A stretch of 62,207 bases of DNA from Rubripirellula obstinata (GTDB lineage Bacteria; Planctomycetota; Planctomycetia; Pirellulales; Pirellulaceae): NCBI RefSeq assembly GCF_001642955.1, contig NZ_LWSK01000023.1, positions 1-62,207 on the forward strand, in the 5' to 3' direction. Below the pieces are notes generated by a model. It was not told the origin of the DNA. It saw nothing but the letters and a program-made list of their open reading frames with translations, and ran no database searches. Shown piece by piece: positions 1 to 62,207 of the stretch (the stretch's first letter is position 1; every line of letters begins with the position of its first letter). The translations under genes were made by a program, and so were the position numbers.

Positions 1-295
1 ACCGAGCCAGAGAATTGATGTGGGGCAGCCATCCGGGTGCTCGCGCACCCGGCAGGGAGCTGCCGGCCCTCCGGGCCTATTGCGCAGTAACTGATGCGAC
101 GTCCCGAGCGAAAGGCGACTATAAAAAATCGTGCGTTCCTAACCGCGTGGGCAGCCGGACCTACCGCGCCAGCCCGAGGCCTTACGGCCAGGCCGCTCAC
201 GCGTCGCGGCTCACGTTAATCGACAAGCCGTGACGCACCCGGCAAAGGGCTGTCGCCGCTCCGCAGCTAGACAGCATTTATCTTTAGAAAATGCT
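1..295. other. Repeat-rich intergenic sequence at window edge
   Basis: No convincing gene is seen. An 8-bp inverted repeat (CCGGGTGC at 33-40, GCACCCGG at 45-52) sits near the start, and GCACCCGGCA recurs near 235. Bases about 107-142 (GCGAAAGGCGACTATAAAAA and on) are the reverse complement of sequence near 40359-40392, so this is a dispersed repeat. The text AACCGCGTGGGCA at about 141-153 matches the GC-rich repeat family of 57-62 kb. Confidence 0.6.
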
Positions 296-1786
296 TTAAG
301 CAATCTTCAACGCATCGCGACGAATCCCGCGAAGCATTGTCGGGAAGACGAAAAAGTGCATGGGTAAGACCGCGTACCAGTATGCGATCCCCAACAATCC
401 CAGCGGCCGAAAACGAGCGGTTTGGATTAGGCGTGCCTTGGATGCGTCGCCGTCGATGGCTTCAATCGTAAAGTCAAGTTCAGCGTCGCCTGGCAATCTC
501 ATTTCCGCCCGCAGCGTCAATTGCCGGTCGCGAACAAAACCGCTGACTCGCCAAAAATCGACCGCCTCTCCGTAACTCAACACTTCCGGATGCCGTCGGC
601 CTCGACGCAAACCGGGGCCACCGATGACTTGGTCCATCACGCCTCGCAACCACCACAACCAATCGGCACCCCAATAGCCATACTTACCGCCGATCTTACA
701 AACCGCGGCAAAGACATCCTTGGGTGATGCATCGATCACGCATTCACGGCGATCGTCAAAAACGGTTCCGCCGGACCATTCTGGGTCGCCCGGCATTTCG
801 CCTGCGGTTGACCAACGCGTTTCAACCTCTCTGTTTTGCATCTTACCGAACGCGGCATCAATCGCCTGCTGGACTGAAAACAATGGGCCCGGCATCAATC
901 GTGTTGCCAAATCGTTTTTACAAACCGTTCGATTCCGCAACCCCTCGGCAAGCGGTCTGGCGATATCGGCGCTGACCGGCGTGACCAACGAGATCCAACC
1001 AGAACTAAGCTTTGGTGTTAGAACAGGCACCGGCAAAATGATTCGGCGCGACAGTCCCTCGGCCTTGGCAGCCATCTGCATCATGTCTCGATAAGACAAA
1101 ACATCCGTGCCACCAATATCGATGATGCGGCCAACGGTCTCGGGCACATCAAGCGTCTCGACCAAGTATCGAAGCACATCTCGGATCGCGATCGGCTGGG
1201 TCTCAATTCGCACCCATTTGGGCGTGATCATGATCGGCAATCGATCGACCAAATAACGCAGGATTTCAAACGAGGCCGAACCTGATCCGATAATCATCGC
1301 GGCGCGAAAAACAGTCACGGGAACGGTTCCCATTTGCAGAATCTCGGCGACCTCGCGGCGACTCTGCAAATGGCGACTAAGGTCAGGCCCCCATTCTCCC
1401 AGGCCGCCCAGGTAGATGATGCGTTTGCAATCCGCCTGCTGCATCGCGTCGGCAAACGCTTTGGCAAGTTTCCGGTCACGCGATGCGTAATCCTCACCAG
1501 CCGAGATCATCGAATGGATCAAGTAGTAAGCAGCATCGGTGCCGACGGCGGCTTTGCCCAGTCGATCAATGCTGGCCTGATCATCAGGATCCAGTTCGCC
1601 CCGAACGACGGTCAAGCTTGGATGATCGTGCCACGCATGAACTTCCAGCTTTTGCGGGCTGCGGACCAGACAGATCACCTCGTATCCGCGATCAAGCAGA
1701 CGAGGAACCAACCTTCCGCCCACGTAGCCCGTTGAACCACAAACTAAGACGCGTTTCCGCGGACTCTGATCTTCTTGGATTGCCAT
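296..1786 (-). CDS. SDR-type NAD(P)-binding protein with C-terminal DUF2867 domain
   Basis: This is a 496-residue atypical short-chain dehydrogenase. The N-terminus shows a Rossmann nucleotide-binding motif (CGSTGYVGGRL, about residues 16-26) followed by an extended-SDR fold of the NmrA/NAD-epimerase kind up to about residue 300. The last ~150 residues, with the WWLRG and ADFW-like patches and a hydrophobic end (YWYAVLPMHFFVFP), match the DUF2867 layout seen in SDR-DUF2867 fusions. Length fits that family. The ATG at 1786 is the first good start. Substrate is unknown; a redox or sugar/lipid-modifying role is only inferred. It converges with nothing and lies downstream of the TolC gene on the same strand, 69 bases away, so co-transcription is possible. 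Confidence 0.8.
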   Translation of the reverse strand: MAIQEDQSPRKRVLVCGSTGYVGGRLVPRLLDRGYEVICLVRSPQKLEVHAWHDHPSLTVVRGELDPDDQASIDRLGKAAVGTDAAYYLIHSMISAGEDYASRDRKLAKAFADAMQQADCKRIIYLGGLGEWGPDLSRHLQSRREVAEILQMGTVPVTVFRAAMIIGSGSASFEILRYLVDRLPIMITPKWVRIETQPIAIRDVLRYLVETLDVPETVGRIIDIGGTDVLSYRDMMQMAAKAEGLSRRIILPVPVLTPKLSSGWISLVTPVSADIARPLAEGLRNRTVCKNDLATRLMPGPLFSVQQAIDAAFGKMQNREVETRWSTAGEMPGDPEWSGGTVFDDRRECVIDASPKDVFAAVCKIGGKYGYWGADWLWWLRGVMDQVIGGPGLRRGRRHPEVLSYGEAVDFWRVSGFVRDRQLTLRAEMRLPGDAELDFTIEAIDGDASKARLIQTARFRPLGLLGIAYWYAVLPMHFFVFPTMLRGIRRDALKIA

Positions 1787-1855
1787 GGGCTATTATGTCT
1801 TGCTGACCAGTGTGCGTAACCCACGCAAACATAGAACTAGTCGTTTGACGGCGAT

Positions 1856-3853
1856 CTACGGGCTGCTGGCAGCCAGAACCGGTTCTTTGGCGATCAGCAT
1901 GTTCAGCGTTTCCAGCAGTGTGCCCTTTTCGACCTGCACATTTTTAGCCGCGACCGTGTACTCAACCAAAGACTGGTAGTACCGCGTTTGAGCTTCACTG
2001 ATCCGACGTTGCGAATCAAGCAGTTGTTCCAGGTTGACCGGCAGACCCGCGTTTCGGTTGGCCTCCAGAACTTGCAAAGCCTCGCTTGCAGCCAAGTAAC
2101 GGCTGAGGTTGGTTTGCGATTGCACGAGCGCTCGATCACATTCCGCAACGACCGACGCGAGATCGTGCAGAATCTGTCGCTGCTGTTCTTGCAGGATCGC
2201 TTCGGCCCGCGAGATCTGAAACTTAGCGTGCCGCACGGCTGCATGAGCTTGCCGAAAACCGACCGGCATTCGCATCTCTAAGTTGGCTTCATATTCTTGG
2301 AAGTCCATCGTGCCGATTTCACCCAACGCACTGTTGTCGCCGGCGAGGTTTTGATCGAGCCCACGAATGCGGTAGATCGTGACAAGATCAAGGGTTGGCA
2401 TCAGGAAATTCCGAGCCGCCAACAGTTCCATCTCGCGACGTTTCACCAGCAACCGTTGTTGCTGCAATTCGCTTCTCATCCGAACAGCTTCCGCCGAAAT
2501 CGAATCCCAATCAAAGATCATCGGTGCTTCGTGCGGTTCATCAGCGGGTCGAATTAAGTCGGATTCAGTAATCGGCAATCCGATCAACAAACGCAATCGG
2601 CGTTCCGCGGCCAACACTCCGCCTGCGCCCGCAAAGCTGCCGCCGGTGCTGGCGTTGCCCGCCGAAGTTCGCTGAACAACCTTACCCGCGATCGCATCTT
2701 GCAATTCGGACTCAAACCGAAAGTACTGTTCGCGTGCCAGCGCTTCGGCGGCACCCGTTCGACGGTTGCTTGTTTTCTGAGCTTCGTAGCTCTTCCATGT
2801 CTCGCGAGCACGATCGAGCGATTGTCGCTTGGCATCCAGATCGCGATAGGCAAAGTACAGATCCCAGTACGCGTTGATGACGTTGCTTAGATAATCGCGT
2901 GTCTGTTGTCGAAACTCTGATGCCGTGATGTCGTTGTTGACTTTGGCGATCAGGACTCCGTTGTAAACGCCTGGTTCCGCTCCTGGACCGGCAATACGGT
3001 TGAACGCCAAACCGCCACCTTGCATCAGCGGCTGTCTCGCCTCCGCATGCAATTGACTTTGCCAAGCACTCGGAAATTCGTTGCCGGTCGCGTTGTTGGC
3101 GTCGTAGTCGGTGACGCTGCGAAGCGCGAACTGGGCACCCGTGGCGGTTCGCTTTGAAATTTGTGCAACGTAATCATGCGTGTCTTGTTGGAACGCATTG
3201 GATCCACCGCCAAAGAACCGGTTGTTGAATTGGCGGTCGTTGTTTTGCCACTTTCCAAGCGCATAGAACTGGGCGTCGAAAGCTGACAAAGCGGCATCAA
3301 CACTCGTCTGAGGATCCGTTTCCACCAATGCTCGATTTTCGCGTGTCGCGGTCGCGTCAGGGTTTCGCAAAACGCGTGCCCCAAGATCGCGAAGTACCTG
3401 CGAATGAGTCAGTGCGAGTTCGACCGATTCGCCAAGCGTCAGTTCACGATAAGTCTGGTCGTCCCAATCCACACTGCGAAGTGTTTTCGGTGGCGATGAG
3501 TACTCGCTAAACGTTTCCGGCGGTGCTCCCGCATCCACATTGCACATCAGCGCGTCGATGCAGGCTGTGTCGTTGCCGATCGTGCTGGCCAGATCGTGGT
3601 AGCCGTTTTTGCGAGCTTGATGGCATCCGACGGACGGAGCCAGCAACACCGTCGCTGAAAGCAATAGACGCAGGCCGAGCAGTTTCCCCGTAGCGGATTT
3701 TGTTAAAGATCCAACCAGATTAGGATCTTTAACAAGATCCACTACCTCAGAATTGAAGTCAGACCGCCAACCCCGCTTTGACCAACCCAGCATCAATCGG
3801 CGCAGCGGATGCCGTCGCTGCGAGTTTTTGCGGGTCGGAAGGAGTCGAAACAC
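1856..3853 (-). CDS. TolC-family outer-membrane efflux lipoprotein
   Basis: Up to 665 residues. A hydrophobic stretch ending LLAPSVGC looks like a lipoprotein signal with the modified Cys, so the mature protein would be anchored in the outer membrane. The rest is long alpha-helical TolC-like sequence with two OEP-type repeats (VINAYWDLYFAYRDL and later QRQILHDLASVVAECDRAL). It is a paralogue of the TolC gene at 27952: both share SAFDAQ, FALR and YNGVLIA patches in the same order. The start is unsure: ATG 3853 and ATG 3793 both give a long basic leader before the signal, and a later non-ATG start is possible. It is divergent from the adaptor genes at 4095 and likely supplies their outer-membrane channel. 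Confidence 0.85.
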   Translation of the reverse strand: MFRLLPTRKNSQRRHPLRRLMLGWSKRGWRSDFNSEVVDLVKDPNLVGSLTKSATGKLLGLRLLLSATVLLAPSVGCHQARKNGYHDLASTIGNDTACIDALMCNVDAGAPPETFSEYSSPPKTLRSVDWDDQTYRELTLGESVELALTHSQVLRDLGARVLRNPDATATRENRALVETDPQTSVDAALSAFDAQFYALGKWQNNDRQFNNRFFGGGSNAFQQDTHDYVAQISKRTATGAQFALRSVTDYDANNATGNEFPSAWQSQLHAEARQPLMQGGGLAFNRIAGPGAEPGVYNGVLIAKVNNDITASEFRQQTRDYLSNVINAYWDLYFAYRDLDAKRQSLDRARETWKSYEAQKTSNRRTGAAEALAREQYFRFESELQDAIAGKVVQRTSAGNASTGGSFAGAGGVLAAERRLRLLIGLPITESDLIRPADEPHEAPMIFDWDSISAEAVRMRSELQQQRLLVKRREMELLAARNFLMPTLDLVTIYRIRGLDQNLAGDNSALGEIGTMDFQEYEANLEMRMPVGFRQAHAAVRHAKFQISRAEAILQEQQRQILHDLASVVAECDRALVQSQTNLSRYLAASEALQVLEANRNAGLPVNLEQLLDSQRRISEAQTRYYQSLVEYTVAAKNVQVEKGTLLETLNMLIAKEPVLAASSP
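3701..3734. repeat. 12-bp inverted repeat at the tolC 5' end
   Basis: TGTTAAAGATCC at 3701-3712 is exactly matched in reverse by GGATCTTTAACA at 3723-3734, with a 10-base spacer. It lies in the N-terminal codons of the minus-strand TolC reading frame if the longest start is used, or in its leader if translation begins later. It could be an operator or an RNA hairpin. Confidence 0.7.
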
Positions 3854-4094
3854 GGCTTCAGAATCTCATTGCGCGGATTGTCGGCGGCCACGCTTGTTCA
3901 AGCGCACTGTTCTTATTGTCGAACCAACCCGGGCAACCGATCCAATCAATTCATTCGGAATAATCGTTACAGTGCGGCTGGTGTGACAGATTTGGAACTT
4001 CTGCGTGAAACTGGGAGTCTGAAAAGCGAACTCGCCCACGTCGCAGCTAAACTGAAGACTCGCTTGTTCGCGTTCGCCTGAATCGCCTTTTCCA
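3854..4094. promoter_or_regulatory. Divergent intergenic region between tolC and adaptor genes
   Basis: This 241-base gap separates two divergent transcription units and must carry both promoters if they are separately expressed. I see no clear -35/-10 pair, riboswitch or strong ribosome site. Open frames here are weak and unlike known proteins. Confidence 0.35.
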
Positions 4095-5879
4095 ATGCTT
4101 TCACCCGACTCCTTCGCTAGCCAAAATCGCGACGACCACGACGAAATGTGGCGGGACGCTGAAGATCTGATTGATCGTATGGATCGCCGATCGCGTCATT
4201 GCGATGACCAGTCCCAATTTGAACAGGAAGTGGCCGAAGCACTTCGGAAATTCAGTTCTTGCAGCGGCGTTTCAATTCAAAAGCGATGCCAGAATGAATC
4301 GCTGGTCGTTGCAAAGTCGGGGATTTCTATTTTCCAGGGCGATGAACTAGCCCGCGATCCATCCAGGCATTTGATCGTCAGCCAAAGTCTGACGGAGACA
4401 ACCGATCTTGAAACTCAGTTGTGTTTTGAGAAGCCAGTCACGACACAGCAAAAACGTGTTTTCACGGAAACCATGCGTGCGCTGACTAACATCCTGATTC
4501 CCGTTGTTTTGCGGCGCGAAATCAGCGTTGTTTCCGATGCAATGCAAAGCCTTGATCGCGACCACCAACTGGTGGAATCACTCTTTGCCGGATCAACGGT
4601 CAACGAAACGTATCATTCAATTGCCAAAACTCTCGCCACGTTGACGCACACTGACCGGGTTTGCATCGTTCGCGCGAACCACCGAAAACACAGTATCGGA
4701 CGGCTTGTTGCATCGTCGGTTCCAACCGACATCGACCCTCGTGCTCGACAAGCACAGGATTTGGTGCGATTGATCCAAGACGATCACACACGCGATCAAT
4801 ACATCCAAGAAAACGCAGTACAGCAAATATATGTCGAACCCATTGCCGATCACGACAACCAGGTTTTGGCGTGGGTTGTTTTCGAGCAGTACGACGACAC
4901 GGAAACAGCAATTGCTCCGATCGCGATTCGTTTCGCGCCGCATCAAGACCTCGCTCACCGAGCAGTCAAAAACGCCATCGCTCGCGAAATCGCTGGACCT
5001 CGTTCCGCTGCCAAAACCCTCGCCACCGTCACACCGATTCGTTGGGCACAGATCCTGGCGGTAGCCGCCGTCGTATTTTTGGCGATGTGGTTGGTCAAAG
5101 TTCCATTGAGGCTTTCGGTTCCCGGTCGAATCGCTGCAGCGGCGATTGTCACGAAGCATTCGCCAACCAACGGGTTTGTCACCAAAGTCCATGTGGCTGA
5201 TGGCGATCGGGTTACGAAAGGCATGCCGCTGCTGCAACTGCACTCACCCGAACTTGAACTCGTCGCTCAACGTCTTTCGAGTGAATTGGCGACGACAACG
5301 ACCAAGATAGATACGCTGAAATCGGTTAAGCGGAATGCAGGCGACAACCAAACATCGGCTGAGCGGATGGTTCTGCAAACGGAAGCCGATGGAATTCAGC
5401 GACAACTGGAACTTGTGCGTCAAGAACAAGAATCACTTGTGCTGCGAAGCACCATCGCCGGCATCGTCCGACAATGGGATGCCAAGGAATCACTTGCTGG
5501 TCGCGTCGTCGTTATCGGCCAACCACTTTTGGAAATCATTGACCCAGCCGCCGGTTGGAATGTTGAACTCGACATTCCCGATGATCAGGTTGGCTACCTA
5601 GACGATCAACAAAAAGCAAAGCCGACTTGCTCCTTTCGAGTCCTCTCGTCGCCGACTGAAGTCCACGAAGGCGTTTTGAATCATATCGATCAGGCAGCTC
5701 AGCTAAACGAGGCGGGACATTCGATTGTTCGTGCAGAGGTATCGATCGACACGGACCAAGCGAATCGCTTTCGCCGCGGAGCCAGCGTTGTCGCCAAAGT
5801 CGATTGCGGTCAGCGATCAGCCGCCTTTGTCGTGTTTCGCGGACTGGTGCAATGGTGGCGAACCCAGGATTGGATTTAA
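4095..5879 (+). CDS. GAF-like domain fused to HlyD-family membrane fusion adaptor
   Basis: 594 residues. Residues about 1-160 are helical and charged; about 165-300 resemble a GAF sensor fold; a single membrane segment follows at about 317-334 (QILAVAAVVFLAMWLVKV). The remainder is a periplasmic adaptor: a lipoyl-like half (GFVTKVHVADGDRVTKGMPL), a short coiled coil, the second half (VLRSTIAGIVRQWDAKE) and a beta-barrel region. So a cytoplasmic sensor half is joined to a periplasmic adaptor half. The stop TAA overlaps the ATG of the next gene (TAATG at 5877-5881), which points to coupled translation. No ribosome site is obvious before the ATG. A cytoplasmic GAF on an adaptor suggests ligand-controlled export, which is inference. 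Confidence 0.8.
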   Translation: MLSPDSFASQNRDDHDEMWRDAEDLIDRMDRRSRHCDDQSQFEQEVAEALRKFSSCSGVSIQKRCQNESLVVAKSGISIFQGDELARDPSRHLIVSQSLTETTDLETQLCFEKPVTTQQKRVFTETMRALTNILIPVVLRREISVVSDAMQSLDRDHQLVESLFAGSTVNETYHSIAKTLATLTHTDRVCIVRANHRKHSIGRLVASSVPTDIDPRARQAQDLVRLIQDDHTRDQYIQENAVQQIYVEPIADHDNQVLAWVVFEQYDDTETAIAPIAIRFAPHQDLAHRAVKNAIAREIAGPRSAAKTLATVTPIRWAQILAVAAVVFLAMWLVKVPLRLSVPGRIAAAAIVTKHSPTNGFVTKVHVADGDRVTKGMPLLQLHSPELELVAQRLSSELATTTTKIDTLKSVKRNAGDNQTSAERMVLQTEADGIQRQLELVRQEQESLVLRSTIAGIVRQWDAKESLAGRVVVIGQPLLEIIDPAAGWNVELDIPDDQVGYLDDQQKAKPTCSFRVLSSPTEVHEGVLNHIDQAAQLNEAGHSIVRAEVSIDTDQANRFRRGASVVAKVDCGQRSAAFVVFRGLVQWWRTQDWI

Positions 5880-6973
5880 TGATGAGCAAAAACTTAAAAT
5901 ACAATCATCGGTTGGCGACCGTTTTCATTGCACTGGCACTATTCAGCCAAGCAGTAGCAGCCGATGAATATCGGGCAGACGATTTAGTCATCGTGCCGAT
6001 CGAATCGGTTGAAGTTCCCGCGACGCGCAGCGGTCGAATCACGGACATGCAAGCGAAGCCGGGTGACGAAGTGAGTCGCGGTGAACTGATTGGTTCGATG
6101 GATCATCGCCATGCGTCGCTTGCAATCGAGTTGGCAGAAAGCGAACTGCAAGTTGCACAAGAACTCTCTGGATCAGCGGCGGCGATCAACGCGGCAGACT
6201 CACAACTGCAAAGCGAAAAGCAAGCCGCGCGACAATTATTGATCACGCGTGATATCGCCAAATTGAAAGCCGAAAATGATTTGCGTGTGTTGGCGGCAAA
6301 GAAGTCAGAAGCGGTAGCGGAAAATGAATACCGCCGAGCCGCGGATTCTCGAAAACAGTATGCACAGAGCATCTCGAAATCCGAGATCGAATCACTAAAG
6401 CTGGTCGTCGATAAGAGTCGCCTGGAATCCAAGCAGGCTCAGTTTGAAAAACAAGTCGCAGGCTTAGAGGTCAAAGCTGAAACCGAAGCTGCTCGCAGAC
6501 AAGCTTTGGAAATCAATCACGCCGAAGCCGAAGTCAGTGCAGCGAAAACCGAGAACGCTATCGCAAAGCTACAAACAAAAAATCGACAGATTCAATTGGA
6601 ACTTGCAAAAGCCAGCATGGACGATCACCGAATCATCGCTCCCATCGATGGACGGATTACTAGGGTCTATAAATCGACAGGAGCCTGGGCCAACGAAGGT
6701 GAGTCGATCGCACGAATTGTTCTGCTGGATCGCTTGCGAATCGAAGGTTTTGCGCCGGTGGAACAACTGAATCAATTTCGGGCCGATGCGGCGATGGATG
6801 TAGAAATCGAAGTCTTCGTTGGGGGCGAAACGATTCAGCGAACGGGGAAAGTCGTCTTTATCGATCCTGAAATTGATCCCGTATCGGGCGAGTTCCGTTA
6901 TTGGATCGACTTTGAAAATGCGGACAAAACGATCCTGCCGGGTATGCGAGCGAGTGCAAGGATTCGGTTATGA
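5879..6973 (+). CDS. HlyD-family periplasmic adaptor with signal peptide
   Basis: The start at 5879 is chosen because it overlaps the previous stop and puts a clean signal peptide first (basic NLKYNHR, hydrophobic VFIALALFSQAVA, cleavage near AADE). The 364-residue product has lipoyl-like halves (GRITDMQAKPGDEVSRGEL and MDDHRIIAPIDGRITRVYK) around a long Ala/Glu/Lys coiled coil, then a beta-barrel ending in LPGMRASARIRL. This is the classical membrane fusion protein layout, likely bridging inner-membrane parts to TolC. The end overlaps the next gene by ATGA at 6970-6973. Confidence 0.85.
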   Translation: MMSKNLKYNHRLATVFIALALFSQAVAADEYRADDLVIVPIESVEVPATRSGRITDMQAKPGDEVSRGELIGSMDHRHASLAIELAESELQVAQELSGSAAAINAADSQLQSEKQAARQLLITRDIAKLKAENDLRVLAAKKSEAVAENEYRRAADSRKQYAQSISKSEIESLKLVVDKSRLESKQAQFEKQVAGLEVKAETEAARRQALEINHAEAEVSAAKTENAIAKLQTKNRQIQLELAKASMDDHRIIAPIDGRITRVYKSTGAWANEGESIARIVLLDRLRIEGFAPVEQLNQFRADAAMDVEIEVFVGGETIQRTGKVVFIDPEIDPVSGEFRYWIDFENADKTILPGMRASARIRL

Positions 6974-9033
6974 ATGGCGTCCCTCCGGCGAGCGCCCATC
7001 GGCCCAAGCTTCGTGGTGACCTGATTCATCGAACCATCGAAATGGGACAGGAACCGATGGTGGTTTGCAAGGATCCTCTTTCGCGAGCGTACCATCACTT
7101 CACGCAAAGCGAGTATGAACTGCTGCGTCTCGCCAATGGACATCGGTCGGTCCCTGAAATTTCGGCGGAACTGAAACAGTGTTATCCATCTTCTTTAATT
7201 GAATCAGACGCGGTCCAGCGATTCTTTGCACAAGCCTGGCAACAAGGTTTGTTGGAGTCTGAAAACGCATCATTGCCAAGTGCGTCTCGAAAAAAATGGA
7301 ATTGGCTCTCTCTGTTGGCGATTCGGTTTCCGGGTGTGAATCCAAGAACATTTCTGGACGCGATTTCACCGCTTGGCAGATTGGTTTTTGCGAAACCTGT
7401 TTTGATTGCTTCGGTCATCGCTGCACCGTTGTGCGTTATCGCTGTTCTGATGAAGTTTGATCATTTCGCATCTGACTTTTCTGGCATCACCGCGAATCCT
7501 TTTGGTTCACTGGTTTGGATCGCGATTGCCATTGCTGTATCCAAAGTCTTGCATGAACTTGGACACGCACTTGCCTGTCGCCATCTGGAATGCGAATGCC
7601 CAGCGATCGGTGTGATGCTTCTATTCGGAATCCCATGCCTGTACGCCGATGTTTCGGATGCTTGGATGTTGAAAAAACGCAGCCATCGAATGCTGATTTC
7701 TGCCGCGGGAATGTACGTTGAATGCTGGATTGCAATCCTGGCAACGTTGGTCTGGATGACCTCGAATCCAGGGCCCATTCATGATCTTGCCGTAACGTTA
7801 ATGGTCGTCTGCTCAGTTTCCACGATCCTGATCAACGGAAATCCGCTACTTCGATATGACGGCTACTATCTACTGTCCGATTTCACCGGCATCGCCAATC
7901 TAGCGTCCCGTTCCAAGGCGTCGTTGACCGCACGTTTCCAATCCATGCTTGGCAAGCCTGCACGAACCGATGAACCATTTTGGATGTCAGTTTTTGCTTC
8001 TGCCAGCTACGTCTATCGCGGCGTGGTGCTGGTTTCAGTGACGACGATCATCTTCCGATTCTTACAAGCCAATGATTCCGAATTGATCGGAATTTTGTTC
8101 CTGACAACCATCATGGCCGTCATTCTTTTGAACCAAGCAAAATCTTTTCGTCAGACTCAACTCACACGACTTGTACTGGCAGGATCGATCTTTTTCGCGG
8201 CCTTGTGGTATCCGCTTCCTCGCAGCGTCGTTGCACCGATGACAATCGTCCCGGCCAATGCGAAGCAGATCTATGTAACCGAGCCAGGCTTCTTGCAGAC
8301 GAAACCTGAATATGGAAAGCAGCTAGATGCACTGGATATCGTTTCGTCATTGTCCAACCCTGTCTTATTACGACAGCACGCAGCCGCAGTAGCCAGTCGC
8401 GATCGAATAGAAACCCTGTTGCAGTCGTACCAACGCTCTCGCGGCAGTCAATCACAATCACAGGCGATGATCCCATCGCTAGAAAAGGATCTGGAACAAG
8501 CCGATGTCTTGGTTGATTTCCACAACAAAGAACTTCAGCGTTTGAACATTGTTCCCGGCTCTGCTGGCAAACTCTATCCTCCGATGAACAGTCAAAGTCA
8601 GCCAACGGTTTCGCTTGTCAAAAATGCTGGCGACAATCGTGTGAGCAAAGTTGGAGCATGGATCAACGCTGGAACCCCCATCGGAATGATCGGCGACGAA
8701 CATCGCCGAGAAGCAATCCTCTACTTGCCCGATCGCGAAGTGTCGCGGATTGAATTGGGCCAAAGCGTGTCGCTGATGATAGGCGATGCAGCGAAAGGAT
8801 CGGTGGTCGGCACCGTTATCTCGATCGACGCATCACCCTGCCAGCATTTCCCAGAATCACTTTTGGTAAGCGGCCTTTCGGCAACCAGCGAAAACGTTTA
8901 TCGCGTCCGAGTACGACTGGAATCGTCTGGCGATGACTTGGTGGTCCATCGCGTCGGTCGCGCCAAGATTCAAGCAAGCCCCGAATCGATCACCCAGCGT
9001 CTCTTTCGCCTCATCAGTCAAACGTTTGGTTAG
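6970..9033 (+). CDS. PqqD-like / M50 metalloprotease / HlyD-like fusion protein
   Basis: 687 residues. Residues about 15-95 resemble a PqqD-type winged helix (peptide-binding in RiPP systems). Several membrane segments follow, holding the zinc protease motif HELGH (195-199) and the partner motif NPLLRYDG (291-298), both typical of site-2-protease (M50) enzymes of the YydH 'peptide zinc metalloprotease' type. After the last membrane segment (about residue 415) comes a periplasmic coiled coil and a lipoyl/barrel part (GTPIGMIGDEHRREA) like HlyD adaptors. All catalytic residues appear present. It ends a three-gene chain joined by overlapping start and stop codons. No ABC, RND or MFS pump lies nearby, so this protein may be the inner-membrane core of the exporter. 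Cargo is unknown. Confidence 0.8.
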   Translation: MNGVPPASAHRPKLRGDLIHRTIEMGQEPMVVCKDPLSRAYHHFTQSEYELLRLANGHRSVPEISAELKQCYPSSLIESDAVQRFFAQAWQQGLLESENASLPSASRKKWNWLSLLAIRFPGVNPRTFLDAISPLGRLVFAKPVLIASVIAAPLCVIAVLMKFDHFASDFSGITANPFGSLVWIAIAIAVSKVLHELGHALACRHLECECPAIGVMLLFGIPCLYADVSDAWMLKKRSHRMLISAAGMYVECWIAILATLVWMTSNPGPIHDLAVTLMVVCSVSTILINGNPLLRYDGYYLLSDFTGIANLASRSKASLTARFQSMLGKPARTDEPFWMSVFASASYVYRGVVLVSVTTIIFRFLQANDSELIGILFLTTIMAVILLNQAKSFRQTQLTRLVLAGSIFFAALWYPLPRSVVAPMTIVPANAKQIYVTEPGFLQTKPEYGKQLDALDIVSSLSNPVLLRQHAAAVASRDRIETLLQSYQRSRGSQSQSQAMIPSLEKDLEQADVLVDFHNKELQRLNIVPGSAGKLYPPMNSQSQPTVSLVKNAGDNRVSKVGAWINAGTPIGMIGDEHRREAILYLPDREVSRIELGQSVSLMIGDAAKGSVVGTVISIDASPCQHFPESLLVSGLSATSENVYRVRVRLESSGDDLVVHRVGRAKIQASPESITQRLFRLISQTFG

Positions 9034-9035
9034 AG

Positions 9036-9123
9036 GTAGGCCGGAACAAGCTCAGCGCAGTTCCGGCAATGGCAATGCAAGGTGTTGGAATGCCGGAACT
9101 GCGCGGAGCTTGTTCCGGCCTAC
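9036..9123. repeat. Palindromic repeat, GTAGGCCGGAACAAGC family, copy 1
   Basis: Arms of 33 bases (9036-9068 and 9091-9123) pair with one mismatch around a 22-base loop. The same element occurs at 19578-19663 and 34079-34166. It sits between two convergent genes and could act as a bidirectional terminator; it also resembles REP/MITE-like dispersed elements. Confidence 0.9.
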
Positions 9124-9206
9124 ATTTGTTCGTCCAACCAGTGAAGCCTTCTCTCACGCAGGTTGCCGTCAGTCTTTGTCTTATGATACGGACCGATGAT
9201 TTCTGA

Positions 9207-12200
9207 CTATTCAAACAGACGGTCGCTGATGTCTTCGTTGGGTTGGGCAGGCCAGAGAATCACTTGCCCTTTTTTGCCTGCGGTCATCATCAGTCGGCCA
9301 TCGTCGGAAAGATCGATTGCGGTCACGTCGCTGCGATGTTTTTCGAGCGACAAGATTTCGCGGCCTTGTCTTGAATTGTTTTCGACGGCGGTTCTTGGAT
9401 CCCAGACTTTGACGGAGTCGTCAGCGGATGCCGTAAAGACTCGGTAGCCACCTTCAGCGTCGCCAGCAATCTTGATGTCTTCGATTGAATCCGCATGGCC
9501 TTCTAACTTGACCCACTGGTCTGACACCTGCGAAGCCTGGGATGGTTGGCCGAGCTTCCAAACCCTCGCAATGTCATCGTCGCCGCCAACCGCAACGTGG
9601 CTTCCGTCGTCACTAAAATCGCCGCAGCGAAGATTGACGCCCCGATCAGCGATGTCCAATGATTGAACTGCATTCTTCGATTTCTTAGAGTCAGCTTGAC
9701 GCAGATCAAGGATTCGAGCGACGCCGCCGTCTCCGCCTAGCAACAAACGTTTTCCGTCGCTGGAGTATCGAACAAAATTGAGATTTCGACCGGAATCCGT
9801 GTCGTATTCGCGTACCTGAACCGCAGACTGACCAGGCTTCCATTTCCAAAAACGCACGAAACCGTCATCACCACTGGTGGCAAATCGGTAACCATCGGCT
9901 TGGTTGGCGTTGGGCTGAAAAGTAATCGACCGAACGGGCCCCCGATGCGGCGATTCAATTTTCGCGACGGACTGGCCGGTACTTGAATCCCACAACTTGA
10001 CTGACCGGCTTGCGGTGGCAACCCATTTCCCGTCTAGCGAAAATGCAGCTTCGGTAAGTCCCGCATGCGCTCGATAGCTGTGCAGCAGTTTGCCTGTTTT
10101 CAGCTTCCAGTTGAATGCTGCGTTCTTGCTTAGCGTCATGCACCGTCCATCGGCGAGCGGAAACGCTGATTGAGCGACACCCAAACGATTGGGAATCGCA
10201 AAGGCTTGGTCCGGCTTTCCGGCAACCGCCTTTGATACATTCCTCCAAACCTTAATCGCCGACTTTTCGCCATCAACGGATTGGCAAACAACGACGCTGT
10301 GACCCGACTTGCCAAATGCTGCCGCGGTTACCCGGTTGCGGCGACGACTGCCAGTTCCGGGTGACTTTGATAAGTTACGTTCACTTCTAGCCAGCGTTAC
10401 TGGTCGCATTGTTTTCAGATCCCAAAGCGTTGCTCGGGATTTCAATTGTGATTCGGTCAGCAATTCGCTAACAGTGACGGCATGTTGCTGATCTCGTGAG
10501 AGCGAAATCTCAGTTACGAACCCGTCGTGGTTGAGTCGGCGGATGCTCTTTCGGCTTGTCAGATCAACTTGAGTCAACTGACCATCGTCGGCTCCCAACC
10601 AAAGCGATCTCGAATCGCTCGCAAACTGTGCCGCACCGATCCGAAATCCGCGAACATTTTCAATCGGCGGTCCGATCGGTTGACCCGTCGTGGCATCCCA
10701 AAGGATCCCGTAACCGATACTGTCACCGGTAAACAGCAATTTACCATCGCTGGAAACGGCCATCGCAGTGACAGCTTGATCATGCCCACGCAACTGGCGC
10801 AAGCGTTTCGCTTTGTTTTTTCCTGTCGGATCAACTTTCCACAGGACCGCTTTGATTTTCGGTGACGTTGATCCTGATAACAACAAAGTCCCATCGCCGG
10901 ACACCGCGATCGTATCGTTCAATCCAGTTCCAAAGACTTCAGCTTGTTGAATGCCGCGACCGATATCCCAAATGCGAACCGTTGAATCAGCGCTGCCAAT
11001 AAACAAGTACTTGTCCTGGTCATCAGTCGCCATTGACATTGCAACGTAAGCGGTGCCTTCGACGAGTCGGTCTGGTTGCAACCGAACGACATCGCGAAAC
11101 GAAAGTGTTTTGGGATCAATCGTCATCACCGCAGCGGTGTGGTCAGCACTGGCGGTCAAAACACGGGTGCCGTCAGGCGAAAATGTGGCAGACGAAATGT
11201 CGGCTTCGTGCGGCATCGCAGTGGTCGGCAATTCTGGCTCGACCGATTCGCCCACGTACGTCGTTGGATTCCAAACGCGAATCGATTGGTCCCGCGATGC
11301 CGAAATGATTCGCTCTTCGGATCCTTTGACGTCCAGATTTGGCACGAACTGAACTGCGGTGACCCAGCCACCATGCCCTCGCATCTTCTTCATTAGCTGG
11401 CCATCATCGACGTTCCATTTCTTTAGCGTGTAATCATTTGATGCGGTGACGATCGACTGTCCACTTTGGTCAAAAGCGATCGCGCGAACGATGTCGCGAT
11501 GAGCCCTTTCAGCGGAACTTGATCGAACAGAGACCAAAGTATTCTTTGCTACACCCTTGCGGTTGTTATCCAGTTCACTTTCCACGATGTCGCGATCAAT
11601 CAAACGAGCAAACTTCGTCGATGAATTCTGTTTGACTTCGCTTGGCCTCTTTCGCTTATCCGACACATTTGAAAGAGCGCTGGCGATCGCTGATTCATAA
11701 TCGATGGGCTTCACCTTCATTGGATTCCAAACGAGTACATTGCCATCGATATCGCCTGACGCCACGAGCAAACCTTGCGGGCTAAAGGTGACCGAAGAAA
11801 CGGGATGGTCGTGACCTCGAAATCCACCCAGCTTCGTTGGCTTCGCCAACATTGCACCCGGCGAGGAAACCGGCACCTTCCACAACTCAACGCTGCCAGT
11901 CGTATCGGTCGAAGTCGCCGCGGCAATCATCAGACCATCGCCTTGACGAACGGCATCAACGCGGACGACGGGTGAAGCGTGCCAGCCTGGTTTTGTCAGT
12001 TCACGCTTTTGTTGGACATCCCAAACGCGAACCGTGCGATCGGTAGAACCGCTGATCAGGTAACGTGCGCCAACGAATTTCAGATCGCTAACCGTCGTAT
12101 CATGCGCACCGATTTGGTAGGTCTGATCGCCGTCGATGATCACGACTTGGCCGCTTTGGTGACCAGTTGCCAATCGCCCGGGATCGCTCGACACGGCGAC

Positions 12201-14726
12201 AGCAGTGGCAGGATCGCGAACGGCCGAATCAACGAACTGGTCGGGCGTGACGTCTGCTCTCATTACGGGCAAGCCGTTTTTGGAAGCACTCCATCGTTTG
12301 ACTTCGCCGCCTTCCAACAACACTGCACCAAAATCACCATTGGCTGAGCTAGACAAATCGATCACCGCATCGTCTAGCTTGGTTTCGTTCTCGGCTCCGT
12401 CTGCCTGTCGCCACAACCAACGCCATTCCCAGCCCGTTGCGTAGGGAGATTTCTGTTTGAGTTCTTGTAGAATTTGGCGTGCGACTTCCGATTCATTTTT
12501 TTCCAGGCGAGCTTTGGCCAAGCCAATCTTTGACACATACTCTTCGTAGTTGGCACGTTTGGTGGCAGCGATTGCTTCGAGACGTTTTTGATCTGCATCT
12601 TCGCGGGCCTCTTCGGCAATTTGTTTTGCGAGCACCGCTTGTTTTTCGGCGGCAAGTGCCTTCCTTGCTTCATCGACTGCATTTTGTTTTGCTTTCGCCT
12701 CCGCTGCGGCAAGCTTGCTGGCTCGAAGTGTTTCACTTTCAGCAAATTTGCGTTGTTGGTCCGCCTCGATTTTCTCCGCTTCGGCGATCTTCGTTTGCTC
12801 TTCAGCGAGACCTGTCTGCTTTACCGCGATGGCTCTCTGCTGCTGAGCGATTTCCAACGCATCATTCGCTAAATTTCGTTTTTGGTTGATGAACCATAGC
12901 CCGATGCCACCACCGACGATGATGAACAGCAACATTGCTGCGGCCACCTTTTTCATCAAACGCAAACCTGCTTCTCGTGAAGCTCGCTGTTTCTTGCCTT
13001 CCCGCAAATCGTGGATGAGTTCTTGATGGTCACTGCGGTTTTCATCAAGCAGCGAAAGGCCGAGGTCAAAATCTTCTTTGGCTAGCGCCGCGTCGGCGTG
13101 ATAGATCAGCGTTTTGTCTAAGCCTTCCGCGGCCGGAACGTTTTCGCTCCATTGACGCAGCGCGGCTTCGTACTGATACCGTGCTTTTGAAAACTCTTCG
13201 TAAGAAGAATCTCGGATGCCGATTTCCAAGGACTGTGACGCTTGCCAACTCTGTTGGATGCTTCCGGCATGACGAACAAAATCACGAATCGCGTCGTGAA
13301 ATTCAGTCACGCTTTCGTAGCGGTCCGCCGGATCGGTTTCCATCGCGCGGTAAGCAATGTCCAGCAGTTCGCCACGGTGTTCTGCATCGACTTCGCGAAT
13401 TTTGTTTTCGCGAACGGCTTGCAAACATTCAGTTACCGTTGACGCATGGTGTGGTGCTTTGCCGGTAACGATCATGAACAAGGTCGCGCCCAACAAATAC
13501 ACGTCGGCAGCATTGCCGATTCGTTCGATCGGACCGGTTGCCATTTCAGGCGACATAAACGCTGGCGTTCCTCCTAAACCAGTGGACGTCAACAATGCCG
13601 AGTCTCGTTTTTCGGTGTAGCGAGCCGTCGGCAATGCCAGCCCCCAATCCATCACCATCACCACACCGAATTCACCCAGCATGATGTTCTCGGGTTTGAT
13701 GTCGCGATGAACCACGCCGCGAGTGTGTGCTTGAGCGATTGCGTCGCAAACTCGCATCAAGACTTCTAAGTTGTCGTCGACCGACATGGATTTGATCTGT
13801 TCAGACCAAGGCGTTCCGATGACCCGCTTCATGGAATAGAACAGGTCACCCTCGGGCGTCATCGCGACATCATGGATCGGAACAATGTTGGGATGATCCA
13901 AGTCACCGGTGACGATCGCTTCTGACAAAAATTGCAACCGTCGTTCTTGCTCGACTTCCTTTAACCGTCCCGTCTGCATCAACTTTTGACGGCGTTTGCC
14001 ATCGATCGGCTTGATCAACTTTAACGCAAGCAGACGATCGAGTGAGCCTTGGCGTGCGACAAAGACGTCCCCCATGCCGCCTTGGCCGAGTTTACGAATC
14101 AACCGGTAATCGCTATTGGTTTTTGGGTCAGTCTTTAGGGGTGCGAGTTCACAGACTCGCAATCGATCGAAATTGCGATCCGAAACCGTCTTGTCGATCG
14201 CTGGGGTTTCGTCCGTTTGACCACCGGCGGATACGCCTGCAGAAACCCCAGCAGAAAACGCTGTGGCGGAAGTGGACTCCATCTGCAAACCGTCGATCGT
14301 TTCCTCTGTTTCCATCCCACCAGCCGTTTTTCCACCAACCACTTGATCGACTGGAATATCAGCGACAACGGTTGCCCAGATTTCAGCATCTTTCCCGGTC
14401 AATTCACGAGCGTTGATCGTTGCCCCAATATCATCGCCCGCCATCAGCGATGATTTCATCTTGACGGTTCCCGATGAGCCACCGTCTTTACGAGATGGAA
14501 AATTGGCGGCCGAAGATGACGCTCGACTGGTTCCCCGTCGCACCGTTGTTTTGCGTTGTTCCTGCGAACGATCAATCGCCGAGCTATCGCGCGAATGATC
14601 AGGACTGGGCGTGTCTGCACCTGACGACGGTTCAATCGGCGTCGTCAATTCGTTGGAATTGATTTCCGTCGTCTTCTCAAGATCCGATGGATCGTCGGCG
14701 TTGTTATCTTTGTTTGGGTCAACCAT
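9207..14726 (-). CDS. Membrane Ser/Thr protein kinase with WD40 repeat tail
   Basis: 1839 residues from the ATG at 14726, chosen because it overlaps the upstream stop (ATGGTTGA) and is preceded by TTGGAAAG; an upstream in-frame start at 14867 would overlap the preceding gene by 149 bases. The first ~200 residues are low-complexity. The kinase domain spans about 207-483: glycine loop LGQGGMGDVF, LALKLI lysine, HRDIKPEN catalytic loop, MDWG in place of DFG, and GTPAFMSPE. A TPR-like helical part follows, then a membrane segment (about 595-613, LLFIIVGGGIGLWFI), an Ala/Glu/Lys coiled coil and roughly 1000 residues of WD40 blades (GHD...VWD/LWD patterns). Kinase inside and propeller outside is the expected topology. 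It probably senses or scaffolds envelope events; coupling to the surface protein suggests a shared role. Confidence 0.9.
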   Translation of the reverse strand: MVDPNKDNNADDPSDLEKTTEINSNELTTPIEPSSGADTPSPDHSRDSSAIDRSQEQRKTTVRRGTSRASSSAANFPSRKDGGSSGTVKMKSSLMAGDDIGATINARELTGKDAEIWATVVADIPVDQVVGGKTAGGMETEETIDGLQMESTSATAFSAGVSAGVSAGGQTDETPAIDKTVSDRNFDRLRVCELAPLKTDPKTNSDYRLIRKLGQGGMGDVFVARQGSLDRLLALKLIKPIDGKRRQKLMQTGRLKEVEQERRLQFLSEAIVTGDLDHPNIVPIHDVAMTPEGDLFYSMKRVIGTPWSEQIKSMSVDDNLEVLMRVCDAIAQAHTRGVVHRDIKPENIMLGEFGVVMVMDWGLALPTARYTEKRDSALLTSTGLGGTPAFMSPEMATGPIERIGNAADVYLLGATLFMIVTGKAPHHASTVTECLQAVRENKIREVDAEHRGELLDIAYRAMETDPADRYESVTEFHDAIRDFVRHAGSIQQSWQASQSLEIGIRDSSYEEFSKARYQYEAALRQWSENVPAAEGLDKTLIYHADAALAKEDFDLGLSLLDENRSDHQELIHDLREGKKQRASREAGLRLMKKVAAAMLLFIIVGGGIGLWFINQKRNLANDALEIAQQQRAIAVKQTGLAEEQTKIAEAEKIEADQQRKFAESETLRASKLAAAEAKAKQNAVDEARKALAAEKQAVLAKQIAEEAREDADQKRLEAIAATKRANYEEYVSKIGLAKARLEKNESEVARQILQELKQKSPYATGWEWRWLWRQADGAENETKLDDAVIDLSSSANGDFGAVLLEGGEVKRWSASKNGLPVMRADVTPDQFVDSAVRDPATAVAVSSDPGRLATGHQSGQVVIIDGDQTYQIGAHDTTVSDLKFVGARYLISGSTDRTVRVWDVQQKRELTKPGWHASPVVRVDAVRQGDGLMIAAATSTDTTGSVELWKVPVSSPGAMLAKPTKLGGFRGHDHPVSSVTFSPQGLLVASGDIDGNVLVWNPMKVKPIDYESAIASALSNVSDKRKRPSEVKQNSSTKFARLIDRDIVESELDNNRKGVAKNTLVSVRSSSAERAHRDIVRAIAFDQSGQSIVTASNDYTLKKWNVDDGQLMKKMRGHGGWVTAVQFVPNLDVKGSEERIISASRDQSIRVWNPTTYVGESVEPELPTTAMPHEADISSATFSPDGTRVLTASADHTAAVMTIDPKTLSFRDVVRLQPDRLVEGTAYVAMSMATDDQDKYLFIGSADSTVRIWDIGRGIQQAEVFGTGLNDTIAVSGDGTLLLSGSTSPKIKAVLWKVDPTGKNKAKRLRQLRGHDQAVTAMAVSSDGKLLFTGDSIGYGILWDATTGQPIGPPIENVRGFRIGAAQFASDSRSLWLGADDGQLTQVDLTSRKSIRRLNHDGFVTEISLSRDQQHAVTVSELLTESQLKSRATLWDLKTMRPVTLARSERNLSKSPGTGSRRRNRVTAAAFGKSGHSVVVCQSVDGEKSAIKVWRNVSKAVAGKPDQAFAIPNRLGVAQSAFPLADGRCMTLSKNAAFNWKLKTGKLLHSYRAHAGLTEAAFSLDGKWVATASRSVKLWDSSTGQSVAKIESPHRGPVRSITFQPNANQADGYRFATSGDDGFVRFWKWKPGQSAVQVREYDTDSGRNLNFVRYSSDGKRLLLGGDGGVARILDLRQADSKKSKNAVQSLDIADRGVNLRCGDFSDDGSHVAVGGDDDIARVWKLGQPSQASQVSDQWVKLEGHADSIEDIKIAGDAEGGYRVFTASADDSVKVWDPRTAVENNSRQGREILSLEKHRSDVTAIDLSDDGRLMMTAGKKGQVILWPAQPNEDISDRLFE

Positions 14727-17700
14727 TGCGTCGCTTTCCAAATCGGCTACTTCGCGACAAACGCGATCGGTTTTTAGTTGAGCGTCGATGTCGTTGCCAC
14801 ACGGCGGATTCAATCTGTCCGGCATTCTCGGACACGACCGCGGAACGTCGTTGACGTTTGGCGACAACAGTCCCCGTTACCGCCATGACGGCCGCGCCGG
14901 GCAGGTACGCGAGATCGAGATCAGTTTCTTGATCTGACTCTTGATCATCATTGCCGTCATCTAATTGCTCGTCCGGATTCGTTGGCAGATCTAGCGGCCT
15001 CAGTCGAAGCACACCTTCGTCAAGTTCATCATCGGGAATCGTGGCTTCGCCCTGACGAACTTCGACTCGTAAAATGGAGCGTTCGTTTCCATCCCCGACC
15101 ACCTTTTCAATTTCATAAGCTCCGTCGGGAAGTTGCGAAAACAACTTACGCAGTTGATCACCATCAAAAATATCCGCGGGCAGTTTTTCTGGTGCTACCA
15201 AATCTTCGCCATCCGGATCAGGAGAAAGAACTCGCAGTTGAAAATACTCCTCGCGGCTAACAATCGAGGTCGTCGGGACTTCGGCGACTTCTAAGGTCGA
15301 AGTCAACACTTCGACCGTCTGGTCGGTGCTGACAATTTGGTTGACAGGTTCAAATTCGGGGATCACATCGCGAACCGGGAAGAAGGCGACGGGAATGGTC
15401 AGGTTTGGAATAATAAAAGTCGCGGTTCCTGTTTCCAATTGTGGTCCCATGCCTGAATCCAGGTTGGTGGTCGGATTGTCGGTCGATGAGAGTAGCCCAC
15501 CAGCAACGGGAACCAGTTCGGCTTCGGGAGTGATCGATGAGCCTGTTTGAAAGACGCCGGCGGTCTCGCCTTCGACCAGACTCTGAACCACGATTGAATC
15601 ATGATGCCGAACAGAGAAACGAACGTTGTAAGGTTCCGTGGCAGCGGTTCGACCATTGGATCGGCTGTCGAGAGTGTCGCCTTCGAGATACAAATGCGTG
15701 AAACGAGCCGTTCCATCGCCGGTCGGTGAGTATTGAGTCACAGTGGGCTGGCCATCGCGCGCTGGATCAACTCCCACAAACGCATTCTGATTGGAATGCA
15801 GGTTGTCAACTTGCTGAAAGCGGCGAGGGTCCGAATCGCCCCAGTCGATCGTAACGGTCAGACCGCGTTCCCCGGGCGTGCCAACATTGACAGTCAAAAT
15901 TCCCGTTGCGTCGTTTTGCAATGCTTGAGTCAACACGTTGGTGCGAACACTGGCGGGATCAAAGAACGCATGGTCGATTCCGGCGTCGATCGCAGCGTCG
16001 ATCGCAGCGGTCGCTTGATCACCACCCGGACGTGGAAGAAATTGACGAGCAGTACCTTGGCCTTCGCCGGTAAACAGTTCCACGTTTTCACCGACATAGA
16101 ACTCATTGGTCGCTAGAAAAATTGTCCGCTCGGTTCTATTGCCACCTGGCTGAGTCAGATCACCAAGGGGCCGCGGTTGTGATGCTTGGTCAAGATCTTG
16201 GAAAAGCTTTTCACCGTGGATTTGCACATCGTCTTGCAAGCGGATCGTTGGGGCTTCCAAGTCAACGCGGCCAAATTCACCGAGTGCATCAATTTCAGGA
16301 TCGGCTTGCTGGTCTGGTCCAGCATCGCCCGTGGTGAGATCGACGACTTCAATTTCGGAATCGCTTCGAATGATAATCTGACCGTTTCCAGTTTGAATCG
16401 GGGTGATCGATTGCCCTGCTTGATTCGCCAATCCGCCCAATCGTAGCGGGTCGATCGTATCGACATGATCGATAATCAAATCACCGCGATTGCTTCCAAG
16501 GACACTGGCGGCCAAGTCATTAACATCGGTTCGCAGACGAATCGACGCGTCCTGATCGCCAGAAAGATTTGCAGCAGTCACGCTTAACTGTGTTGCTGAA
16601 ACAAGACTGTTGTCGTCGGGTCCAAGGATGTCATCGGAGGAAATCAGCGTCACCAGTCCTTCTCCGCCAACCGTGATTTCGTCAATCGACAGGTCCGATG
16701 CTACGCCGGTCGTTCGCAGCGAGATATTGCTGTCCGATGTGGTGACTTGTTGAATTCCAACAGACTGATCCCCCAGGAAAACGAGGTTCACATCTCCGGC
16801 ATCGCTGTTTGCGATTAGCTTATCCGTTCCATCAAGTTCCAAGACTTGCTGATCGCCAATCCCATTCGTCGCCGTCAACGTGACATTCGCGGCGCTCAAG
16901 TCTGTGTCCTTATTATTATCATTTTCGGCATCATCATTTTCGGCATCATCAATTCGGTCGGCGTGCAGGTTGATTGAATTGCCAGCCGCTTGGACGTTGC
17001 CGATCGCCAGGGCCCCCGCAGCCATCACGTCAACGTCCCCGGAATTTGAAATTAATGATTCCACCAACAGGTCATCTGCTGAATCAACCAAATCAATGCC
17101 GTCGCCTGCGACCAGGTCAGTGATCACTCTGAATTGGTTCGCGTTGTTCGCCAACCGGACCTCGCTCGTCACAACGCCCGCAAGACGATCCGCTTCGATT
17201 GTCGTTCCTGGTTCTTGGAAAACGCTGTTGAGTTCATTGCCAGTTGTGCCAAGCACCAACTGACCGTCGGTTGCAAAAGTGTCACCGAGATTCACTTGGT
17301 CAAAACCGGAAATCACAATGGCATCGCTGCTAGAATTACTGCGCAGCGTGCCCGCACTCGCGTCGAAGTCGCTGTTGTTTCCGCTGATCAGAATGCGGTC
17401 GTTACCGGAAAAAATTTCAGCTTGACCCCCGAGAATAAACCCCTGGGATGCTTCTACTTGAATATCGCCGCTGGCAGACGTGATGTCATTGATGACTGTC
17501 ACGTTGCCTCCGCTAAGCGAGACATCGGATGCGAAGATCATGGATTCGATATGAATGGCCGAGACGTCCTCCACGATCAATTCGCTTTCGAGCAACACCT
17601 GACTTCCTGCAAAGATGGTTTCCGAAGCGGACTGCACGGTTAGGGTGTTGAGCAATTGACCACCGCTGCCATCGACTTCGCCCAGCAAGACATTTCCTCC

Positions 17701-18453
17701 ACCCATCGCGATCCGCAGATCTACGTCGGACGCGTCGGTGCTGAGCGTAGAATCACTCAAATCAATTCGGCCCGCCCCTACCAGCGTTGTGTCAGACGAA
17801 AGAGTTGTTGGGCCATCGATGACAAGTTGGTTGTCAATTTGCAACTGCGGTGAAGTTAGGGCAGCATCGAATCGGACGGCACCGACAAGCTGGACGTCGG
17901 CTTGCCCCAATGACAGAGAATTTCCAGACGATGAAAGTGTGATTTGTTCAGACTCGGCGAACAGCGAACCGCTTGCCGGAACTACTGATTCGTTTAACTG
18001 CAACGTTGTCGTGTCGTTGCCGCCATCGCCCGACACAAAGACTTCCAGGTTGCCCAACAGCGGCGTTGAAATTGAATCGTTGCCCGAACCGAGCGCAACG
18101 AACACTTGACCCGACGTGATGGCGTCGGCAGAAAGTGGATTGAGTTCGCCAGCGATCCCGTCAGGATGACCGCTGATCGGAACAACTTGGTTGGGGTTTC
18201 CAGGATCGGTGTCATCAAAAATCTGTAGCGCCTGGTCGGAATCAAACTCAATGCGAAGCGAATCACCAAACTCGGTGCCCAGTAAAACCAGTTGCCCCAG
18301 GGGATTCAGTTCGGCACTGGCGTTGAGCACCAATCGCGGTTCCAGCCGACGGACACTCGGTGCCCAAGCTTCGATGGCGGTGCGTCGGTTTTGTTTTTGA
18401 ATCCGGCGGCTTTTAATCCAGCGGCTGCGCGACCTGAGAAACGAAAATGCCAT
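14719..18453 (-). CDS. Large surface protein with LEPR N-terminal signature
   Basis: 1244 residues. The N-terminus is strongly basic and then shows RRLEPRLVLNASAELNPLG (LEPR at 37-40), a signature of giant exported proteins in planctomycetes (LEPR-XLL type). The body is Asp/Ser/Gly/Thr-rich, with repeated short beta-strand units like filamentous adhesins (residues about 50-720), and a later calcium- or cadherin-like acidic region. Near the C-terminus a hydrophobic segment (LAYLPGAAVMAVTGTVVA) is followed by a long basic tail, a layout suited to membrane anchoring. A 15-base direct repeat (ATTTTCGGCATCATC, near 16919-16948) encodes a DDAEN duplication. The stop overlaps the kinase start by eight bases. 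Function as adhesin or cell-wall component is inferred. Confidence 0.8.
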   Translation of the reverse strand: MAFSFLRSRSRWIKSRRIQKQNRRTAIEAWAPSVRRLEPRLVLNASAELNPLGQLVLLGTEFGDSLRIEFDSDQALQIFDDTDPGNPNQVVPISGHPDGIAGELNPLSADAITSGQVFVALGSGNDSISTPLLGNLEVFVSGDGGNDTTTLQLNESVVPASGSLFAESEQITLSSSGNSLSLGQADVQLVGAVRFDAALTSPQLQIDNQLVIDGPTTLSSDTTLVGAGRIDLSDSTLSTDASDVDLRIAMGGGNVLLGEVDGSGGQLLNTLTVQSASETIFAGSQVLLESELIVEDVSAIHIESMIFASDVSLSGGNVTVINDITSASGDIQVEASQGFILGGQAEIFSGNDRILISGNNSDFDASAGTLRSNSSSDAIVISGFDQVNLGDTFATDGQLVLGTTGNELNSVFQEPGTTIEADRLAGVVTSEVRLANNANQFRVITDLVAGDGIDLVDSADDLLVESLISNSGDVDVMAAGALAIGNVQAAGNSINLHADRIDDAENDDAENDNNKDTDLSAANVTLTATNGIGDQQVLELDGTDKLIANSDAGDVNLVFLGDQSVGIQQVTTSDSNISLRTTGVASDLSIDEITVGGEGLVTLISSDDILGPDDNSLVSATQLSVTAANLSGDQDASIRLRTDVNDLAASVLGSNRGDLIIDHVDTIDPLRLGGLANQAGQSITPIQTGNGQIIIRSDSEIEVVDLTTGDAGPDQQADPEIDALGEFGRVDLEAPTIRLQDDVQIHGEKLFQDLDQASQPRPLGDLTQPGGNRTERTIFLATNEFYVGENVELFTGEGQGTARQFLPRPGGDQATAAIDAAIDAGIDHAFFDPASVRTNVLTQALQNDATGILTVNVGTPGERGLTVTIDWGDSDPRRFQQVDNLHSNQNAFVGVDPARDGQPTVTQYSPTGDGTARFTHLYLEGDTLDSRSNGRTAATEPYNVRFSVRHHDSIVVQSLVEGETAGVFQTGSSITPEAELVPVAGGLLSSTDNPTTNLDSGMGPQLETGTATFIIPNLTIPVAFFPVRDVIPEFEPVNQIVSTDQTVEVLTSTLEVAEVPTTSIVSREEYFQLRVLSPDPDGEDLVAPEKLPADIFDGDQLRKLFSQLPDGAYEIEKVVGDGNERSILRVEVRQGEATIPDDELDEGVLRLRPLDLPTNPDEQLDDGNDDQESDQETDLDLAYLPGAAVMAVTGTVVAKRQRRSAVVSENAGQIESAVWQRHRRSTKNRSRLSRSSRFGKRRNG

Positions 18454-18723
18454 GGAAGACGCGTTGGAAGAGGAAGAAAACCGGGATTAAGTTCGGACGA
18501 AAGCACCGGAAAAATTGCAGCGATGAAACCTTTTGTATAGTAATCGACGTGTCGTTAAGCCTGGCAAAATGTTCTGATTCTGACGCTTAGAAAAAGAAAT
18601 CTGGTCGGGTAATTCCTGTCGGTGGACCTGATTTAGCGGCCCTAGGCAGCGGACTTTGGTCGATAAGGATTAAAAGCGGTCAATTCAGGCCCAAATACCG
18701 ATTCTTGGCGATTGTGATTCAAC
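18454..18723. promoter_or_regulatory. Divergent intergenic region upstream of the LEPR gene
   Basis: This 270-base gap lies between the minus-strand LEPR/kinase unit and the plus-strand gene at 18724 and must hold at least one promoter. No repeat, hairpin or defined promoter box stands out. Confidence 0.3.
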
Positions 18724-19569
18724 ATGCGACGAAACCTCATCAACGCCGATTCCATTTGGCCCGGTTTGGTCATGCTCGTGATCACCGCCTTGTTTTGGGG
18801 TTCGCAAACAACCCCAATCGTTGCCGCCGACCCCAGCGAATCACTGGCCGCTTTATTGCAAGCCGGATCAGGATCAAAGGCGGTCGACGATGATGAGCTG
18901 TCGTTGCGGGATCTGCTGGACGATGAAGACGAATCTGCCGATGAGGCCTCGACGGATTCCCTGCGAGATCTGTTGGAAGAAGGTAGCGAAGACTCTGACG
19001 ATCTTTCGGACGGCGACGAAGATAATGGCGACGAAGACAGTGACGACGAAGACAAAGACGAGGCACTTGAAGTTGCCACGTCCAAGCGACTTGCCGTTGA
19101 ATCGGCATTTGCCCGCCTTCGTAAACCGATTCAACAAATTCGTGTTGTCGATTCACTTGGCGATCCAGATGGGCCCAGTAGCTCAGTTTCGCAAACAGGC
19201 GAACACGAAATCGCGGGCAATTTGATTAGCGACAGTGGTGCAGTGATTCCGCGTTACGAGCGCCGAACCGTTTGTTTTTCGCATCGCCCGCTGTACTTTG
19301 AACAAGAAAATCTGGAACGCTGCGGAAACGGCCACGGTTGCTTGACCAATGCGTTTTCGGCGATGCGTTTTGTTAGTTCGGTTGCGGTACTTCCCTGTAA
19401 AATGACCAAGCAGCACCCAAGTTGTCCCGTTCATGCTGGCGGCGATTGCCGGTGCGGCCAAAGCCTCGGTCAATCCAATCCAATTGCGATGGACTGCTTT
19501 CCGATCGATCTGCATTCGGCAGCGGTCCAAACTGCCGCGATCGCCGGTTTCTCTTTCCTACTGCTTTAA
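18724..19569 (+). CDS. Secreted acidic protein with C-terminal Cys-rich domain
   Basis: 281 residues with a signal peptide (hydrophobic LVMLVITALFWG, cleavage near VAAD, residue ~35). Residues 50-115 are extremely acidic (Asp/Glu-rich, with LRDLLDD and LRDLLEE repeated). A conserved-looking domain follows from about 184: CFSHRPLYFEQENLERCG, then CLTNAF and VLPCKMTKQHPSCPVH, with further Cys in CRCG. The motif PLYFEExNLERYG...LPYKM is, from memory, widespread in planctomycete secreted proteins of unknown function. A final hydrophobic run (AAIAGFSFLLL) ends the protein. Role unknown; the cysteines suggest disulfide bonding in the envelope. Confidence 0.7.
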   Translation: MRRNLINADSIWPGLVMLVITALFWGSQTTPIVAADPSESLAALLQAGSGSKAVDDDELSLRDLLDDEDESADEASTDSLRDLLEEGSEDSDDLSDGDEDNGDEDSDDEDKDEALEVATSKRLAVESAFARLRKPIQQIRVVDSLGDPDGPSSSVSQTGEHEIAGNLISDSGAVIPRYERRTVCFSHRPLYFEQENLERCGNGHGCLTNAFSAMRFVSSVAVLPCKMTKQHPSCPVHAGGDCRCGQSLGQSNPIAMDCFPIDLHSAAVQTAAIAGFSFLLL

Positions 19570-20028
19570 TGCCAATTTAGGCAGGAACAAGTTCCGCGCA
19601 GTTCCGGCAAGCCAACGTCGTACCATGCAATTGCCGGAACTTCGCGGAGCTTGTTCCGGCCTACATCTGTTTTGCAACTTGGCTGCTAGCCGGTCCCGCA
19701 CCGAATTCGGCTCAATTCGACAGTTGGGCGAAGTGTCCGAGACCGGCAGCGAAACGTCGGTCAATCCGCCGCCTACGCCCTTTGACATTGTCAGATAAGC
19801 AGATCAGGTAAAATGGTGAGTTTTGCGGGTTGAAGGGCGCCAAATTTGTGCCTTTTTCACCTCTTTTTCTTACATTTCCCTTAAGCCTTGCGTACCCTTG
19901 AATGTGGTCCACGCATTCGCGTCGATCAACCGATGCGCGTGCCCTTTTGCGGGTCGTCCGGACTAGAAGGATTGCAACGATTTTATCGATCGCTGTCATC
20001 ACTGCCTCATCAAGAGAACCTGTTGAAA
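19570..20028. other. Intergenic region with a palindromic repeat
   Basis: This 459-base gap holds repeat copy 2 (19578-19663) and is otherwise without a supported gene. The longer frame that runs into the next gene from 19888 lacks protein-like features before its inner start at 20029. The stretch 19850-19890 is pyrimidine-rich and could lie near the promoter of the 20029 gene. Confidence 0.5.
19578..19663. repeat. Palindromic repeat, GTAGGCCGGAACAAGC family, copy 2
   Basis: Arms 19578-19609 and 19632-19663 pair with a few mismatches (left TAGGCAGGAACAAG, right CTTGTTCCGGCCTA). It is the most diverged of three copies. Confidence 0.85.
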
Positions 20029-21696
20029 ATGATATCGCTTATCAACTTAAAATCGAACATTCGCCAAGCGTCCATCATGTCGGCCACCACGGTGGCTTTT
20101 AGCGTTTCGATGATCGGAGACATGCAGGCACAAGACGGTTGCTGCTTCGAGCCTGCTTATCGCATGGAATGCGAAACCGTCATGGAACCGCAAGTCGTTC
20201 AGCGAATGCGTTTGAGCACGCAGACCGAATACGTTGATGAGCAGGTCACTAGCTTTCGGCCAGTGCTAAGAACACGCACGGAAGAACGCGAGTACAAAGT
20301 TGCTCGTCCTGTCGTGGAAACCTCGTATCGAGAAGAGCGGTTTACCGTTTGGAAGCCAGTCGTTGAAACGTCTTATCGGGACGAGACCGTTCAGCAGACG
20401 ACTTACGTCAACGAAACAGCCGAACGCGAAGAGCAGTACACGACCTACAAGCCAGTCGTTGAAACTCAGTATTACAACCAACAATACGCCGTTCAGCGAC
20501 CTGTCACCGAAACGCAGTACTACAACCAGCGTTATGCCGTCCAGCGTCCCGTCACCGAAACGCTGATGCAGACTCAGCAGTACACATCGCTTCGCCCCGT
20601 CACGACCATGCAAAACCGAACGGTCGATGCCGGCGGCTACGTCGCTCAGCAAACTGTGATTCCCGGCCAAGTTCAATACGGAACACAATACATTCCTCGT
20701 ACTCACGCAACACCGGGACCGTTTGGTCTGTTCGCACGCGTTCGCGGATCCTACGCGGTCACGCCGACGGTCACCGCACCAACCGTTCAAACGCAATACG
20801 CTTACCGACCAAACTACATCACCCAGCAAGTCGCACAGACTCAGTACGTCCCGCAAACGCAGGCCGTCCAAGTGCCCGTGCAAGTCCAACGGATGCAGAC
20901 CGAATACGTCGATCGCCAGGTGCCCGTTCAGACAACGCGGATGCAAACGGAAATGGTCAACCAACAAGTGCCAGTCCAAACGACTCGCATGGTTGCCACG
21001 ACCGAAGTTCGCAAGGTTCCTTATGTCGTCACCAAACCAGTGACGCAAACCTTGACTCGCAAAGTACCGGTTCAACAGCAACGCTGGGTAACCGAAGAAA
21101 AGGTTCGTAAGGTTCCGGTTCAGCAAACTCGCATGGTTTATGAAACCAAAAAGGAACCTGTTCAAGTTTCTTACTACGAACAAGAAGCGGTCGTGCAAAC
21201 GGTTCGCAAGCCAGTGACCAAACAGGTCTACGTTCCTTACAACGAAACGATCATGGTTCCACGGCAAGTCGTCCAACGAGTTCCGCTGTCCTACTACGAT
21301 CCGTTCAGTCCCGCGATCACCAGCGGTTACTCTTCGTTCTCGCCCCCAATCAGCTCGCCCCCAATCAGCTCGACTGTGATCAGTCCAGCACCCGTGGTTT
21401 CGGCACCGTACCAAAGCGGATACGCACCGGCTCCTGCGGTGGCACAGCCTTTTGAAACGCTGGGCGATTCTGTCTTGCAAGGGCCACAAACACTCGACGA
21501 CGTGCCAAGCACCCGGATGCAGAAGATTGAAACCGGCCCCACCGAAGAATCATCAAGCGATATCTTCGACAGCCAAGATGCCGAAGATTTACCGGCACCT
21601 GAACTGAAGGCACCACAAAACTCTGGCGACGGTACCGACGCAACCGAAGCAGGTTTCCGTTTGCAATGGATGCCACGTTTCGCACGCGAAGCTTAA
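20029..21696 (+). CDS. Repeat-rich envelope protein (YxVxRPVxET repeats)
   Basis: The inner ATG at 20029 is chosen because it gives a signal peptide (SATTVAFSVSMIGDMQAQ) and follows AAGAGAACC. The 555-residue product is made of short tandem units: about 70-220 repeats the pattern YxVxRPVxETxY (e.g. YAVQRPVTETQYYNQ twice), and about 260-420 repeats VPVQTTRMQTE-type units. Tyr, Thr, Val, Gln and Arg dominate. A 15-base duplication encodes SPPIS twice near residue 440. Similar Tyr/Thr/Val repeats are, from memory, known in Rhodopirellula detergent-insoluble cell-wall proteins ('YTV' type). A structural envelope role is likely but unproven. Confidence 0.75.
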   Translation: MISLINLKSNIRQASIMSATTVAFSVSMIGDMQAQDGCCFEPAYRMECETVMEPQVVQRMRLSTQTEYVDEQVTSFRPVLRTRTEEREYKVARPVVETSYREERFTVWKPVVETSYRDETVQQTTYVNETAEREEQYTTYKPVVETQYYNQQYAVQRPVTETQYYNQRYAVQRPVTETLMQTQQYTSLRPVTTMQNRTVDAGGYVAQQTVIPGQVQYGTQYIPRTHATPGPFGLFARVRGSYAVTPTVTAPTVQTQYAYRPNYITQQVAQTQYVPQTQAVQVPVQVQRMQTEYVDRQVPVQTTRMQTEMVNQQVPVQTTRMVATTEVRKVPYVVTKPVTQTLTRKVPVQQQRWVTEEKVRKVPVQQTRMVYETKKEPVQVSYYEQEAVVQTVRKPVTKQVYVPYNETIMVPRQVVQRVPLSYYDPFSPAITSGYSSFSPPISSPPISSTVISPAPVVSAPYQSGYAPAPAVAQPFETLGDSVLQGPQTLDDVPSTRMQKIETGPTEESSSDIFDSQDAEDLPAPELKAPQNSGDGTDATEAGFRLQWMPRFAREA

Positions 21697-21755
21697 GCTG
21701 GAATTGCTGGCCCATATCGAGCGTGAATCCACCGATCAGTGCGACTCGCAACATT

Positions 21756-22841
21756 TTAGTCGGGCTTTTTTGCCGTCACGGTGATTCGGCCCGACAATCG
21801 CAACAACGAGATGATTTTCTCGGGGACTAATAAAAATCTCCTTGCCATTTCGCTAGGTTCGCCCACAAAGCAAGCCATCCATCGCGTTGGCCATTTCGCA
21901 TCGGGATAGTTGTCCATTGCCCATGCGGCAACACTTCCCCACCAGTATCGCAAACTTGCTTGGTGGATGATCTTTACATCCGTGAATCCTGATTCAGTAA
22001 GCAGTCGGCGAATTCGGAACTCAGTAAAAAGCTGCAAATGCCTGGGAGCGTCATAGCCGAGCCAATGCTTACCAAAGATCCATCGCTCGGGAGCGCTGGC
22101 ATTGGGAATGCTGACCGCGAGCAGCCCGTTGCGTTTCAGAATTCTAAAAGTCTCTTTCGTGAAGAAGCCCGGATCTGGAACATGCTCTAGCACCATCCAA
22201 GCCACGATGGCATCCATGCTTTCGCTAGGAATCTCGGCTTCGGAAAGCGTCTTTGTTTGCACATCAAAACCACGAGATTGGGCCTTCCTGGCGGCGTCTG
22301 AATTCGGTTCTAGCCCATCAACTAGCCATCCCGCCACTTTGGCCTGTTCCAGAAAACCACCGTAAGCACATCCGATTTCAAGCAGTCTAGGACCGTTGCG
22401 TGTAGGCTGACCGGGAATAAGCTCGGGTGATTCCGCTGGTAAAGGTGGCATGATCGTGCCGTGCTGCTGGCCCAACCAAAACAAGAATCTTCGCAGCAAC
22501 GGAACTTGGCTTAAAACTCTTCGTAAGAACGAATTCTTTTTCGAGTTTTCAGTTCGCGCCAGACTATCAGACGTGGATGTTTCGCGACCAGCGACGGAGC
22601 CCTGATGAGGACCATAGGACTTGGGGTAGCATGCCGCCAACGAATCATCGGTGGGCCTAGGATTCAAATAAAAATGTTGGCATGCTTTGCATTGAACAAA
22701 TTGAAATTGCTGACCAATGTGATAAATGAAGTCTCTTGTTTCGATTACATTCTGAAAGTCATCCGCGTCGCAAAGTGGACAACAAATTTCCTTTACTGGA
22801 ATAACTTTGGCTGTCGATTGTGGTGAAGATGAGGAATTCAT
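21756..22841 (-). CDS. SAM-dependent methyltransferase with N-terminal zinc ribbon
   Basis: 361 residues. Two Cys pairs (CCPLC at 20-24 and CKAC at 51-54) look like a zinc ribbon. The class I methyltransferase domain starts at LLEIGCAYGGFL (about 153-164) and continues with ESMDAIVAWMVLEHVPDP, a methyltransf_23-type motif 4. Such ribbon-plus-methyltransferase proteins are common in O-antigen and sugar-modifying clusters. Its 5' end overlaps that of the divergent TylF-like gene by up to 22 bases. The sugar or lipid substrate is unknown. Confidence 0.85.
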   Translation of the reverse strand: MNSSSSPQSTAKVIPVKEICCPLCDADDFQNVIETRDFIYHIGQQFQFVQCKACQHFYLNPRPTDDSLAACYPKSYGPHQGSVAGRETSTSDSLARTENSKKNSFLRRVLSQVPLLRRFLFWLGQQHGTIMPPLPAESPELIPGQPTRNGPRLLEIGCAYGGFLEQAKVAGWLVDGLEPNSDAARKAQSRGFDVQTKTLSEAEIPSESMDAIVAWMVLEHVPDPGFFTKETFRILKRNGLLAVSIPNASAPERWIFGKHWLGYDAPRHLQLFTEFRIRRLLTESGFTDVKIIHQASLRYWWGSVAAWAMDNYPDAKWPTRWMACFVGEPSEMARRFLLVPEKIISLLRLSGRITVTAKKPD

Positions 22842-23710
22842 GGAAAGCGAGCTTCGTTCAAATTCGTGCTTTTGGCAACATCCCTTTGAGCTTCAAAACA
22901 TTGAAAAGACTGATTCCGAATTCAATAAAAGATCTGCTCAAACGCATGATCAATCGCGGACTCACCACCGCTGGATGGAAGTTAGCACCGTTTGGAAGCA
23001 TCGTTGTGGACGGCCAATGGTATGACGGTTCGATTGACGGCGTGGTGTCAAAACACCGCTCGCCCGCCTTGGATGATGCTGATTTCAAACGAGCGATCCA
23101 ACACCTATGCCAACGGAATGCTTTTCTGGGGCTCGATCAAGCGGTCCGAGGCGAGACGACGATGCACCGGTTGCACCTTGCCGGTCAACTTGCCCGACTA
23201 TCAATGGGAATCGAAGGCGATTTGGTCGAGTTCGGAACGTTTCGAGGGGCAACGGCGTATTGCATGCTCAATGCAACGAAAGAAAAATCGATTTATCTTT
23301 ACGACACGTTCAGCGGAATTCCGGAACATGGTGTTACAGATCACGAACGAGCCGTGGGGCTTCTAGGATCTTTTCAGGATACATCCGCTGACTTTGTCCG
23401 AGAAAACTTGTCAACTTTTGCCGACCGAATTCATATCCGCGAGGGACTCATCCCAGACACATTGAACCAACCCGGTCCCACAAACATTGCCATGATGCAC
23501 GTTGATTTAAATCTGGTAAAACCGACGCTACAGGCAATTCAATGGGCGTTCCCGCGTTGGGCATCCGGTGGAATCTGTCTGCTGGATGACTATCTTTGGG
23601 ATGGTTACGAAGATCAACGCGCCGGCGTCGAACGCTTCTTTGCAGAACAGCAACGGTCGATTATCGCGTTGCCGACTGGACAAGGCATTGTTTTCAATAT
23701 CACCAACTAG
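22820..23710 (+). CDS. TylF/MycF-family methyltransferase
   Basis: Up to 296 residues. The core shows EFGTFRGATAYCML (SAM-binding), IYLYDTFSGIPEHG, MMHVDLNLVKPT and ICLLDDYLWDGYEDQ, the layout of the TylF (macrocin O-methyltransferase) family, whose metal-binding Asp residues sit in the last motif. Such enzymes methylate sugar hydroxyls, often in surface glycans. The start is uncertain: GTG 22820 and ATG 22829 both overlap the divergent neighbour's start, while ATG 22946 would avoid this but lose basic N-terminal residues. The next gene begins just after the stop, so this is probably an operon with the flippase-like gene. Confidence 0.8.
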   Translation: MVKMRNSWKASFVQIRAFGNIPLSFKTLKRLIPNSIKDLLKRMINRGLTTAGWKLAPFGSIVVDGQWYDGSIDGVVSKHRSPALDDADFKRAIQHLCQRNAFLGLDQAVRGETTMHRLHLAGQLARLSMGIEGDLVEFGTFRGATAYCMLNATKEKSIYLYDTFSGIPEHGVTDHERAVGLLGSFQDTSADFVRENLSTFADRIHIREGLIPDTLNQPGPTNIAMMHVDLNLVKPTLQAIQWAFPRWASGGICLLDDYLWDGYEDQRAGVERFFAEQQRSIIALPTGQGIVFNITN

Positions 23711-23730
23711 CCCAGATCGCGATCTCACCA

Positions 23731-25092
23731 GTGTTCCTTGATCCGCTACGACCGATCTTTTTAAAGACCGGTTTAGATCGCGCTGTTCTGTACGGCATTT
23801 TGATGAAGTGTTGGCAGATCCCGTCGGGTGTTGTCACGATGCTGATGATTGCCTTCTTCTTTGATCCGGAAACCCAAGGCGTCTACTACACGATTTTTGG
23901 AATCCTAGGATTGCAGAACATGGCCGAAGCGGGGCTAACGTCAGTGCTGATGCACGCCGTAAGTCACGAATCGGCTCGCGTTCAAATCAGCGGCGACGGA
24001 AACCTAACAGGTACACCGGATGCAATCGGGCGGATCGCTTCGCTAACACGGGGCGGTGTGAAGTGCTTGCTCGGATGTGGCGTTCTGTTTGCCATCATCG
24101 CATTGGTTTGGGGGTTGTTGATCTTTCGCGGTTCAGATGAATCGAATATCGGATTTGTTCTGCTCTGCTCTGTTTTGCTCTCAGCCGCGTCGCTGGTCTC
24201 GGCCGGGCTGGTCGCAATTCTGGAAGGCTGTAACCAAGTGGTCGCTGTCAATCGCAACCGATTAGGGCAAGTCGTCTGCGGCAGTTTTGTTGTCTGGGTG
24301 GTCATTGCCACAGGTGGAACGCTTTGGGCAATTCCTGCATCGCTTGCAACACAACTCATTTGGGAGATGAAACTGATTGCGTTCGGTAACCGAAAACTGA
24401 TGTTGAAGATTCTAAAAGCATCGGATACCGACCTGAACTGGCGACAAGAGATATGGCCATTGCAATGGAAACTTGGTCTTCAAGGCTTTGTTCACCAATT
24501 CGCATTCACTCCGATGATCCCAGTGCTATATCACTGGCACGGCCCGGTTGTCGCTGGTCAAGCCGGGATGACACTATCGACGCTGCTTCAACTGCTAGGT
24601 GTTGCTTCGATGTGGATTCGCACTCGGGCTCCTCAATTTGGCGAATTGATCGCGCAGGAAAAACGGTCAACCTTGGATCAAGTTTTCAGGAAGGTGACGA
24701 TTTCTTCTACGGCCGCGCTGGTAGCACTGATGACACTATTCTGTTCAACGCTTTTCTTGATGGGTAACGCTGACCATGAGTTATTGGTGAAGCTTGCTAG
24801 CCGTTTCTTACCAGTTCAATTAGCCCTCGGCATTGCGATTGCCACGCTGCCAATCCATTTGATGCAGTGCTTTGCAATTTACCTTCGGTCGCACAAGGTC
24901 GATCCGTTGTGGCGGATTACGATCGCGAGCAATCTGTTGCTAACCCTTGCAGTGGTTCTGGGTGAAATTCAGTTTGGGGCGATCGCGCTGGGTGCTTCGA
25001 TAACTCTTGTTTACGGATTCATCACCTTGCCCACCGTGTTCATGGTTTGGCACCGCTTTCGGACCAATCAATCCCCAGCAAAGTCGAGTTAA
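23731..25092 (+). CDS. Polysaccharide flippase-like membrane protein (Wzx/MATE type)
   Basis: About 453 residues from GTG 23731, the first start after the preceding stop; ATG 23803 is an alternative. Around 12 hydrophobic segments are visible (IPSGVVTMLMIAFFF, LLGCGVLFAIIALVWGLLIF, VLLCSVLLSAASLVSAGLVAIL and others), as in the PST/MATE-like exporters of lipid-linked sugars. No soluble domain is fused. Association with two sugar-type methyltransferases supports a role in moving a surface-glycan precursor across the membrane. Assignment to Wzx is by topology and context, not by a specific motif. Confidence 0.7.
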   Translation: MFLDPLRPIFLKTGLDRAVLYGILMKCWQIPSGVVTMLMIAFFFDPETQGVYYTIFGILGLQNMAEAGLTSVLMHAVSHESARVQISGDGNLTGTPDAIGRIASLTRGGVKCLLGCGVLFAIIALVWGLLIFRGSDESNIGFVLLCSVLLSAASLVSAGLVAILEGCNQVVAVNRNRLGQVVCGSFVVWVVIATGGTLWAIPASLATQLIWEMKLIAFGNRKLMLKILKASDTDLNWRQEIWPLQWKLGLQGFVHQFAFTPMIPVLYHWHGPVVAGQAGMTLSTLLQLLGVASMWIRTRAPQFGELIAQEKRSTLDQVFRKVTISSTAALVALMTLFCSTLFLMGNADHELLVKLASRFLPVQLALGIAIATLPIHLMQCFAIYLRSHKVDPLWRITIASNLLLTLAVVLGEIQFGAIALGASITLVYGFITLPTVFMVWHRFRTNQSPAKSS

Positions 25093-25133
25093 AAGACGTT
25101 CACGCAAAACGCAAAACAAACTGACACTTCTCG

Positions 25134-26438
25134 CTATTTCGCCGAATCATCGCCGCGTTGGTAGCGAACGCGTCCGCCAACAATAGTTGAATCAACGACC
25201 GCGTCTAACGTTAATCCGTCCAGCGGAGTGCTGACGCAGCGAGATTTGAATTTGAGTGGATTGACGGTCCACTTCGCGTCTGGGTCGATGATGGTCACGT
25301 CGGCAGGGTAGCCAACCGATAAGCATCCGCCTCCCACGCCCGCGATCCGTGCGGGTGCCGTCGATAGCCGATCGATCACGGCGGACCAGTCCATCAGTCC
25401 TGGCACAACCATGTAAGTCACCAGCGTTGATAATGTTGTTTCAAGCGATGCCAGACCGAATGGCGACGCATCCAGGTCGTCCATTTTCTTCTCGCGTGCC
25501 CGCGGCATGTGACCGCTTTGAATCGCATCGATGGTGCCATCGGCGACCGCCGCTTTCAAAGTGCTGATATGTCCGGGTGAACGGAGCGGTGGATGGACTT
25601 TGAATCGCGAATCGAAAGAACGCAGGTTCGAATCATCCAGGCAAAGGTTATGTGGACAGACCGAAGCGGTGATCGGAATGCCGCGGTCCTTGACTCGGCG
25701 TACCAGGTCGACCGCGCCCATCGTGCTGATCGGACCAATGTGCAATCGGCCGCTGGTTGCTTCGGCGATCCGCACATCGCGGGCAACGGCAAGGTCTTCT
25801 GCTTCGGTCGGCAAGCCCTTCAAGCCCAACACCAATGCGACTTGGCCATCGTGCATCACGCCGCCTTCGGACAGCGACATGACGTTGGGGCGATTGATGA
25901 TCGGCAGGTTAAACATCCGAGCGTATTCAAGTGCCCGCTTTAACAACGCGTCGTTGGTGATCGGTCTGGGCGCGTCGGAATACGCGATCGCACCGGCTTC
26001 GTGCAGCAACCCAAATTCGGCGAGCTGTTCGCAGTCTCGGTTCTTGCTGAGGCAACCGATCACGTGAACTCGAACACCGTCGGCCTGGACCGCTTTTTGA
26101 CGGACAAATTCAACCGCACCTGGCGAATCAATGCAGGGCATCGTGCTGCTGCAACACAGGATCGAGGTGAATCCACCAGCAAGCGCCGCAGCGGATCCGG
26201 TGGCGATGGTTTCGTCTTCATTGAAACCAGGCTCGCGCAATTCCACGCCAAGATCGACAAACCCGGGCGAGACAATTTTTCCTGACGCATCGATCTTCTC
26301 AGCGCCGTCGGGAATCGATTCCTTCGCAGGATCGATTGCCGAAATTTGGCCATCAACGATTAGCAAGTCGGCAACACGATCGGTTTGGTTAGCGGGATCG
26401 ATGATCCGACCGCCGGTGATCAAGATGGGCGCAGTCAT
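25134..26438 (-). CDS. pyrC': Dihydroorotase-like protein lacking metal ligands (PyrC')
   Basis: 434 residues with the amidohydrolase fold of class I dihydroorotase ([35 protein letters not shown], and the final [10 protein letters not shown]). However the metal and catalytic residues are gone: the usual DxHxHxR reads DLGVELR (62-68); the His of the HAE motif is Arg/Asn (INRPN, 181-185); the HxxH of the next motif is HIGP (233-236); and the TDHAPH Asp is Gly (QSGHMP). This is the pattern of inactive PyrC' subunits that assemble with PyrB in Pseudomonas. Its ATG overlaps the pyrB stop by ATGA. It probably stabilises the carbamoyltransferase and does not catalyse. Confidence 0.85.
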
Positions 26439-27427
26439 CGTGTACCTGCTTTATCGTCAGCGATCGAATGATTTCCCGCATTGGCCGTCAGATACAAGGC
26501 TGCCATGCGAACAGCGATTCCATTGGTGACTTGTTCCAAGATCACACTATGCGGTCCGTCGGCAACTTCGGGCGTAATTTCAACACCTCGATTGATCGGG
26601 CCGGGTGCCATAATCAGAATGTTGTCCTTGGCACGTTTCATCCGAGCGACATTCATGGCGTACAGATTGGCGTATTCGTGGACACTGGGAAACGGCCGAG
26701 CGGCTTGGCGTTCAAACTGAATGCGCAGCAAGTTCAGCACATCGCATCGCGGCAGGATTTCGTCCAAATCGTGGGCAACCTCAAATCCGAGTTCAGCCCA
26801 GCGCTGCGATACCAAAGTTGGCGGACCGCAGACAATGACGTGGGCACCTAGCTTGCTGAGTCCCCAAAGGTTAGCCCTAGCGGTTCGGCTGTGGGCGATG
26901 TCGCCGACAAGCGCCACGGTCAGCCCTTCGATGCTGCCGCGATGTTGTCGAATCGTCAGCATGTCCAGCAAGCCCTGCGTTGGATGATCATGGGGGCCAT
27001 CGCCAGCGTTGAGAACACTGCATCCCAATTCACGGGCCAGCAGGTGTGGCGTGCCTGGAGTTCGGTGCCGCGTGACGACCCAATCAACGCCCATCGCCTC
27101 GATCGTTTTCGCGGTGTCGACAAAGGTTTCGCCTTTGGCTACCGAAGAACCCGTGCTGCTAAATTCAACCGTGTCGGCACCTAATCGTTTGGCCGCTAGG
27201 GAAAAGCTGTTGCGAGTCCGCGTGCTGTTTTCAAAAAACAAGTTCGCACAAGTCTTGCCGGCTAGCACCGAAATTTTGTGACGGCATCCACCGGTCGCTG
27301 TTTTTAACTGATCGGCAACATCAAGCAACGCGAGAATCTCGTCGCCATTCAAACCCTCCAAATCCAACAAATGCCGACGAGTCCAGGCGGCGGGAACGGT
27401 GATTCCAAGTTGGGCGGCGTCGGACAT
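26435..27427 (-). CDS. pyrB: Aspartate carbamoyltransferase catalytic chain
   Basis: The start at 27427 (MSDAAQLGI...) is chosen over a longer frame that adds 61 unlikely residues, giving 330 residues, near the usual ~310-335. Family motifs are present: [12 protein letters not shown] (carbamoyl phosphate site), HPTQGLLD, and LRIQFERQ. The enzyme joins carbamoyl phosphate and aspartate in pyrimidine synthesis. The stop overlaps pyrC' by four bases, so the two chains are probably made in step. No pyrI regulatory chain is seen, consistent with a PyrB-PyrC' dodecamer. Confidence 0.93.
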
Positions 27428-27951
27428 GGACAGAGAACGCTCTGTGTGGGGTGCGCTAAGATCGAATGAAGGATTGCATCGTCTCGCGTGAGCGTATTCG
27501 ATCGAGACGACCGAATCAACGTGGGCAGTTAGATAGCCAGGGTATCTCACTTTTTGAAGCTGGGGATTTTTCGCAACCCGCATAGGCTGTGAATAAGTGA
27601 GCAATCCCAAAACTTGTACTTCAACTTTTTCTTAAACCTCAACTCTCGCGGCGAAGGTTTAAGTTTAAGTTTAAGTTTAAGAATGAGATAACTTCACTAC
27701 GTAGCAGCGTAAGCGAGGGACATCGTAAATCGCATGTTAACGCTACCGGTTAGGATTTCAGTGCTCAACCCAGATTGAAAAAGTGCGTTGCCCTTCGTCA
27801 CAACCGTTAAAGCTTGACATGACTTTTCCGGCTTTGACGTCTTCGCCGGTCATGACGGCCAAGTTTGTGGACGGGTTGTTCTAGTTGTGACGCTGCAAGG
27901 GCCGATAACGATTGCACATATCCTGCCTGCCGTTCCAAGAATAACGATCCT
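27428..27951. other. Intergenic region with short repeats
   Basis: This 524-base gap between divergent pyrB and the second tolC gene holds a 9-bp hairpin (CTTAAACCT 27631-27639 with AGGTTTAAG 27655-27663) running into four TTTAAG units (27658-27681). No gene is supported. Promoters for both flanking genes should lie here but none is clear. Confidence 0.5.
27658..27681. repeat. Tandem TTTAAG hexamer, four copies
   Basis: Four exact head-to-tail TTTAAG units. The first one also forms the right arm of a hairpin with 27631-27639. Such arrays can vary in number by slippage. Confidence 0.9.
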
Positions 27952-30111
27952 ATGACACGCAAAAATCTGGCGAGAACGACTAAACGACGCAACCGCGGAA
28001 GCGGTCGGCTGAAACAAGTTCTTGTCGCGGCCATGATCGCCAGCACCACCGGTTGCGGATTACTGGACAAGGTCAAGCCTGGTCCGCACGACAACACTCC
28101 GTCGTATCACGACAACTACGGAATGCAGATCGAGTACCCGGAAGTATGCGAGTGCAACACGCCGGTCAGCGATGCGGCAAAACAAACGACCGAGCCGATG
28201 TCGTTGGAAGATCCGTCGCAAATGCCGTCGCTGGAATTAACGCTCGAAGAAGCTGTTCAGTTGGCGGTTCAGCAGAGCCCCGTGCTTCGCAGTATTGGTG
28301 GAACGATCGTTTCTGCACCAGCAACGACTCAAACAACTTACAGCCCCGGCTTGGTCGCATCGAGTCCCAACCAGGGTACCGAAGCGGCGCTTGCCGCGTT
28401 CGATGCCCAGTACACTCAGCAGTTGTTTTGGAACAACAACGATCAACCACTCAACCGCCAAGCTTTCGCGATTCCGGGTTCACCGTTTGTGGTCCCAGCG
28501 TTCGCGCAGTCACGTGGTGCAACGTTTACCAACGAGCTGTCCAAGCAAACGATGACCGGTGCGACTTTCGCTCTGCGTCACGTGGTGAACTACCTCAACA
28601 CGCAAGACCCGTCGGCGGCCCAGCAACAATTCCCAAGTGCGTTCACCGGCTGGGTCGAAGCCGAATGGCGTCAACCTTTGCTTCAAGGCAGCGGCACACT
28701 TTACAACCAAATCGTCGGCCAAAACTTTGGTCTCGCAGTCGGTCAATACAACGGTGTGCTGATTGCTCGAATCAACGAAGACGTCGCGCTGGCCGATTTC
28801 GAATCCGGTGTCGTCGGCTTAGTGTCCGACGTCGAAGAAGCCTATTGGGGGCTCGCGCAGGCCTACCGAGTTTTAGATGCGACGGTCAAAGGCCGAGAAG
28901 CAGCGCAGCAAACATTTCAGTATCAAGAAGTTCGTTTGGATGTTGGTGCCGGTCGCAGTGACGAAGAGGCACAAGCCCGATCACAGTTCTATCAATTCCA
29001 AGCCCAAGTCGAATCCGCGCTCGGCGGTGACACTGGACTGTACGCGTTGGAACAACGACTTCGTTATCTGATCGGTTTGCCCGCAACCGATGGTCGCCTG
29101 ATCAAGCCAACAACGCAGCCCAGTGACGTTCGCGTCGTGTTTGATTGGCAAAGCGCACTCGGCCAAGCTGTGGAAAGACGTGTCGAGGTTCGTCGTCAAC
29201 GGTTCAATGTCAAACGACGCGAACTGGAACTCACCGCCGCCCGATTGAACTACCGTCCGCGTTTGGACTTGTTGGCCCAATACCGATGGCGAGGCCTCGG
29301 CGATCAGTTGATCGGCGACAGTGACGGTGCACAATTTGACAACCTGTATGGTTCAATCACCAGCGGTAATTTCCAAGAAGGCCAAGCAGGGATCGAGATG
29401 TCGTTCCCGGTTGGGTTTCGACTCGCTGGCGTCGCGATTGCTTCGGCAAAGTTAAACATCAAACGCGAACGAGCGATTTTGGCAGAAACCGAATTGCGGA
29501 TCAGCCACGATCTTTCGGACGCCGCTCGGCGAATTGCACTGACGTATCAATTGCTGGAAACCAATTTCAATCGCTACCAAGCCGATTTGAAGCAGGTCGA
29601 AGTACTCCGTCGGCGTTATGTCGATGGCAATGACAACATCAACTTCCTATTACAGGCTCAACGTCAGGTCGTGACCAGCGAAACTGCTTTCTACACATCG
29701 TTGTTCGATTACAACTTGGCGATTCGTGACTTCCATCAGGAAAAAGGATCACTGCTGGCTTACAACCAAGTCCAATTGGCCGAAGGCCCTTGGGCAGCCA
29801 AAGCCTACAGCGACGCTCAGCGGATTGGTCGCTTCCTGGAACCGCGTGAAAATCCCGGCAGCATCGACATGACTCGCCCCATCACGTCCGGCCCATTCGA
29901 TCCCGCCCAAGCTCAAGCGACAACTTACATCGAATCGCAACCGGCAACGTTCGACATGATCAACGACCCCGTGTCGCCGGAAAGCCCGTCTGATGCAATG
30001 GACTCTGAATCAGAAGACAGCATGAACGAGGGTTTGGAGGACACGAAAGAGCAAGTCGAAGAAGCCGGCAAAGACTTGGCCGGCTTGCTAAGTTCAGGCC
30101 TAAGAAACTAG
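27952..30111 (+). CDS. TolC-family outer-membrane efflux lipoprotein
   Basis: The ATG at 27952 is chosen because it gives a basic leader and a lipobox (VLVAAMIASTTGC, Cys about 35). The 719-residue protein has two helical OEP repeats (VEEAYWGLAQAYRVL and HDLSDAARRIALTYQLLE) and a long acidic tail (about 660-719, with AMDSESEDSMNEG). It is a paralogue of the gene at 1856: AAFDAQ, TGATFALR, WRQPLLQGSG and YNGVLIA match in order. No adaptor or pump gene is adjacent, so it may serve transporters encoded elsewhere. Confidence 0.88.
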   Translation: MTRKNLARTTKRRNRGSGRLKQVLVAAMIASTTGCGLLDKVKPGPHDNTPSYHDNYGMQIEYPEVCECNTPVSDAAKQTTEPMSLEDPSQMPSLELTLEEAVQLAVQQSPVLRSIGGTIVSAPATTQTTYSPGLVASSPNQGTEAALAAFDAQYTQQLFWNNNDQPLNRQAFAIPGSPFVVPAFAQSRGATFTNELSKQTMTGATFALRHVVNYLNTQDPSAAQQQFPSAFTGWVEAEWRQPLLQGSGTLYNQIVGQNFGLAVGQYNGVLIARINEDVALADFESGVVGLVSDVEEAYWGLAQAYRVLDATVKGREAAQQTFQYQEVRLDVGAGRSDEEAQARSQFYQFQAQVESALGGDTGLYALEQRLRYLIGLPATDGRLIKPTTQPSDVRVVFDWQSALGQAVERRVEVRRQRFNVKRRELELTAARLNYRPRLDLLAQYRWRGLGDQLIGDSDGAQFDNLYGSITSGNFQEGQAGIEMSFPVGFRLAGVAIASAKLNIKRERAILAETELRISHDLSDAARRIALTYQLLETNFNRYQADLKQVEVLRRRYVDGNDNINFLLQAQRQVVTSETAFYTSLFDYNLAIRDFHQEKGSLLAYNQVQLAEGPWAAKAYSDAQRIGRFLEPRENPGSIDMTRPITSGPFDPAQAQATTYIESQPATFDMINDPVSPESPSDAMDSESEDSMNEGLEDTKEQVEEAGKDLAGLLSSGLRN

Positions 30112-30165
30112 CCGCGTAAGTATCAATCGTTAAACCACGTGGGCGTCGTCACTCGCACGCACCCA

Positions 30166-30258
30166 TTTTTTTGACAACAATGTTTTTGTCAAATTACCGT
30201 TGATATTTTGGTTCGTATTAGCAAGAGGATTTCGACAAAAAAATTGTTGTCAAAAAAA
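30166..30258. repeat. AT-rich nested inverted repeat
   Basis: Arms of 25 bases (30166-30190 and 30234-30258) pair with one mismatch; each arm can itself fold as TTGACAA/TTGTCAA. A 43-base spacer separates them. It lies between a convergent tolC and trmB, so a terminator role is possible; the nested form also suits a small mobile palindrome. Just upstream, TTAAACCACGTGGGC (about 30130) is a worn half of the GC-rich repeat family. Confidence 0.8.
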
Positions 30259-30349
30259 TCTCTTGTGCTCGGCCACCATGATTTTTTTCGTCTGCAATTT
30301 TTTGTCGAATAAGTTCGCGGCGCGATGCCCAACGCCGTTTGACAAATTC

Positions 30350-31006
30350 TTAACTTCGCTTCTCGTACCGAACGCGGTAAACCGGAATTCGGTACTTGCG
30401 GCTTCGCCGTTCAAAGTGCGTTCGATAGTCCAAGTCATGCTCGGCTTCGATTTCTTCTTCGGGAACCGGAACGCCCAGTCCTGGTGCCAACACTGCGATC
30501 ATCTCGACGGTGTCTTCGAAGTAGTCCAGCACGTCTGTCCAGAAATGCAGACGACCGCCGATTCGCAGCGACTTGGCGTAATTGACAATGCTCTTTTCAT
30601 TCACCACGCGTCGTTTCCGATGCTTCTTTTTCCACCACGGATCTGGGAAGTAAACATGAACCGCTTCCAGGCTCTGTTCTGGAATTCGCGACTCGAATAG
30701 CGGTTCAGCGTTGCCCGCAAGCATCCGAGCGTTTCCGTGATCGCGCGACCCGGCACGCAGCAACCTTGCCGCGGAGTGTTTGGCGTATTTATCGATGATC
30801 TCGATGCCAAAGAAATTTCGATCCGGGTTGGCAATCGACTCAGCCGCTAAAAAAAGCCCTTTGCCTGAACCAATTTCAATCTCCAACGGACGGTCGTTTC
30901 CGAACAGTGATTCGCTGCTAATCGTCTCAGGCAAATCTTCCTTTTCGCAATACAAACCACTGAGGTCAGTGTCGGACTTGGGTTGGCGGATCGTATGGCG
31001 AGGCAT
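30350..31006 (-). CDS. trmB: tRNA (guanine-N7)-methyltransferase
   Basis: 218 residues, normal for TrmB. Motifs: LEIEIGSGKGLFL (SAM-binding), NFFGIEIIDKYA, VHVYFPDPWWKKKHRKRR (the family signature carrying the catalytic Asp), and a C-terminal end typical of the family. It methylates G46 in the variable loop of many tRNAs. ATG 31006 gives the usual length. It is divergent from hemDE. Confidence 0.93.
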   Translation of the reverse strand: MPRHTIRQPKSDTDLSGLYCEKEDLPETISSESLFGNDRPLEIEIGSGKGLFLAAESIANPDRNFFGIEIIDKYAKHSAARLLRAGSRDHGNARMLAGNAEPLFESRIPEQSLEAVHVYFPDPWWKKKHRKRRVVNEKSIVNYAKSLRIGGRLHFWTDVLDYFEDTVEMIAVLAPGLGVPVPEEEIEAEHDLDYRTHFERRSRKYRIPVYRVRYEKRS

Positions 31007-31135
31007 TGTGGAAGCTGGAAGAGTGATGGGTGAAGGATGAAATGAGCGAAATTGACCTGCAATCGTATCGTGGAGGGATTTCTCTACAATACGAGCGTTC
31101 TGTTCCCATCACCACTGAAGGTCGTCGAAGCATTC

Positions 31136-33055
31136 ATGTCCAAGCCTGAAAATGATTACGAAGGATTCTCGATCGCCGCACTCGAAAGTCGGCGGGCCGA
31201 TGATATGCAGCGGATGATCGAGCGGTTTGGTGGCAAGGCCTTCGTCAGCCCATCGATGCAAGAAGTTCCGATCGAACCCAATCGCGGGGCAATCGACTTT
31301 GCTCACCGAGTCATGACCGGCGAAATTCACGTTGTTGTACTGATGACAGGCGTTGGATTTCGCTATCTGCTTCGAGCAATCGAGCGGCACGTCGATCAAA
31401 AACGGTTTCTCGAATCGCTGTCGGACATTGTCACGATTTGCCGCGGCCCCAAACCCACCGCCGCGATGCGTGAAGTCGGTTTGACGCCGACGCATCGGGT
31501 GCCCGAGCCCAACACGTGGCGAGAATTGCTGCAAACGATCGATGGCAATGTCTCGATCGCCAATCAAACCGTTGGGCTGCAGGAATACGGTGTGACCAAC
31601 GCCTCGCTAATCGCTGGGCTGGAAGCTCGTGGGGCGACCGTTGAACCGCTGCGAGTCTACGGTTGGGAATTTCCAGAAGACACGGCTCCGTTGAAAGAGA
31701 ACGTTCAAGCCCTGGCAGCGGGCAAACGAGACATGCTGTTGCTGACCAGCGCCCATCAAATCGTCAACATGCTGCGAATGGCCGATCAGCTTGGCATTGT
31801 CGATGATCTGCGTGACGGTTTGCATCGCACCGTGATTGCGTCGATCGGACCCACCACATCCCAAATGTTGCACGAGTGTGATATTCATGTGGACCTTGAA
31901 CCAAGTCATCCCAAAATGGGACACTTGGTGACCGAAGCCGCTGCTCGCGGTGTCCCCCTGATCAAGTCCAAGCGAATCACCATGGCCAGTTCCCCCAAAG
32001 TCTCTGTCGATAAGAACGCGCACCCGTCGGTTGACAGCCTTTTCATGAAAGCCTGTCGCGGCGAAGCGACCGAGCGGACGCCGATCTGGTTGATGCGGCA
32101 AGCCGGTCGTTACATGTCCGAATACCGCGAAGTACGTGCGAAGCAATCATTCTTAGAACTCTGCGCCAATCCAACGCTGTGCAGCGAAGTGATGTGTACC
32201 GCCGTGGATCGTTTAGGCGTCGATGCGGCGATCATTTTTTCAGACCTGCTGCCGATCTTGGTACCGCTGGGTTTCGATTTGGAGTTCGTCGCCGGTGATG
32301 GCCCCGTGATTCACAACCCAGTTCGCGAAGGCGCGGACTTGTCGCGAGTCGCCGATTTGGAGGATCCTTCGTCACTGGATTTTGTCTACGAAACCGTTCG
32401 ACAAACCCGCGCTGATTTACCTGAAAACATTCCGCTGATCGGGTTCGCAGGTTCACCGTTTACGCTTGCCAGCTACGCCATCGAAGGCGGCGGCAGTCGG
32501 CAATACACGCACACCAAAAAACTGATGCGGTCCGACCGCGGTGCGTGGGACGCGTTGATGGGCAAGCTGTCATCGGCGATCACGGTTTACCTGAATCACC
32601 AAATCGCCGCCGGTGCCCAGTGCGTTCAATTGTTTGATAGTTGGGCAGGATGCCTGTCGGCCGCCGACTATGCGAATTTCGTTTTACCGTGGATGAAGCA
32701 AATCATCGCTGGCATCACACCCGGCATTCCGTTGATCAATTTTGCGACCGGCAATCCAGAATTGTTGCCACTGCTGCGAGGCGATCGGCGAACGGTCGTC
32801 GGAGTCGATTGGCGAATCTCGCTCGATACAGCTTGGCAACGTATCGGTCACGATTGCAGCGTTCAAGGAAACCTGGATCCATCGGTTTTGCTCGGGCCAC
32901 CCGACACGATTCGCGCCGCGGCAGCCGAGTTGCTGGAAACCGCTGGCGGACGTCCCGGACATATCTTCAATCTCGGTCATGGCGTGCTAAAAGAAACGCC
33001 AGTCGATCACGTGATTGAATTGGTCAAGGCCGTGAAAGAATTGTCGGCAAAATGA
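31136..33055 (+). CDS. hemDE: Uroporphyrinogen-III synthase / decarboxylase fusion (HemD-HemE)
   Basis: 639 residues from ATG 31136 (the longer frame adds 28 unlikely residues). Residues about 1-275 fit HemD: weak sequence but the typical SIAALESRR opening, VVLMTGVGFRYLL and VIASIGPTTSQML. From about 298 the protein is plainly HemE: WLMRQAGRYMSEYREVR substrate-binding region, AAIIFSDLLPIL, and GRPGHIFNLGHGVL at the end. Together they would cyclise hydroxymethylbilane to uroporphyrinogen III and decarboxylate it to coproporphyrinogen III. An internal ATG (residue 283) could give free HemE. The stop overlaps the next start by ATGA. Confidence 0.88.
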   Translation: MSKPENDYEGFSIAALESRRADDMQRMIERFGGKAFVSPSMQEVPIEPNRGAIDFAHRVMTGEIHVVVLMTGVGFRYLLRAIERHVDQKRFLESLSDIVTICRGPKPTAAMREVGLTPTHRVPEPNTWRELLQTIDGNVSIANQTVGLQEYGVTNASLIAGLEARGATVEPLRVYGWEFPEDTAPLKENVQALAAGKRDMLLLTSAHQIVNMLRMADQLGIVDDLRDGLHRTVIASIGPTTSQMLHECDIHVDLEPSHPKMGHLVTEAAARGVPLIKSKRITMASSPKVSVDKNAHPSVDSLFMKACRGEATERTPIWLMRQAGRYMSEYREVRAKQSFLELCANPTLCSEVMCTAVDRLGVDAAIIFSDLLPILVPLGFDLEFVAGDGPVIHNPVREGADLSRVADLEDPSSLDFVYETVRQTRADLPENIPLIGFAGSPFTLASYAIEGGGSRQYTHTKKLMRSDRGAWDALMGKLSSAITVYLNHQIAAGAQCVQLFDSWAGCLSAADYANFVLPWMKQIIAGITPGIPLINFATGNPELLPLLRGDRRTVVGVDWRISLDTAWQRIGHDCSVQGNLDPSVLLGPPDTIRAAAAELLETAGGRPGHIFNLGHGVLKETPVDHVIELVKAVKELSAK

Positions 33056-34077
33056 ATGATTCGGAGATTGGCCTGAGGATTGTTTGCCCGTTTTGTCCGC
33101 TTCACTGTGACGATGTGCAAATCAGCGAGCCGCCGAAGTGTTCCATCTTGGAAAGCGAACTGGCGAGATTGAATTTTGGCTCAGTTCAAGCTCGAGTTGG
33201 CAATCAGAGTCGAACGCTCGACGAGGCCTGGGTCGCCGCCAAAGCAATCATCAGCAAATCTGAAAAGGTGTTGCTGTTGGTACGATCGGCAACGCTTGGT
33301 CAAGCCAAAGCAATCGCAGGTTCAAGGGTCACCGTTGCAACGGAAACGACGCCCACGCTAATTGCCGTGTCCAAAGCCATCGCACGCTGTGGCACCGTTA
33401 CCGCAACGCTGGCAGACATCAAACAGCACGCCGATGCCATTGTCGTGCTTGGGGATATCGATTCGTCGGTGCCACGGTTGATGAAAAACGGTGGCATAGG
33501 CTTCCAGCCTGTGAAGACAACATCACAGGCTGGAAGCCGATGCCACCTGCCGAAACCCGATGCGGATTCAATCGCGAAACTAGCTACTGATATTCGCCAA
33601 GGAAAACTGTTCGCAGGCGATGCTTATATCGCATTCATCTTGGTTTCAAATGCGTTTGATGCCAGCCAAGCCGACGTGGCGGTCGAGTTGCTTATCAAAA
33701 CGGTCATCTGGATGAATTCGGCTGACCGACCAACACACCAACGCGCCGTGCTTCTTTCGCTCGATCCGTTGGCCTCGCTGCGTTGCACGTCGGCATGGAC
33801 CGACGGCAAGCGATTGTCTGAGGTCAAAGAGTCCGATTTTGATCACGCAACGATTCGGATCGGCAAGCCAACCGCTAATCAGCCAGCGGCCGACATCCAA
33901 ATCGGAGGCACCGATCCCGGGCCAAAGCAAGCGAAGGTTTACCTGCCCGCTTCCACGCCCGGCATCGATCACATCGACGCAGTCATTCGCGGAGACTCAA
34001 CCGTGACGCTACCGCTCGGTAAGATTCAAGCTTCAACGACACCAAGCGTCGCCGACTGGATTGCCAAGCTCAGCTAA
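33052..34077 (+). CDS. Formylmethanofuran dehydrogenase subunit B-like protein (FhcB-like)
   Basis: 341 residues, shorter than archaeal FwdB/FmdB (about 430). The N-terminal CPFCPLHCDD (Cys 12, 15, 19) matches the iron-sulfur start of that family, and later parts (ADAIVVLGDIDSS, LPASTPGIDHIDAVIRGD) fit its tail. The molybdenum/tungsten ligand region is not recognisable, as in bacterial formyltransferase/hydrolase complex subunits. Residues about 147-166 are encoded by an inverted repeat (33490-33547) read in frame. It likely belongs to H4MPT-dependent C1 metabolism; partner fhc genes are not in this window. Function is moderately sure. Confidence 0.65.
   Translation: MNDSEIGLRIVCPFCPLHCDDVQISEPPKCSILESELARLNFGSVQARVGNQSRTLDEAWVAAKAIISKSEKVLLLVRSATLGQAKAIAGSRVTVATETTPTLIAVSKAIARCGTVTATLADIKQHADAIVVLGDIDSSVPRLMKNGGIGFQPVKTTSQAGSRCHLPKPDADSIAKLATDIRQGKLFAGDAYIAFILVSNAFDASQADVAVELLIKTVIWMNSADRPTHQRAVLLSLDPLASLRCTSAWTDGKRLSEVKESDFDHATIRIGKPTANQPAADIQIGGTDPGPKQAKVYLPASTPGIDHIDAVIRGDSTVTLPLGKIQASTTPSVADWIAKLS
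33490..33547. repeat. Palindromic repeat inside a coding frame
   Basis: GGTGGCATAGGCTTCCAGCC... (33490-33514) pairs with 33523-33547 over 25 bases with one mismatch, loop AGACAACA. It is read in frame as GIGFQPV...AGSRCH. From memory, GFQPV...GWKPMP-like strings recur in planctomycete proteins as translated repeats. Confidence 0.9.
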
Positions 34078-34078
34078 C

Positions 34079-34166
34079 GTAGGCCGGAACAAGCGAAGCG
34101 CAGTTCCGGCAATTGCATTAAGCTCCCTTGGATTGCCGGAACTGCGCGGAGCTTGTTCCGGCCTAC
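34079..34166. repeat. Palindromic repeat, GTAGGCCGGAACAAGC family, copy 3
   Basis: Arms 34079-34111 and 34134-34166 pair with two to three mismatches. It begins two bases after the fhcB-like stop, and its far end (CTA at 34163-34165) supplies the TAG stop of the minus-strand ABC permease. Confidence 0.92.
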
Positions 34167-35761
34167 ATCGCCTCCCTGTCCTCGGTTACACGCGAAGGAA
34201 CGGCGACTTTTCGGTAGGCGTACAGGTCTCGCAGCACAAAGCTGTTGATAAGTGTGATCAGGCCACCAACGGATGCCGAGATATACGCCAAGTGAATGGG
34301 GATTCCTGAGCTTTCAAAACCACGTACCGATGTCCACGCCCAGTTGATAATTTCCAGGTCGTTATACCGCGACGGCAGGTCGCCGTTGATGGCAACGTGG
34401 ATGACCGATGGGGCGAAGGCAGCTCCGATCATTACAAAGGCCAAGACAATCAGTACAAGTGGAAGTGATAACTTCGATCGCCTGGCAAACGGCAATGTCA
34501 ATAAACGCACGACGCCCAGGTAACCTGCCAGGTAACCAACCATGGTAAGCGAGTACAAAATTGGGTCGGTTGTCACGTTGCTGGACGCCGCAAGGGAACC
34601 GAACAGACCGAGGCTGAAAATCGCCACGCTGCCCGAACACACCGCAAACGCATAACCGCTCGATGGTCCAGGTGACAAAGCGGTCAAGAAAACACGTGTC
34701 AAGAAAGTAGACGGCAGATCACGCCGAACCCGCGGACTCAGTTCACGCGATTCCACCAAGAAGACCGTTCCCATTAACAACCAAAACCCGGCCAAAACCA
34801 TGCTGCCAAAGTTGATTGGTTCAAAGTCGTTGTAGGAAAACGAAATGCTGACGATGGCGATGATCCACATCGCCTGCTGCAGCAGCATCCAGTACCGAAT
34901 CGAAGTGCTGCGGTTCTCGGTGATCGGGGCGATTTGAGCTGCTGCCGCTTTTGAAAACAGCACGACAAACGACAAGGTCATTAACGAAACCAGCCCCGTG
35001 AACATCCAAGCGTCCGCCGTGGCAGCGACACCTGAACTGATAATTCCAGCCAAGCAGATGATCGCAACGATGAATTGCACAAAGACGATGACAGCCAGCA
35101 AGCCAACCATCGCGAATGATTGCCCCACGAACCCCGTCATCATCGGCGCGATCATCAACGCAAACGAACTCAAGAAAAGTCCGGCCATCAACACCGCGAT
35201 CAACACCATGCTGATCTCCGCTAGCCCGATACCTCGAAGCAAATACGTGAACGCCAAGCTGGGCACGACCGCGGCAAAGTACAGCATCATTTGCAACACG
35301 GCGCTCGCGAATTTTCCGCGAATAATTTCACGACTGGCAAGTTGCGTGATCGAAAGCAATTCAAACGTGTCGTTGTCAATTTCGCTGGACAACGATCGAT
35401 AGGCGGCCAGCGGAACCAACCCAAAGATCGGGATGGCCATCACAAAGTAATACCCGTACAGCATCGAGCTGCCGGTGGGTAAGTAATAGACCTCGGGAGC
35501 ATTGAAAACGATGCCCAGAACCGTCCACACCAACGTGGCGACCAACAGCAAACAAAACGTCACCAAGAATTGCCGACTCTTCAGCGACTCGCGTGCTTCC
35601 TTGATCAAAATCGGGTTCAGCCGATCGGTAACTCCGAACGTGATTCGGTCGATCCAATTCAGAAACCCGTCGCCCTCTGGATCACAGGCCAGCGGATGAT
35701 GTGGGATTTCGACCGTCGGTCCGAGCGCCGCGATGTCATGGTTATCGCCAATTTTTTTCAC
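34163..35761 (-). CDS. ABC-2 type transporter permease
   Basis: 532 residues with about 12 hydrophobic segments and the start region NPILIKEARESLKSRQFLVTF, typical of ABC-2/gliding-type permeases. The frame begins with GTG at 35761, overlapping the ATPase stop (GTGA). The TAG stop lies inside a dispersed repeat, so the C-terminus may have been altered by it. It is the third gene of a tightly coupled operon with the ATPase and the 865-residue membrane protein. Substrate is unknown. Confidence 0.85.
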   Translation of the reverse strand: MKKIGDNHDIAALGPTVEIPHHPLACDPEGDGFLNWIDRITFGVTDRLNPILIKEARESLKSRQFLVTFCLLLVATLVWTVLGIVFNAPEVYYLPTGSSMLYGYYFVMAIPIFGLVPLAAYRSLSSEIDNDTFELLSITQLASREIIRGKFASAVLQMMLYFAAVVPSLAFTYLLRGIGLAEISMVLIAVLMAGLFLSSFALMIAPMMTGFVGQSFAMVGLLAVIVFVQFIVAIICLAGIISSGVAATADAWMFTGLVSLMTLSFVVLFSKAAAAQIAPITENRSTSIRYWMLLQQAMWIIAIVSISFSYNDFEPINFGSMVLAGFWLLMGTVFLVESRELSPRVRRDLPSTFLTRVFLTALSPGPSSGYAFAVCSGSVAIFSLGLFGSLAASSNVTTDPILYSLTMVGYLAGYLGVVRLLTLPFARRSKLSLPLVLIVLAFVMIGAAFAPSVIHVAINGDLPSRYNDLEIINWAWTSVRGFESSGIPIHLAYISASVGGLITLINSFVLRDLYAYRKVAVPSRVTEDREAM

Positions 35762-36747
35762 TGAACTTGCCCCTTGGTGACGGACAGGAACACATCTTCC
35801 AGCGAACGGTCATCGCTTCGGTATTGCAAGACCCTAATACCGGCGTCCAACAATTCCTTCAGCAGATCCGCCTGCGTATCCTGGTCCCCAGTCATCGAAA
35901 CGAAAACGCGGCTACCGTCAACACGAAGCTTGGTAACGAATTCCTTCGCTTCCAATCGTGTGACCAGCGATTGTGTTTCTCCGATCATTTCAATGCAAAC
36001 GTGACGATGGGTTTTCGCATCGCCACGAATTTCATCCACCGATCCGGTCGCGAGCAGATGTCCCTGTTCGATGATGCCGACGCTATCGCACATCTCGGCA
36101 AGCTCCGTCAGAATATGACTGCTGACCAAAATCGTTTTACCGTCGGCGGCCAAGGTGCGAATGATTTTTCGGAGTTCGATTCGGGCGCGAGGATCAAGGC
36201 CGGCTGCGGGTTCATCCAGAATCAGCACCGAGGGATCGTGAATCAAAGCACGGCCCAAGCAAAGCCTCTGTCGCATCCCTTTGCTAAGCCCGCGGATCGG
36301 TTTATCCGCAAGCGGTCTTAGCCCGGTGAAGTCCATCACCCAACGCATCCGAGCGGTTCGTTGTCGGCCGATTAATCCGTGCGACCGTGCGTAGAAATCG
36401 AGGTATTCGGCACAGTTGGTGTTGCGGTAGGTTCCAAATGCGTCTGGCATAAATCCCAGGCGAGTCCGAACGCGATCAGGATCGTTGACCGAAGAAAGCC
36501 CTTCAACCCGGGCGTCACCTTGGCTGGGGATTTCCAAGGTTGCCAAGATTCGCATGCTGGTTGTTTTTCCAGCGCCGTTGGGACCGATGTAACCGAACAC
36601 TTTGCCGCGGGGGACGCTAAACGAAACGTTATCAACCGCGCAGGTCGTATCGAAATACCGCGAAACGTTTTGAAGTTCGATGACCGGTCCATCCCACGAT
36701 GTGTGAGGCGTGGTGATCGGGGCAGTTGCCACGTCGGCTTTATTCAT
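35758..36747 (-). CDS. ABC transporter ATP-binding protein
   Basis: 329 residues. Walker A GPNGAGKT at 55-62, signature LSKGMRQRL, Walker B SVLILDEPAAGLDP, and H-loop LVSSHILTEL are all intact. The C-terminal ~90 residues form a DUF4162-like extension. It powers the adjacent permease. Start and stop both overlap neighbours by four bases (ATGA at 36744-36747 and GTGA at 35758-35761). Confidence 0.93.
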   Translation of the reverse strand: MNKADVATAPITTPHTSWDGPVIELQNVSRYFDTTCAVDNVSFSVPRGKVFGYIGPNGAGKTTSMRILATLEIPSQGDARVEGLSSVNDPDRVRTRLGFMPDAFGTYRNTNCAEYLDFYARSHGLIGRQRTARMRWVMDFTGLRPLADKPIRGLSKGMRQRLCLGRALIHDPSVLILDEPAAGLDPRARIELRKIIRTLAADGKTILVSSHILTELAEMCDSVGIIEQGHLLATGSVDEIRGDAKTHRHVCIEMIGETQSLVTRLEAKEFVTKLRVDGSRVFVSMTGDQDTQADLLKELLDAGIRVLQYRSDDRSLEDVFLSVTKGQVQ

Positions 36748-39338
36748 TCTGCCCGCCCCATTTCCCGCCCCTTTTCCCGCCCCATGACGATGTGCGTTGC
36801 CGTTGATACCTGAGGATTTTCAGACGGGAAGCGTGACGGATCGACTTCTGATAAACCGACAAAGCAATTTTTTGGCAGAGTTCGCATCCATTGTGACAAC
36901 AACCACTCTGGCTTTGGTCGATCTTCGGTCGGGTATCGAGGGTTGTAGAAACTCGACCAACTGCTGCGCACGTTCGGAACGAATCCCGGCGGAGGAAGCT
37001 CTTTGTCGCCTATCAAATCTTGAACAGCTTGTTGAGACGAAGGCTGCATGGTTGCCGATGCGCCGGATCCTACGGAAGCCACAAAATGATAAGCAGATTT
37101 TGAGTCGCGATAAATCAGCGGACTGATCGCCAATTCAGACCGATTGAAAACGATGGTTCGGCCGTCGTCAGGATTGACGTCGAACTCGACCGGCGATGCA
37201 GTGCCCGTGAACGGTCGCGTGACTTGGTATTGCACCTGAGAACGTGTGGGAAGAAATTCGCCGGACCAGATCTGCGCGTCATCTCGCCACAGCACCCGTC
37301 CATTCGCTGGGGCATCGTTTTGATATCGACTGTAGTCCAGGACGCCGGTTGGGAGCACTGGAAGCACCAACGCTTGCCGGTCGAACCGCAGAGAGTCGGT
37401 CCCGAAAGACGAAAAGATCGTTGACCGGTCTTGATGAACGACGACACCGCTGGCCGCATCCACCCAAGTCCATTGATGGCTGCGCAGCTTTGTCCCGATA
37501 CCGTCGGAGAAGACTGCAAAACCAAACAATCCGCCCGTAAACAAAACCGCCATCGCGGGCGCACCAAAATACAGCAAGTACAGCCGATCAAACCGACGAA
37601 GCAGAAAGTAAGCGATCGGACCTACGGTCAACACAAATAACGTGTTGAGCGTCAAGAACGACTTAACCGGCGGGCCGCCAACGGACTCGATCAACCATCG
37701 CCAATAGTTCGTGTTGCCAACGTTGTAATCCAAACCGTGACGCTCGATCCACGGTGACGAGGTGGAGGTTTCCAGCAAAGCAGATTCCAAAGTCATCCAA
37801 AGCTGAAACGATCCGGGAAAAGGATCTTCGTCATGAATGACCGCGACTTTCCCCAGTCCAAGCGAGGCCGTTTCAATTTTTGCAGCCAGTTCATTGTTGG
37901 GTAGCGTCTTAGTCATCTCGCTATCCGCTTTCACCAAATCATCGTAGACGTTTTGGCGACCACGGAAGGTGCTATTTCCCGTTTGCTCAGACTCTTTGAT
38001 GAATTCGCCATTCCAGGTGCGGGCGGTGATCAAGGACGTATCATTGACGCCGCTTAGCCGCAATTGCTTGATTACATCTTGCGATTTCGGTACCGAGTTT
38101 TTTGGTAACGCTTTGAACCTTGCGCTGTTTTTAGCCTGGTTCGGCGAACCAAATGATTTCTTGGCGACTTCCAAATCTGAATCTTTGCCGTACAGCAACA
38201 GCAAACCACCAGCCGCCACGAATTTTTGAATCGGATCGACAACGAGAGTGTTGTTCTGGTTCAGGTCGGACCACGTCGCACCGTCGATGATGATTAAGTC
38301 CAGGTCGCTGTAGGCCAACCACTGCATGGGTAAATCGGGTTTCTGAAAAACGCGATACTGAACGAACGCTGGTTGAGGTTGTTCGGCCAAACGCCGCAAT
38401 TCTCTTGCGGACAAAGGAAGTCTGTCAGCATCTTCGGGAATAGGTGCCGCGGCCGCCCCGTTTTCGCCAAAGATGGTCGTCATCGATCGCACATCCGGGA
38501 ACGGCGAACCCTGGTTTCCGGGATTGGGGTTTCCGGGATTGGTTTTGAAATCAGTTTCGGGATCAACGATTCCGATCGTCCAGCGTTGGCCGGAATAGAT
38601 CTGCGGGCGAGTCGCGAAGTTCACTCGCAGTCGGTTGCGAGCGACTTCCTTGCCGTCTTCCGTGACCCAAACTCGTAACAATTTTGTCGCCGCAAAGTGC
38701 GGTATCAACATCTGATGCATAGCCGAAGCCGACGACTGATTCAATCTGAACGATTGGGATGTTGTCGCTGCTAAGTTAGATTTGTAATTGTCGTGGCCAG
38801 AAACGGTGACCGTCAAATCATGATCCGTAGCAAACGTTCTGCCCGTCGGCTTGAATTGCAAATGCAAATTGACATAGCCACCCGGACCAAATTGATTTTC
38901 AGCGCCGACCTGCAGCCGATAATCCAGAGTGTTGGGGCCGGTGGGATAGGTCCCCAGCCAAGTCACATCGGCTGAAACGTTCGACGCCGAGGCAAAAAAG
39001 ATAGTTGCCGCAAGCCAGGCGACAATCGGGGTCGTCCCGGTCTTTGAATTCTGGTTTTTCGCGGGCGTGTTTTTGTCGTCTGGATTGATCACCAGACTAC
39101 GTCGTACAAACGCTGAATCCAAAACCATCCCGATCAGGAAAAAAGCCGCGTACGCGAAAAACGTGGCAATGCCGATGCCCACCAACAGCACGATGACCTG
39201 AGCCCAATGGACACCGCTGAACGCCAATTGGCAAACAGTAAAGAATAACGCGACGACGGTGATCAAGCCGATCAGCCAGCGTATCGAAAAGCGTGGCAGC
39301 GGTTTCTGAGGAAGTGTTTCCGCCGAGTCGTCTTTCAT
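36744..39338 (-). CDS. Large membrane protein linked to ABC transporter
   Basis: About 864 residues from ATG 39338 (GTG 39341 is one codon upstream); GGGAAGG precedes it. Two hydrophobic segments at about 20-75, a third near 112-127 resembling an internal signal, a long extracytoplasmic part, a glutamine-amidotransferase-like region (WLAYSDLDLIIIDGATW, FVAAGGLLLLYGKD), and two more membrane segments about 560-615 (TLFVLTVGPIAYFLL, APAMAVLFTGGLFGF). Such proteins accompany gliding-type ABC-2 transporters (GldG-like or DUF4350-like). It is the first gene of the operon. Function is inferred from context only. Confidence 0.7.
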   Translation of the reverse strand: MKDDSAETLPQKPLPRFSIRWLIGLITVVALFFTVCQLAFSGVHWAQVIVLLVGIGIATFFAYAAFFLIGMVLDSAFVRRSLVINPDDKNTPAKNQNSKTGTTPIVAWLAATIFFASASNVSADVTWLGTYPTGPNTLDYRLQVGAENQFGPGGYVNLHLQFKPTGRTFATDHDLTVTVSGHDNYKSNLAATTSQSFRLNQSSASAMHQMLIPHFAATKLLRVWVTEDGKEVARNRLRVNFATRPQIYSGQRWTIGIVDPETDFKTNPGNPNPGNQGSPFPDVRSMTTIFGENGAAAAPIPEDADRLPLSARELRRLAEQPQPAFVQYRVFQKPDLPMQWLAYSDLDLIIIDGATWSDLNQNNTLVVDPIQKFVAAGGLLLLYGKDSDLEVAKKSFGSPNQAKNSARFKALPKNSVPKSQDVIKQLRLSGVNDTSLITARTWNGEFIKESEQTGNSTFRGRQNVYDDLVKADSEMTKTLPNNELAAKIETASLGLGKVAVIHDEDPFPGSFQLWMTLESALLETSTSSPWIERHGLDYNVGNTNYWRWLIESVGGPPVKSFLTLNTLFVLTVGPIAYFLLRRFDRLYLLYFGAPAMAVLFTGGLFGFAVFSDGIGTKLRSHQWTWVDAASGVVVHQDRSTIFSSFGTDSLRFDRQALVLPVLPTGVLDYSRYQNDAPANGRVLWRDDAQIWSGEFLPTRSQVQYQVTRPFTGTASPVEFDVNPDDGRTIVFNRSELAISPLIYRDSKSAYHFVASVGSGASATMQPSSQQAVQDLIGDKELPPPGFVPNVRSSWSSFYNPRYPTEDRPKPEWLLSQWMRTLPKNCFVGLSEVDPSRFPSENPQVSTATHIVMGREKGREMGRAE

Positions 39339-39425
39339 CACTGATGCCTTCCCGGTGAAACGAATTAGAAGAACAGTGTGAGTTCTTCTCGTTAGCGGTC
39401 AGCCATCATCATAGTGTGTCCGAAG

Positions 39426-39650
39426 CTAGCCAACATGCGATTTGGATTCGAATGCACCGAAGTGTTTAGCAAGCTTGATGCCTGCGATCGCAAGCACGAC
39501 GACAGCTAACAACGGAAGCATGTGAACGGGTTCGCTGATGAAGTGCCACCAAGTTGTACCGCTGGCCGATTCGCCGGTACCGTGGCCAGGGTGAGCGTAC
39601 GCGGCGTTTGCGGCTGCGATGGAAAGAATGGTCAGGAGACAACGTCGCAT
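39426..39650 (-). CDS. Small exported membrane protein with HPGHG motif
   Basis: 74 residues: a signal peptide (LLTILSIAAANAAYA), then AHPGHGTGES, a TTWWHF stretch and one membrane segment (HMLPLLAVVVLAIAGIKLA), ending in a basic tail. The His-rich start of the mature protein could bind a metal, as in HupE-like proteins. I recognise no family with certainty. It lies just downstream of the DUF3500-like gene on the same strand and may be co-transcribed. Confidence 0.65.
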   Translation of the reverse strand: MRRCLLTILSIAAANAAYAHPGHGTGESASGTTWWHFISEPVHMLPLLAVVVLAIAGIKLAKHFGAFESKSHVG

Positions 39651-39721
39651 ATTGGATTTCCCAGGTGAATCAATTGGTGGAACCGAACGTCGTCATTGTT
39701 GCAGATTGACCGACTGCAAGC

Positions 39722-40297
39722 CTATCCCACTAGATGAGAGTTTGTCTTTACGCCCGCATCGTTGGCGATGTTGACCCAGACGTCGACGTGAGGTGCTCCG
39801 CGATAATGCCAAACGAACGATGGGCCCTCGAGTCGCCAGTTGTCCCAAACCTTGTCGCAGCCAATGTCTTCGTCGCGAAAGAACGACAAGAAACAAGCGT
39901 CAAGTCCTCCCTGGTTCGCCAAGCAGGCAACTGCGTCGGTCTGGTCGGTCGGTCGATACATTTCCACCAGCGTTACCAGGACCGCTTGCAGATATTCTTT
40001 CTGGTCAGGTGTCATGTCCGTCACCGGTAAACCAGGAATCGATTGCTGCCCCCGAAATTGAATTTCATGTTCTTTCGGTGCCATCGAAAGCGAGGCGTCA
40101 CGCTGTTGGCGGTCGTTTAGCATTTGGAAAAGCTGACAGGCGAGGCTCTCCGCAGACGTAGAGGTCGCCGCTGGCTTCATCGAAGAATCTGAAAGTTCGG
40201 TCGTATCGGTGGCCGTTGCTGACGCCGGAATCGCCAGGCCGGCGGCAGCGGAAGTCGCAATGAATTCTCGACGGTTCGGTTGTGAGAGATCGGACAT
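39722..40297 (-). CDS. Tat-exported DUF3500-like protein
   Basis: The ATG at 40297 gives an N-terminus with a twin-arginine signal (NRREFIATSAAAGLAIPASATA); the longer frame adds 12 unlikely residues. The 191-residue product contains LPVTDMTPDQKEYLQAVL, DACFLSFFRDED and a final WRLEGPSFVWHYRGAPHVDVWVNIA, which resembles the end of DUF3500 proteins. Those are usually 300 or more residues, so this is a short form. Function unknown; export folded via Tat suggests a bound cofactor or metal. Confidence 0.7.
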   Translation of the reverse strand: MSDLSQPNRREFIATSAAAGLAIPASATATDTTELSDSSMKPAATSTSAESLACQLFQMLNDRQQRDASLSMAPKEHEIQFRGQQSIPGLPVTDMTPDQKEYLQAVLVTLVEMYRPTDQTDAVACLANQGGLDACFLSFFRDEDIGCDKVWDNWRLEGPSFVWHYRGAPHVDVWVNIANDAGVKTNSHLVG

Positions 40298-40381
40298 CGG
40301 TTCGCCTTCAGGGGCAATCGGCTGGTGGAGCAAGTTGCGTCGCTGATCCCGCCAGGGTTTAGGAACGTGCGACTTTTTATA

Positions 40382-40439
40382 GTCGCCTTTCGCTCCGCGA
40401 AAGCAGCGGATTCGCTACTTTCGCGGAGCGAAAGGCGAC
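40382..40439. repeat. Perfect 22-bp hairpin
   Basis: GTCGCCTTTCGCTCCGCGAA... (40382-40403) is exactly complementary to 40418-40439 with a 14-base loop. The left flank (about 40359-40392) matches the reverse complement of bases 107-142 of this window. Confidence 0.92.
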
Positions 40440-40460
40440 ACTAATTTCCCGCTCGTTCCC

Positions 40461-40505
40461 CAGTGGTCAGTGGTCAGTGGTCAGTGGTCAGTGGTCAGTG
40501 GTCAG
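40461..40505. repeat. Tandem CAGTGGT heptamer, six copies
   Basis: Six exact CAGTGGT units followed by CAG. It is a slippage-prone array, probably variable between strains. Confidence 0.95.
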
Positions 40506-40606
40506 GGTTTAGTTGTTGCGAAATCAATTGAGCCTGAACCCTGGCGGGATCAGCTACGTCTGGGCGAACAGTCTACCGTAACCAAACACTCAAGAGCAAG
40601 TGTCCA

Positions 40607-41650
40607 CTATCGCTGAAACACTTCAACGAACGGCGGTCGCCAACTCGGTGCCAGCGAAGCGTCATCGACGTTGACGCCGGCTTCTGCCTGTCCGCGGTGG
40701 TTGAAAAACGGATGATCGGGCAGCACGTCCAATGAGCTGACGTTGATGAAACGTACACGCCCGTCTTCATACAACACGTTGATGCCGCGGCCGTCATGGC
40801 CGATCGATTCGCGGACGTTCGCCTCGTTCGGGGTGCCCGCCATCGGGGCGTCGGACATGACCGCAAATGATGCACGCGATTCAAATCGAGGTGATTCAAA
40901 GCGGTCTTTGTCGACAACGCCAAGCGTGTAGGCGTAGTGTCCACCGGAAAACTTCTGGAAACGCCGGAGCAAGTCAGCGGACGATTCGTGCAATTGCTGG
41001 GTGGTCGGTAATTTGTTCAAAGCGGCAAACTGCAATTGGTCGTCGCCCGGTGCATCAAGCGATGGGCACCACCGCGTGTTAATGTCTTCCAGCAACCCAA
41101 GATCGCTCAGGCGTATCGAGTAGACACCAGCGAAAGCTTCCGGTCCTGATTCGGCAACGGCCGGCAAACGATGTTGCTCGTTACGATTGACAAACGTCGT
41201 GATCGCTATTCCCCACCCGCGTAATTGATCTTGGCATGCCGCCCGCCGTGCTTCAAATCTTCCATTGGCGATTGCCGGAACCAACAACGCCAACAAAATC
41301 GCGGCGGCGGCAGAAAGCGCAGCCATGTCCAACCAAGTGACGCTGCGAGTTCGTGGTCGATGATTGCTCGCATGCATCGCGGGCAAGCTTGGTTCAGGTT
41401 CGCCCAGAGGTCCAACCTGGTCCAGGGGCCCAACCTGGTCCAACGGTCCGATTTGATCCAACGTCCGGGCTATCAGATCCGACGGTGGCGATTGACCGGG
41501 TTCGTAAGAATCCTCAAGCGGCTTCAACGAACGCTGGATCTCGATCAGTTGGCGGCGAGCCTCTGGATCTTGCTTCAAAAGCGCCGAAACTCGTTCCATC
41601 TCATGGGGCTCAAGTGCCCCCAGCAGATATCCGAGAAGGTCTTCGTGCAT
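40607..41650 (-). CDS. Anti-sigma-like membrane protein with DUF1559-like C-terminus
   Basis: 347 residues. The start (MHEDLLGYLLGALEPHEMERV) is typical of zinc-finger-like anti-sigma domains; a Gly-Pro-Leu-Asp repeat (DQVGPLDQVGPL, 71-82) follows, then a membrane segment at about 107-126. The outer part resembles DUF1559 pseudopilin-like proteins: RRAACQDQLRGWGIAITTF after the membrane span, and HDGRGINVLYEDGRV near the end, an H-x(10)-DG version of their H-x9-DG motif. It lies next to the sigma gene, which it probably restrains at the membrane. The fused outer domain may be the sensor. Confidence 0.78.
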   Translation of the reverse strand: MHEDLLGYLLGALEPHEMERVSALLKQDPEARRQLIEIQRSLKPLEDSYEPGQSPPSDLIARTLDQIGPLDQVGPLDQVGPLGEPEPSLPAMHASNHRPRTRSVTWLDMAALSAAAAILLALLVPAIANGRFEARRAACQDQLRGWGIAITTFVNRNEQHRLPAVAESGPEAFAGVYSIRLSDLGLLEDINTRWCPSLDAPGDDQLQFAALNKLPTTQQLHESSADLLRRFQKFSGGHYAYTLGVVDKDRFESPRFESRASFAVMSDAPMAGTPNEANVRESIGHDGRGINVLYEDGRVRFINVSSLDVLPDHPFFNHRGQAEAGVNVDDASLAPSWRPPFVEVFQR

Positions 41651-41780
41651 GCGTGACCGATTGATTGAAAGACTGGCGGAACCATCCGTCGAAAAGAAGT
41701 GACCGCTGATTCGTTCAGCGACTCCGTCTTCTGAATGTTACGCCGTATCTGTCGCAATGGTTCAACGCATCGAACAAATG

Positions 41781-42476
41781 TTACGCATCGTGATCAGGCG
41801 AATGGCTTTCGTCCCACATCAATCCTAATCGTCCAACCGCAGCATGCAGCCGGCTTTTCACGGTTCCGACGGGAATGTTCAGTGTTTCGGCGGCTTCGCG
41901 GTATTTCATGCCCTGGTAATAAACCAAATGCACGACCTGTTTGAGCGATTCGCCCAGTGAATCCACCGATTGATGGACCCAGCGGCTGTTTTCCTGCTCG
42001 CTAGCAACCAAAAGAGGATCGGGGCAGTCGCCGACGAGGCTGTCCGACCAGCCACCATGTTCACCGAGATCGGCACCCGAAGTTCGGTCCATGCTGATCA
42101 TGCGGTGGCGTTTGTTTCGACGCTGAATGTCAATCGCCTGATTGGTGGCGATCGCATAGAGCCAAGGGCGAAAACGACGCGAAGAATCAAATTGTTGGCA
42201 CTTCAGATGGACCTGTAAAAACGTGCCCTGGAACGCATCTTCGGCCAGTTCGGCATCACCGATGTATCGCCGCAGATAATTGTAGATCTCTCGTTCGTAA
42301 CGCGCGATCAAAGTCTCGTACAACGCTCGGTCGCCCGAATCGCGATACTGCACGATCAAACTTTCGTCAGCAACATCGCTCACCAGCGAATCAGAGGTCT
42401 GGTTCCCTTGCATCTTCTGTATCTTCGCAACACGAGTCTTCGTCTTGCTCGGGTCTGTTGATTTGGATGTTTTCAT
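41781..42476 (-). CDS. ECF-type RNA polymerase sigma factor
   Basis: 231 residues from ATG 42476, chosen because AGGTGGAG lies 11 bases upstream; the GTG at 42491 lies inside that site. Region 2 shows YERFI-like YEREIYNYLRRYIGDAELAEDAFQGTF and FRPWLYAIATNQAIDIQRR; region 4 shows VVHLVYYQGMKYREAAETLNIPVGTVKSRLHAA, the helix-turn-helix for the -35 element. It directs polymerase to a set of promoters, probably under control of the downstream membrane protein. Confidence 0.93.
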   Translation of the reverse strand: MKTSKSTDPSKTKTRVAKIQKMQGNQTSDSLVSDVADESLIVQYRDSGDRALYETLIARYEREIYNYLRRYIGDAELAEDAFQGTFLQVHLKCQQFDSSRRFRPWLYAIATNQAIDIQRRNKRHRMISMDRTSGADLGEHGGWSDSLVGDCPDPLLVASEQENSRWVHQSVDSLGESLKQVVHLVYYQGMKYREAAETLNIPVGTVKSRLHAAVGRLGLMWDESHSPDHDA

Positions 42477-42677
42477 GGCGATTGTCTCCACCTAGAAAAG
42501 CGGAATAAGGGACCAGAGACGAGAATAAAGGTTAATAAATTGTCCGTAGAAGAACGCGTAAGCAAGCAAAGCCTTCCACCACTTCTTTTCGTTATTGTAG
42601 CAGAGCGGGCGGATCGCACAAATCAACTGCGATGCAAAGAAACTGGCAATGCAATCACTCTTTAGAGGGGTTTTCGT

Positions 42678-44381
42678 ATGGGGAATCGCGTTTTGGAACC
42701 GGCAAACACCGACTCGACGACGAAGTATGACTGGCTGGCTCCTGGCGACATCAATGCGTTTTTTGGGTTGATGCTGGACAACATTGCCGGCCTGATCTTG
42801 ATGGTCGGTTTGCTGGCAGGCTTTGGATTTCCGGTCGAATTTGCGGTTTCAGCGATGGTTCCCGGCACAGCGTTGGGTGTGCTGATTGGTGATTTGCTTT
42901 TCTTTTATTACGCGTTTCGTTTGGCGCGGCAAACTGGTCGCAACGATGTCACGGCGATGCCGCTTGGTTTGGACACGCCATCGACTTTCGGGATCGTGTT
43001 ATTTGTGCTGGGGCCTTCGTATTTGCAGGGCCTGGAAATGGGGCTCGACCAAACCGCAGCGGCTTACCGAACTTGGCATATCGGAATTTGGTGCATCGTG
43101 TTGAGCGGCGTGCTTAAGTTAATGTTATCGCCATTGACCGATTGGGTCCGCCGCAGTGTGCCCCGCGCGGGCTTGCTGGGATCGTTGGGAGCGATCGCAT
43201 TGGTCTTGATCAGCTTTTTGCCGCTGCTGGAAATCATGGGTCATCCGCTGCCGGGCATGTTGGCACTTGTGATTGTGCTGGTCACGCTGGTCGCTCGCAT
43301 CCCTTTGCCTGGTCGAACACCGGGCACGTTGGGGGCGTTGGTGATCGCCGGTGCAGCGTATTATTTGATGTGCATGTTTGACGGAACCGGCTATCACTTT
43401 CCTGAACCCATGGAAGTGATGTGGTTTCCTAGCCAGTGGTTAGAAGCCTGGCAATTCGGATGGCTAGAAAACTTTGGTGACGCCCTGCCTTACCTGCCGA
43501 TCGCTTTGCCGTTCGCCATTGTGACGGTCGTGGGCGGAATTGATTGCACCGAGAGTGCCGCAGCAGCGGGCGACGATTACGACACGCGAACCGTCATCGG
43601 TGTCGAAGCCGTCGCGACGTTGATCGCGGGGCTTTCCGGCGGAGTGATTCAAACGACGCCTTACATCGGCCATCCAGCTTACAAGGCGATGGGCGGTCGC
43701 GCCGGCTACACGCTCGGGACGGCACTGCTAGTCGGTTCCGCCGGCTTGGTCGGCTACTTTGGTTGGCTCAACGCGTACATTCCCGCGCCAGCGGTCTATC
43801 CCATTTTGGTTTTCATCGGACTGGAAATCACCGCCCAGAGTTTTCTTGCAACGCCAAAACGTCACTACACCGCGGTTGCGATTGCCTGCTTTCCGGCGCT
43901 CGCATTCTTGGCAATCAATTTGCCCGGACGTCTGTTCGGCGACCCGGCGCTGCTGTCCGCTGGAATCAATATCGATACGCTGGCCGACGAAGGACTCAAA
44001 GACAACCTTCGCACGCTTGGCATGTTGAGCAGCGGTTTTGTTTTGACCAGTCTTCTGTGGGCTTGGGCCTTAGCATCGTGCATCGATCGCAAGCTCGTGT
44101 TGGCCGGCAAAATCTTTTTGTTGGCAGCCGTGTTAACGCTTTTCGGAGTCATGCATTCGCCGCTGGCGGGCAACCGCCTGTTCTTGCCTTTCGGACCCGA
44201 AAGCTGGGGCGACCTCGTGCTTGATGCGGGCAACCGTAAAATGGTGTTGGAATTCGTCTGCGGTTACGTCGTCGTATCAGTCATGCTTTTCGCCTGGTCG
44301 TTCTTGCCCACGGTTGGCCCGCCGATTGAAGACGATGAAACAGATGAAGCAACCGGTCACCATTTCGGAAGCGAGGAATGA
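42678..44381 (+). CDS. NCS2-like (xanthine/uracil permease-type) transporter
   Basis: 567 residues with about 13 hydrophobic segments. PGDINAFFGLMLDNIAGLI at the start and VTAMPLGLDTPSTFGIV fit the substrate-site segments of NCS2-like permeases; TESAAAAGDDYDTRTVIGVEAVATLIAGL matches their conserved TM8 region, where Glu is a key residue. GAGGGG lies upstream of the ATG. The substrate could be a nucleobase or another anion; this planctomycete branch is not well characterised. Confidence 0.8.
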   Translation: MGNRVLEPANTDSTTKYDWLAPGDINAFFGLMLDNIAGLILMVGLLAGFGFPVEFAVSAMVPGTALGVLIGDLLFFYYAFRLARQTGRNDVTAMPLGLDTPSTFGIVLFVLGPSYLQGLEMGLDQTAAAYRTWHIGIWCIVLSGVLKLMLSPLTDWVRRSVPRAGLLGSLGAIALVLISFLPLLEIMGHPLPGMLALVIVLVTLVARIPLPGRTPGTLGALVIAGAAYYLMCMFDGTGYHFPEPMEVMWFPSQWLEAWQFGWLENFGDALPYLPIALPFAIVTVVGGIDCTESAAAAGDDYDTRTVIGVEAVATLIAGLSGGVIQTTPYIGHPAYKAMGGRAGYTLGTALLVGSAGLVGYFGWLNAYIPAPAVYPILVFIGLEITAQSFLATPKRHYTAVAIACFPALAFLAINLPGRLFGDPALLSAGINIDTLADEGLKDNLRTLGMLSSGFVLTSLLWAWALASCIDRKLVLAGKIFLLAAVLTLFGVMHSPLAGNRLFLPFGPESWGDLVLDAGNRKMVLEFVCGYVVVSVMLFAWSFLPTVGPPIEDDETDEATGHHFGSEE

Positions 44382-44385
44382 AGGC

Positions 44386-45012
44386 TTAGTTTGCCGGGTC
44401 CGCCAAACGCATGACCTCGTTGACGCCGACGCACAATTTCGGCAGCAATAACCCCGAGGCAATTTGGCCGGGAACAAATTCGCCATGAACCCGGTACGCG
44501 TCTGATTCAAGCGTTAGTACTGTGATGCGACGATCCTCGGGATCTACGATCCAGTATTCTGGGATCCCGGCTCGTGCGTAGTCACGTCGCTTGTCTTCGT
44601 AGTCTCGTCGTCGGGCTTCAGCACCGTCGCTAACAACTTCCATCGCAAGGTCGACTCGGGTCGGATATCCGCGAGGATCGTTCGGTTCACTTCCAGGTGC
44701 GAAGTACATCAGATCCGGCTCGCGGATGTGGTTCGCGAACAAACGAATCGGAAGCGGGGCTTGCAGAACGCGGCCTCCGGAAGGCGAGCAAACGGTTTGT
44801 TTGACGACATCACTTAAGAAATCAACGATCAACTGGTGCAACCAAGTCGGCATCGGCAAAACCTCCAAGTTTCCATCAACAAGCTCGATCATACGATTGG
44901 CATGCAGAGCAAAAAAATCGCTCTCGGTCCATTCACCCTGCGACGGGAACAAGTGAGCGACCGCCCATGTAGGATTGCAGTCGATCGCGTCAGGTATCTG
45001 TGATGATGACAT
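44386..45012 (-). CDS. Uma2 family (DUF820) putative restriction endonuclease-like protein
   Basis: 208 residues from ATG 45012; longer starts at 45048 or 45060 are possible, and the longest frame would overlap the next gene. The PD-(D/E)xK-like fold of Uma2 proteins is seen in IRLFANHIREPDLMYFAPG, RVDLAMEVVSDG and DYARAGIPEYWIVDPEDRRI, with the key Asp, Glu and Lys-region residues present. These are abundant in cyanobacteria and planctomycetes; function is unknown. Confidence 0.85.
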   Translation of the reverse strand: MSSSQIPDAIDCNPTWAVAHLFPSQGEWTESDFFALHANRMIELVDGNLEVLPMPTWLHQLIVDFLSDVVKQTVCSPSGGRVLQAPLPIRLFANHIREPDLMYFAPGSEPNDPRGYPTRVDLAMEVVSDGAEARRRDYEDKRRDYARAGIPEYWIVDPEDRRITVLTLESDAYRVHGEFVPGQIASGLLLPKLCVGVNEVMRLADPAN

Positions 45013-45094
45013 CTTCGCGGTCCCGAAAAATGAAGCGTGTTTTGACATCCCGTTCTGCATTGTAGTCTGCCGATAGGCTTCGGAAAACTTGGGC

Positions 45095-46063
45095 CTAGCG
45101 AGAATCAACCAATGTTCGGCCGACGTTCTTGACTCTTGACGTCGCCATGATTCGATAGCGATCGCCGGGTGATTGATGCTGAAATTGTTCCAGTGAGCCC
45201 TGTGAATCAAACCACGTGAACACCCCCGGCCCCCAACTGCTCTGTCCGACACCTTTCAAACCCAGGCCTTGAAGTGTTTGGATCAGCGTTGTGACTTCTT
45301 CGCCGTTGTACGAACCGCCTTGGACGTCGGCAAACAGTTTTCCGCTTCGCTGGTTGTAGTCGGTGACCGCATCGCAAAACATTTCAAAGTCTGATGTCCT
45401 GGCAGCCGGGATAATTTGTTCTTCGATCGCCTGTCTCAGTTGATTGGTTTGCTTTGCTTCTTCGTTCCCCAACCGCGCAAAGCACTCTGCTTCATCTTCG
45501 CCGCTGATGGATTCATCGCTAAGTGGAGGCAGCAAGAACGCGATTCGCCATGAATCAGGAAGCTCGATCCGTTGTATCAAACGATTGAGTGATCTTTCGG
45601 ATGATTGATCTTGAAGTGATGGTGATTCGTAAATCAAACCACCTGAAAAGTATCCATGGACACCCACCGCCGAACGTTTTCCACGCTCAGCAATGTCGAT
45701 GGCAATTTCCAAGGGAGGAATTTCAATGTTGGCAAACCGGCACAGGCCTTCGGCAACCGCAAGCGACAACTGAGTGCCGCTGCCAAGTCCGCAATGCGAA
45801 TTAAGTCCCTGCTGAATTCTCAATTTGCAATCAGGCAATTGATCCGATTCAAGATGTTCGGCCAGTCGCCGAGCGATCGGCATCACGCGGTCACTGTGTT
45901 GTCGATCGCATTGCCAATAATCCGACGGTTCAATGCTGATCACGTTTTGTGGTTGATCGATCATCACCCCCAACCCACCAAACGGCGAACCGGTGCGAAG
46001 CAACCCAAAATGTAGTCGCGAACCGGTCGTGACAGTGATGCAACCGTGATCGTTTTTATCCAT
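45095..46063 (-). CDS. Beta-ribofuranosylaminobenzene 5'-phosphate synthase-like (GHMP family)
   Basis: 322 residues. The start TVTTGSRLHFGLLRTGSPFGGLGVMID and the GHMP kinase loop GLNSHCGLGSGTQLSLAVAEG mark beta-RFAP synthase, which joins p-aminobenzoate and PRPP with loss of CO2 and PPi as the first committed step of methanopterin synthesis. The late GLGLKGVGQSSWGPGVF motif fits too. ATG 46063 overlaps the DUF447 stop by eight bases. With pabA two genes upstream, this makes a coherent H4MPT cluster. Confidence 0.88.
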   Translation of the reverse strand: MDKNDHGCITVTTGSRLHFGLLRTGSPFGGLGVMIDQPQNVISIEPSDYWQCDRQHSDRVMPIARRLAEHLESDQLPDCKLRIQQGLNSHCGLGSGTQLSLAVAEGLCRFANIEIPPLEIAIDIAERGKRSAVGVHGYFSGGLIYESPSLQDQSSERSLNRLIQRIELPDSWRIAFLLPPLSDESISGEDEAECFARLGNEEAKQTNQLRQAIEEQIIPAARTSDFEMFCDAVTDYNQRSGKLFADVQGGSYNGEEVTTLIQTLQGLGLKGVGQSSWGPGVFTWFDSQGSLEQFQHQSPGDRYRIMATSRVKNVGRTLVDSR

Positions 46064-46682
46064 GACCGGATGTCCGTTCCCGACTGCATCGCTTCTCGAT
46101 CGTGCGAACTAAGAAATCAAATGCTTCTCGTTCTTGCGGGCCGCAGGTTTTGTCAACCAGCGGTCGCAATCGCTCTAATTCTTGATCGATTTTCTCCGCT
46201 GCAATCAAATGAGTTCGCGTTGCCAAAATCGCTGCCTCAATCACGGCATGTTTTGCTCGATTGAATCCAAAGAACGGTCGCACGACACCGGAATCAATGA
46301 TTCGGCAGATGACCGTCGCTCGCAGGTCATCTTCGCTGAAATGATCAGCTTCCACGGCGAACCAACGATGGCAATCGATCAAGCGTCGGTAGCCATGATG
46401 ATCGATCGACGTGACCAGTTTGGCTGCCTGTTCAGGCGCGATGTCACCGGCTGCACCACGAGCGAACAGCATTGCATCGTCCGTGACATGGACGACGGCT
46501 TTGCCACTGTTTTGGTGGTTGCCCGGTTTTAAGTTGGCATAAGTCGTTGATGAACCGAACGGACGCAGGGTAATCTCAGCGATCAAATCACCCGGACCGT
46601 TTCCCTGGACGGTTGGGCCCATCGGCGCGATGTTGACCCGACCGTTGCCATCGACAGTCGTAACGATCGATTCCAAGATCAC
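46056..46682 (-). CDS. DUF447 family flavin-binding-like protein
   Basis: 208 residues starting at GTG 46682, which overlaps the pabA stop (GTGA). The opening VTTVDGNGRVNIAPMGP and the SSTTYANLKP segment match DUF447, a split-barrel flavin reductase-like family found beside H4MPT genes in methylotrophs and planctomycetes. The exact reaction is unknown. It is the middle gene of the coupled pabA - DUF447 - RFAP synthase set. Confidence 0.8.
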   Translation of the reverse strand: MILESIVTTVDGNGRVNIAPMGPTVQGNGPGDLIAEITLRPFGSSTTYANLKPGNHQNSGKAVVHVTDDAMLFARGAAGDIAPEQAAKLVTSIDHHGYRRLIDCHRWFAVEADHFSEDDLRATVICRIIDSGVVRPFFGFNRAKHAVIEAAILATRTHLIAAEKIDQELERLRPLVDKTCGPQEREAFDFLVRTIEKRCSRERTSGHG

Positions 46683-47269
46683 GATGCCGCTCTTGATTTC
46701 GTGGACGACGCAATCGTGGCAAAATTTTCGATAATCTGCTCGCCGTCGGACGACAGAATCGATTCAGGATGAAACTGAACGCCAAAGATCGGCCTGGTGC
46801 GATGCCGAACCCCCATGATTAAACCGCTGGCATCGGACGCAGTGACGATCAGTTCATCAGGCAAAGATTCGCGGTCAATCGCCAGCGAATGATAGCGGCC
46901 GACATTCATCAATGCCGGGCAGTTCGCAAACACACCCTGGCCATCGTGACTGATCTGGCTGGCCATTCCATGCACCGGTTCGCATTGAATCACCCGTCCG
47001 CCAAAGGCGACCGCGATTGCTTGGTGCCCCAGGCAAACGCCTAGCATCGGAACATGGGAATCAAAACTGCGAAGCACATCTAAGCTGCATCCAGCATCCT
47101 CGGGCCTGCGCGGTCCCGGCGAAATCACGATCGCGTCAGGTTCCAATTCACGGCATCGGTCCAGATCAATCGCATCGCTGCGAACCACCGCTGTCTCCAA
47201 CCCCAGTCGCCGAAAATACCGCGCCAGGTTGTGGACAAAAGAATCTTGGTTGTCGAGCAGAAGGATCAA
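46679..47269 (-). CDS. pabA: Aminodeoxychorismate/anthranilate synthase glutaminase subunit
   Basis: 196 residues, standard length. LLLDNQDSFVHNL opens the protein; the catalytic Cys lies in LGVCLGHQAI and the His-Glu pair in FHPESI. It supplies ammonia from glutamine for p-aminobenzoate or anthranilate. The first in-frame start is TTG 47269; no ATG or clear ribosome site is available. As it neighbours beta-RFAP synthase, which consumes p-aminobenzoate, PabA is favoured over TrpG; the PabB partner is not here. Confidence 0.88.
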   Translation of the reverse strand: MILLLDNQDSFVHNLARYFRRLGLETAVVRSDAIDLDRCRELEPDAIVISPGPRRPEDAGCSLDVLRSFDSHVPMLGVCLGHQAIAVAFGGRVIQCEPVHGMASQISHDGQGVFANCPALMNVGRYHSLAIDRESLPDELIVTASDASGLIMGVRHRTRPIFGVQFHPESILSSDGEQIIENFATIASSTKSRAAS

Positions 47270-47316
47270 AATAATGATACGGAAATTTAGCAGTGAAGTT
47301 TTTCAAGCGATCGGCG

Positions 47317-48345
47317 TCAACCAGCGAGCACTTCCAGGAGTTTACGCCAATTCGCCTCGATGCTGTATTGATCTGCTACCAACTGCCGCCCGGTTCGCCC
47401 AAGTTCTTTCCTCAACTCGGTGTCCAAAAGCAGCTTTTTGATGGATTCGTACCATTGTGTTTCATCACTAGCGATCCGACCAACAAGGCCATCACCAATG
47501 ATCTCGGCATTGACCCCAATCGGCGACGCAATCCCAGGAGTTCCTACCGCTAGATACTGCAACAGTTTTAACCCGCATTTGTACTTCATCCATTCTTGAT
47601 CCGGCGGCAATGGCATCAGGCCAATATCCATTTCGTGCAAATCAGCAATCTCGCGATCGGGGCTCCAGCGACGAAATTCGACATCGACGCCTGTAAGTTC
47701 CAGTTCTTTGAGCCGTTCGTCGGTGTTGGCAACGACCAGTAATCGATACGGAACTTCGCTGGCGATTCGTCGCAAAGCTGGAGCGGCGACTTCGAGGAAC
47801 GGGACGTTGTGGGTGGTCCCCATCCATCCAATCGTCGGTTTACGGTCGGGACTGGTGTCGGGACGCAGCGGATACTCCGCTAGATGGATACAGGTCGGGA
47901 TTAGTTCAATGCTCTGACACAACGGTTCCATGTACTCTGCCAAGAATCTATTGCCAGCGATCGCAACGTCACAAAGCCCCGCAATTCGATGAAATTTCTC
48001 GCGATGTCGAAGGAAGACTCCATCATCGACATCTAGAATCAACCGTGGCGTCGCTTGGCGAAATTTTTCTTCTAACTCCGAAGTGTCATCATCAAACACT
48101 TCTCGCTCGATCAAGATCGCGTCGTAATGGCGACGAGCCGCCAAGAATGCGTGCCAATGACGAACTGTTCGCTTGAGTCTTTGGCTGAGACGCCATCCTA
48201 GCCACGGAAGTGAATCGTACTTTTCAGGAAAACTGTAGAAAACATCACAGCGATGGCCAGCGGATTGAAGCGGATCAATGAAGGGATCAATGCGGAAACG
48301 CGTCGATGGCATTCGTCGGCCAGAGGCGATGAACAGAAAACGCAT
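47317..48345 (-). CDS. Glycosyltransferase family 4-like protein
   Basis: 342 residues from ATG 48345 (MRFLFIASGRRMPSTRFRI); the longer frame adds 31 unlikely residues. The C-terminal half shows PTIGWMGTTHNVPFL, a Rossmann-like start, and MPLPPDQEWMKYKCGLKLLQYLAVGTPGIASPIG, which matches the nucleotide-sugar binding EX7E-type region of GT-B enzymes. The N-terminal half is diverged. It probably acts in surface-glycan assembly together with the divergent epimerase gene. Donor and acceptor are unknown. Confidence 0.82.
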   Translation of the reverse strand: MRFLFIASGRRMPSTRFRIDPFIDPLQSAGHRCDVFYSFPEKYDSLPWLGWRLSQRLKRTVRHWHAFLAARRHYDAILIEREVFDDDTSELEEKFRQATPRLILDVDDGVFLRHREKFHRIAGLCDVAIAGNRFLAEYMEPLCQSIELIPTCIHLAEYPLRPDTSPDRKPTIGWMGTTHNVPFLEVAAPALRRIASEVPYRLLVVANTDERLKELELTGVDVEFRRWSPDREIADLHEMDIGLMPLPPDQEWMKYKCGLKLLQYLAVGTPGIASPIGVNAEIIGDGLVGRIASDETQWYESIKKLLLDTELRKELGRTGRQLVADQYSIEANWRKLLEVLAG

Positions 48346-48502
48346 GAAACGCCGTTTGACCTGGGGGGAAAGCTGAGAGCATCGCGGAATCCAACGGTGG
48401 ATTGCTCTACATCGTGGGACAGCTATCGTATTTACCAACTATCATAAGTTAGTTTTCGCTTGAACCGAATCGGGCGATCAAGTTGTTTTCAAAGGACTTT
48501 CT

Positions 48503-49537
48503 ATGCGTGCCTTGGTTACCGGAGTCGCAGGCTTTATCGGGTCTCATGTCGCCGACGGATTATTGCGTCAGGGCTGGGACGTGATGGGCATTGATGATCT
48601 ATCGGGCGGAACGATGGTGAATGTTCCAAAGGATGCTAAATTTATCAATCGCGATGTTGGATTAGATCTGGATGATTTGATGGCTGAGTTTCAGCCAAAG
48701 GTGGTCTATCATTTAGCCGCCTACGCCGCCGAAGGTTTGAGTCACCATATTCCTGTATTCAACTACCAAAACAACATTGTCGCCACTGCAAACGTGCTCG
48801 CGTCAGCTTATCGCCACGGAGCCAAGCACTTTGTGTTCACTTCCTCGATCGCGGCTTATGGACACCCTCGCAAATCGAACAGTGATGCAGGCGGCCCACA
48901 ACGCGAACGACTGACCGAAGACGATGTTTGCAGCCCTTGTGATCCCTATGGAATTGCAAAGCTCGCTTGTGAGCATCACATACAAGCGTTTTTTGATTAC
49001 TACGGTGGACCGACCTATACGATCATTCGCCCACACAACGTCTTTGGGCCAAAGCAAAACGTTTCCGATCCGTATCGCAACGTCGTCGGTATTTTTATAC
49101 GGCAAGCGATTTCGGGGCAGCCCATGACGATCTTTGGTGATGGCCAGCAAACACGCTCGTTCTCGTACATCGATTCTGTTGCCCAGTGCATTGCAGCTAG
49201 CGGTTGGACGGAGGCGGCAAAAAACCAAACATTCAATGTTGGCGGCGATGAACCGATGAGTGTGATCGAGTTAGCCAAACGCGTTTGCGAAACGGTTGGC
49301 GTGGATGAAAACATCCAACATCTAGCACCCCGCCAAGAGGTTTTGCATGCTCATGCGGATCACAAGAAAGCCCATCAACTTTTCCCCGAAATACATCGCT
49401 CGCCCGTGTCAATTCAAGCAGGTCTGAAGGCGACGGTGCAGCACGTAACCGAGAATGAAATCCCGACTCCAACGCATTGCCCGTCGGCAATCGAAATTAA
49501 GGACAAGCTGCCGCCGCTATGGCGTGATGGTGCCTAA
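48503..49537 (+). CDS. NAD-dependent nucleotide-sugar epimerase/dehydratase
   Basis: 344 residues. Extended-SDR motifs: GVAGFIGSHVADGLL (NAD), HLAAYAAEG, the catalytic Ser in TSSIAAYGHP, YGIAKLACE (YxxxK), and IIRPHNVFGPKQ. It resembles UDP-glucose 4-epimerase and related enzymes (GalE/WbpP-type); the exact sugar is not clear. GGACTTTCT before the ATG may be a weak ribosome site. It is divergent from the glycosyltransferase at 47317. Confidence 0.88.
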   Translation: MRALVTGVAGFIGSHVADGLLRQGWDVMGIDDLSGGTMVNVPKDAKFINRDVGLDLDDLMAEFQPKVVYHLAAYAAEGLSHHIPVFNYQNNIVATANVLASAYRHGAKHFVFTSSIAAYGHPRKSNSDAGGPQRERLTEDDVCSPCDPYGIAKLACEHHIQAFFDYYGGPTYTIIRPHNVFGPKQNVSDPYRNVVGIFIRQAISGQPMTIFGDGQQTRSFSYIDSVAQCIAASGWTEAAKNQTFNVGGDEPMSVIELAKRVCETVGVDENIQHLAPRQEVLHAHADHKKAHQLFPEIHRSPVSIQAGLKATVQHVTENEIPTPTHCPSAIEIKDKLPPLWRDGA

Positions 49538-49560
49538 GCAACGAATGAGCCTGTGAAGGG

Positions 49561-50034
49561 CTAGCGCCTAGGCTTTGCGAACTTGATCTTTTCGATCAGC
49601 TTGACGACTTGGTCGCCGTCTTTGTAGCCCGATACGGCGGTGATGGCTTCGATGACATAGGCGTAGCGAAGGTTGTAATCGGTGTCGATTTCTAGTTCGG
49701 GGCCGTCTTCGGCGTCGCCGGGAGTGGTGGATCCGATCAGCGAGACCACTTGTCCGCGGAGTTTGTCGAAATCCGTTCCCAAGCTAATTTCGTTCATCGC
49801 CATTCCAGTCAGCTTGCCATTTTCGTCGGCTCGCAATCGCAATTTCAGCGGTAAGTCGGTGGGATCCGATGCCGCTCCGCCGCCGGCCAGCGGCATGCGG
49901 ACGCTGAAGTCGCCCTCCATTTCAACGATCTTGAATGTCATCACGAAAAAGATCAGCAGCAGAAAGACGATGTCAATCATGCTGGTCATGTTCAGCTCGC
50001 TGCCCTCGGCGTCCTGGTGATTGCGGATCTTCAT
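49561..50034 (-). CDS. ExbD/TolR-type biopolymer transport protein (second copy)
   Basis: 157 residues: short cytoplasmic start, MTSMIDIVFLLLIFFVMTFKI membrane segment with the proton-relevant Asp, then a periplasmic domain. Last gene of the coupled set; its ATG overlaps the preceding ExbD stop by ATGA. It should form a proton-driven motor with the ExbB-like protein. Confidence 0.92.
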   Translation of the reverse strand: MKIRNHQDAEGSELNMTSMIDIVFLLLIFFVMTFKIVEMEGDFSVRMPLAGGGAASDPTDLPLKLRLRADENGKLTGMAMNEISLGTDFDKLRGQVVSLIGSTTPGDAEDGPELEIDTDYNLRYAYVIEAITAVSGYKDGDQVVKLIEKIKFAKPRR

Positions 50035-50468
50035 GATCGATCCTCCTTCACACGCAGGGCAAAGTTTTCAAGCTGTTGTTCCTGGGCAACGCGAATCACT
50101 TCTTGCACATCACCAGCCGCCGCGTCTTTGTGAGCTCGGATGACGACGTTGGCGTCCGCCGGTGTTTTGCCTTCGGCTTTGATCACGCTAAGTTCTTGTC
50201 GCAATCCAACCAACAGCGTTTCAGGGGTGTAGTCGTCACCGCCCAAGTAGATCGCTCCATCGATGCCGACATGCAACACGATTGGAAATTCCAACGCCAC
50301 CTCGGGCGGTTTGACCAATTGGCTGCTGGGCAGTTTGACGTGATCGTTTGCTTCGGTTTGCGCGAAGTTAATCAGCACCATGAAGAACGCGATCAACTGA
50401 AAAGTCATGTCGATCATCGGCGTCATGTCGCCTTCGTGCATGTCCGGCTTTTTTTGTTTGACTCGCAT
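50031..50468 (-). CDS. ExbD/TolR-type biopolymer transport protein (first copy)
   Basis: 145 residues with MTPMIDMTFQLIAFFMVL, the ExbD membrane helix bearing the key Asp, and a periplasmic domain ending in a helical tail. Its ATG shares one base with the ExbB stop (TAATG), so translation is coupled. Two different ExbD chains in one operon suggest a heteromeric motor stalk. Confidence 0.92.
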   Translation of the reverse strand: MRVKQKKPDMHEGDMTPMIDMTFQLIAFFMVLINFAQTEANDHVKLPSSQLVKPPEVALEFPIVLHVGIDGAIYLGGDDYTPETLLVGLRQELSVIKAEGKTPADANVVIRAHKDAAAGDVQEVIRVAQEQQLENFALRVKEDRS

Positions 50469-51340
50469 TATTTCTTGGTCGCTTTGGGTTGAACGTCTTC
50501 AAAACGGCTCATCAAATCTTCGCTAGTCACGCCAACTTCTAACAGCAAACGCGAGACGCGATTTCGCAAAATGTTGTAGGCCGCGATCGCTGGAATCGCC
50601 ACAGCTAAGCCGACCAATGTGGTGAACAACGCGGTTGAGATACCAGCAGCCAAGTCCGATGGCTTGGGGGTTGATCCGCCGGTTGCAATGACTTGGAACG
50701 ACGCAATCATCCCCTGCACGGTTCCAAACAAACCAATCATCGGCGACAGGTTTCCGATCAAAGCCATGTACGACAAGCGATGTTCCAGCTTCATGCTTTC
50801 CTCTTCGCCGACTTCCTGCATTCCCTCGAGTGCTTTGTTGTAGCCTCGCGACAATTTGGCTAGTCCGGCCGAAAGAACCTGGCCCAAAACCGATTCATCA
50901 GTCCTGGCTAGATCGTAGGCCCCTTGGAAATCTTTTTCGTTCAGGCGTTCTTCAAAACTGTCCACTAGCTCTTGCGGGCAAAGCGTGTCTCGCCGAGCCG
51001 CCAACATGTTGGTGACAAACAATGCCACCAGCGTGACCGAAAGCGCGAGGAAAATGAACAGGTAACCGTAGCCGAGCGAGTTGATGACCCACATCAACAT
51101 GTTGTCTTTCTTGGCCGGTGCCGCACCACCCGGATCGTTTCCGGCATCCGCGTTTTCGTCACCTGCATCCGCCGCCGGTTCATCCATCGCTTCGGGCATG
51201 GGATCGTCTGCGAATTCTGCCATGGCGTCATCGTCTTGCGCGTAGGCAATGGGGGACGCTGAGAAGCAGGCCATCAGGGCGACGAGAAAAACGCCAGCGT
51301 GAAGGAATTTGGCCAGCGGGCCGCGAGCGATGATCATCAA
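50468..51340 (-). CDS. MotA/TolQ/ExbB-type proton channel protein
   Basis: 290 residues. A signal peptide (AGVFLVALMACFSASPIAYA) and a very acidic Ala/Asp/Glu-rich stretch (residues about 35-75) precede three membrane segments: YLFIFLALSVTLVALFV, the LSYMALIGNLSPMIGLFGTV region and STALFTTLVGLAVAIPAIAAY. This is the ExbB/TolQ layout with an exported N-terminus, as in many planctomycetes and bacteroidetes. It should form the channel for the two ExbD partners. Confidence 0.92.
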   Translation of the reverse strand: MMIIARGPLAKFLHAGVFLVALMACFSASPIAYAQDDDAMAEFADDPMPEAMDEPAADAGDENADAGNDPGGAAPAKKDNMLMWVINSLGYGYLFIFLALSVTLVALFVTNMLAARRDTLCPQELVDSFEERLNEKDFQGAYDLARTDESVLGQVLSAGLAKLSRGYNKALEGMQEVGEEESMKLEHRLSYMALIGNLSPMIGLFGTVQGMIASFQVIATGGSTPKPSDLAAGISTALFTTLVGLAVAIPAIAAYNILRNRVSRLLLEVGVTSEDLMSRFEDVQPKATKK

Positions 51341-51392
51341 ATGGACTCTTGCGAGTAGGAGAGTGGAGAAAGGTTTGGGGTAATCTAAATGT

Positions 51393-51452
51393 TGGAGTCC
51401 AGGCTTTAGCCGCTTCCGCGCCCTCGGGAAATCGCCTAAAGGCTAGACTCCA
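51393..51452. repeat. Palindromic repeat, TGGAGTCTAGCCTTTAGG type
   Basis: Arms 51393-51412 and 51433-51452 pair with a few mismatches (TGGAGTCCAGGCTTTAGCCG against CGCCTAAAGGCTAGACTCCA) with a 20-base loop. It divides the TPR genes from the ExbB gene and could act as an internal terminator or RNA-processing site. Confidence 0.85.
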
Positions 51453-51523
51453 GCGTCAGTTGTCGCCAACTTCATACTGTTTGGTTTGATCGCTAGCTTA
51501 GAGTATTTTCGTTTTGGTTGTAC

Positions 51524-52654
51524 CTATTTCACGCCAGGATAGCGTTGTTGCAATTCGCCGCGAGCCTCGGCTGCGCGTTGGGGTTGGCCAACTTGCGGCC
51601 ACAATTCAATCAATCGCAACAGAGCTTCCGCGTGAGCGTCTGGCTGCGACGAAAACATCAAGTGAGTGTGCAGGTATGCCAGGATCGCGCCCTCTTTATC
51701 GCCGCTTGCTTCATAGCTGGCTCCTTGGGCATTGTAGATCCGCGCCGCCATTTCAATGTCGTCTGGGTTCAATTCCGCAATCAATTCTTTAACAAGTTTT
51801 AGTCCTTCGCCCGACTTGCCGGACTTCGTCAATGCGACGGCCTTGCCTGCCTTGGCTAATGTTTGAATGCGAGCGATCGAGGTGGTTCCCGCAGCGATGC
51901 CAATGATTTTATCGAACTTGTCCAATGCTTCTTTGTCATCGCCTTCGATCAAGTTCACCCGGCCTTGCAGGTAAACGGATTCGACTTTGGTGTCGGGCGA
52001 TTGTGACTGCGAAAGCAACTTGTAGTACGACATCGCATTCTCGGGCTTGTTCAGAGCCAACGCCAGGTCACCAAGCAACTTGGCGGCATCGAAGATGTGC
52101 CAGGAATCTCGAAACTTGCCGGCAAAAGAAACCATCGCCGTGGCGGCAGCATCTTTTGCACCTTTGCCGGCGAGCGCCAATTTTGCTTGACTCATCGCAG
52201 TGTAGAAAACCCAGTCAGCCTTGATGACTTCCCGTTTGATGCTGTCCGAATCGACCTTTTTGAGTTCTTCGAGTGCTTGGTCATACTGACCATCGAGTGC
52301 AAATTCGCGGCCCTTGGTTAGACCCGACGGATCGCCCTCGAAAAGGATTTTTAGGATCTCGCCTGAAAGGTAGGTCTTCGTGCTGCTACCTTTTTTGAGT
52401 TGAACTCCTTTCTTGTCCGTCGCGGTCACTTCCCCCGTGACGTTTCCACCAGACTTTTCATACAACCGATCGACTGCCGACGCCGTCTGGGCGCCAAAAA
52501 TTCCAGCGCCAAAAACAAACACGCCTAGCAGCAGGCACCGGATGGCGAAGCAGGGAAAACGTTTTGAACATTGCGAAAGGATCATCAATGACATTGATTG
52601 AGAGGAAGGAGTTTGAGTCATGCGAGCATCGGAGTCATTTGATGGGCCGTTCAT
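51524..52654 (-). CDS. Exported TPR-repeat protein
   Basis: 376 residues with a signal (IRCLLLGVFVFGAGIFGAQTASA) after a longish basic leader, a GEVTATDKKGVQLKKG beta-rich start, then TPR-type helix pairs (e.g. GREFALDGQYDQALEELKKV, DGKPENAMSYYKLLSQ-like). Its ATG overlaps the stop of the 993-residue TPR gene by ATGA. TPR proteins near ExbBD sets recruit substrates or tie the motor to envelope parts. Confidence 0.82.
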   Translation of the reverse strand: MNGPSNDSDARMTQTPSSQSMSLMILSQCSKRFPCFAIRCLLLGVFVFGAGIFGAQTASAVDRLYEKSGGNVTGEVTATDKKGVQLKKGSSTKTYLSGEILKILFEGDPSGLTKGREFALDGQYDQALEELKKVDSDSIKREVIKADWVFYTAMSQAKLALAGKGAKDAAATAMVSFAGKFRDSWHIFDAAKLLGDLALALNKPENAMSYYKLLSQSQSPDTKVESVYLQGRVNLIEGDDKEALDKFDKIIGIAAGTTSIARIQTLAKAGKAVALTKSGKSGEGLKLVKELIAELNPDDIEMAARIYNAQGASYEASGDKEGAILAYLHTHLMFSSQPDAHAEALLRLIELWPQVGQPQRAAEARGELQQRYPGVK

Positions 52655-55632
52655 TTGTCGAGCCCCGTCGGACGCTCACCTAAGTCTTTTTGGATTTGTT
52701 TCAGCAACGTATCGAACTTTCGCAATTGAGCCGGTCCGCCCAACTTGGGGTACAACGCGGCAACCTTGGTAATGTCACCGGAAGATCGGCGAATCAGATC
52801 CTTATCCTTCACCGCTTTTCCCCATTGGTAACGGCAAAGAGCTAAGTGGTAGCGTGCGTCAAAAAAGGTGTCTCGGTTGTCGGCATTGCGACTGGTCAAC
52901 TGGCTGATCTTGCCCCAACCCCAAATCACGTTCTTGCCATTTTGCGGTTTGGCTCCTCCGATCGCCCTGCCAAAAGACTTCGCGGCAAACTTGGGCGGCA
53001 GCGTTTGCGCCCACTGCTCGTAAGCCAAAGCTGCTTCAACCTGAGCATCGATCATGGTTTCTTTGGTCTTTAGCAGCGACGCGAAGGTTTTGACTGCGTT
53101 GCCATATTCACCAAGCAACCGTTGGGCACGACCAATTTGGTAGGTGACAATCGCCGAACTCTTCTTCTCATCCGACAAGCGGTCAAATGTCTCCACCGCA
53201 GTTGTCAACAAATCGGCTGCCTGACCGGTGGCTTTCGTTTGCCCCGGTTCCAGCGACGATTCAGATAATTCCATCAACGTTTGTCCGATCCACTGCAACG
53301 TTGCATCGTCCTTTGTCGTTGCCGAAACACGTTCTAAGAACACGCGAAATGCTTGAGTCAGTTTTGTCTTTTTAACCGGCGTCGCAACATTCAATTGATC
53401 ACGAATGTTTTTCGCTAGCCTCAGATAGATCGCAGCGAGTTTTTTATCAGCCCCTTCGCCTTTGACGCTCTCGCGAAGTTTATCCATCGTCTGACTGGCA
53501 CGTTTCAGCGACGCGTCCATGTCCACGCCATCGTCCGTCATCTGCGCGACAATGATCTGCAATTCGGTACCGTGCAGATCGCTGGCGAACGAGGCATCCG
53601 ACATGCCGAATGTTGGGTACAGCGTCGATGCACCATAAACCGGATGCTTCAGCGTTTTTGCCGCTTCGTCAACCTGGTCCAAGCGAAGCAAAATTTTGGC
53701 TAGCACCAGCGAGGCTTTCATGGCACGCTCGTCCGCCAACGCACCCTGGATTCCATCCAGCCCGGCCTGCAAATCCTCACGTGCTTCCTTCATCAGCTCC
53801 GTGGCTTGATCTGGCTCTTCCGCTCGTATTTTCTTGATCGCTTCTGCCCAAAGAAATTGCCCGAGCAACGTTCGTGACTGCGACCTGCTGGCATCGTTGC
53901 TCAATTCCCCGATCAATCGTCGAGCTTCATTCCAGTTCTCTGATTCAAGTGCCAATCCGATCAGAACATTCTTGGCGGCGGAGGCTTGCGGATCGTCCGG
54001 CCACGTTTGTGACAAATAATCACCGAGCGTTTTCAACTGGTCGATCAAACCAGCGGCCCCGGGATTATCTCGAAGCAAAGATTGCAATGAGTTCAGTGAC
54101 AAAAGTCCGCCACGCAATCCCATATCGGACGCCGGTGCATTCCTGGCCAGGAAATTGCCGACGACCGAAGACTCGCGATAACGCTCGCTCTGGTACAGAA
54201 GATAAGCCAACAATTGCCTCGCTTGATTGACAAGGTTGTCTTCGGATCGCTGAGTTACCATGCCCAGACCACGACGCAACGTTTCGATTGCCATCGTTCG
54301 CGTTTCGCGCAGTTGCTTTTGCAAATTTTCTTTTTGTTTGTCGTCCTTTTGTTTTTTGATCGCTGCGATTGATTGGTTCAACTGCTCGGCAGCTTGGTAG
54401 AGCTGTTGTGATTTCTGCAGAGCTTCCTCAAACGTCTTTGATTCCGCTGAACTTATCAGCGGTTCGACGACCGCGGTTTTGTCGATCCCAATCGACGCTA
54501 ACATCTTCTTGACTTCTTCAGCATGCGATCCCGGAACCTTGGATGCGGCCAGCAACAACGATCGTGTTTCCGTTTGGGATCGCTTGATCTCGGCTGGCTT
54601 TTGATTTTTCTTGTCCTTTGACTTCGCGAGGTAAGCCTTTGCGAGTTGCAGTTGCAATTCGCCCGCCGAAGTGGAACGGCGTTCGTCGGGTCGCAGATCT
54701 TTCAGCATCGGCGCACCGCGATCAATCGCTTCTTGAAAGCGAGGCGGTTTGTCGGACAAAGCTAAGCGAATCAGCCCGCTGGTGGCTTGCGTCTTGGCAT
54801 CACGTAGTTCCGGCGCGTCAACCGCTTCCATCATTCGCGTGAAGCTATCGAGTGCTCGGTCCCGCTTTCCCAATTCTTCTTCGACCAAACCGCGGTATAA
54901 AAGTGCCAAAGCACCTTGCATGTATCCGTCGTACTTTTCGCTCAGGTCGGTTAGTTGAGCGAGGGCCTTGTTGAGCAGCGGCTTGGCTTGTTTGCCCGGA
55001 TTGTCGTAGGTCGATGCCGCGTAGCGAAACGCTTCGCCCGCTCGCATCATCGCTTCCAGGAATTCGGCTTTGTGTTGATCCCGAAGAGCCGCTTGTTCGG
55101 GATTGTTCTTGGCGTCGATCTTTGCCCCACGCATCTCTTTCAATTTTTGACGCAGTGATTCAACGATCGATTCAAAGGTTCCCGACGCACGAACGTAGGA
55201 TTCTCGTGCTGCTTCGCGTTTTTCTTTCGATGGTTCTCCGCTCATCAATTGAGCGGCCCGGATCATTTGAATTTTCCCCAGTCGCAGTTGAGCCTCGGAC
55301 TGTCTCGGCGAAGTTCCTGCTTTCAAAAACTTCTCAAGCGACTCTTCGGCTTTTTTGAAGTACTCGTCCTGAGTTTTTGAATTGCGAGTCGACGATGCGG
55401 CATCGATGAACGTTTGCGCCCGTTCCAATTCGACTGCTTTGATTAACTTCGCCGGCACGCCGGGATACTGTTCCAGTCGATCCAGATACTTGTCCGCCAT
55501 CTCGAAGTACCCAGAAGCACGCAGTTGCTTCAAGAATGCTTCGGCCGGCTCGCCAGCGGCATGAACAACGGTGCCATGCCATGCGACAACGATGAAACAA
55601 CTGATCGCAAAACGAATCAGGGTGCTAAGCAT
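52651..55632 (-). CDS. Large exported TPR-repeat protein
   Basis: 993 residues with a signal (LIRFAISCFIVVAWHGTVVHAA) and many TPR-like helix pairs (AEAFLKQLRASGYFEMADKYLDRL, ALLYRGLVEEELGKRDRALDSFTRMM, YQIGRAQRLLGEYGNAVKTFASLL). First gene of a five-gene minus-strand set running into the smaller TPR protein and the ExbB/ExbD motor. Probably periplasmic. Function is inferred only from these neighbours. Confidence 0.82.
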   Translation of the reverse strand: MLSTLIRFAISCFIVVAWHGTVVHAAGEPAEAFLKQLRASGYFEMADKYLDRLEQYPGVPAKLIKAVELERAQTFIDAASSTRNSKTQDEYFKKAEESLEKFLKAGTSPRQSEAQLRLGKIQMIRAAQLMSGEPSKEKREAARESYVRASGTFESIVESLRQKLKEMRGAKIDAKNNPEQAALRDQHKAEFLEAMMRAGEAFRYAASTYDNPGKQAKPLLNKALAQLTDLSEKYDGYMQGALALLYRGLVEEELGKRDRALDSFTRMMEAVDAPELRDAKTQATSGLIRLALSDKPPRFQEAIDRGAPMLKDLRPDERRSTSAGELQLQLAKAYLAKSKDKKNQKPAEIKRSQTETRSLLLAASKVPGSHAEEVKKMLASIGIDKTAVVEPLISSAESKTFEEALQKSQQLYQAAEQLNQSIAAIKKQKDDKQKENLQKQLRETRTMAIETLRRGLGMVTQRSEDNLVNQARQLLAYLLYQSERYRESSVVGNFLARNAPASDMGLRGGLLSLNSLQSLLRDNPGAAGLIDQLKTLGDYLSQTWPDDPQASAAKNVLIGLALESENWNEARRLIGELSNDASRSQSRTLLGQFLWAEAIKKIRAEEPDQATELMKEAREDLQAGLDGIQGALADERAMKASLVLAKILLRLDQVDEAAKTLKHPVYGASTLYPTFGMSDASFASDLHGTELQIIVAQMTDDGVDMDASLKRASQTMDKLRESVKGEGADKKLAAIYLRLAKNIRDQLNVATPVKKTKLTQAFRVFLERVSATTKDDATLQWIGQTLMELSESSLEPGQTKATGQAADLLTTAVETFDRLSDEKKSSAIVTYQIGRAQRLLGEYGNAVKTFASLLKTKETMIDAQVEAALAYEQWAQTLPPKFAAKSFGRAIGGAKPQNGKNVIWGWGKISQLTSRNADNRDTFFDARYHLALCRYQWGKAVKDKDLIRRSSGDITKVAALYPKLGGPAQLRKFDTLLKQIQKDLGERPTGLDK

Positions 55633-55803
55633 GGGCGTCGTCCGTTATCATGGTGGGCAATCAAAACTGTTGGCGATTAAGTTTGAGTGCTGAATAACTG
55701 CTGAACTCTCAAAGGAGATGTCCTAAGGTTAGAGTGGTGGATGTCGCCCTTCAAGCGATCTGTTGATGAATCCGGTGTTTCAGTCCATCAAAAGTGAGCG
55801 CAC

Positions 55804-57066
55804 GTGCGTATCCCTTCTCAATTTAACGACGGTAACCTTTACAGCCAGCGACAGGATCGTCCCGAAGCGGGGGGTGCGTCGAGTCGGCTGAAGAAAACGC
55901 GGCTAAAGAAAAGCGGTTGGCTCGGAAATCAACATCGCCAGGTCGTCCGCATGATCTTAGCACTCGTTCTGGTGATGGTCGTCATCAACGCAGCCGCTAA
56001 GCCCGAATTCTATCAGCCGTTCTTTGTTCCGCCTGCTGTCGATCCAGCGAGTTTGAATCAGGCTTCGTTGTTGGATCCATCGAAGGCCAGCAAACCCGAG
56101 GTCGAAATCCCTGAACAGGTTCGACAACAGTCAGCCGAATACGCAGCATCGCTTTCCGCGGACGAACAAATCAGTTTGGCTCGATCGCTGATTCGCTCAC
56201 TGGATCGATTCCAGAACAACGAACCCAATCCGTCGTTAGCCAAACAGTTCGACCAAATCCCGATTGATCGAGCCGAGATTCCGCTGGATTCGATGACCAA
56301 GTTGCTGATCCGGTCTTTGATCGTCGAGGCCGAAAAACGAGTCGTCGATGGAGCGGTTTGGCGCAGCGGGGATCGTGACGCATTGCGACTGCGTTTGTTG
56401 ATGATCGGGCAAGAAATTGTCGCTGCGAACACTCCGCCCGCCGCGATCGTTGGCGTCTTGTCGCTGTTGCAGCAACCCGAAGCGTTCCGTGGGCAAGCGG
56501 TCCGAATCCACGGCCAAGTGGCAAGGGTTCAGTTGATCAGTGAAGGTTCTAACAAAAACGATCCGTTGCCAGATTACTGGCAGCTTTGGATTCGACCTTC
56601 CAGCGGAGCCGATCGGCCTGTGGTGGCTCTGGTGACGTCTCTGCCCGACAAGCTAAAGCGTTTTCACAAGCTAAAGCGTTTTCAAGAAGGTGGTTCTCAA
56701 AATGATGCTCCACGCGTTGTTGTCCAAGGATCGTTTTTCAAACGGCTAGCTTATCAGTCTTCGATCGGCGCTGACTTGGCACCGGTGGTCGTTGGAAAAC
56801 TCTGGCAACCTGAATCCATGGCGGCTGCATCGGTCGGTCAATCCAAAAACGCCAACGAGGTCGGAACGATCCGCCCGTTTGTCGTCATACTTGGAGCGAT
56901 TTTCGTCGGAATCGTTTTGGCGGGCTTGGTCGTTTGGCGGACCGCGGCGTCGGCCAAACGTGCGCGGCTGGTCAGGCACGATCGCGATTCCGATGTCTTG
57001 ATTGTTCCGCCAAAACTTCAAGATCTGAACCTCGAAGATCCAGTCGTAAAATCAAACCACCCCTAG
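55804..57066 (+). CDS. Membrane protein with OB-like domain, unknown function
   Basis: 420 residues beginning with GTG 55804. A basic leader precedes a membrane segment (RMILALVLVMVVINAAA), a helical part, then a beta-rich domain (RGQAVRIHGQVARVQLISEG, RVVVQGSFFKRLAYQS) and a second membrane span near 360 (FVVILGAIFVGIVLAGLVVW) with a short tail. An 18-base direct repeat at 56648-56683 encodes KLKRFH/KLKRFQ. It resembles the following gene in domain order, so both may work together. No named family is recognised. Confidence 0.68.
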   Translation: MRIPSQFNDGNLYSQRQDRPEAGGASSRLKKTRLKKSGWLGNQHRQVVRMILALVLVMVVINAAAKPEFYQPFFVPPAVDPASLNQASLLDPSKASKPEVEIPEQVRQQSAEYAASLSADEQISLARSLIRSLDRFQNNEPNPSLAKQFDQIPIDRAEIPLDSMTKLLIRSLIVEAEKRVVDGAVWRSGDRDALRLRLLMIGQEIVAANTPPAAIVGVLSLLQQPEAFRGQAVRIHGQVARVQLISEGSNKNDPLPDYWQLWIRPSSGADRPVVALVTSLPDKLKRFHKLKRFQEGGSQNDAPRVVVQGSFFKRLAYQSSIGADLAPVVVGKLWQPESMAAASVGQSKNANEVGTIRPFVVILGAIFVGIVLAGLVVWRTAASAKRARLVRHDRDSDVLIVPPKLQDLNLEDPVVKSNHP

Positions 57067-57120
57067 GCCCAGGTCAACGCTGTGAAGCATTTCCATCCTT
57101 CAAGATACTGGGCCGGTTTG

Positions 57121-57190
57121 TTTAACCGCGTGGGCAACGCCCCGCGCGTTTGGCAGCGGATGACGCGTGGGGCGTTGCCCGACGCCGTGA
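57121..57190. repeat. GC-rich palindrome, copy a
   Basis: CGTGGGCAACGCCCCGCGCG pairs with the GCGTGGGGCGTTGCCC run near 57164-57180. It is a diverged member of the family also seen at 57222-57309, 59902-59974 and 61941-61997. Confidence 0.8.
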
Positions 57191-57221
57191 AGAGATTTGG
57201 TCCAGCAAAAACCATTGATTT

Positions 57222-57309
57222 GTTAAGCCGCGTGGGCATCGCCCCGCGAGTTTCGTTCCGCGAGTTTCGCCCCGCGTGGACGCGCGGGGCGATGCCCACG
57301 CGGTTAAAC
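57222..57309. repeat. GC-rich palindrome, copy b
   Basis: Arms of 27 bases (57222-57248 GTTAAGCCGCGTGGGC..., 57283-57309) pair with one mismatch (GTTAAG against GTTTAA). Right flank 57301-57340 is repeated in reverse near 61909-61945. Confidence 0.9.
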
Positions 57310-57344
57310 AATTTAGAAACCCTTCACGGCGTTCGGCGTTGCCC

Positions 57345-58826
57345 ATGCGATTTAACTTAGGAACTGTCCTGAAACAAGTTCCGTATTTGGCGAAATCTTT
57401 CGTAGCTGGGCCCGCCAGGGTTCAGTCGGGTACAGCTAGCAGTGAACTGAACCCTGGCGGGACCAGCTACGGGAAAACCGGGAAGTTATTTCGGGACAGT
57501 TCCCTATTGGCACTTGCTTCTTTGGCTATCGCGTCAGTTTCGCTTGCCGATTCTGCGATTGATTTGGTGGCCGGTTTTGATGCCGATCGCATCGAGCAAG
57601 TATTCCCGATCCAAAACAAACAGTCGGTCAGCGAATCGGCCAAGCTGTTGCATCGCGTCGGCAAAGTTAGGCCTGAATCGTTCATCAGTCGGACCCGCTC
57701 CAGTTTGCAAGATGACGCAACCGACGGCGATGTCGTCGGTGACGCGGTGCAGTTCGAGGGCGTTTTTGTCGAAGCAAAGTCTTACGTCGTCCCGGACACC
57801 CTGGCGGAAATGATTGGTCTGGATTCGATCGCCGTCGTTGCGATTGACGCTGACAACAACAACCTGATCAACGTCATTGCAAAGTCGGTGCCGCCAAGTT
57901 GCAAGCCTGGTGATCTTTTGAAAGTCGTTGGCATGTTGGTGACGCCTCGTCGTTCTGATTCTGATGACGAACCGGAGAACAAGGTCGCGGTTGTCGCTGC
58001 TAGGATGACATGGCATCCGCGTGATGCGGCGAATCCAAGCTGGCAATGGTTGGCGGATCATGGTGTCGATATCGCCGAACTGCCAGGTTTGAAAACACGC
58101 GATCGCCGACCGCTCAGTTCCGCTGACACCGATTTGTTTTATTCGATCATGTCGGCCGCCGCCAAGTCACCGCCGTGGCCTGAACCCGCTGCGGCCAACC
58201 CGATCGATTTATTGAGTGATCCGAATTCGCTGGTCGCCAAGTTTGTCACGCTGCCGGTCGAAACCGTTCAGATCACGCGAGTGTCCGTGACCGACGTCAA
58301 CCGACAACGGCAACTCGGCAGCGACCACTATTTCCAAATCGATACGATCGGCGACTTGGGGAACGTCGTCGTCAAAATTGAATCGGCGGATGAAGATGCG
58401 GGCGGCGAACCGGCCGTTTTCGAGAACCGCTATCCCGTGTCGATTGTGATGCTGGATCTACCCGACTTTTTGAAGACGGCGATTCGCGTTCGCGAAGGTG
58501 GTGAAGCCGTTGTTTCGGATGTCCGAGTTCAAATTCAAGTCGAAGGTTTCTTTTTTCGCCTGTGGAGCTACGAAACCGATTACATGAAACAATTCGGCGA
58601 CGAAAAACAATTTGGTCCGCTGCTGATCGCCGCCAATCTGCAAAACCTGGAAAGCGATTCGCCTGATCCGTTGGGCGTTAGCGTGATCGGCTGGATCGCG
58701 GCAGGCTTGATTGGGATTTCGATGGTTGGAATTTTTCTATGGCATCGCCAGACTGCCGCTGGTGACGCGGCAATCCGGCGTGATCGACGTGACAAATCGG
58801 CCGCTGAGATCGATCTGTCCTCTTGA
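57345..58826 (+). CDS. Membrane protein related to the upstream gene, unknown function
   Basis: About 493 residues if ATG 57345 is used; the first ~50 are read from inverted repeats (57358-57508), so the native start may instead be TTG 57507, just before LALASLAIASVSLADS, a signal-like run. The body has a beta-rich domain twice (AVQFEGVFVEAKSYV..., NRQRQLGSDHYFQIDTIGD) and ends with a membrane span near 456 (VIGWIAAGLIGISMVGIFLW) and a basic tail, as in the neighbour at 55804. Role unknown; both proteins probably act in the envelope. Confidence 0.66.
   Translation: MRFNLGTVLKQVPYLAKSFVAGPARVQSGTASSELNPGGTSYGKTGKLFRDSSLLALASLAIASVSLADSAIDLVAGFDADRIEQVFPIQNKQSVSESAKLLHRVGKVRPESFISRTRSSLQDDATDGDVVGDAVQFEGVFVEAKSYVVPDTLAEMIGLDSIAVVAIDADNNNLINVIAKSVPPSCKPGDLLKVVGMLVTPRRSDSDDEPENKVAVVAARMTWHPRDAANPSWQWLADHGVDIAELPGLKTRDRRPLSSADTDLFYSIMSAAAKSPPWPEPAAANPIDLLSDPNSLVAKFVTLPVETVQITRVSVTDVNRQRQLGSDHYFQIDTIGDLGNVVVKIESADEDAGGEPAVFENRYPVSIVMLDLPDFLKTAIRVREGGEAVVSDVRVQIQVEGFFFRLWSYETDYMKQFGDEKQFGPLLIAANLQNLESDSPDPLGVSVIGWIAAGLIGISMVGIFLWHRQTAAGDAAIRRDRRDKSAAEIDLSS
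57402..57475. repeat. Inverted repeat, CCCTGGCGGGACCAGCTAC family
   Basis: TAGCTGGGCCCGCCAGGGTT at the left pairs with AACCCTGGCGGGACCAGCTA at the right. It is nested inside a wider hairpin (GGAACTGTCCTGAAA and TTTCGGGACAGTTCC) and is read in frame at the N-terminus of the 57345 gene. Confidence 0.88.
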
Positions 58827-58913
58827 CCAGATCAGGGAACCCGCCACGATGACGGTCGCAGTAAAAAAACTGCGAAAGAGTTCAATAGAAACACTCAACC
58901 CAATATCATTTGA

Positions 58914-59870
<957 letters not shown>

Positions 59871-59901
59871 GTTGGCTGTTTCCAAAACGCGATCATCAAA
59901 T

Positions 59902-59974
59902 GTTAAGCCGCGTGGGCATCGCCCCACGCGTTGAGGGCCGCACGACGCGCGGGGCGATGCCCACGTGGTTAAAC
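59902..59974. repeat. GC-rich palindrome, copy c
   Basis: 29-base arms 59902-59930 and 59946-59974 (GTTAAGCCGCGTGGGCATCG...) pair with few mismatches. It follows mdh and could terminate its transcript. Half of the CCCTGGCGGGATCAGCTAC element comes just after, at 59999-60020. Confidence 0.9.
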
Positions 59975-60050
59975 GGCATTAAAAATGCTTAGCACTACAC
60001 CCTGGCGGGATCAGCTACGGGTTCTTCATTGACGTTGACATTGGCAAGGA

Positions 60051-61007
60051 ATGCCGACTACGTTTTTCAACAGGCTGACTGCGGTGATTGCCGCAAGCCT
60101 GTCCGACGCCAAAAACGGAACGGCGGCGGAGATTTCTAAAACGGATTCCGCCTTGCCTTTCAGATTCGACGGTGCCATGAGTCGTTTTGAGCCCTCATTT
60201 TTTTCCGGCAACAATAACGCTGGCAAGCAAGCACTTTCGAGCGACTTCGCGAGCGGAAACCAAAACCGTGAAACTCATTTCGCGGATGATTTTGCAGCGG
60301 ATGTGATGGCGGCCCAGAGATTGCGATCTCGGAAGCGATTGTTTTTCCCGCTCAACTTTCAATCGAGCTACAAGTATCCGCTGATTGTTTGGCTTCACAG
60401 CGACGGATGCAACGAAGACCAAATCAATCAGGTGATGCCGCACATCAGCCTGCGGAATTTCGTCGGTGTCGGAATTCGCGGGACTCGCGCCGCCGATGCA
60501 AACGGTCTGCGTTTTGAATGGGCCGAAAATTCGGCTGGCATCGGTGCGGCTCACGACAATGTGATTTCCGCGATTGAAGAAGCTCAGCAGCGGTTTTCGG
60601 TTCACAGTGACCGCATTGTGTTGGCTGGGTACGGCAGCGGAGGAACGATGGCGCTGCGGATTGCGATGCGCGAGCCGAATCGTTTTGGCGGGGTTGTTTC
60701 GGTCGGCGGCAGCATGCCAGGAAATTCAATCAAACAGTTCGATGCTTTGCGAAATCGCCGCTTGCCGATGTTGTGGCAATGGGCAAAAGAAAATGACCGA
60801 TACACACAGTCGCAACTCCACCGCGATTGCCAGATGGCGATGTCAATCGGCAGCCAAGTCGAAATTCGCCAGTATCCAGGCGATGACGAAATGGATACCG
60901 TGGTATTATCAGATCTGAATGATTGGGTGATGCGAACGGTGATCCCTGGTGCCAGCCAAGTCACCAACACGGCGGATTCACCGTCTTCGCTTTACTCGGT
61001 CAACTGA
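60051..61007 (+). CDS. Alpha/beta hydrolase (esterase-like) protein
   Basis: 318 residues, or fewer if ATG 60177 is the start. LIVWLHSDGCNED is the oxyanion-hole strand, and VLAGYGSGGTMAL carries the nucleophile Ser in GxSxG. The late region where a catalytic His is expected reads YPGDDEMDTVVLSDLNDWV, with no His. This may be a family trait or loss of activity. A phospholipase/carboxylesterase-type fold is likely; substrate unknown. Confidence 0.75.
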   Translation: MPTTFFNRLTAVIAASLSDAKNGTAAEISKTDSALPFRFDGAMSRFEPSFFSGNNNAGKQALSSDFASGNQNRETHFADDFAADVMAAQRLRSRKRLFFPLNFQSSYKYPLIVWLHSDGCNEDQINQVMPHISLRNFVGVGIRGTRAADANGLRFEWAENSAGIGAAHDNVISAIEEAQQRFSVHSDRIVLAGYGSGGTMALRIAMREPNRFGGVVSVGGSMPGNSIKQFDALRNRRLPMLWQWAKENDRYTQSQLHRDCQMAMSIGSQVEIRQYPGDDEMDTVVLSDLNDWVMRTVIPGASQVTNTADSPSSLYSVN

Positions 61008-61047
61008 CGTCGGATCGCCGCTCGTTGCCGTCAATGTCGATTGAGAT

Positions 61048-61419
61048 ATGGAAAAGCAAAAAATTCTAATCGTCGATGACGACCAAGAGATCGTTGACAC
61101 GGTTAGCTACGCGCTGGAAAACGCCGGCTACGAAGTCGCGATTGCTCGTGATGGAAACCAAGGTCTGGCGCTCGCTGAACGAGACGATCCTGACCTGATG
61201 ATTTTGGACATGATGATGCCAAAACGCAGCGGGTTTCTAGTCTTGGAAAAGCTGCGGCGAATTCGCGAACAGCCTTTGCCAGTAATTATGATTACCGGCA
61301 ACGAAGGCAGTCGTCACAAGGCATACGCTGAATTGCTGGGCGTCAGTGATTACTTGCAAAAGCCGTTTGCAATGGACCGATTGTTGACCGCAGTGGCAGA
61401 TTTATTGGCCAAAGATTAG
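61048..61419 (+). CDS. Receiver-only response regulator
   Basis: 123 residues, one receiver domain. Acidic pocket Asp 10-12, phospho-acceptor Asp 54 (MILDMMMP), Thr 83 (MITGNEG) and Lys 105 (LQKPF) are all in place. No output domain or adjacent histidine kinase is seen, so it probably acts by protein contact. The next gene begins 4 bases after the stop. Confidence 0.92.
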   Translation: MEKQKILIVDDDQEIVDTVSYALENAGYEVAIARDGNQGLALAERDDPDLMILDMMMPKRSGFLVLEKLRRIREQPLPVIMITGNEGSRHKAYAELLGVSDYLQKPFAMDRLLTAVADLLAKD

Positions 61420-61423
61420 CTCC

Positions 61424-61840
61424 ATGAACCAGATTTCTCGTCGCATGGTGGTGACCGCCGCGATCTGCGGTGCGTTGGGCGTCGCGATCGGTGCCTTTGG
61501 TGCGCACGGTCTGCAAAGCTACCTGACATCACTCGGCGGCGATGCCGATCTTGTTCAGCGTCGATTGGACCAATTCGACACCGGTGCCAGGTATCATTTG
61601 GTTCACTCGGTGGCACTACTTGCCCTCGCAGGAATCGGCTTTGATTCGCCCAAACTACTGCGCTGGGTCGCTCGTCTTTTCTTGGTTGGAATCGTGCTCT
61701 TCAGCGGCAGTCTTTATTTGCTGGTCATCACCGGTCAAACCAAGCTTGGAATGGTCACACCGCTGGGCGGATTGAGCTGGATCATCGGTTGGTGCTTGTT
61801 GGCTGTTGCAGCATTGAAGGCTTCACCGGCAAAAGAATAA
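61424..61840 (+). CDS. DUF423 family membrane protein
   Basis: 138 residues with four hydrophobic segments, GAFGAHGLQ and GARYHLVHSVALLAL at the first loop, and GLSWIIGWCLLAVAAL at the end, typical of DUF423 (YgdD-like). Function is unknown. It probably shares a transcript with the response regulator just upstream. Confidence 0.9.
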   Translation: MNQISRRMVVTAAICGALGVAIGAFGAHGLQSYLTSLGGDADLVQRRLDQFDTGARYHLVHSVALLALAGIGFDSPKLLRWVARLFLVGIVLFSGSLYLLVITGQTKLGMVTPLGGLSWIIGWCLLAVAALKASPAKE

Positions 61841-62207
61841 ATCGACCACGCCACTTTGATCAGCCGCCACGCGATAGAGAACACCCGGCGTAGAAATGTC
61901 ATAGGCGCTGCCCAACGCCGTAAAGGGTTTCTAAAATTGTTTTACCGCGCGGGCATCGCCCCGCGCGTCCATGCGGCACGACGCGCGGGGCGATGCCTGG
62001 GCTGACGAAAATCCTTGCGTGGAGGGAAACTGGATGGCTTTGGGGATTTGTGGCTGACCGGCTTCGGTGTTGATTGCAAATTGCAAAATGAACACTGAAA
62101 AATGTAAATTGACCAGCGAATACCGCTTTCCAAGAATTTTCAATTTGCAATGTTCATTTTGCAATTTGCAATGTTCGACTGGTTCGCGAAAAACATCACC
62201 CACCGCA
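61841..62207. other. Intergenic repeat-rich end of window
   Basis: These 367 bases have no supported gene. They hold GC-rich palindrome copy d (arms 61941-61968 and 61981-61997) with a left flank shared with 57301-57340 in reverse, and an AT-rich perfect inverted repeat at 62073-62172. Confidence 0.8.
62073..62172. repeat. Perfect 22-bp AT-rich inverted repeat
   Basis: ATTGCAAATTGCAAAATGAA (and two more bases, 62073-62094) is exactly complementary to 62151-62172. The inner flanks also partly pair. The repeat unit TTGCAAATTGCAA is itself near-palindromic. Confidence 0.9.

Follow-up and report, generated by a model that had tools for sequence, protein, structure and literature searches.

We propose, with moderate confidence, that four genes in the 62,207-nucleotide stretch of Rubripirellula obstinata DNA analysed here (hereafter, the window) encode one machine spanning the cell envelope that exports and processes LEPR-XLL proteins. 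The parts list of this unit had already been published; what is new is its cargo, probably giant proteins whose N-terminus carries a LEPR-XLL leader, as suggested by gene linkage and co-occurrence.

Layout and conservation of the unit

Window-type M50 genes were defined by E < 1e-100, a cut chosen at the gap between 1e-104 and 1e-72, and the window together with 12 regions of the same genus makes up 13 window-type loci. The ORF check of the window found all four genes intact:

1856..3853, minus strand: TolC-like outer-membrane channel (OEP), probable lipoprotein, 665 aa (PF02321, E 3e-14); in 13/13 window-type loci
4095..5879, plus strand: GAF-HlyD adaptor with two probable GAF-like domains, helix 314-333 and a HlyD-type adaptor part, 594 aa (PF16576/PF13437)
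5882..6973, plus strand: short HlyD/RND_mfp-type adaptor with an N-terminal hydrophobic segment (TIGR01730, 123 bits, above the cut-off of 94.9)
6970..9033, plus strand: inner-membrane protein with PqqD-like, M50 and HlyD-like parts, 687 aa (PF02163, PF13437)

The most likely start of the short HlyD gene is the ATG at 5879 or 5882, and its stop is at 6973 of the plus strand. Its junction with the GAF-HlyD gene is overlapping or abutting, and its stop overlaps the M50 start as ATGA. All three plus-strand proteins matched HlyD_3 in Pfam.

The initial annotation regarded the four genes as one unit and proposed a search for their co-occurrence; the set is indeed kept together in all 13 window-type loci. 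Of the 13 genus genomes with a window-type M50, 12 showed the complete set and G002 is counted by its M50 match only. Chance clustering was rejected because the gene order is kept in the 12 orthologous regions. A protein of ~235 aa adjoins OEP in 12 of the 13 loci and is absent from the window.

The M50 protein

Four features were located in the inner-membrane protein:

7003..7257, plus strand: PqqD/RRE-like domain (residues 12-96), by profile against PDB; block pLDDT 84-96
7552..7566, plus strand: HELGH zinc site (residues 195-199); H195, E196 and H199 invariant
7840..7863, plus strand: NPLLRYDG motif (residues 291-298); N291 and D297 invariant, D297 being the expected third ligand
8212..8988, plus strand: adaptor-like tail of barrel sandwich, alpha-hairpin 464-523 and beta barrel; top Foldseek matches MacA, MexA and AcrA

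The protein matched Peptidase_M50 (PF02163, E 1e-6) and contains both motifs of M50 site-2 proteases, HExxH and NPxxxxDG. Residues H195, E196, H199, N291 and D297 were invariant in a 19-row alignment of orthologues and paralogues, and HExxH...N..D was present in every one of the 97 M50 genes that domain similarity revealed across 101 regions, in agreement with the intact M50 site of the initial annotation. The motif was also found in 78 of 80 named loci and was invariant in a 76-row alignment, both partly by construction, since the scan patterns were the same motifs and the alignment rows had been selected on them. ORF selection overlooked the M50 gene in two loci (L093 and L122). The AlphaFold model of the protein (mean pLDDT 87.9, pTM 0.72) places HExxH within a long helix, residues 177-205.

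PqqD family PF05402 matched the window protein at E 0.08 for the whole protein and 0.0056 as a domain, with 17.4 bits, below the Pfam cut-off of 23.4; among the 41 members, 12 matched it at E ≤ 0.01. When a 41-row profile of the domain was compared with PDB, as had been suggested at the outset for PqqD/RRE profiles, six sequences were found at E ≤ 5, all of them PqqD or lasso-peptide B1/PqqD-type (E 0.0015 to 1.2); the lasso-peptide B1 proteins we take to be RREs. The domain was modelled by AlphaFold as beta3-alpha3 (pLDDT 84-96). Sequence profile and predicted fold together confirm a PqqD/RRE-like N-terminus, and the PF13437 match supports the HlyD-like tail; both parts had been read from the sequence initially.

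The profile of the daptide intramembrane metalloprotease (NF041824) gave 152 bits on the window M50 protein, below its cut-off of 300, and that of the epipeptide protease (NF058609) gave 41 bits, also below cut-off. Both align over residues 38-395 and share the PqqD-like and M50 core; the window protein differs from these proteases in scoring about half of the cut-off and in its extra HlyD tail. Membership of the daptide protease family was rejected because of the NF041824 score.

The adaptors and the channel

In the AlphaFold model of the GAF-HlyD protein (mean pLDDT 86.5), helix 314-333 is a likely membrane anchor and the two alpha/beta domains preceding it are probably GAF-like; among the Foldseek matches listed for this model, all were adaptors. 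The GAF-bearing adaptor initially annotated is thus probable by the model and by PF01590 (GAF) matches in 35 of 57 relatives, but the window copy itself showed no Pfam match to GAF. As for the channel, a GC pair closes the N-terminal hydrophobic segment of OEP in 11 of 11 orthologues in which the segment is readable (95 N-terminal residues were viewed, and the segment was not reached in L057 and L064), which makes its initial reading as a lipoprotein probable. The strict lipobox pattern was present in 6 of 13.

Pump genes and the published SecA_DEAD locus

A search of the 12 orthologous regions and of the window's first 20 kb found no ABC, RND or SecA gene, and the ABC ATPase of the window lies ~27 kb from the unit. 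The description of the unit as having no ABC or RND pump in its locus therefore holds in all 13 regions, and such a pump was rejected as part of it. Like type I secretion and tripartite efflux systems, the unit combines HlyD-type adaptors with a TolC-like channel; unlike them, it has no ABC/RND subunit in 13/13 loci and its inner-membrane part is a protease. The proposed substrate signal would be N-terminal, not C-terminal as in type I secretion.

The same parts have been described beside a secondary SecA_DEAD ATPase, with a role called 'completely unknown' (Kamneva, Poudel and Ward 2015; PMC4452313), in Planctomycetes, Verrucomicrobia, Proteobacteria and others, so the parts list is not new. 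The published locus is like the window in having M50-HlyD, HlyD and GAF-HlyD together, sometimes with OEP, and no ABC gene; for the window copy, the GAF part of this match rests on relatives and on the model. Window-type loci differ from it in SecA_DEAD (0/13; paralogues are found elsewhere in the window's genome) and in OEP (13/13). Among loci of this kind, the window copy belongs to a branch that lacks SecA and is linked to TolC. A SecA-like ATPase gene is present in 14 of 99 planctomycete M50 regions and in 38 of the 80 named loci. The passages of the 2015 paper on this locus name neither the PqqD-like domain nor a giant LEPR cargo (PMC4452313).

Candidate cargo in the genus

The best cargo candidate for the window unit was found in the same window:

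14719..18453, minus strand: proposed cargo, 1244 aa, with LEPR leader and basic C-terminal tail, by genus co-occurrence
18325..18345, minus strand: LEPRLVL leader motif (residues 37-43), read in the sequence

The C-terminus of this protein consists of a hydrophobic stretch followed by the basic tail. In the search with NF012209 (LEPR-8K), a family that has the leader motif on giant proteins as in the proposed cargo, the window protein was unmatched and the motif is present by reading. A LEPR-XLL protein of ~8000 aa is reported in Vibrio (PMC10868602); the passages that use the name, in two papers, give no export route for these proteins, and our literature search found no published link between them and the M50-HlyD unit.

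All 13 genus genomes with a window-type M50 have a homologue of the candidate, versus 1 of the 8 without (p = 7e-5, phylogeny ignored). Nine of the 13 homologues carry the LEPR motif in their N-terminal stretch, and the other four hit a contig end before the N-terminus. G014 has the homologue and no window-type M50, and in G014 and G017 two halves of the homologue matched on separate contigs. The homologue adjoins the unit in 3 of the 13 loci and is not adjacent in 10. The dependence suggested by this pattern may be one of export, trimming, anchoring or regulation.

Neighbour genes scanned around the window-type loci were ordinary enzymes, and a glycosyltransferase, HAD hydrolase, amylase and sulfatase (8-9 of 13 loci) were rejected as cargo on that ground. 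A conserved small precursor was also rejected, as no family below 200 aa recurred in more than three of the 13 loci (ORFs of at least 40 aa). Judged from linkage and co-occurrence, a giant LEPR-XLL protein is a more likely cargo than the small peptide or lipoprotein first suggested.

Linkage of LEPR genes to M50 loci

Six complete planctomycete genomes gave 60 LEPR matches (E ≤ 2), of which 7 lay within 10 kb of one of 31 M50 loci; 0.79 were expected, and none of 20,000 circular shifts reached seven. The other 53 were not near an M50 locus. With the 28 matches over the curated cut-off, 3 were within 10 kb (0.37 expected; 150 of 20,000 shifts) and 5 within 15 kb (0.53 expected; 4 of 20,000 shifts). 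The LEPR motif was present in 22 of 99 M50 regions versus 0 of 20 random regions (p = 0.011), the control pattern being slightly looser than that for M50 regions and one control position having been shifted to avoid an M50 locus. This count is 26 pattern regions minus four false ones, L086 and L096 (judged to be shadow frames) and L090 and L106, whose pattern ORFs presumably represent an integrase-like N-terminus; for the other 77 regions, the fetched stretch showed no clean LEPR ORF. Adding L056 and L058, in which the LEPR gene starts just beyond that stretch, gives 24 of 99, namely 14 of 32 OEP-linked versus 10 of 67 other M50 regions. The largest planctomycete M50 clade is mostly without LEPR linkage.

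The M50 query for plasmids came from a locus in which LEPR linkage was already suspected. It matched 38 plasmid records, of which we examined the 13 that cover at least 99% of the query at 35% identity or more; the rest were 23 partial matches plus H14 and H15 (27-30% identity, at least 80% coverage). A giant ORF with an [LIMY]EPRxLL[SAN]AD leader was found near the M50/HlyD genes in all 13, which share ancestry and are not 13 independent events. One or two ORFs intervene in CP081100 and NZ_CP140808, and the variant leader YEPRLLLSAD of NZ_CP049043 was read by eye. In four of the 13 the giant gene bears the NCBI label 'LEPR-XLL domain-containing protein'.

In Neptuniibacter, Seongchinamella, Puniceibacterium, Desulfomicrobium and Marinobacterium mangrovicola, a LEPR ORF (4588-8581 aa) stops just upstream of the HlyD-M50 genes, in frame. 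The LEPR gene was adjacent in 9 of 20 genomes (L205, L208, L230, L237, L239, L242, L243, L258 and L270), a biased rate, as the genomes were hand-picked, partly for an edge-cut giant ORF or a motif already seen; four others had no LEPR match and six had one only elsewhere. The adjacent gene is the sole match at E ≤ 0.5 in L230, L237, L243 and L270, and the match in L205 is below cut-off. L266, with LEPR in frame over 46 kb and a shorter reported open frame, is uncertain, and L272 has a pattern match only. In L253 LEPR is on the same contig as the unit, >30 kb away, and in G107 and G114, two of the six, the single match is on another contig. The leader was within the fetched stretch in 15 of the 80 named loci, a count unscreened for false matches and likely a lower bound, as several giant ORFs extend past the fetched edge. 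By hydropathy, most LEPR leaders appear to have no strongly hydrophobic segment: the 15-residue mean exceeds 1.6 in 4 of 51, two genes being counted twice.

Proposed mechanism and alternatives

The proposal builds on the observed parts, conserved active site, PqqD-like domain, and LEPR linkage and co-occurrence, and we infer leader binding, cleavage, export and a motor as follows. The cargo would mostly be very large proteins with a short, often basic leader carrying LEPRxLLSA near the N-terminus. Short leader peptides are bound by PqqD/RRE domains; here, the PqqD/RRE-like domain of the inner-membrane protein would bind the leader in the cytoplasm, and the M50 site would cut it in or near the membrane. 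The M50 tail, HlyD and GAF-HlyD would form a periplasmic duct to the TolC-like channel, with gating or sensing by the GAF-like domains. In the many relatives whose locus encodes a SecA-like ATPase, this probably powers transport. The window-type unit has no SecA gene and would therefore draw on a paralogue of SecA from another site in the genome, on a different energy source, or on folding outside the cell.

Three other explanations were weighed. LEPR proteins might exit by another route, with the unit only trimming the leader and fixing or delivering them to the outer membrane. This is rather unlikely: the protease and adaptor parts of the M50 protein, the lack of any matched pump family and, in window-type loci, of SecA, and the anchor-like hydrophobic stretch and basic tail of the window LEPR protein suit it, whereas the mostly weak hydrophobicity of the leaders does not, and SecA-like and TolC-like genes in several relatives' loci fit transport. 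We hold it quite unlikely that the unit exports a small peptide or lipoprotein with incidental LEPR neighbours, given the lack of a recurring small ORF family in window-type loci and a LEPR linkage that is above chance and found in every plasmid locus examined, although PqqD/RRE domains do bind short leaders and the M50 part is similar to the daptide and epipeptide proteases, with both scores below cut-off.

It is very improbable that these are adaptors of conventional tripartite efflux or type I secretion, with an ABC, RND or MFS pump elsewhere and the M50 protein as regulator. The HlyD and TolC parts do come from ordinary families, and ABC and RND genes are numerous elsewhere in the window's genome; however, any ABC or RND gene occurs in only 7 of 99 M50 regions and none inside the three-gene run, the recurring ATPase is the SecA-like one (14/99 and 38/80), and the M50 protein carries an adaptor tail itself.

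Beyond export and processing of LEPR-XLL proteins by this unit, it is quite possible, though we would not yet call it probable, that such loci represent a separate one-step secretion class over several phyla. In it, a PqqD/RRE-M50-adaptor protein would replace the ABC, RND or MFS pump, read and remove the LEPR leader, and pass proteins of up to ~10,000 residues out through a TolC-type channel. Many lineages would power this with a SecA-like ATPase, and the SecA-less branch (this window and the Thalassospira marina plasmid locus) would have another driver.

Significance

'Giant genes' abound in Planctomycetes, and many of the proteins they encode are thought to be located at the cell surface (PMC5177795). 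When LEPR giants and the SecA_DEAD/HlyD/M50 locus are joined, each gains a partner, and a LEPR cargo would provide a function for these genes, which were published without a known role. We know of no established route by which planctomycete giant proteins leave the cell. The link predicts protein secretion that uses an N-terminal leader and an RRE-like leader reader, with an intramembrane protease instead of a pump; strains in which the only LEPR gene detected lies next to the unit offer a tractable setting for it.

Composition of the unit

The initial annotation had placed four genes in this part of the window, and ORFs were found at the corresponding positions:

1856-3853, minus strand, OEP/TolC
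4095-5879, plus strand, GAF-HlyD
about 5882-6973, plus strand, HlyD
6970-9033, plus strand, M50 protein

The plus-strand genes overlap or abut. Pfam and NCBIfam assigned the OEP, HlyD and M50 families, and adaptor folds were matched for the M50 and GAF-HlyD proteins by Foldseek. The GAF-like sensor ascribed to one adaptor stood in part: PF01590 (GAF) was matched by 35 of 57 relatives of GAF-HlyD, but Pfam gave no GAF match in the window copy. In its AlphaFold model (mean pLDDT 86.5), two alpha/beta domains, which we read as GAF-like, are followed by a helix at 314-333; the Foldseek rows shown for this protein were adaptor matches only.

Two features ascribed to the M50 protein, a PqqD-like N-terminus and an intact protease site, were borne out. 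Although the PqqD-like match was weak from the single sequence (Pfam, NCBIfam), a 41-row profile of the N-terminal domain gave six matches in the PDB at E ≤ 5. Each of the six is either PqqD or a lasso-peptide B1/PqqD-type protein. In the AlphaFold model of the M50 protein (mean pLDDT 87.9), this domain has three strands and three helices. HELGH and NPLLRYDG are whole, the expected zinc ligands do not vary among 19 orthologues and paralogues, and motifs of these types were present in all 97 M50 genes found by similarity.

Conservation of the unit

M50-HlyD relatives turned up in 96 of 99 genomes, a set that includes the window's own, which has seven. When co-occurrence was checked around the best M50 matches, the four genes were conserved in all 12 same-genus regions, with OEP divergent from the other three. 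Among the 99 M50 regions, an OEP gene was found in 32, a SecA_DEAD gene in 14 and any ABC or RND gene in 7; SecA was found in none of the 13 window-type loci (the window and the 12 same-genus regions). In a quick tree, one large clade was mostly without OEP, and the window fell outside it, in a clade mostly linked to OEP.

Beside OEP, 12 of these 13 loci (L056-L067) encode a conserved protein, about 235 aa long, one copy of which had no Pfam match; at that place the window has an epimerase/DUF2867 gene (296-1786) instead. An ABC ATPase gene (35758-36747, minus strand) lies about 27 kb from the unit and shows no sign of belonging to it.

The same parts appear in PMC4452313, where secondary SecA_DEAD genes stand beside HlyD-, M50- and GAF-domain proteins, and sometimes OEP, so that the 'pump-less' layout proposed in the initial annotation was already known. 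That paper proposes that SecA serves as the ATPase, suggests that M50 might form the pore, and terms the role of the locus completely unknown. Relative to the locus described there, the window-type branch is a SecA-less variant.

LEPR leaders at M50 loci

Giant ORFs with leaders resembling LEPR-XLL, an N-terminal motif of mostly giant proteins, recur beside M50 loci. In six complete genomes, 7 of the 60 matches to the public LEPR-XLL profile NF012209 at E ≤ 2 lay at most 10 kb from an M50 locus (31 loci in all; 0.79 expected), and none of 20,000 circular shifts gave as many. The signal was weaker for the 28 matches above the curated cut-off, with 3 within 10 kb (0.37 expected; 150 of 20,000 shifts) and 5 within 15 kb (0.53 expected; 4 of 20,000 shifts). 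After cleaning, the motif was present in 22 of 99 M50 regions and in none of 20 control regions from five of the six genomes (P = 0.011). Since NF012209 does not recognise planctomycete forms like LEPRLVLNA and LEERRVLSV, planctomycete LEPR proteins are probably undercounted. Most leaders are not strongly hydrophobic over any stretch: the 15-residue hydropathy mean exceeds 1.6 in 4 of 51.

In the window's own genome, two of three above-cut-off matches are at M50 loci, one of them in a 10,579-aa frame. This frame (L052, contig C210, near 31886), which carries an LEPR leader, adjoins an OEP-HlyD-HlyD-M50 unit.

Of 80 named loci from several phyla, 15 had a leader ORF inside the fetched stretch. 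At five more, the genome search showed that an edge-cut giant ORF of 4588 to 8581 aa begins with a leader and stays open in frame until shortly before the HlyD-M50 genes. Methylomonas sp. LW13 carries the unit together with a LEPR-like gene, the latter recognised by pattern. On plasmids, all 13 close M50 records (of 38; at least 35% identity and 99% coverage) have a leader ORF adjoining the unit, one or two ORFs off in two cases, in a set that shares ancestry and was retrieved with a query from a LEPR-linked locus. Among the NCBI annotations of these plasmids are 'LEPR-XLL domain-containing protein' and 'PqqD family'. Thalassospira marina, with the order LEPR, DUF3467, HlyD, M50, HlyD, TolC and no SecA between, is a second SecA-less case.

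In plasmids L323, L324, L328, L329, L330 and L346, the giant ORF is separated from the HlyD genes by a small DUF3467 gene, whose product is possibly a cargo chaperone; no such gene was noticed in the window.

The proposed cargo of the window unit, a 1244-aa LEPR protein (14719-18453, minus strand), carries RRLEPRLVLNASAEL. Homologues occur in 14 of 21 other genomes of the genus, in 13/13 with a window-type M50 (closest by E-value) versus 1/8 without (P = 7 × 10-5, uncorrected for phylogeny). Among 13 homologue stretches fetched, the leader was present in all nine readable N-termini, six from the 13 unit-bearing genomes and the others from genomes G014, G032 and G034. Of the 13 window-type loci, only 3 have the LEPR gene beside the unit, indicating that the pairing is mostly in trans.

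A Ser/Thr kinase ORF with many WD40 repeats (9207-14867, minus strand) sits between the LEPR and M50 genes, overlapping the end of the former, and the kinase-LEPR pair is retained beside the unit in genomes G019 (L056) and G003 (L058).

Discussion

RRE domains bind a leader peptide as an added strand, M50 proteases cleave within the membrane, and HlyD and TolC form a duct. We infer that the PqqD-like domain would read the LEPR leader, the M50 protein would cleave it and the adaptors would hand the chain on to TolC. The main rival is that the unit matures or anchors LEPR proteins without transport.

A link of LEPR-XLL proteins to the M50-HlyD locus was not found in the literature searched, mostly outside subscription papers, where the LEPR-XLL name occurs in two papers. 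PMC5177795 treats giant genes of planctomycetes without using 'secret', 'export' or 'signal peptide' anywhere in its text; PMC3482391 is, by its passages, unrelated to the question.

A SecA-like gene, a candidate motor under the export reading, is present in 38 of the 80 named loci and absent from the window unit. The window's own genome encodes a further SecA-like protein (L055, contig C286; 713-aa ORF). The 15 kb fetched there contain no M50 gene, and many relatives have SecA-like matches of about that ORF's length. Proteins of this type are candidates for a motor that would serve SecA-less units in trans.
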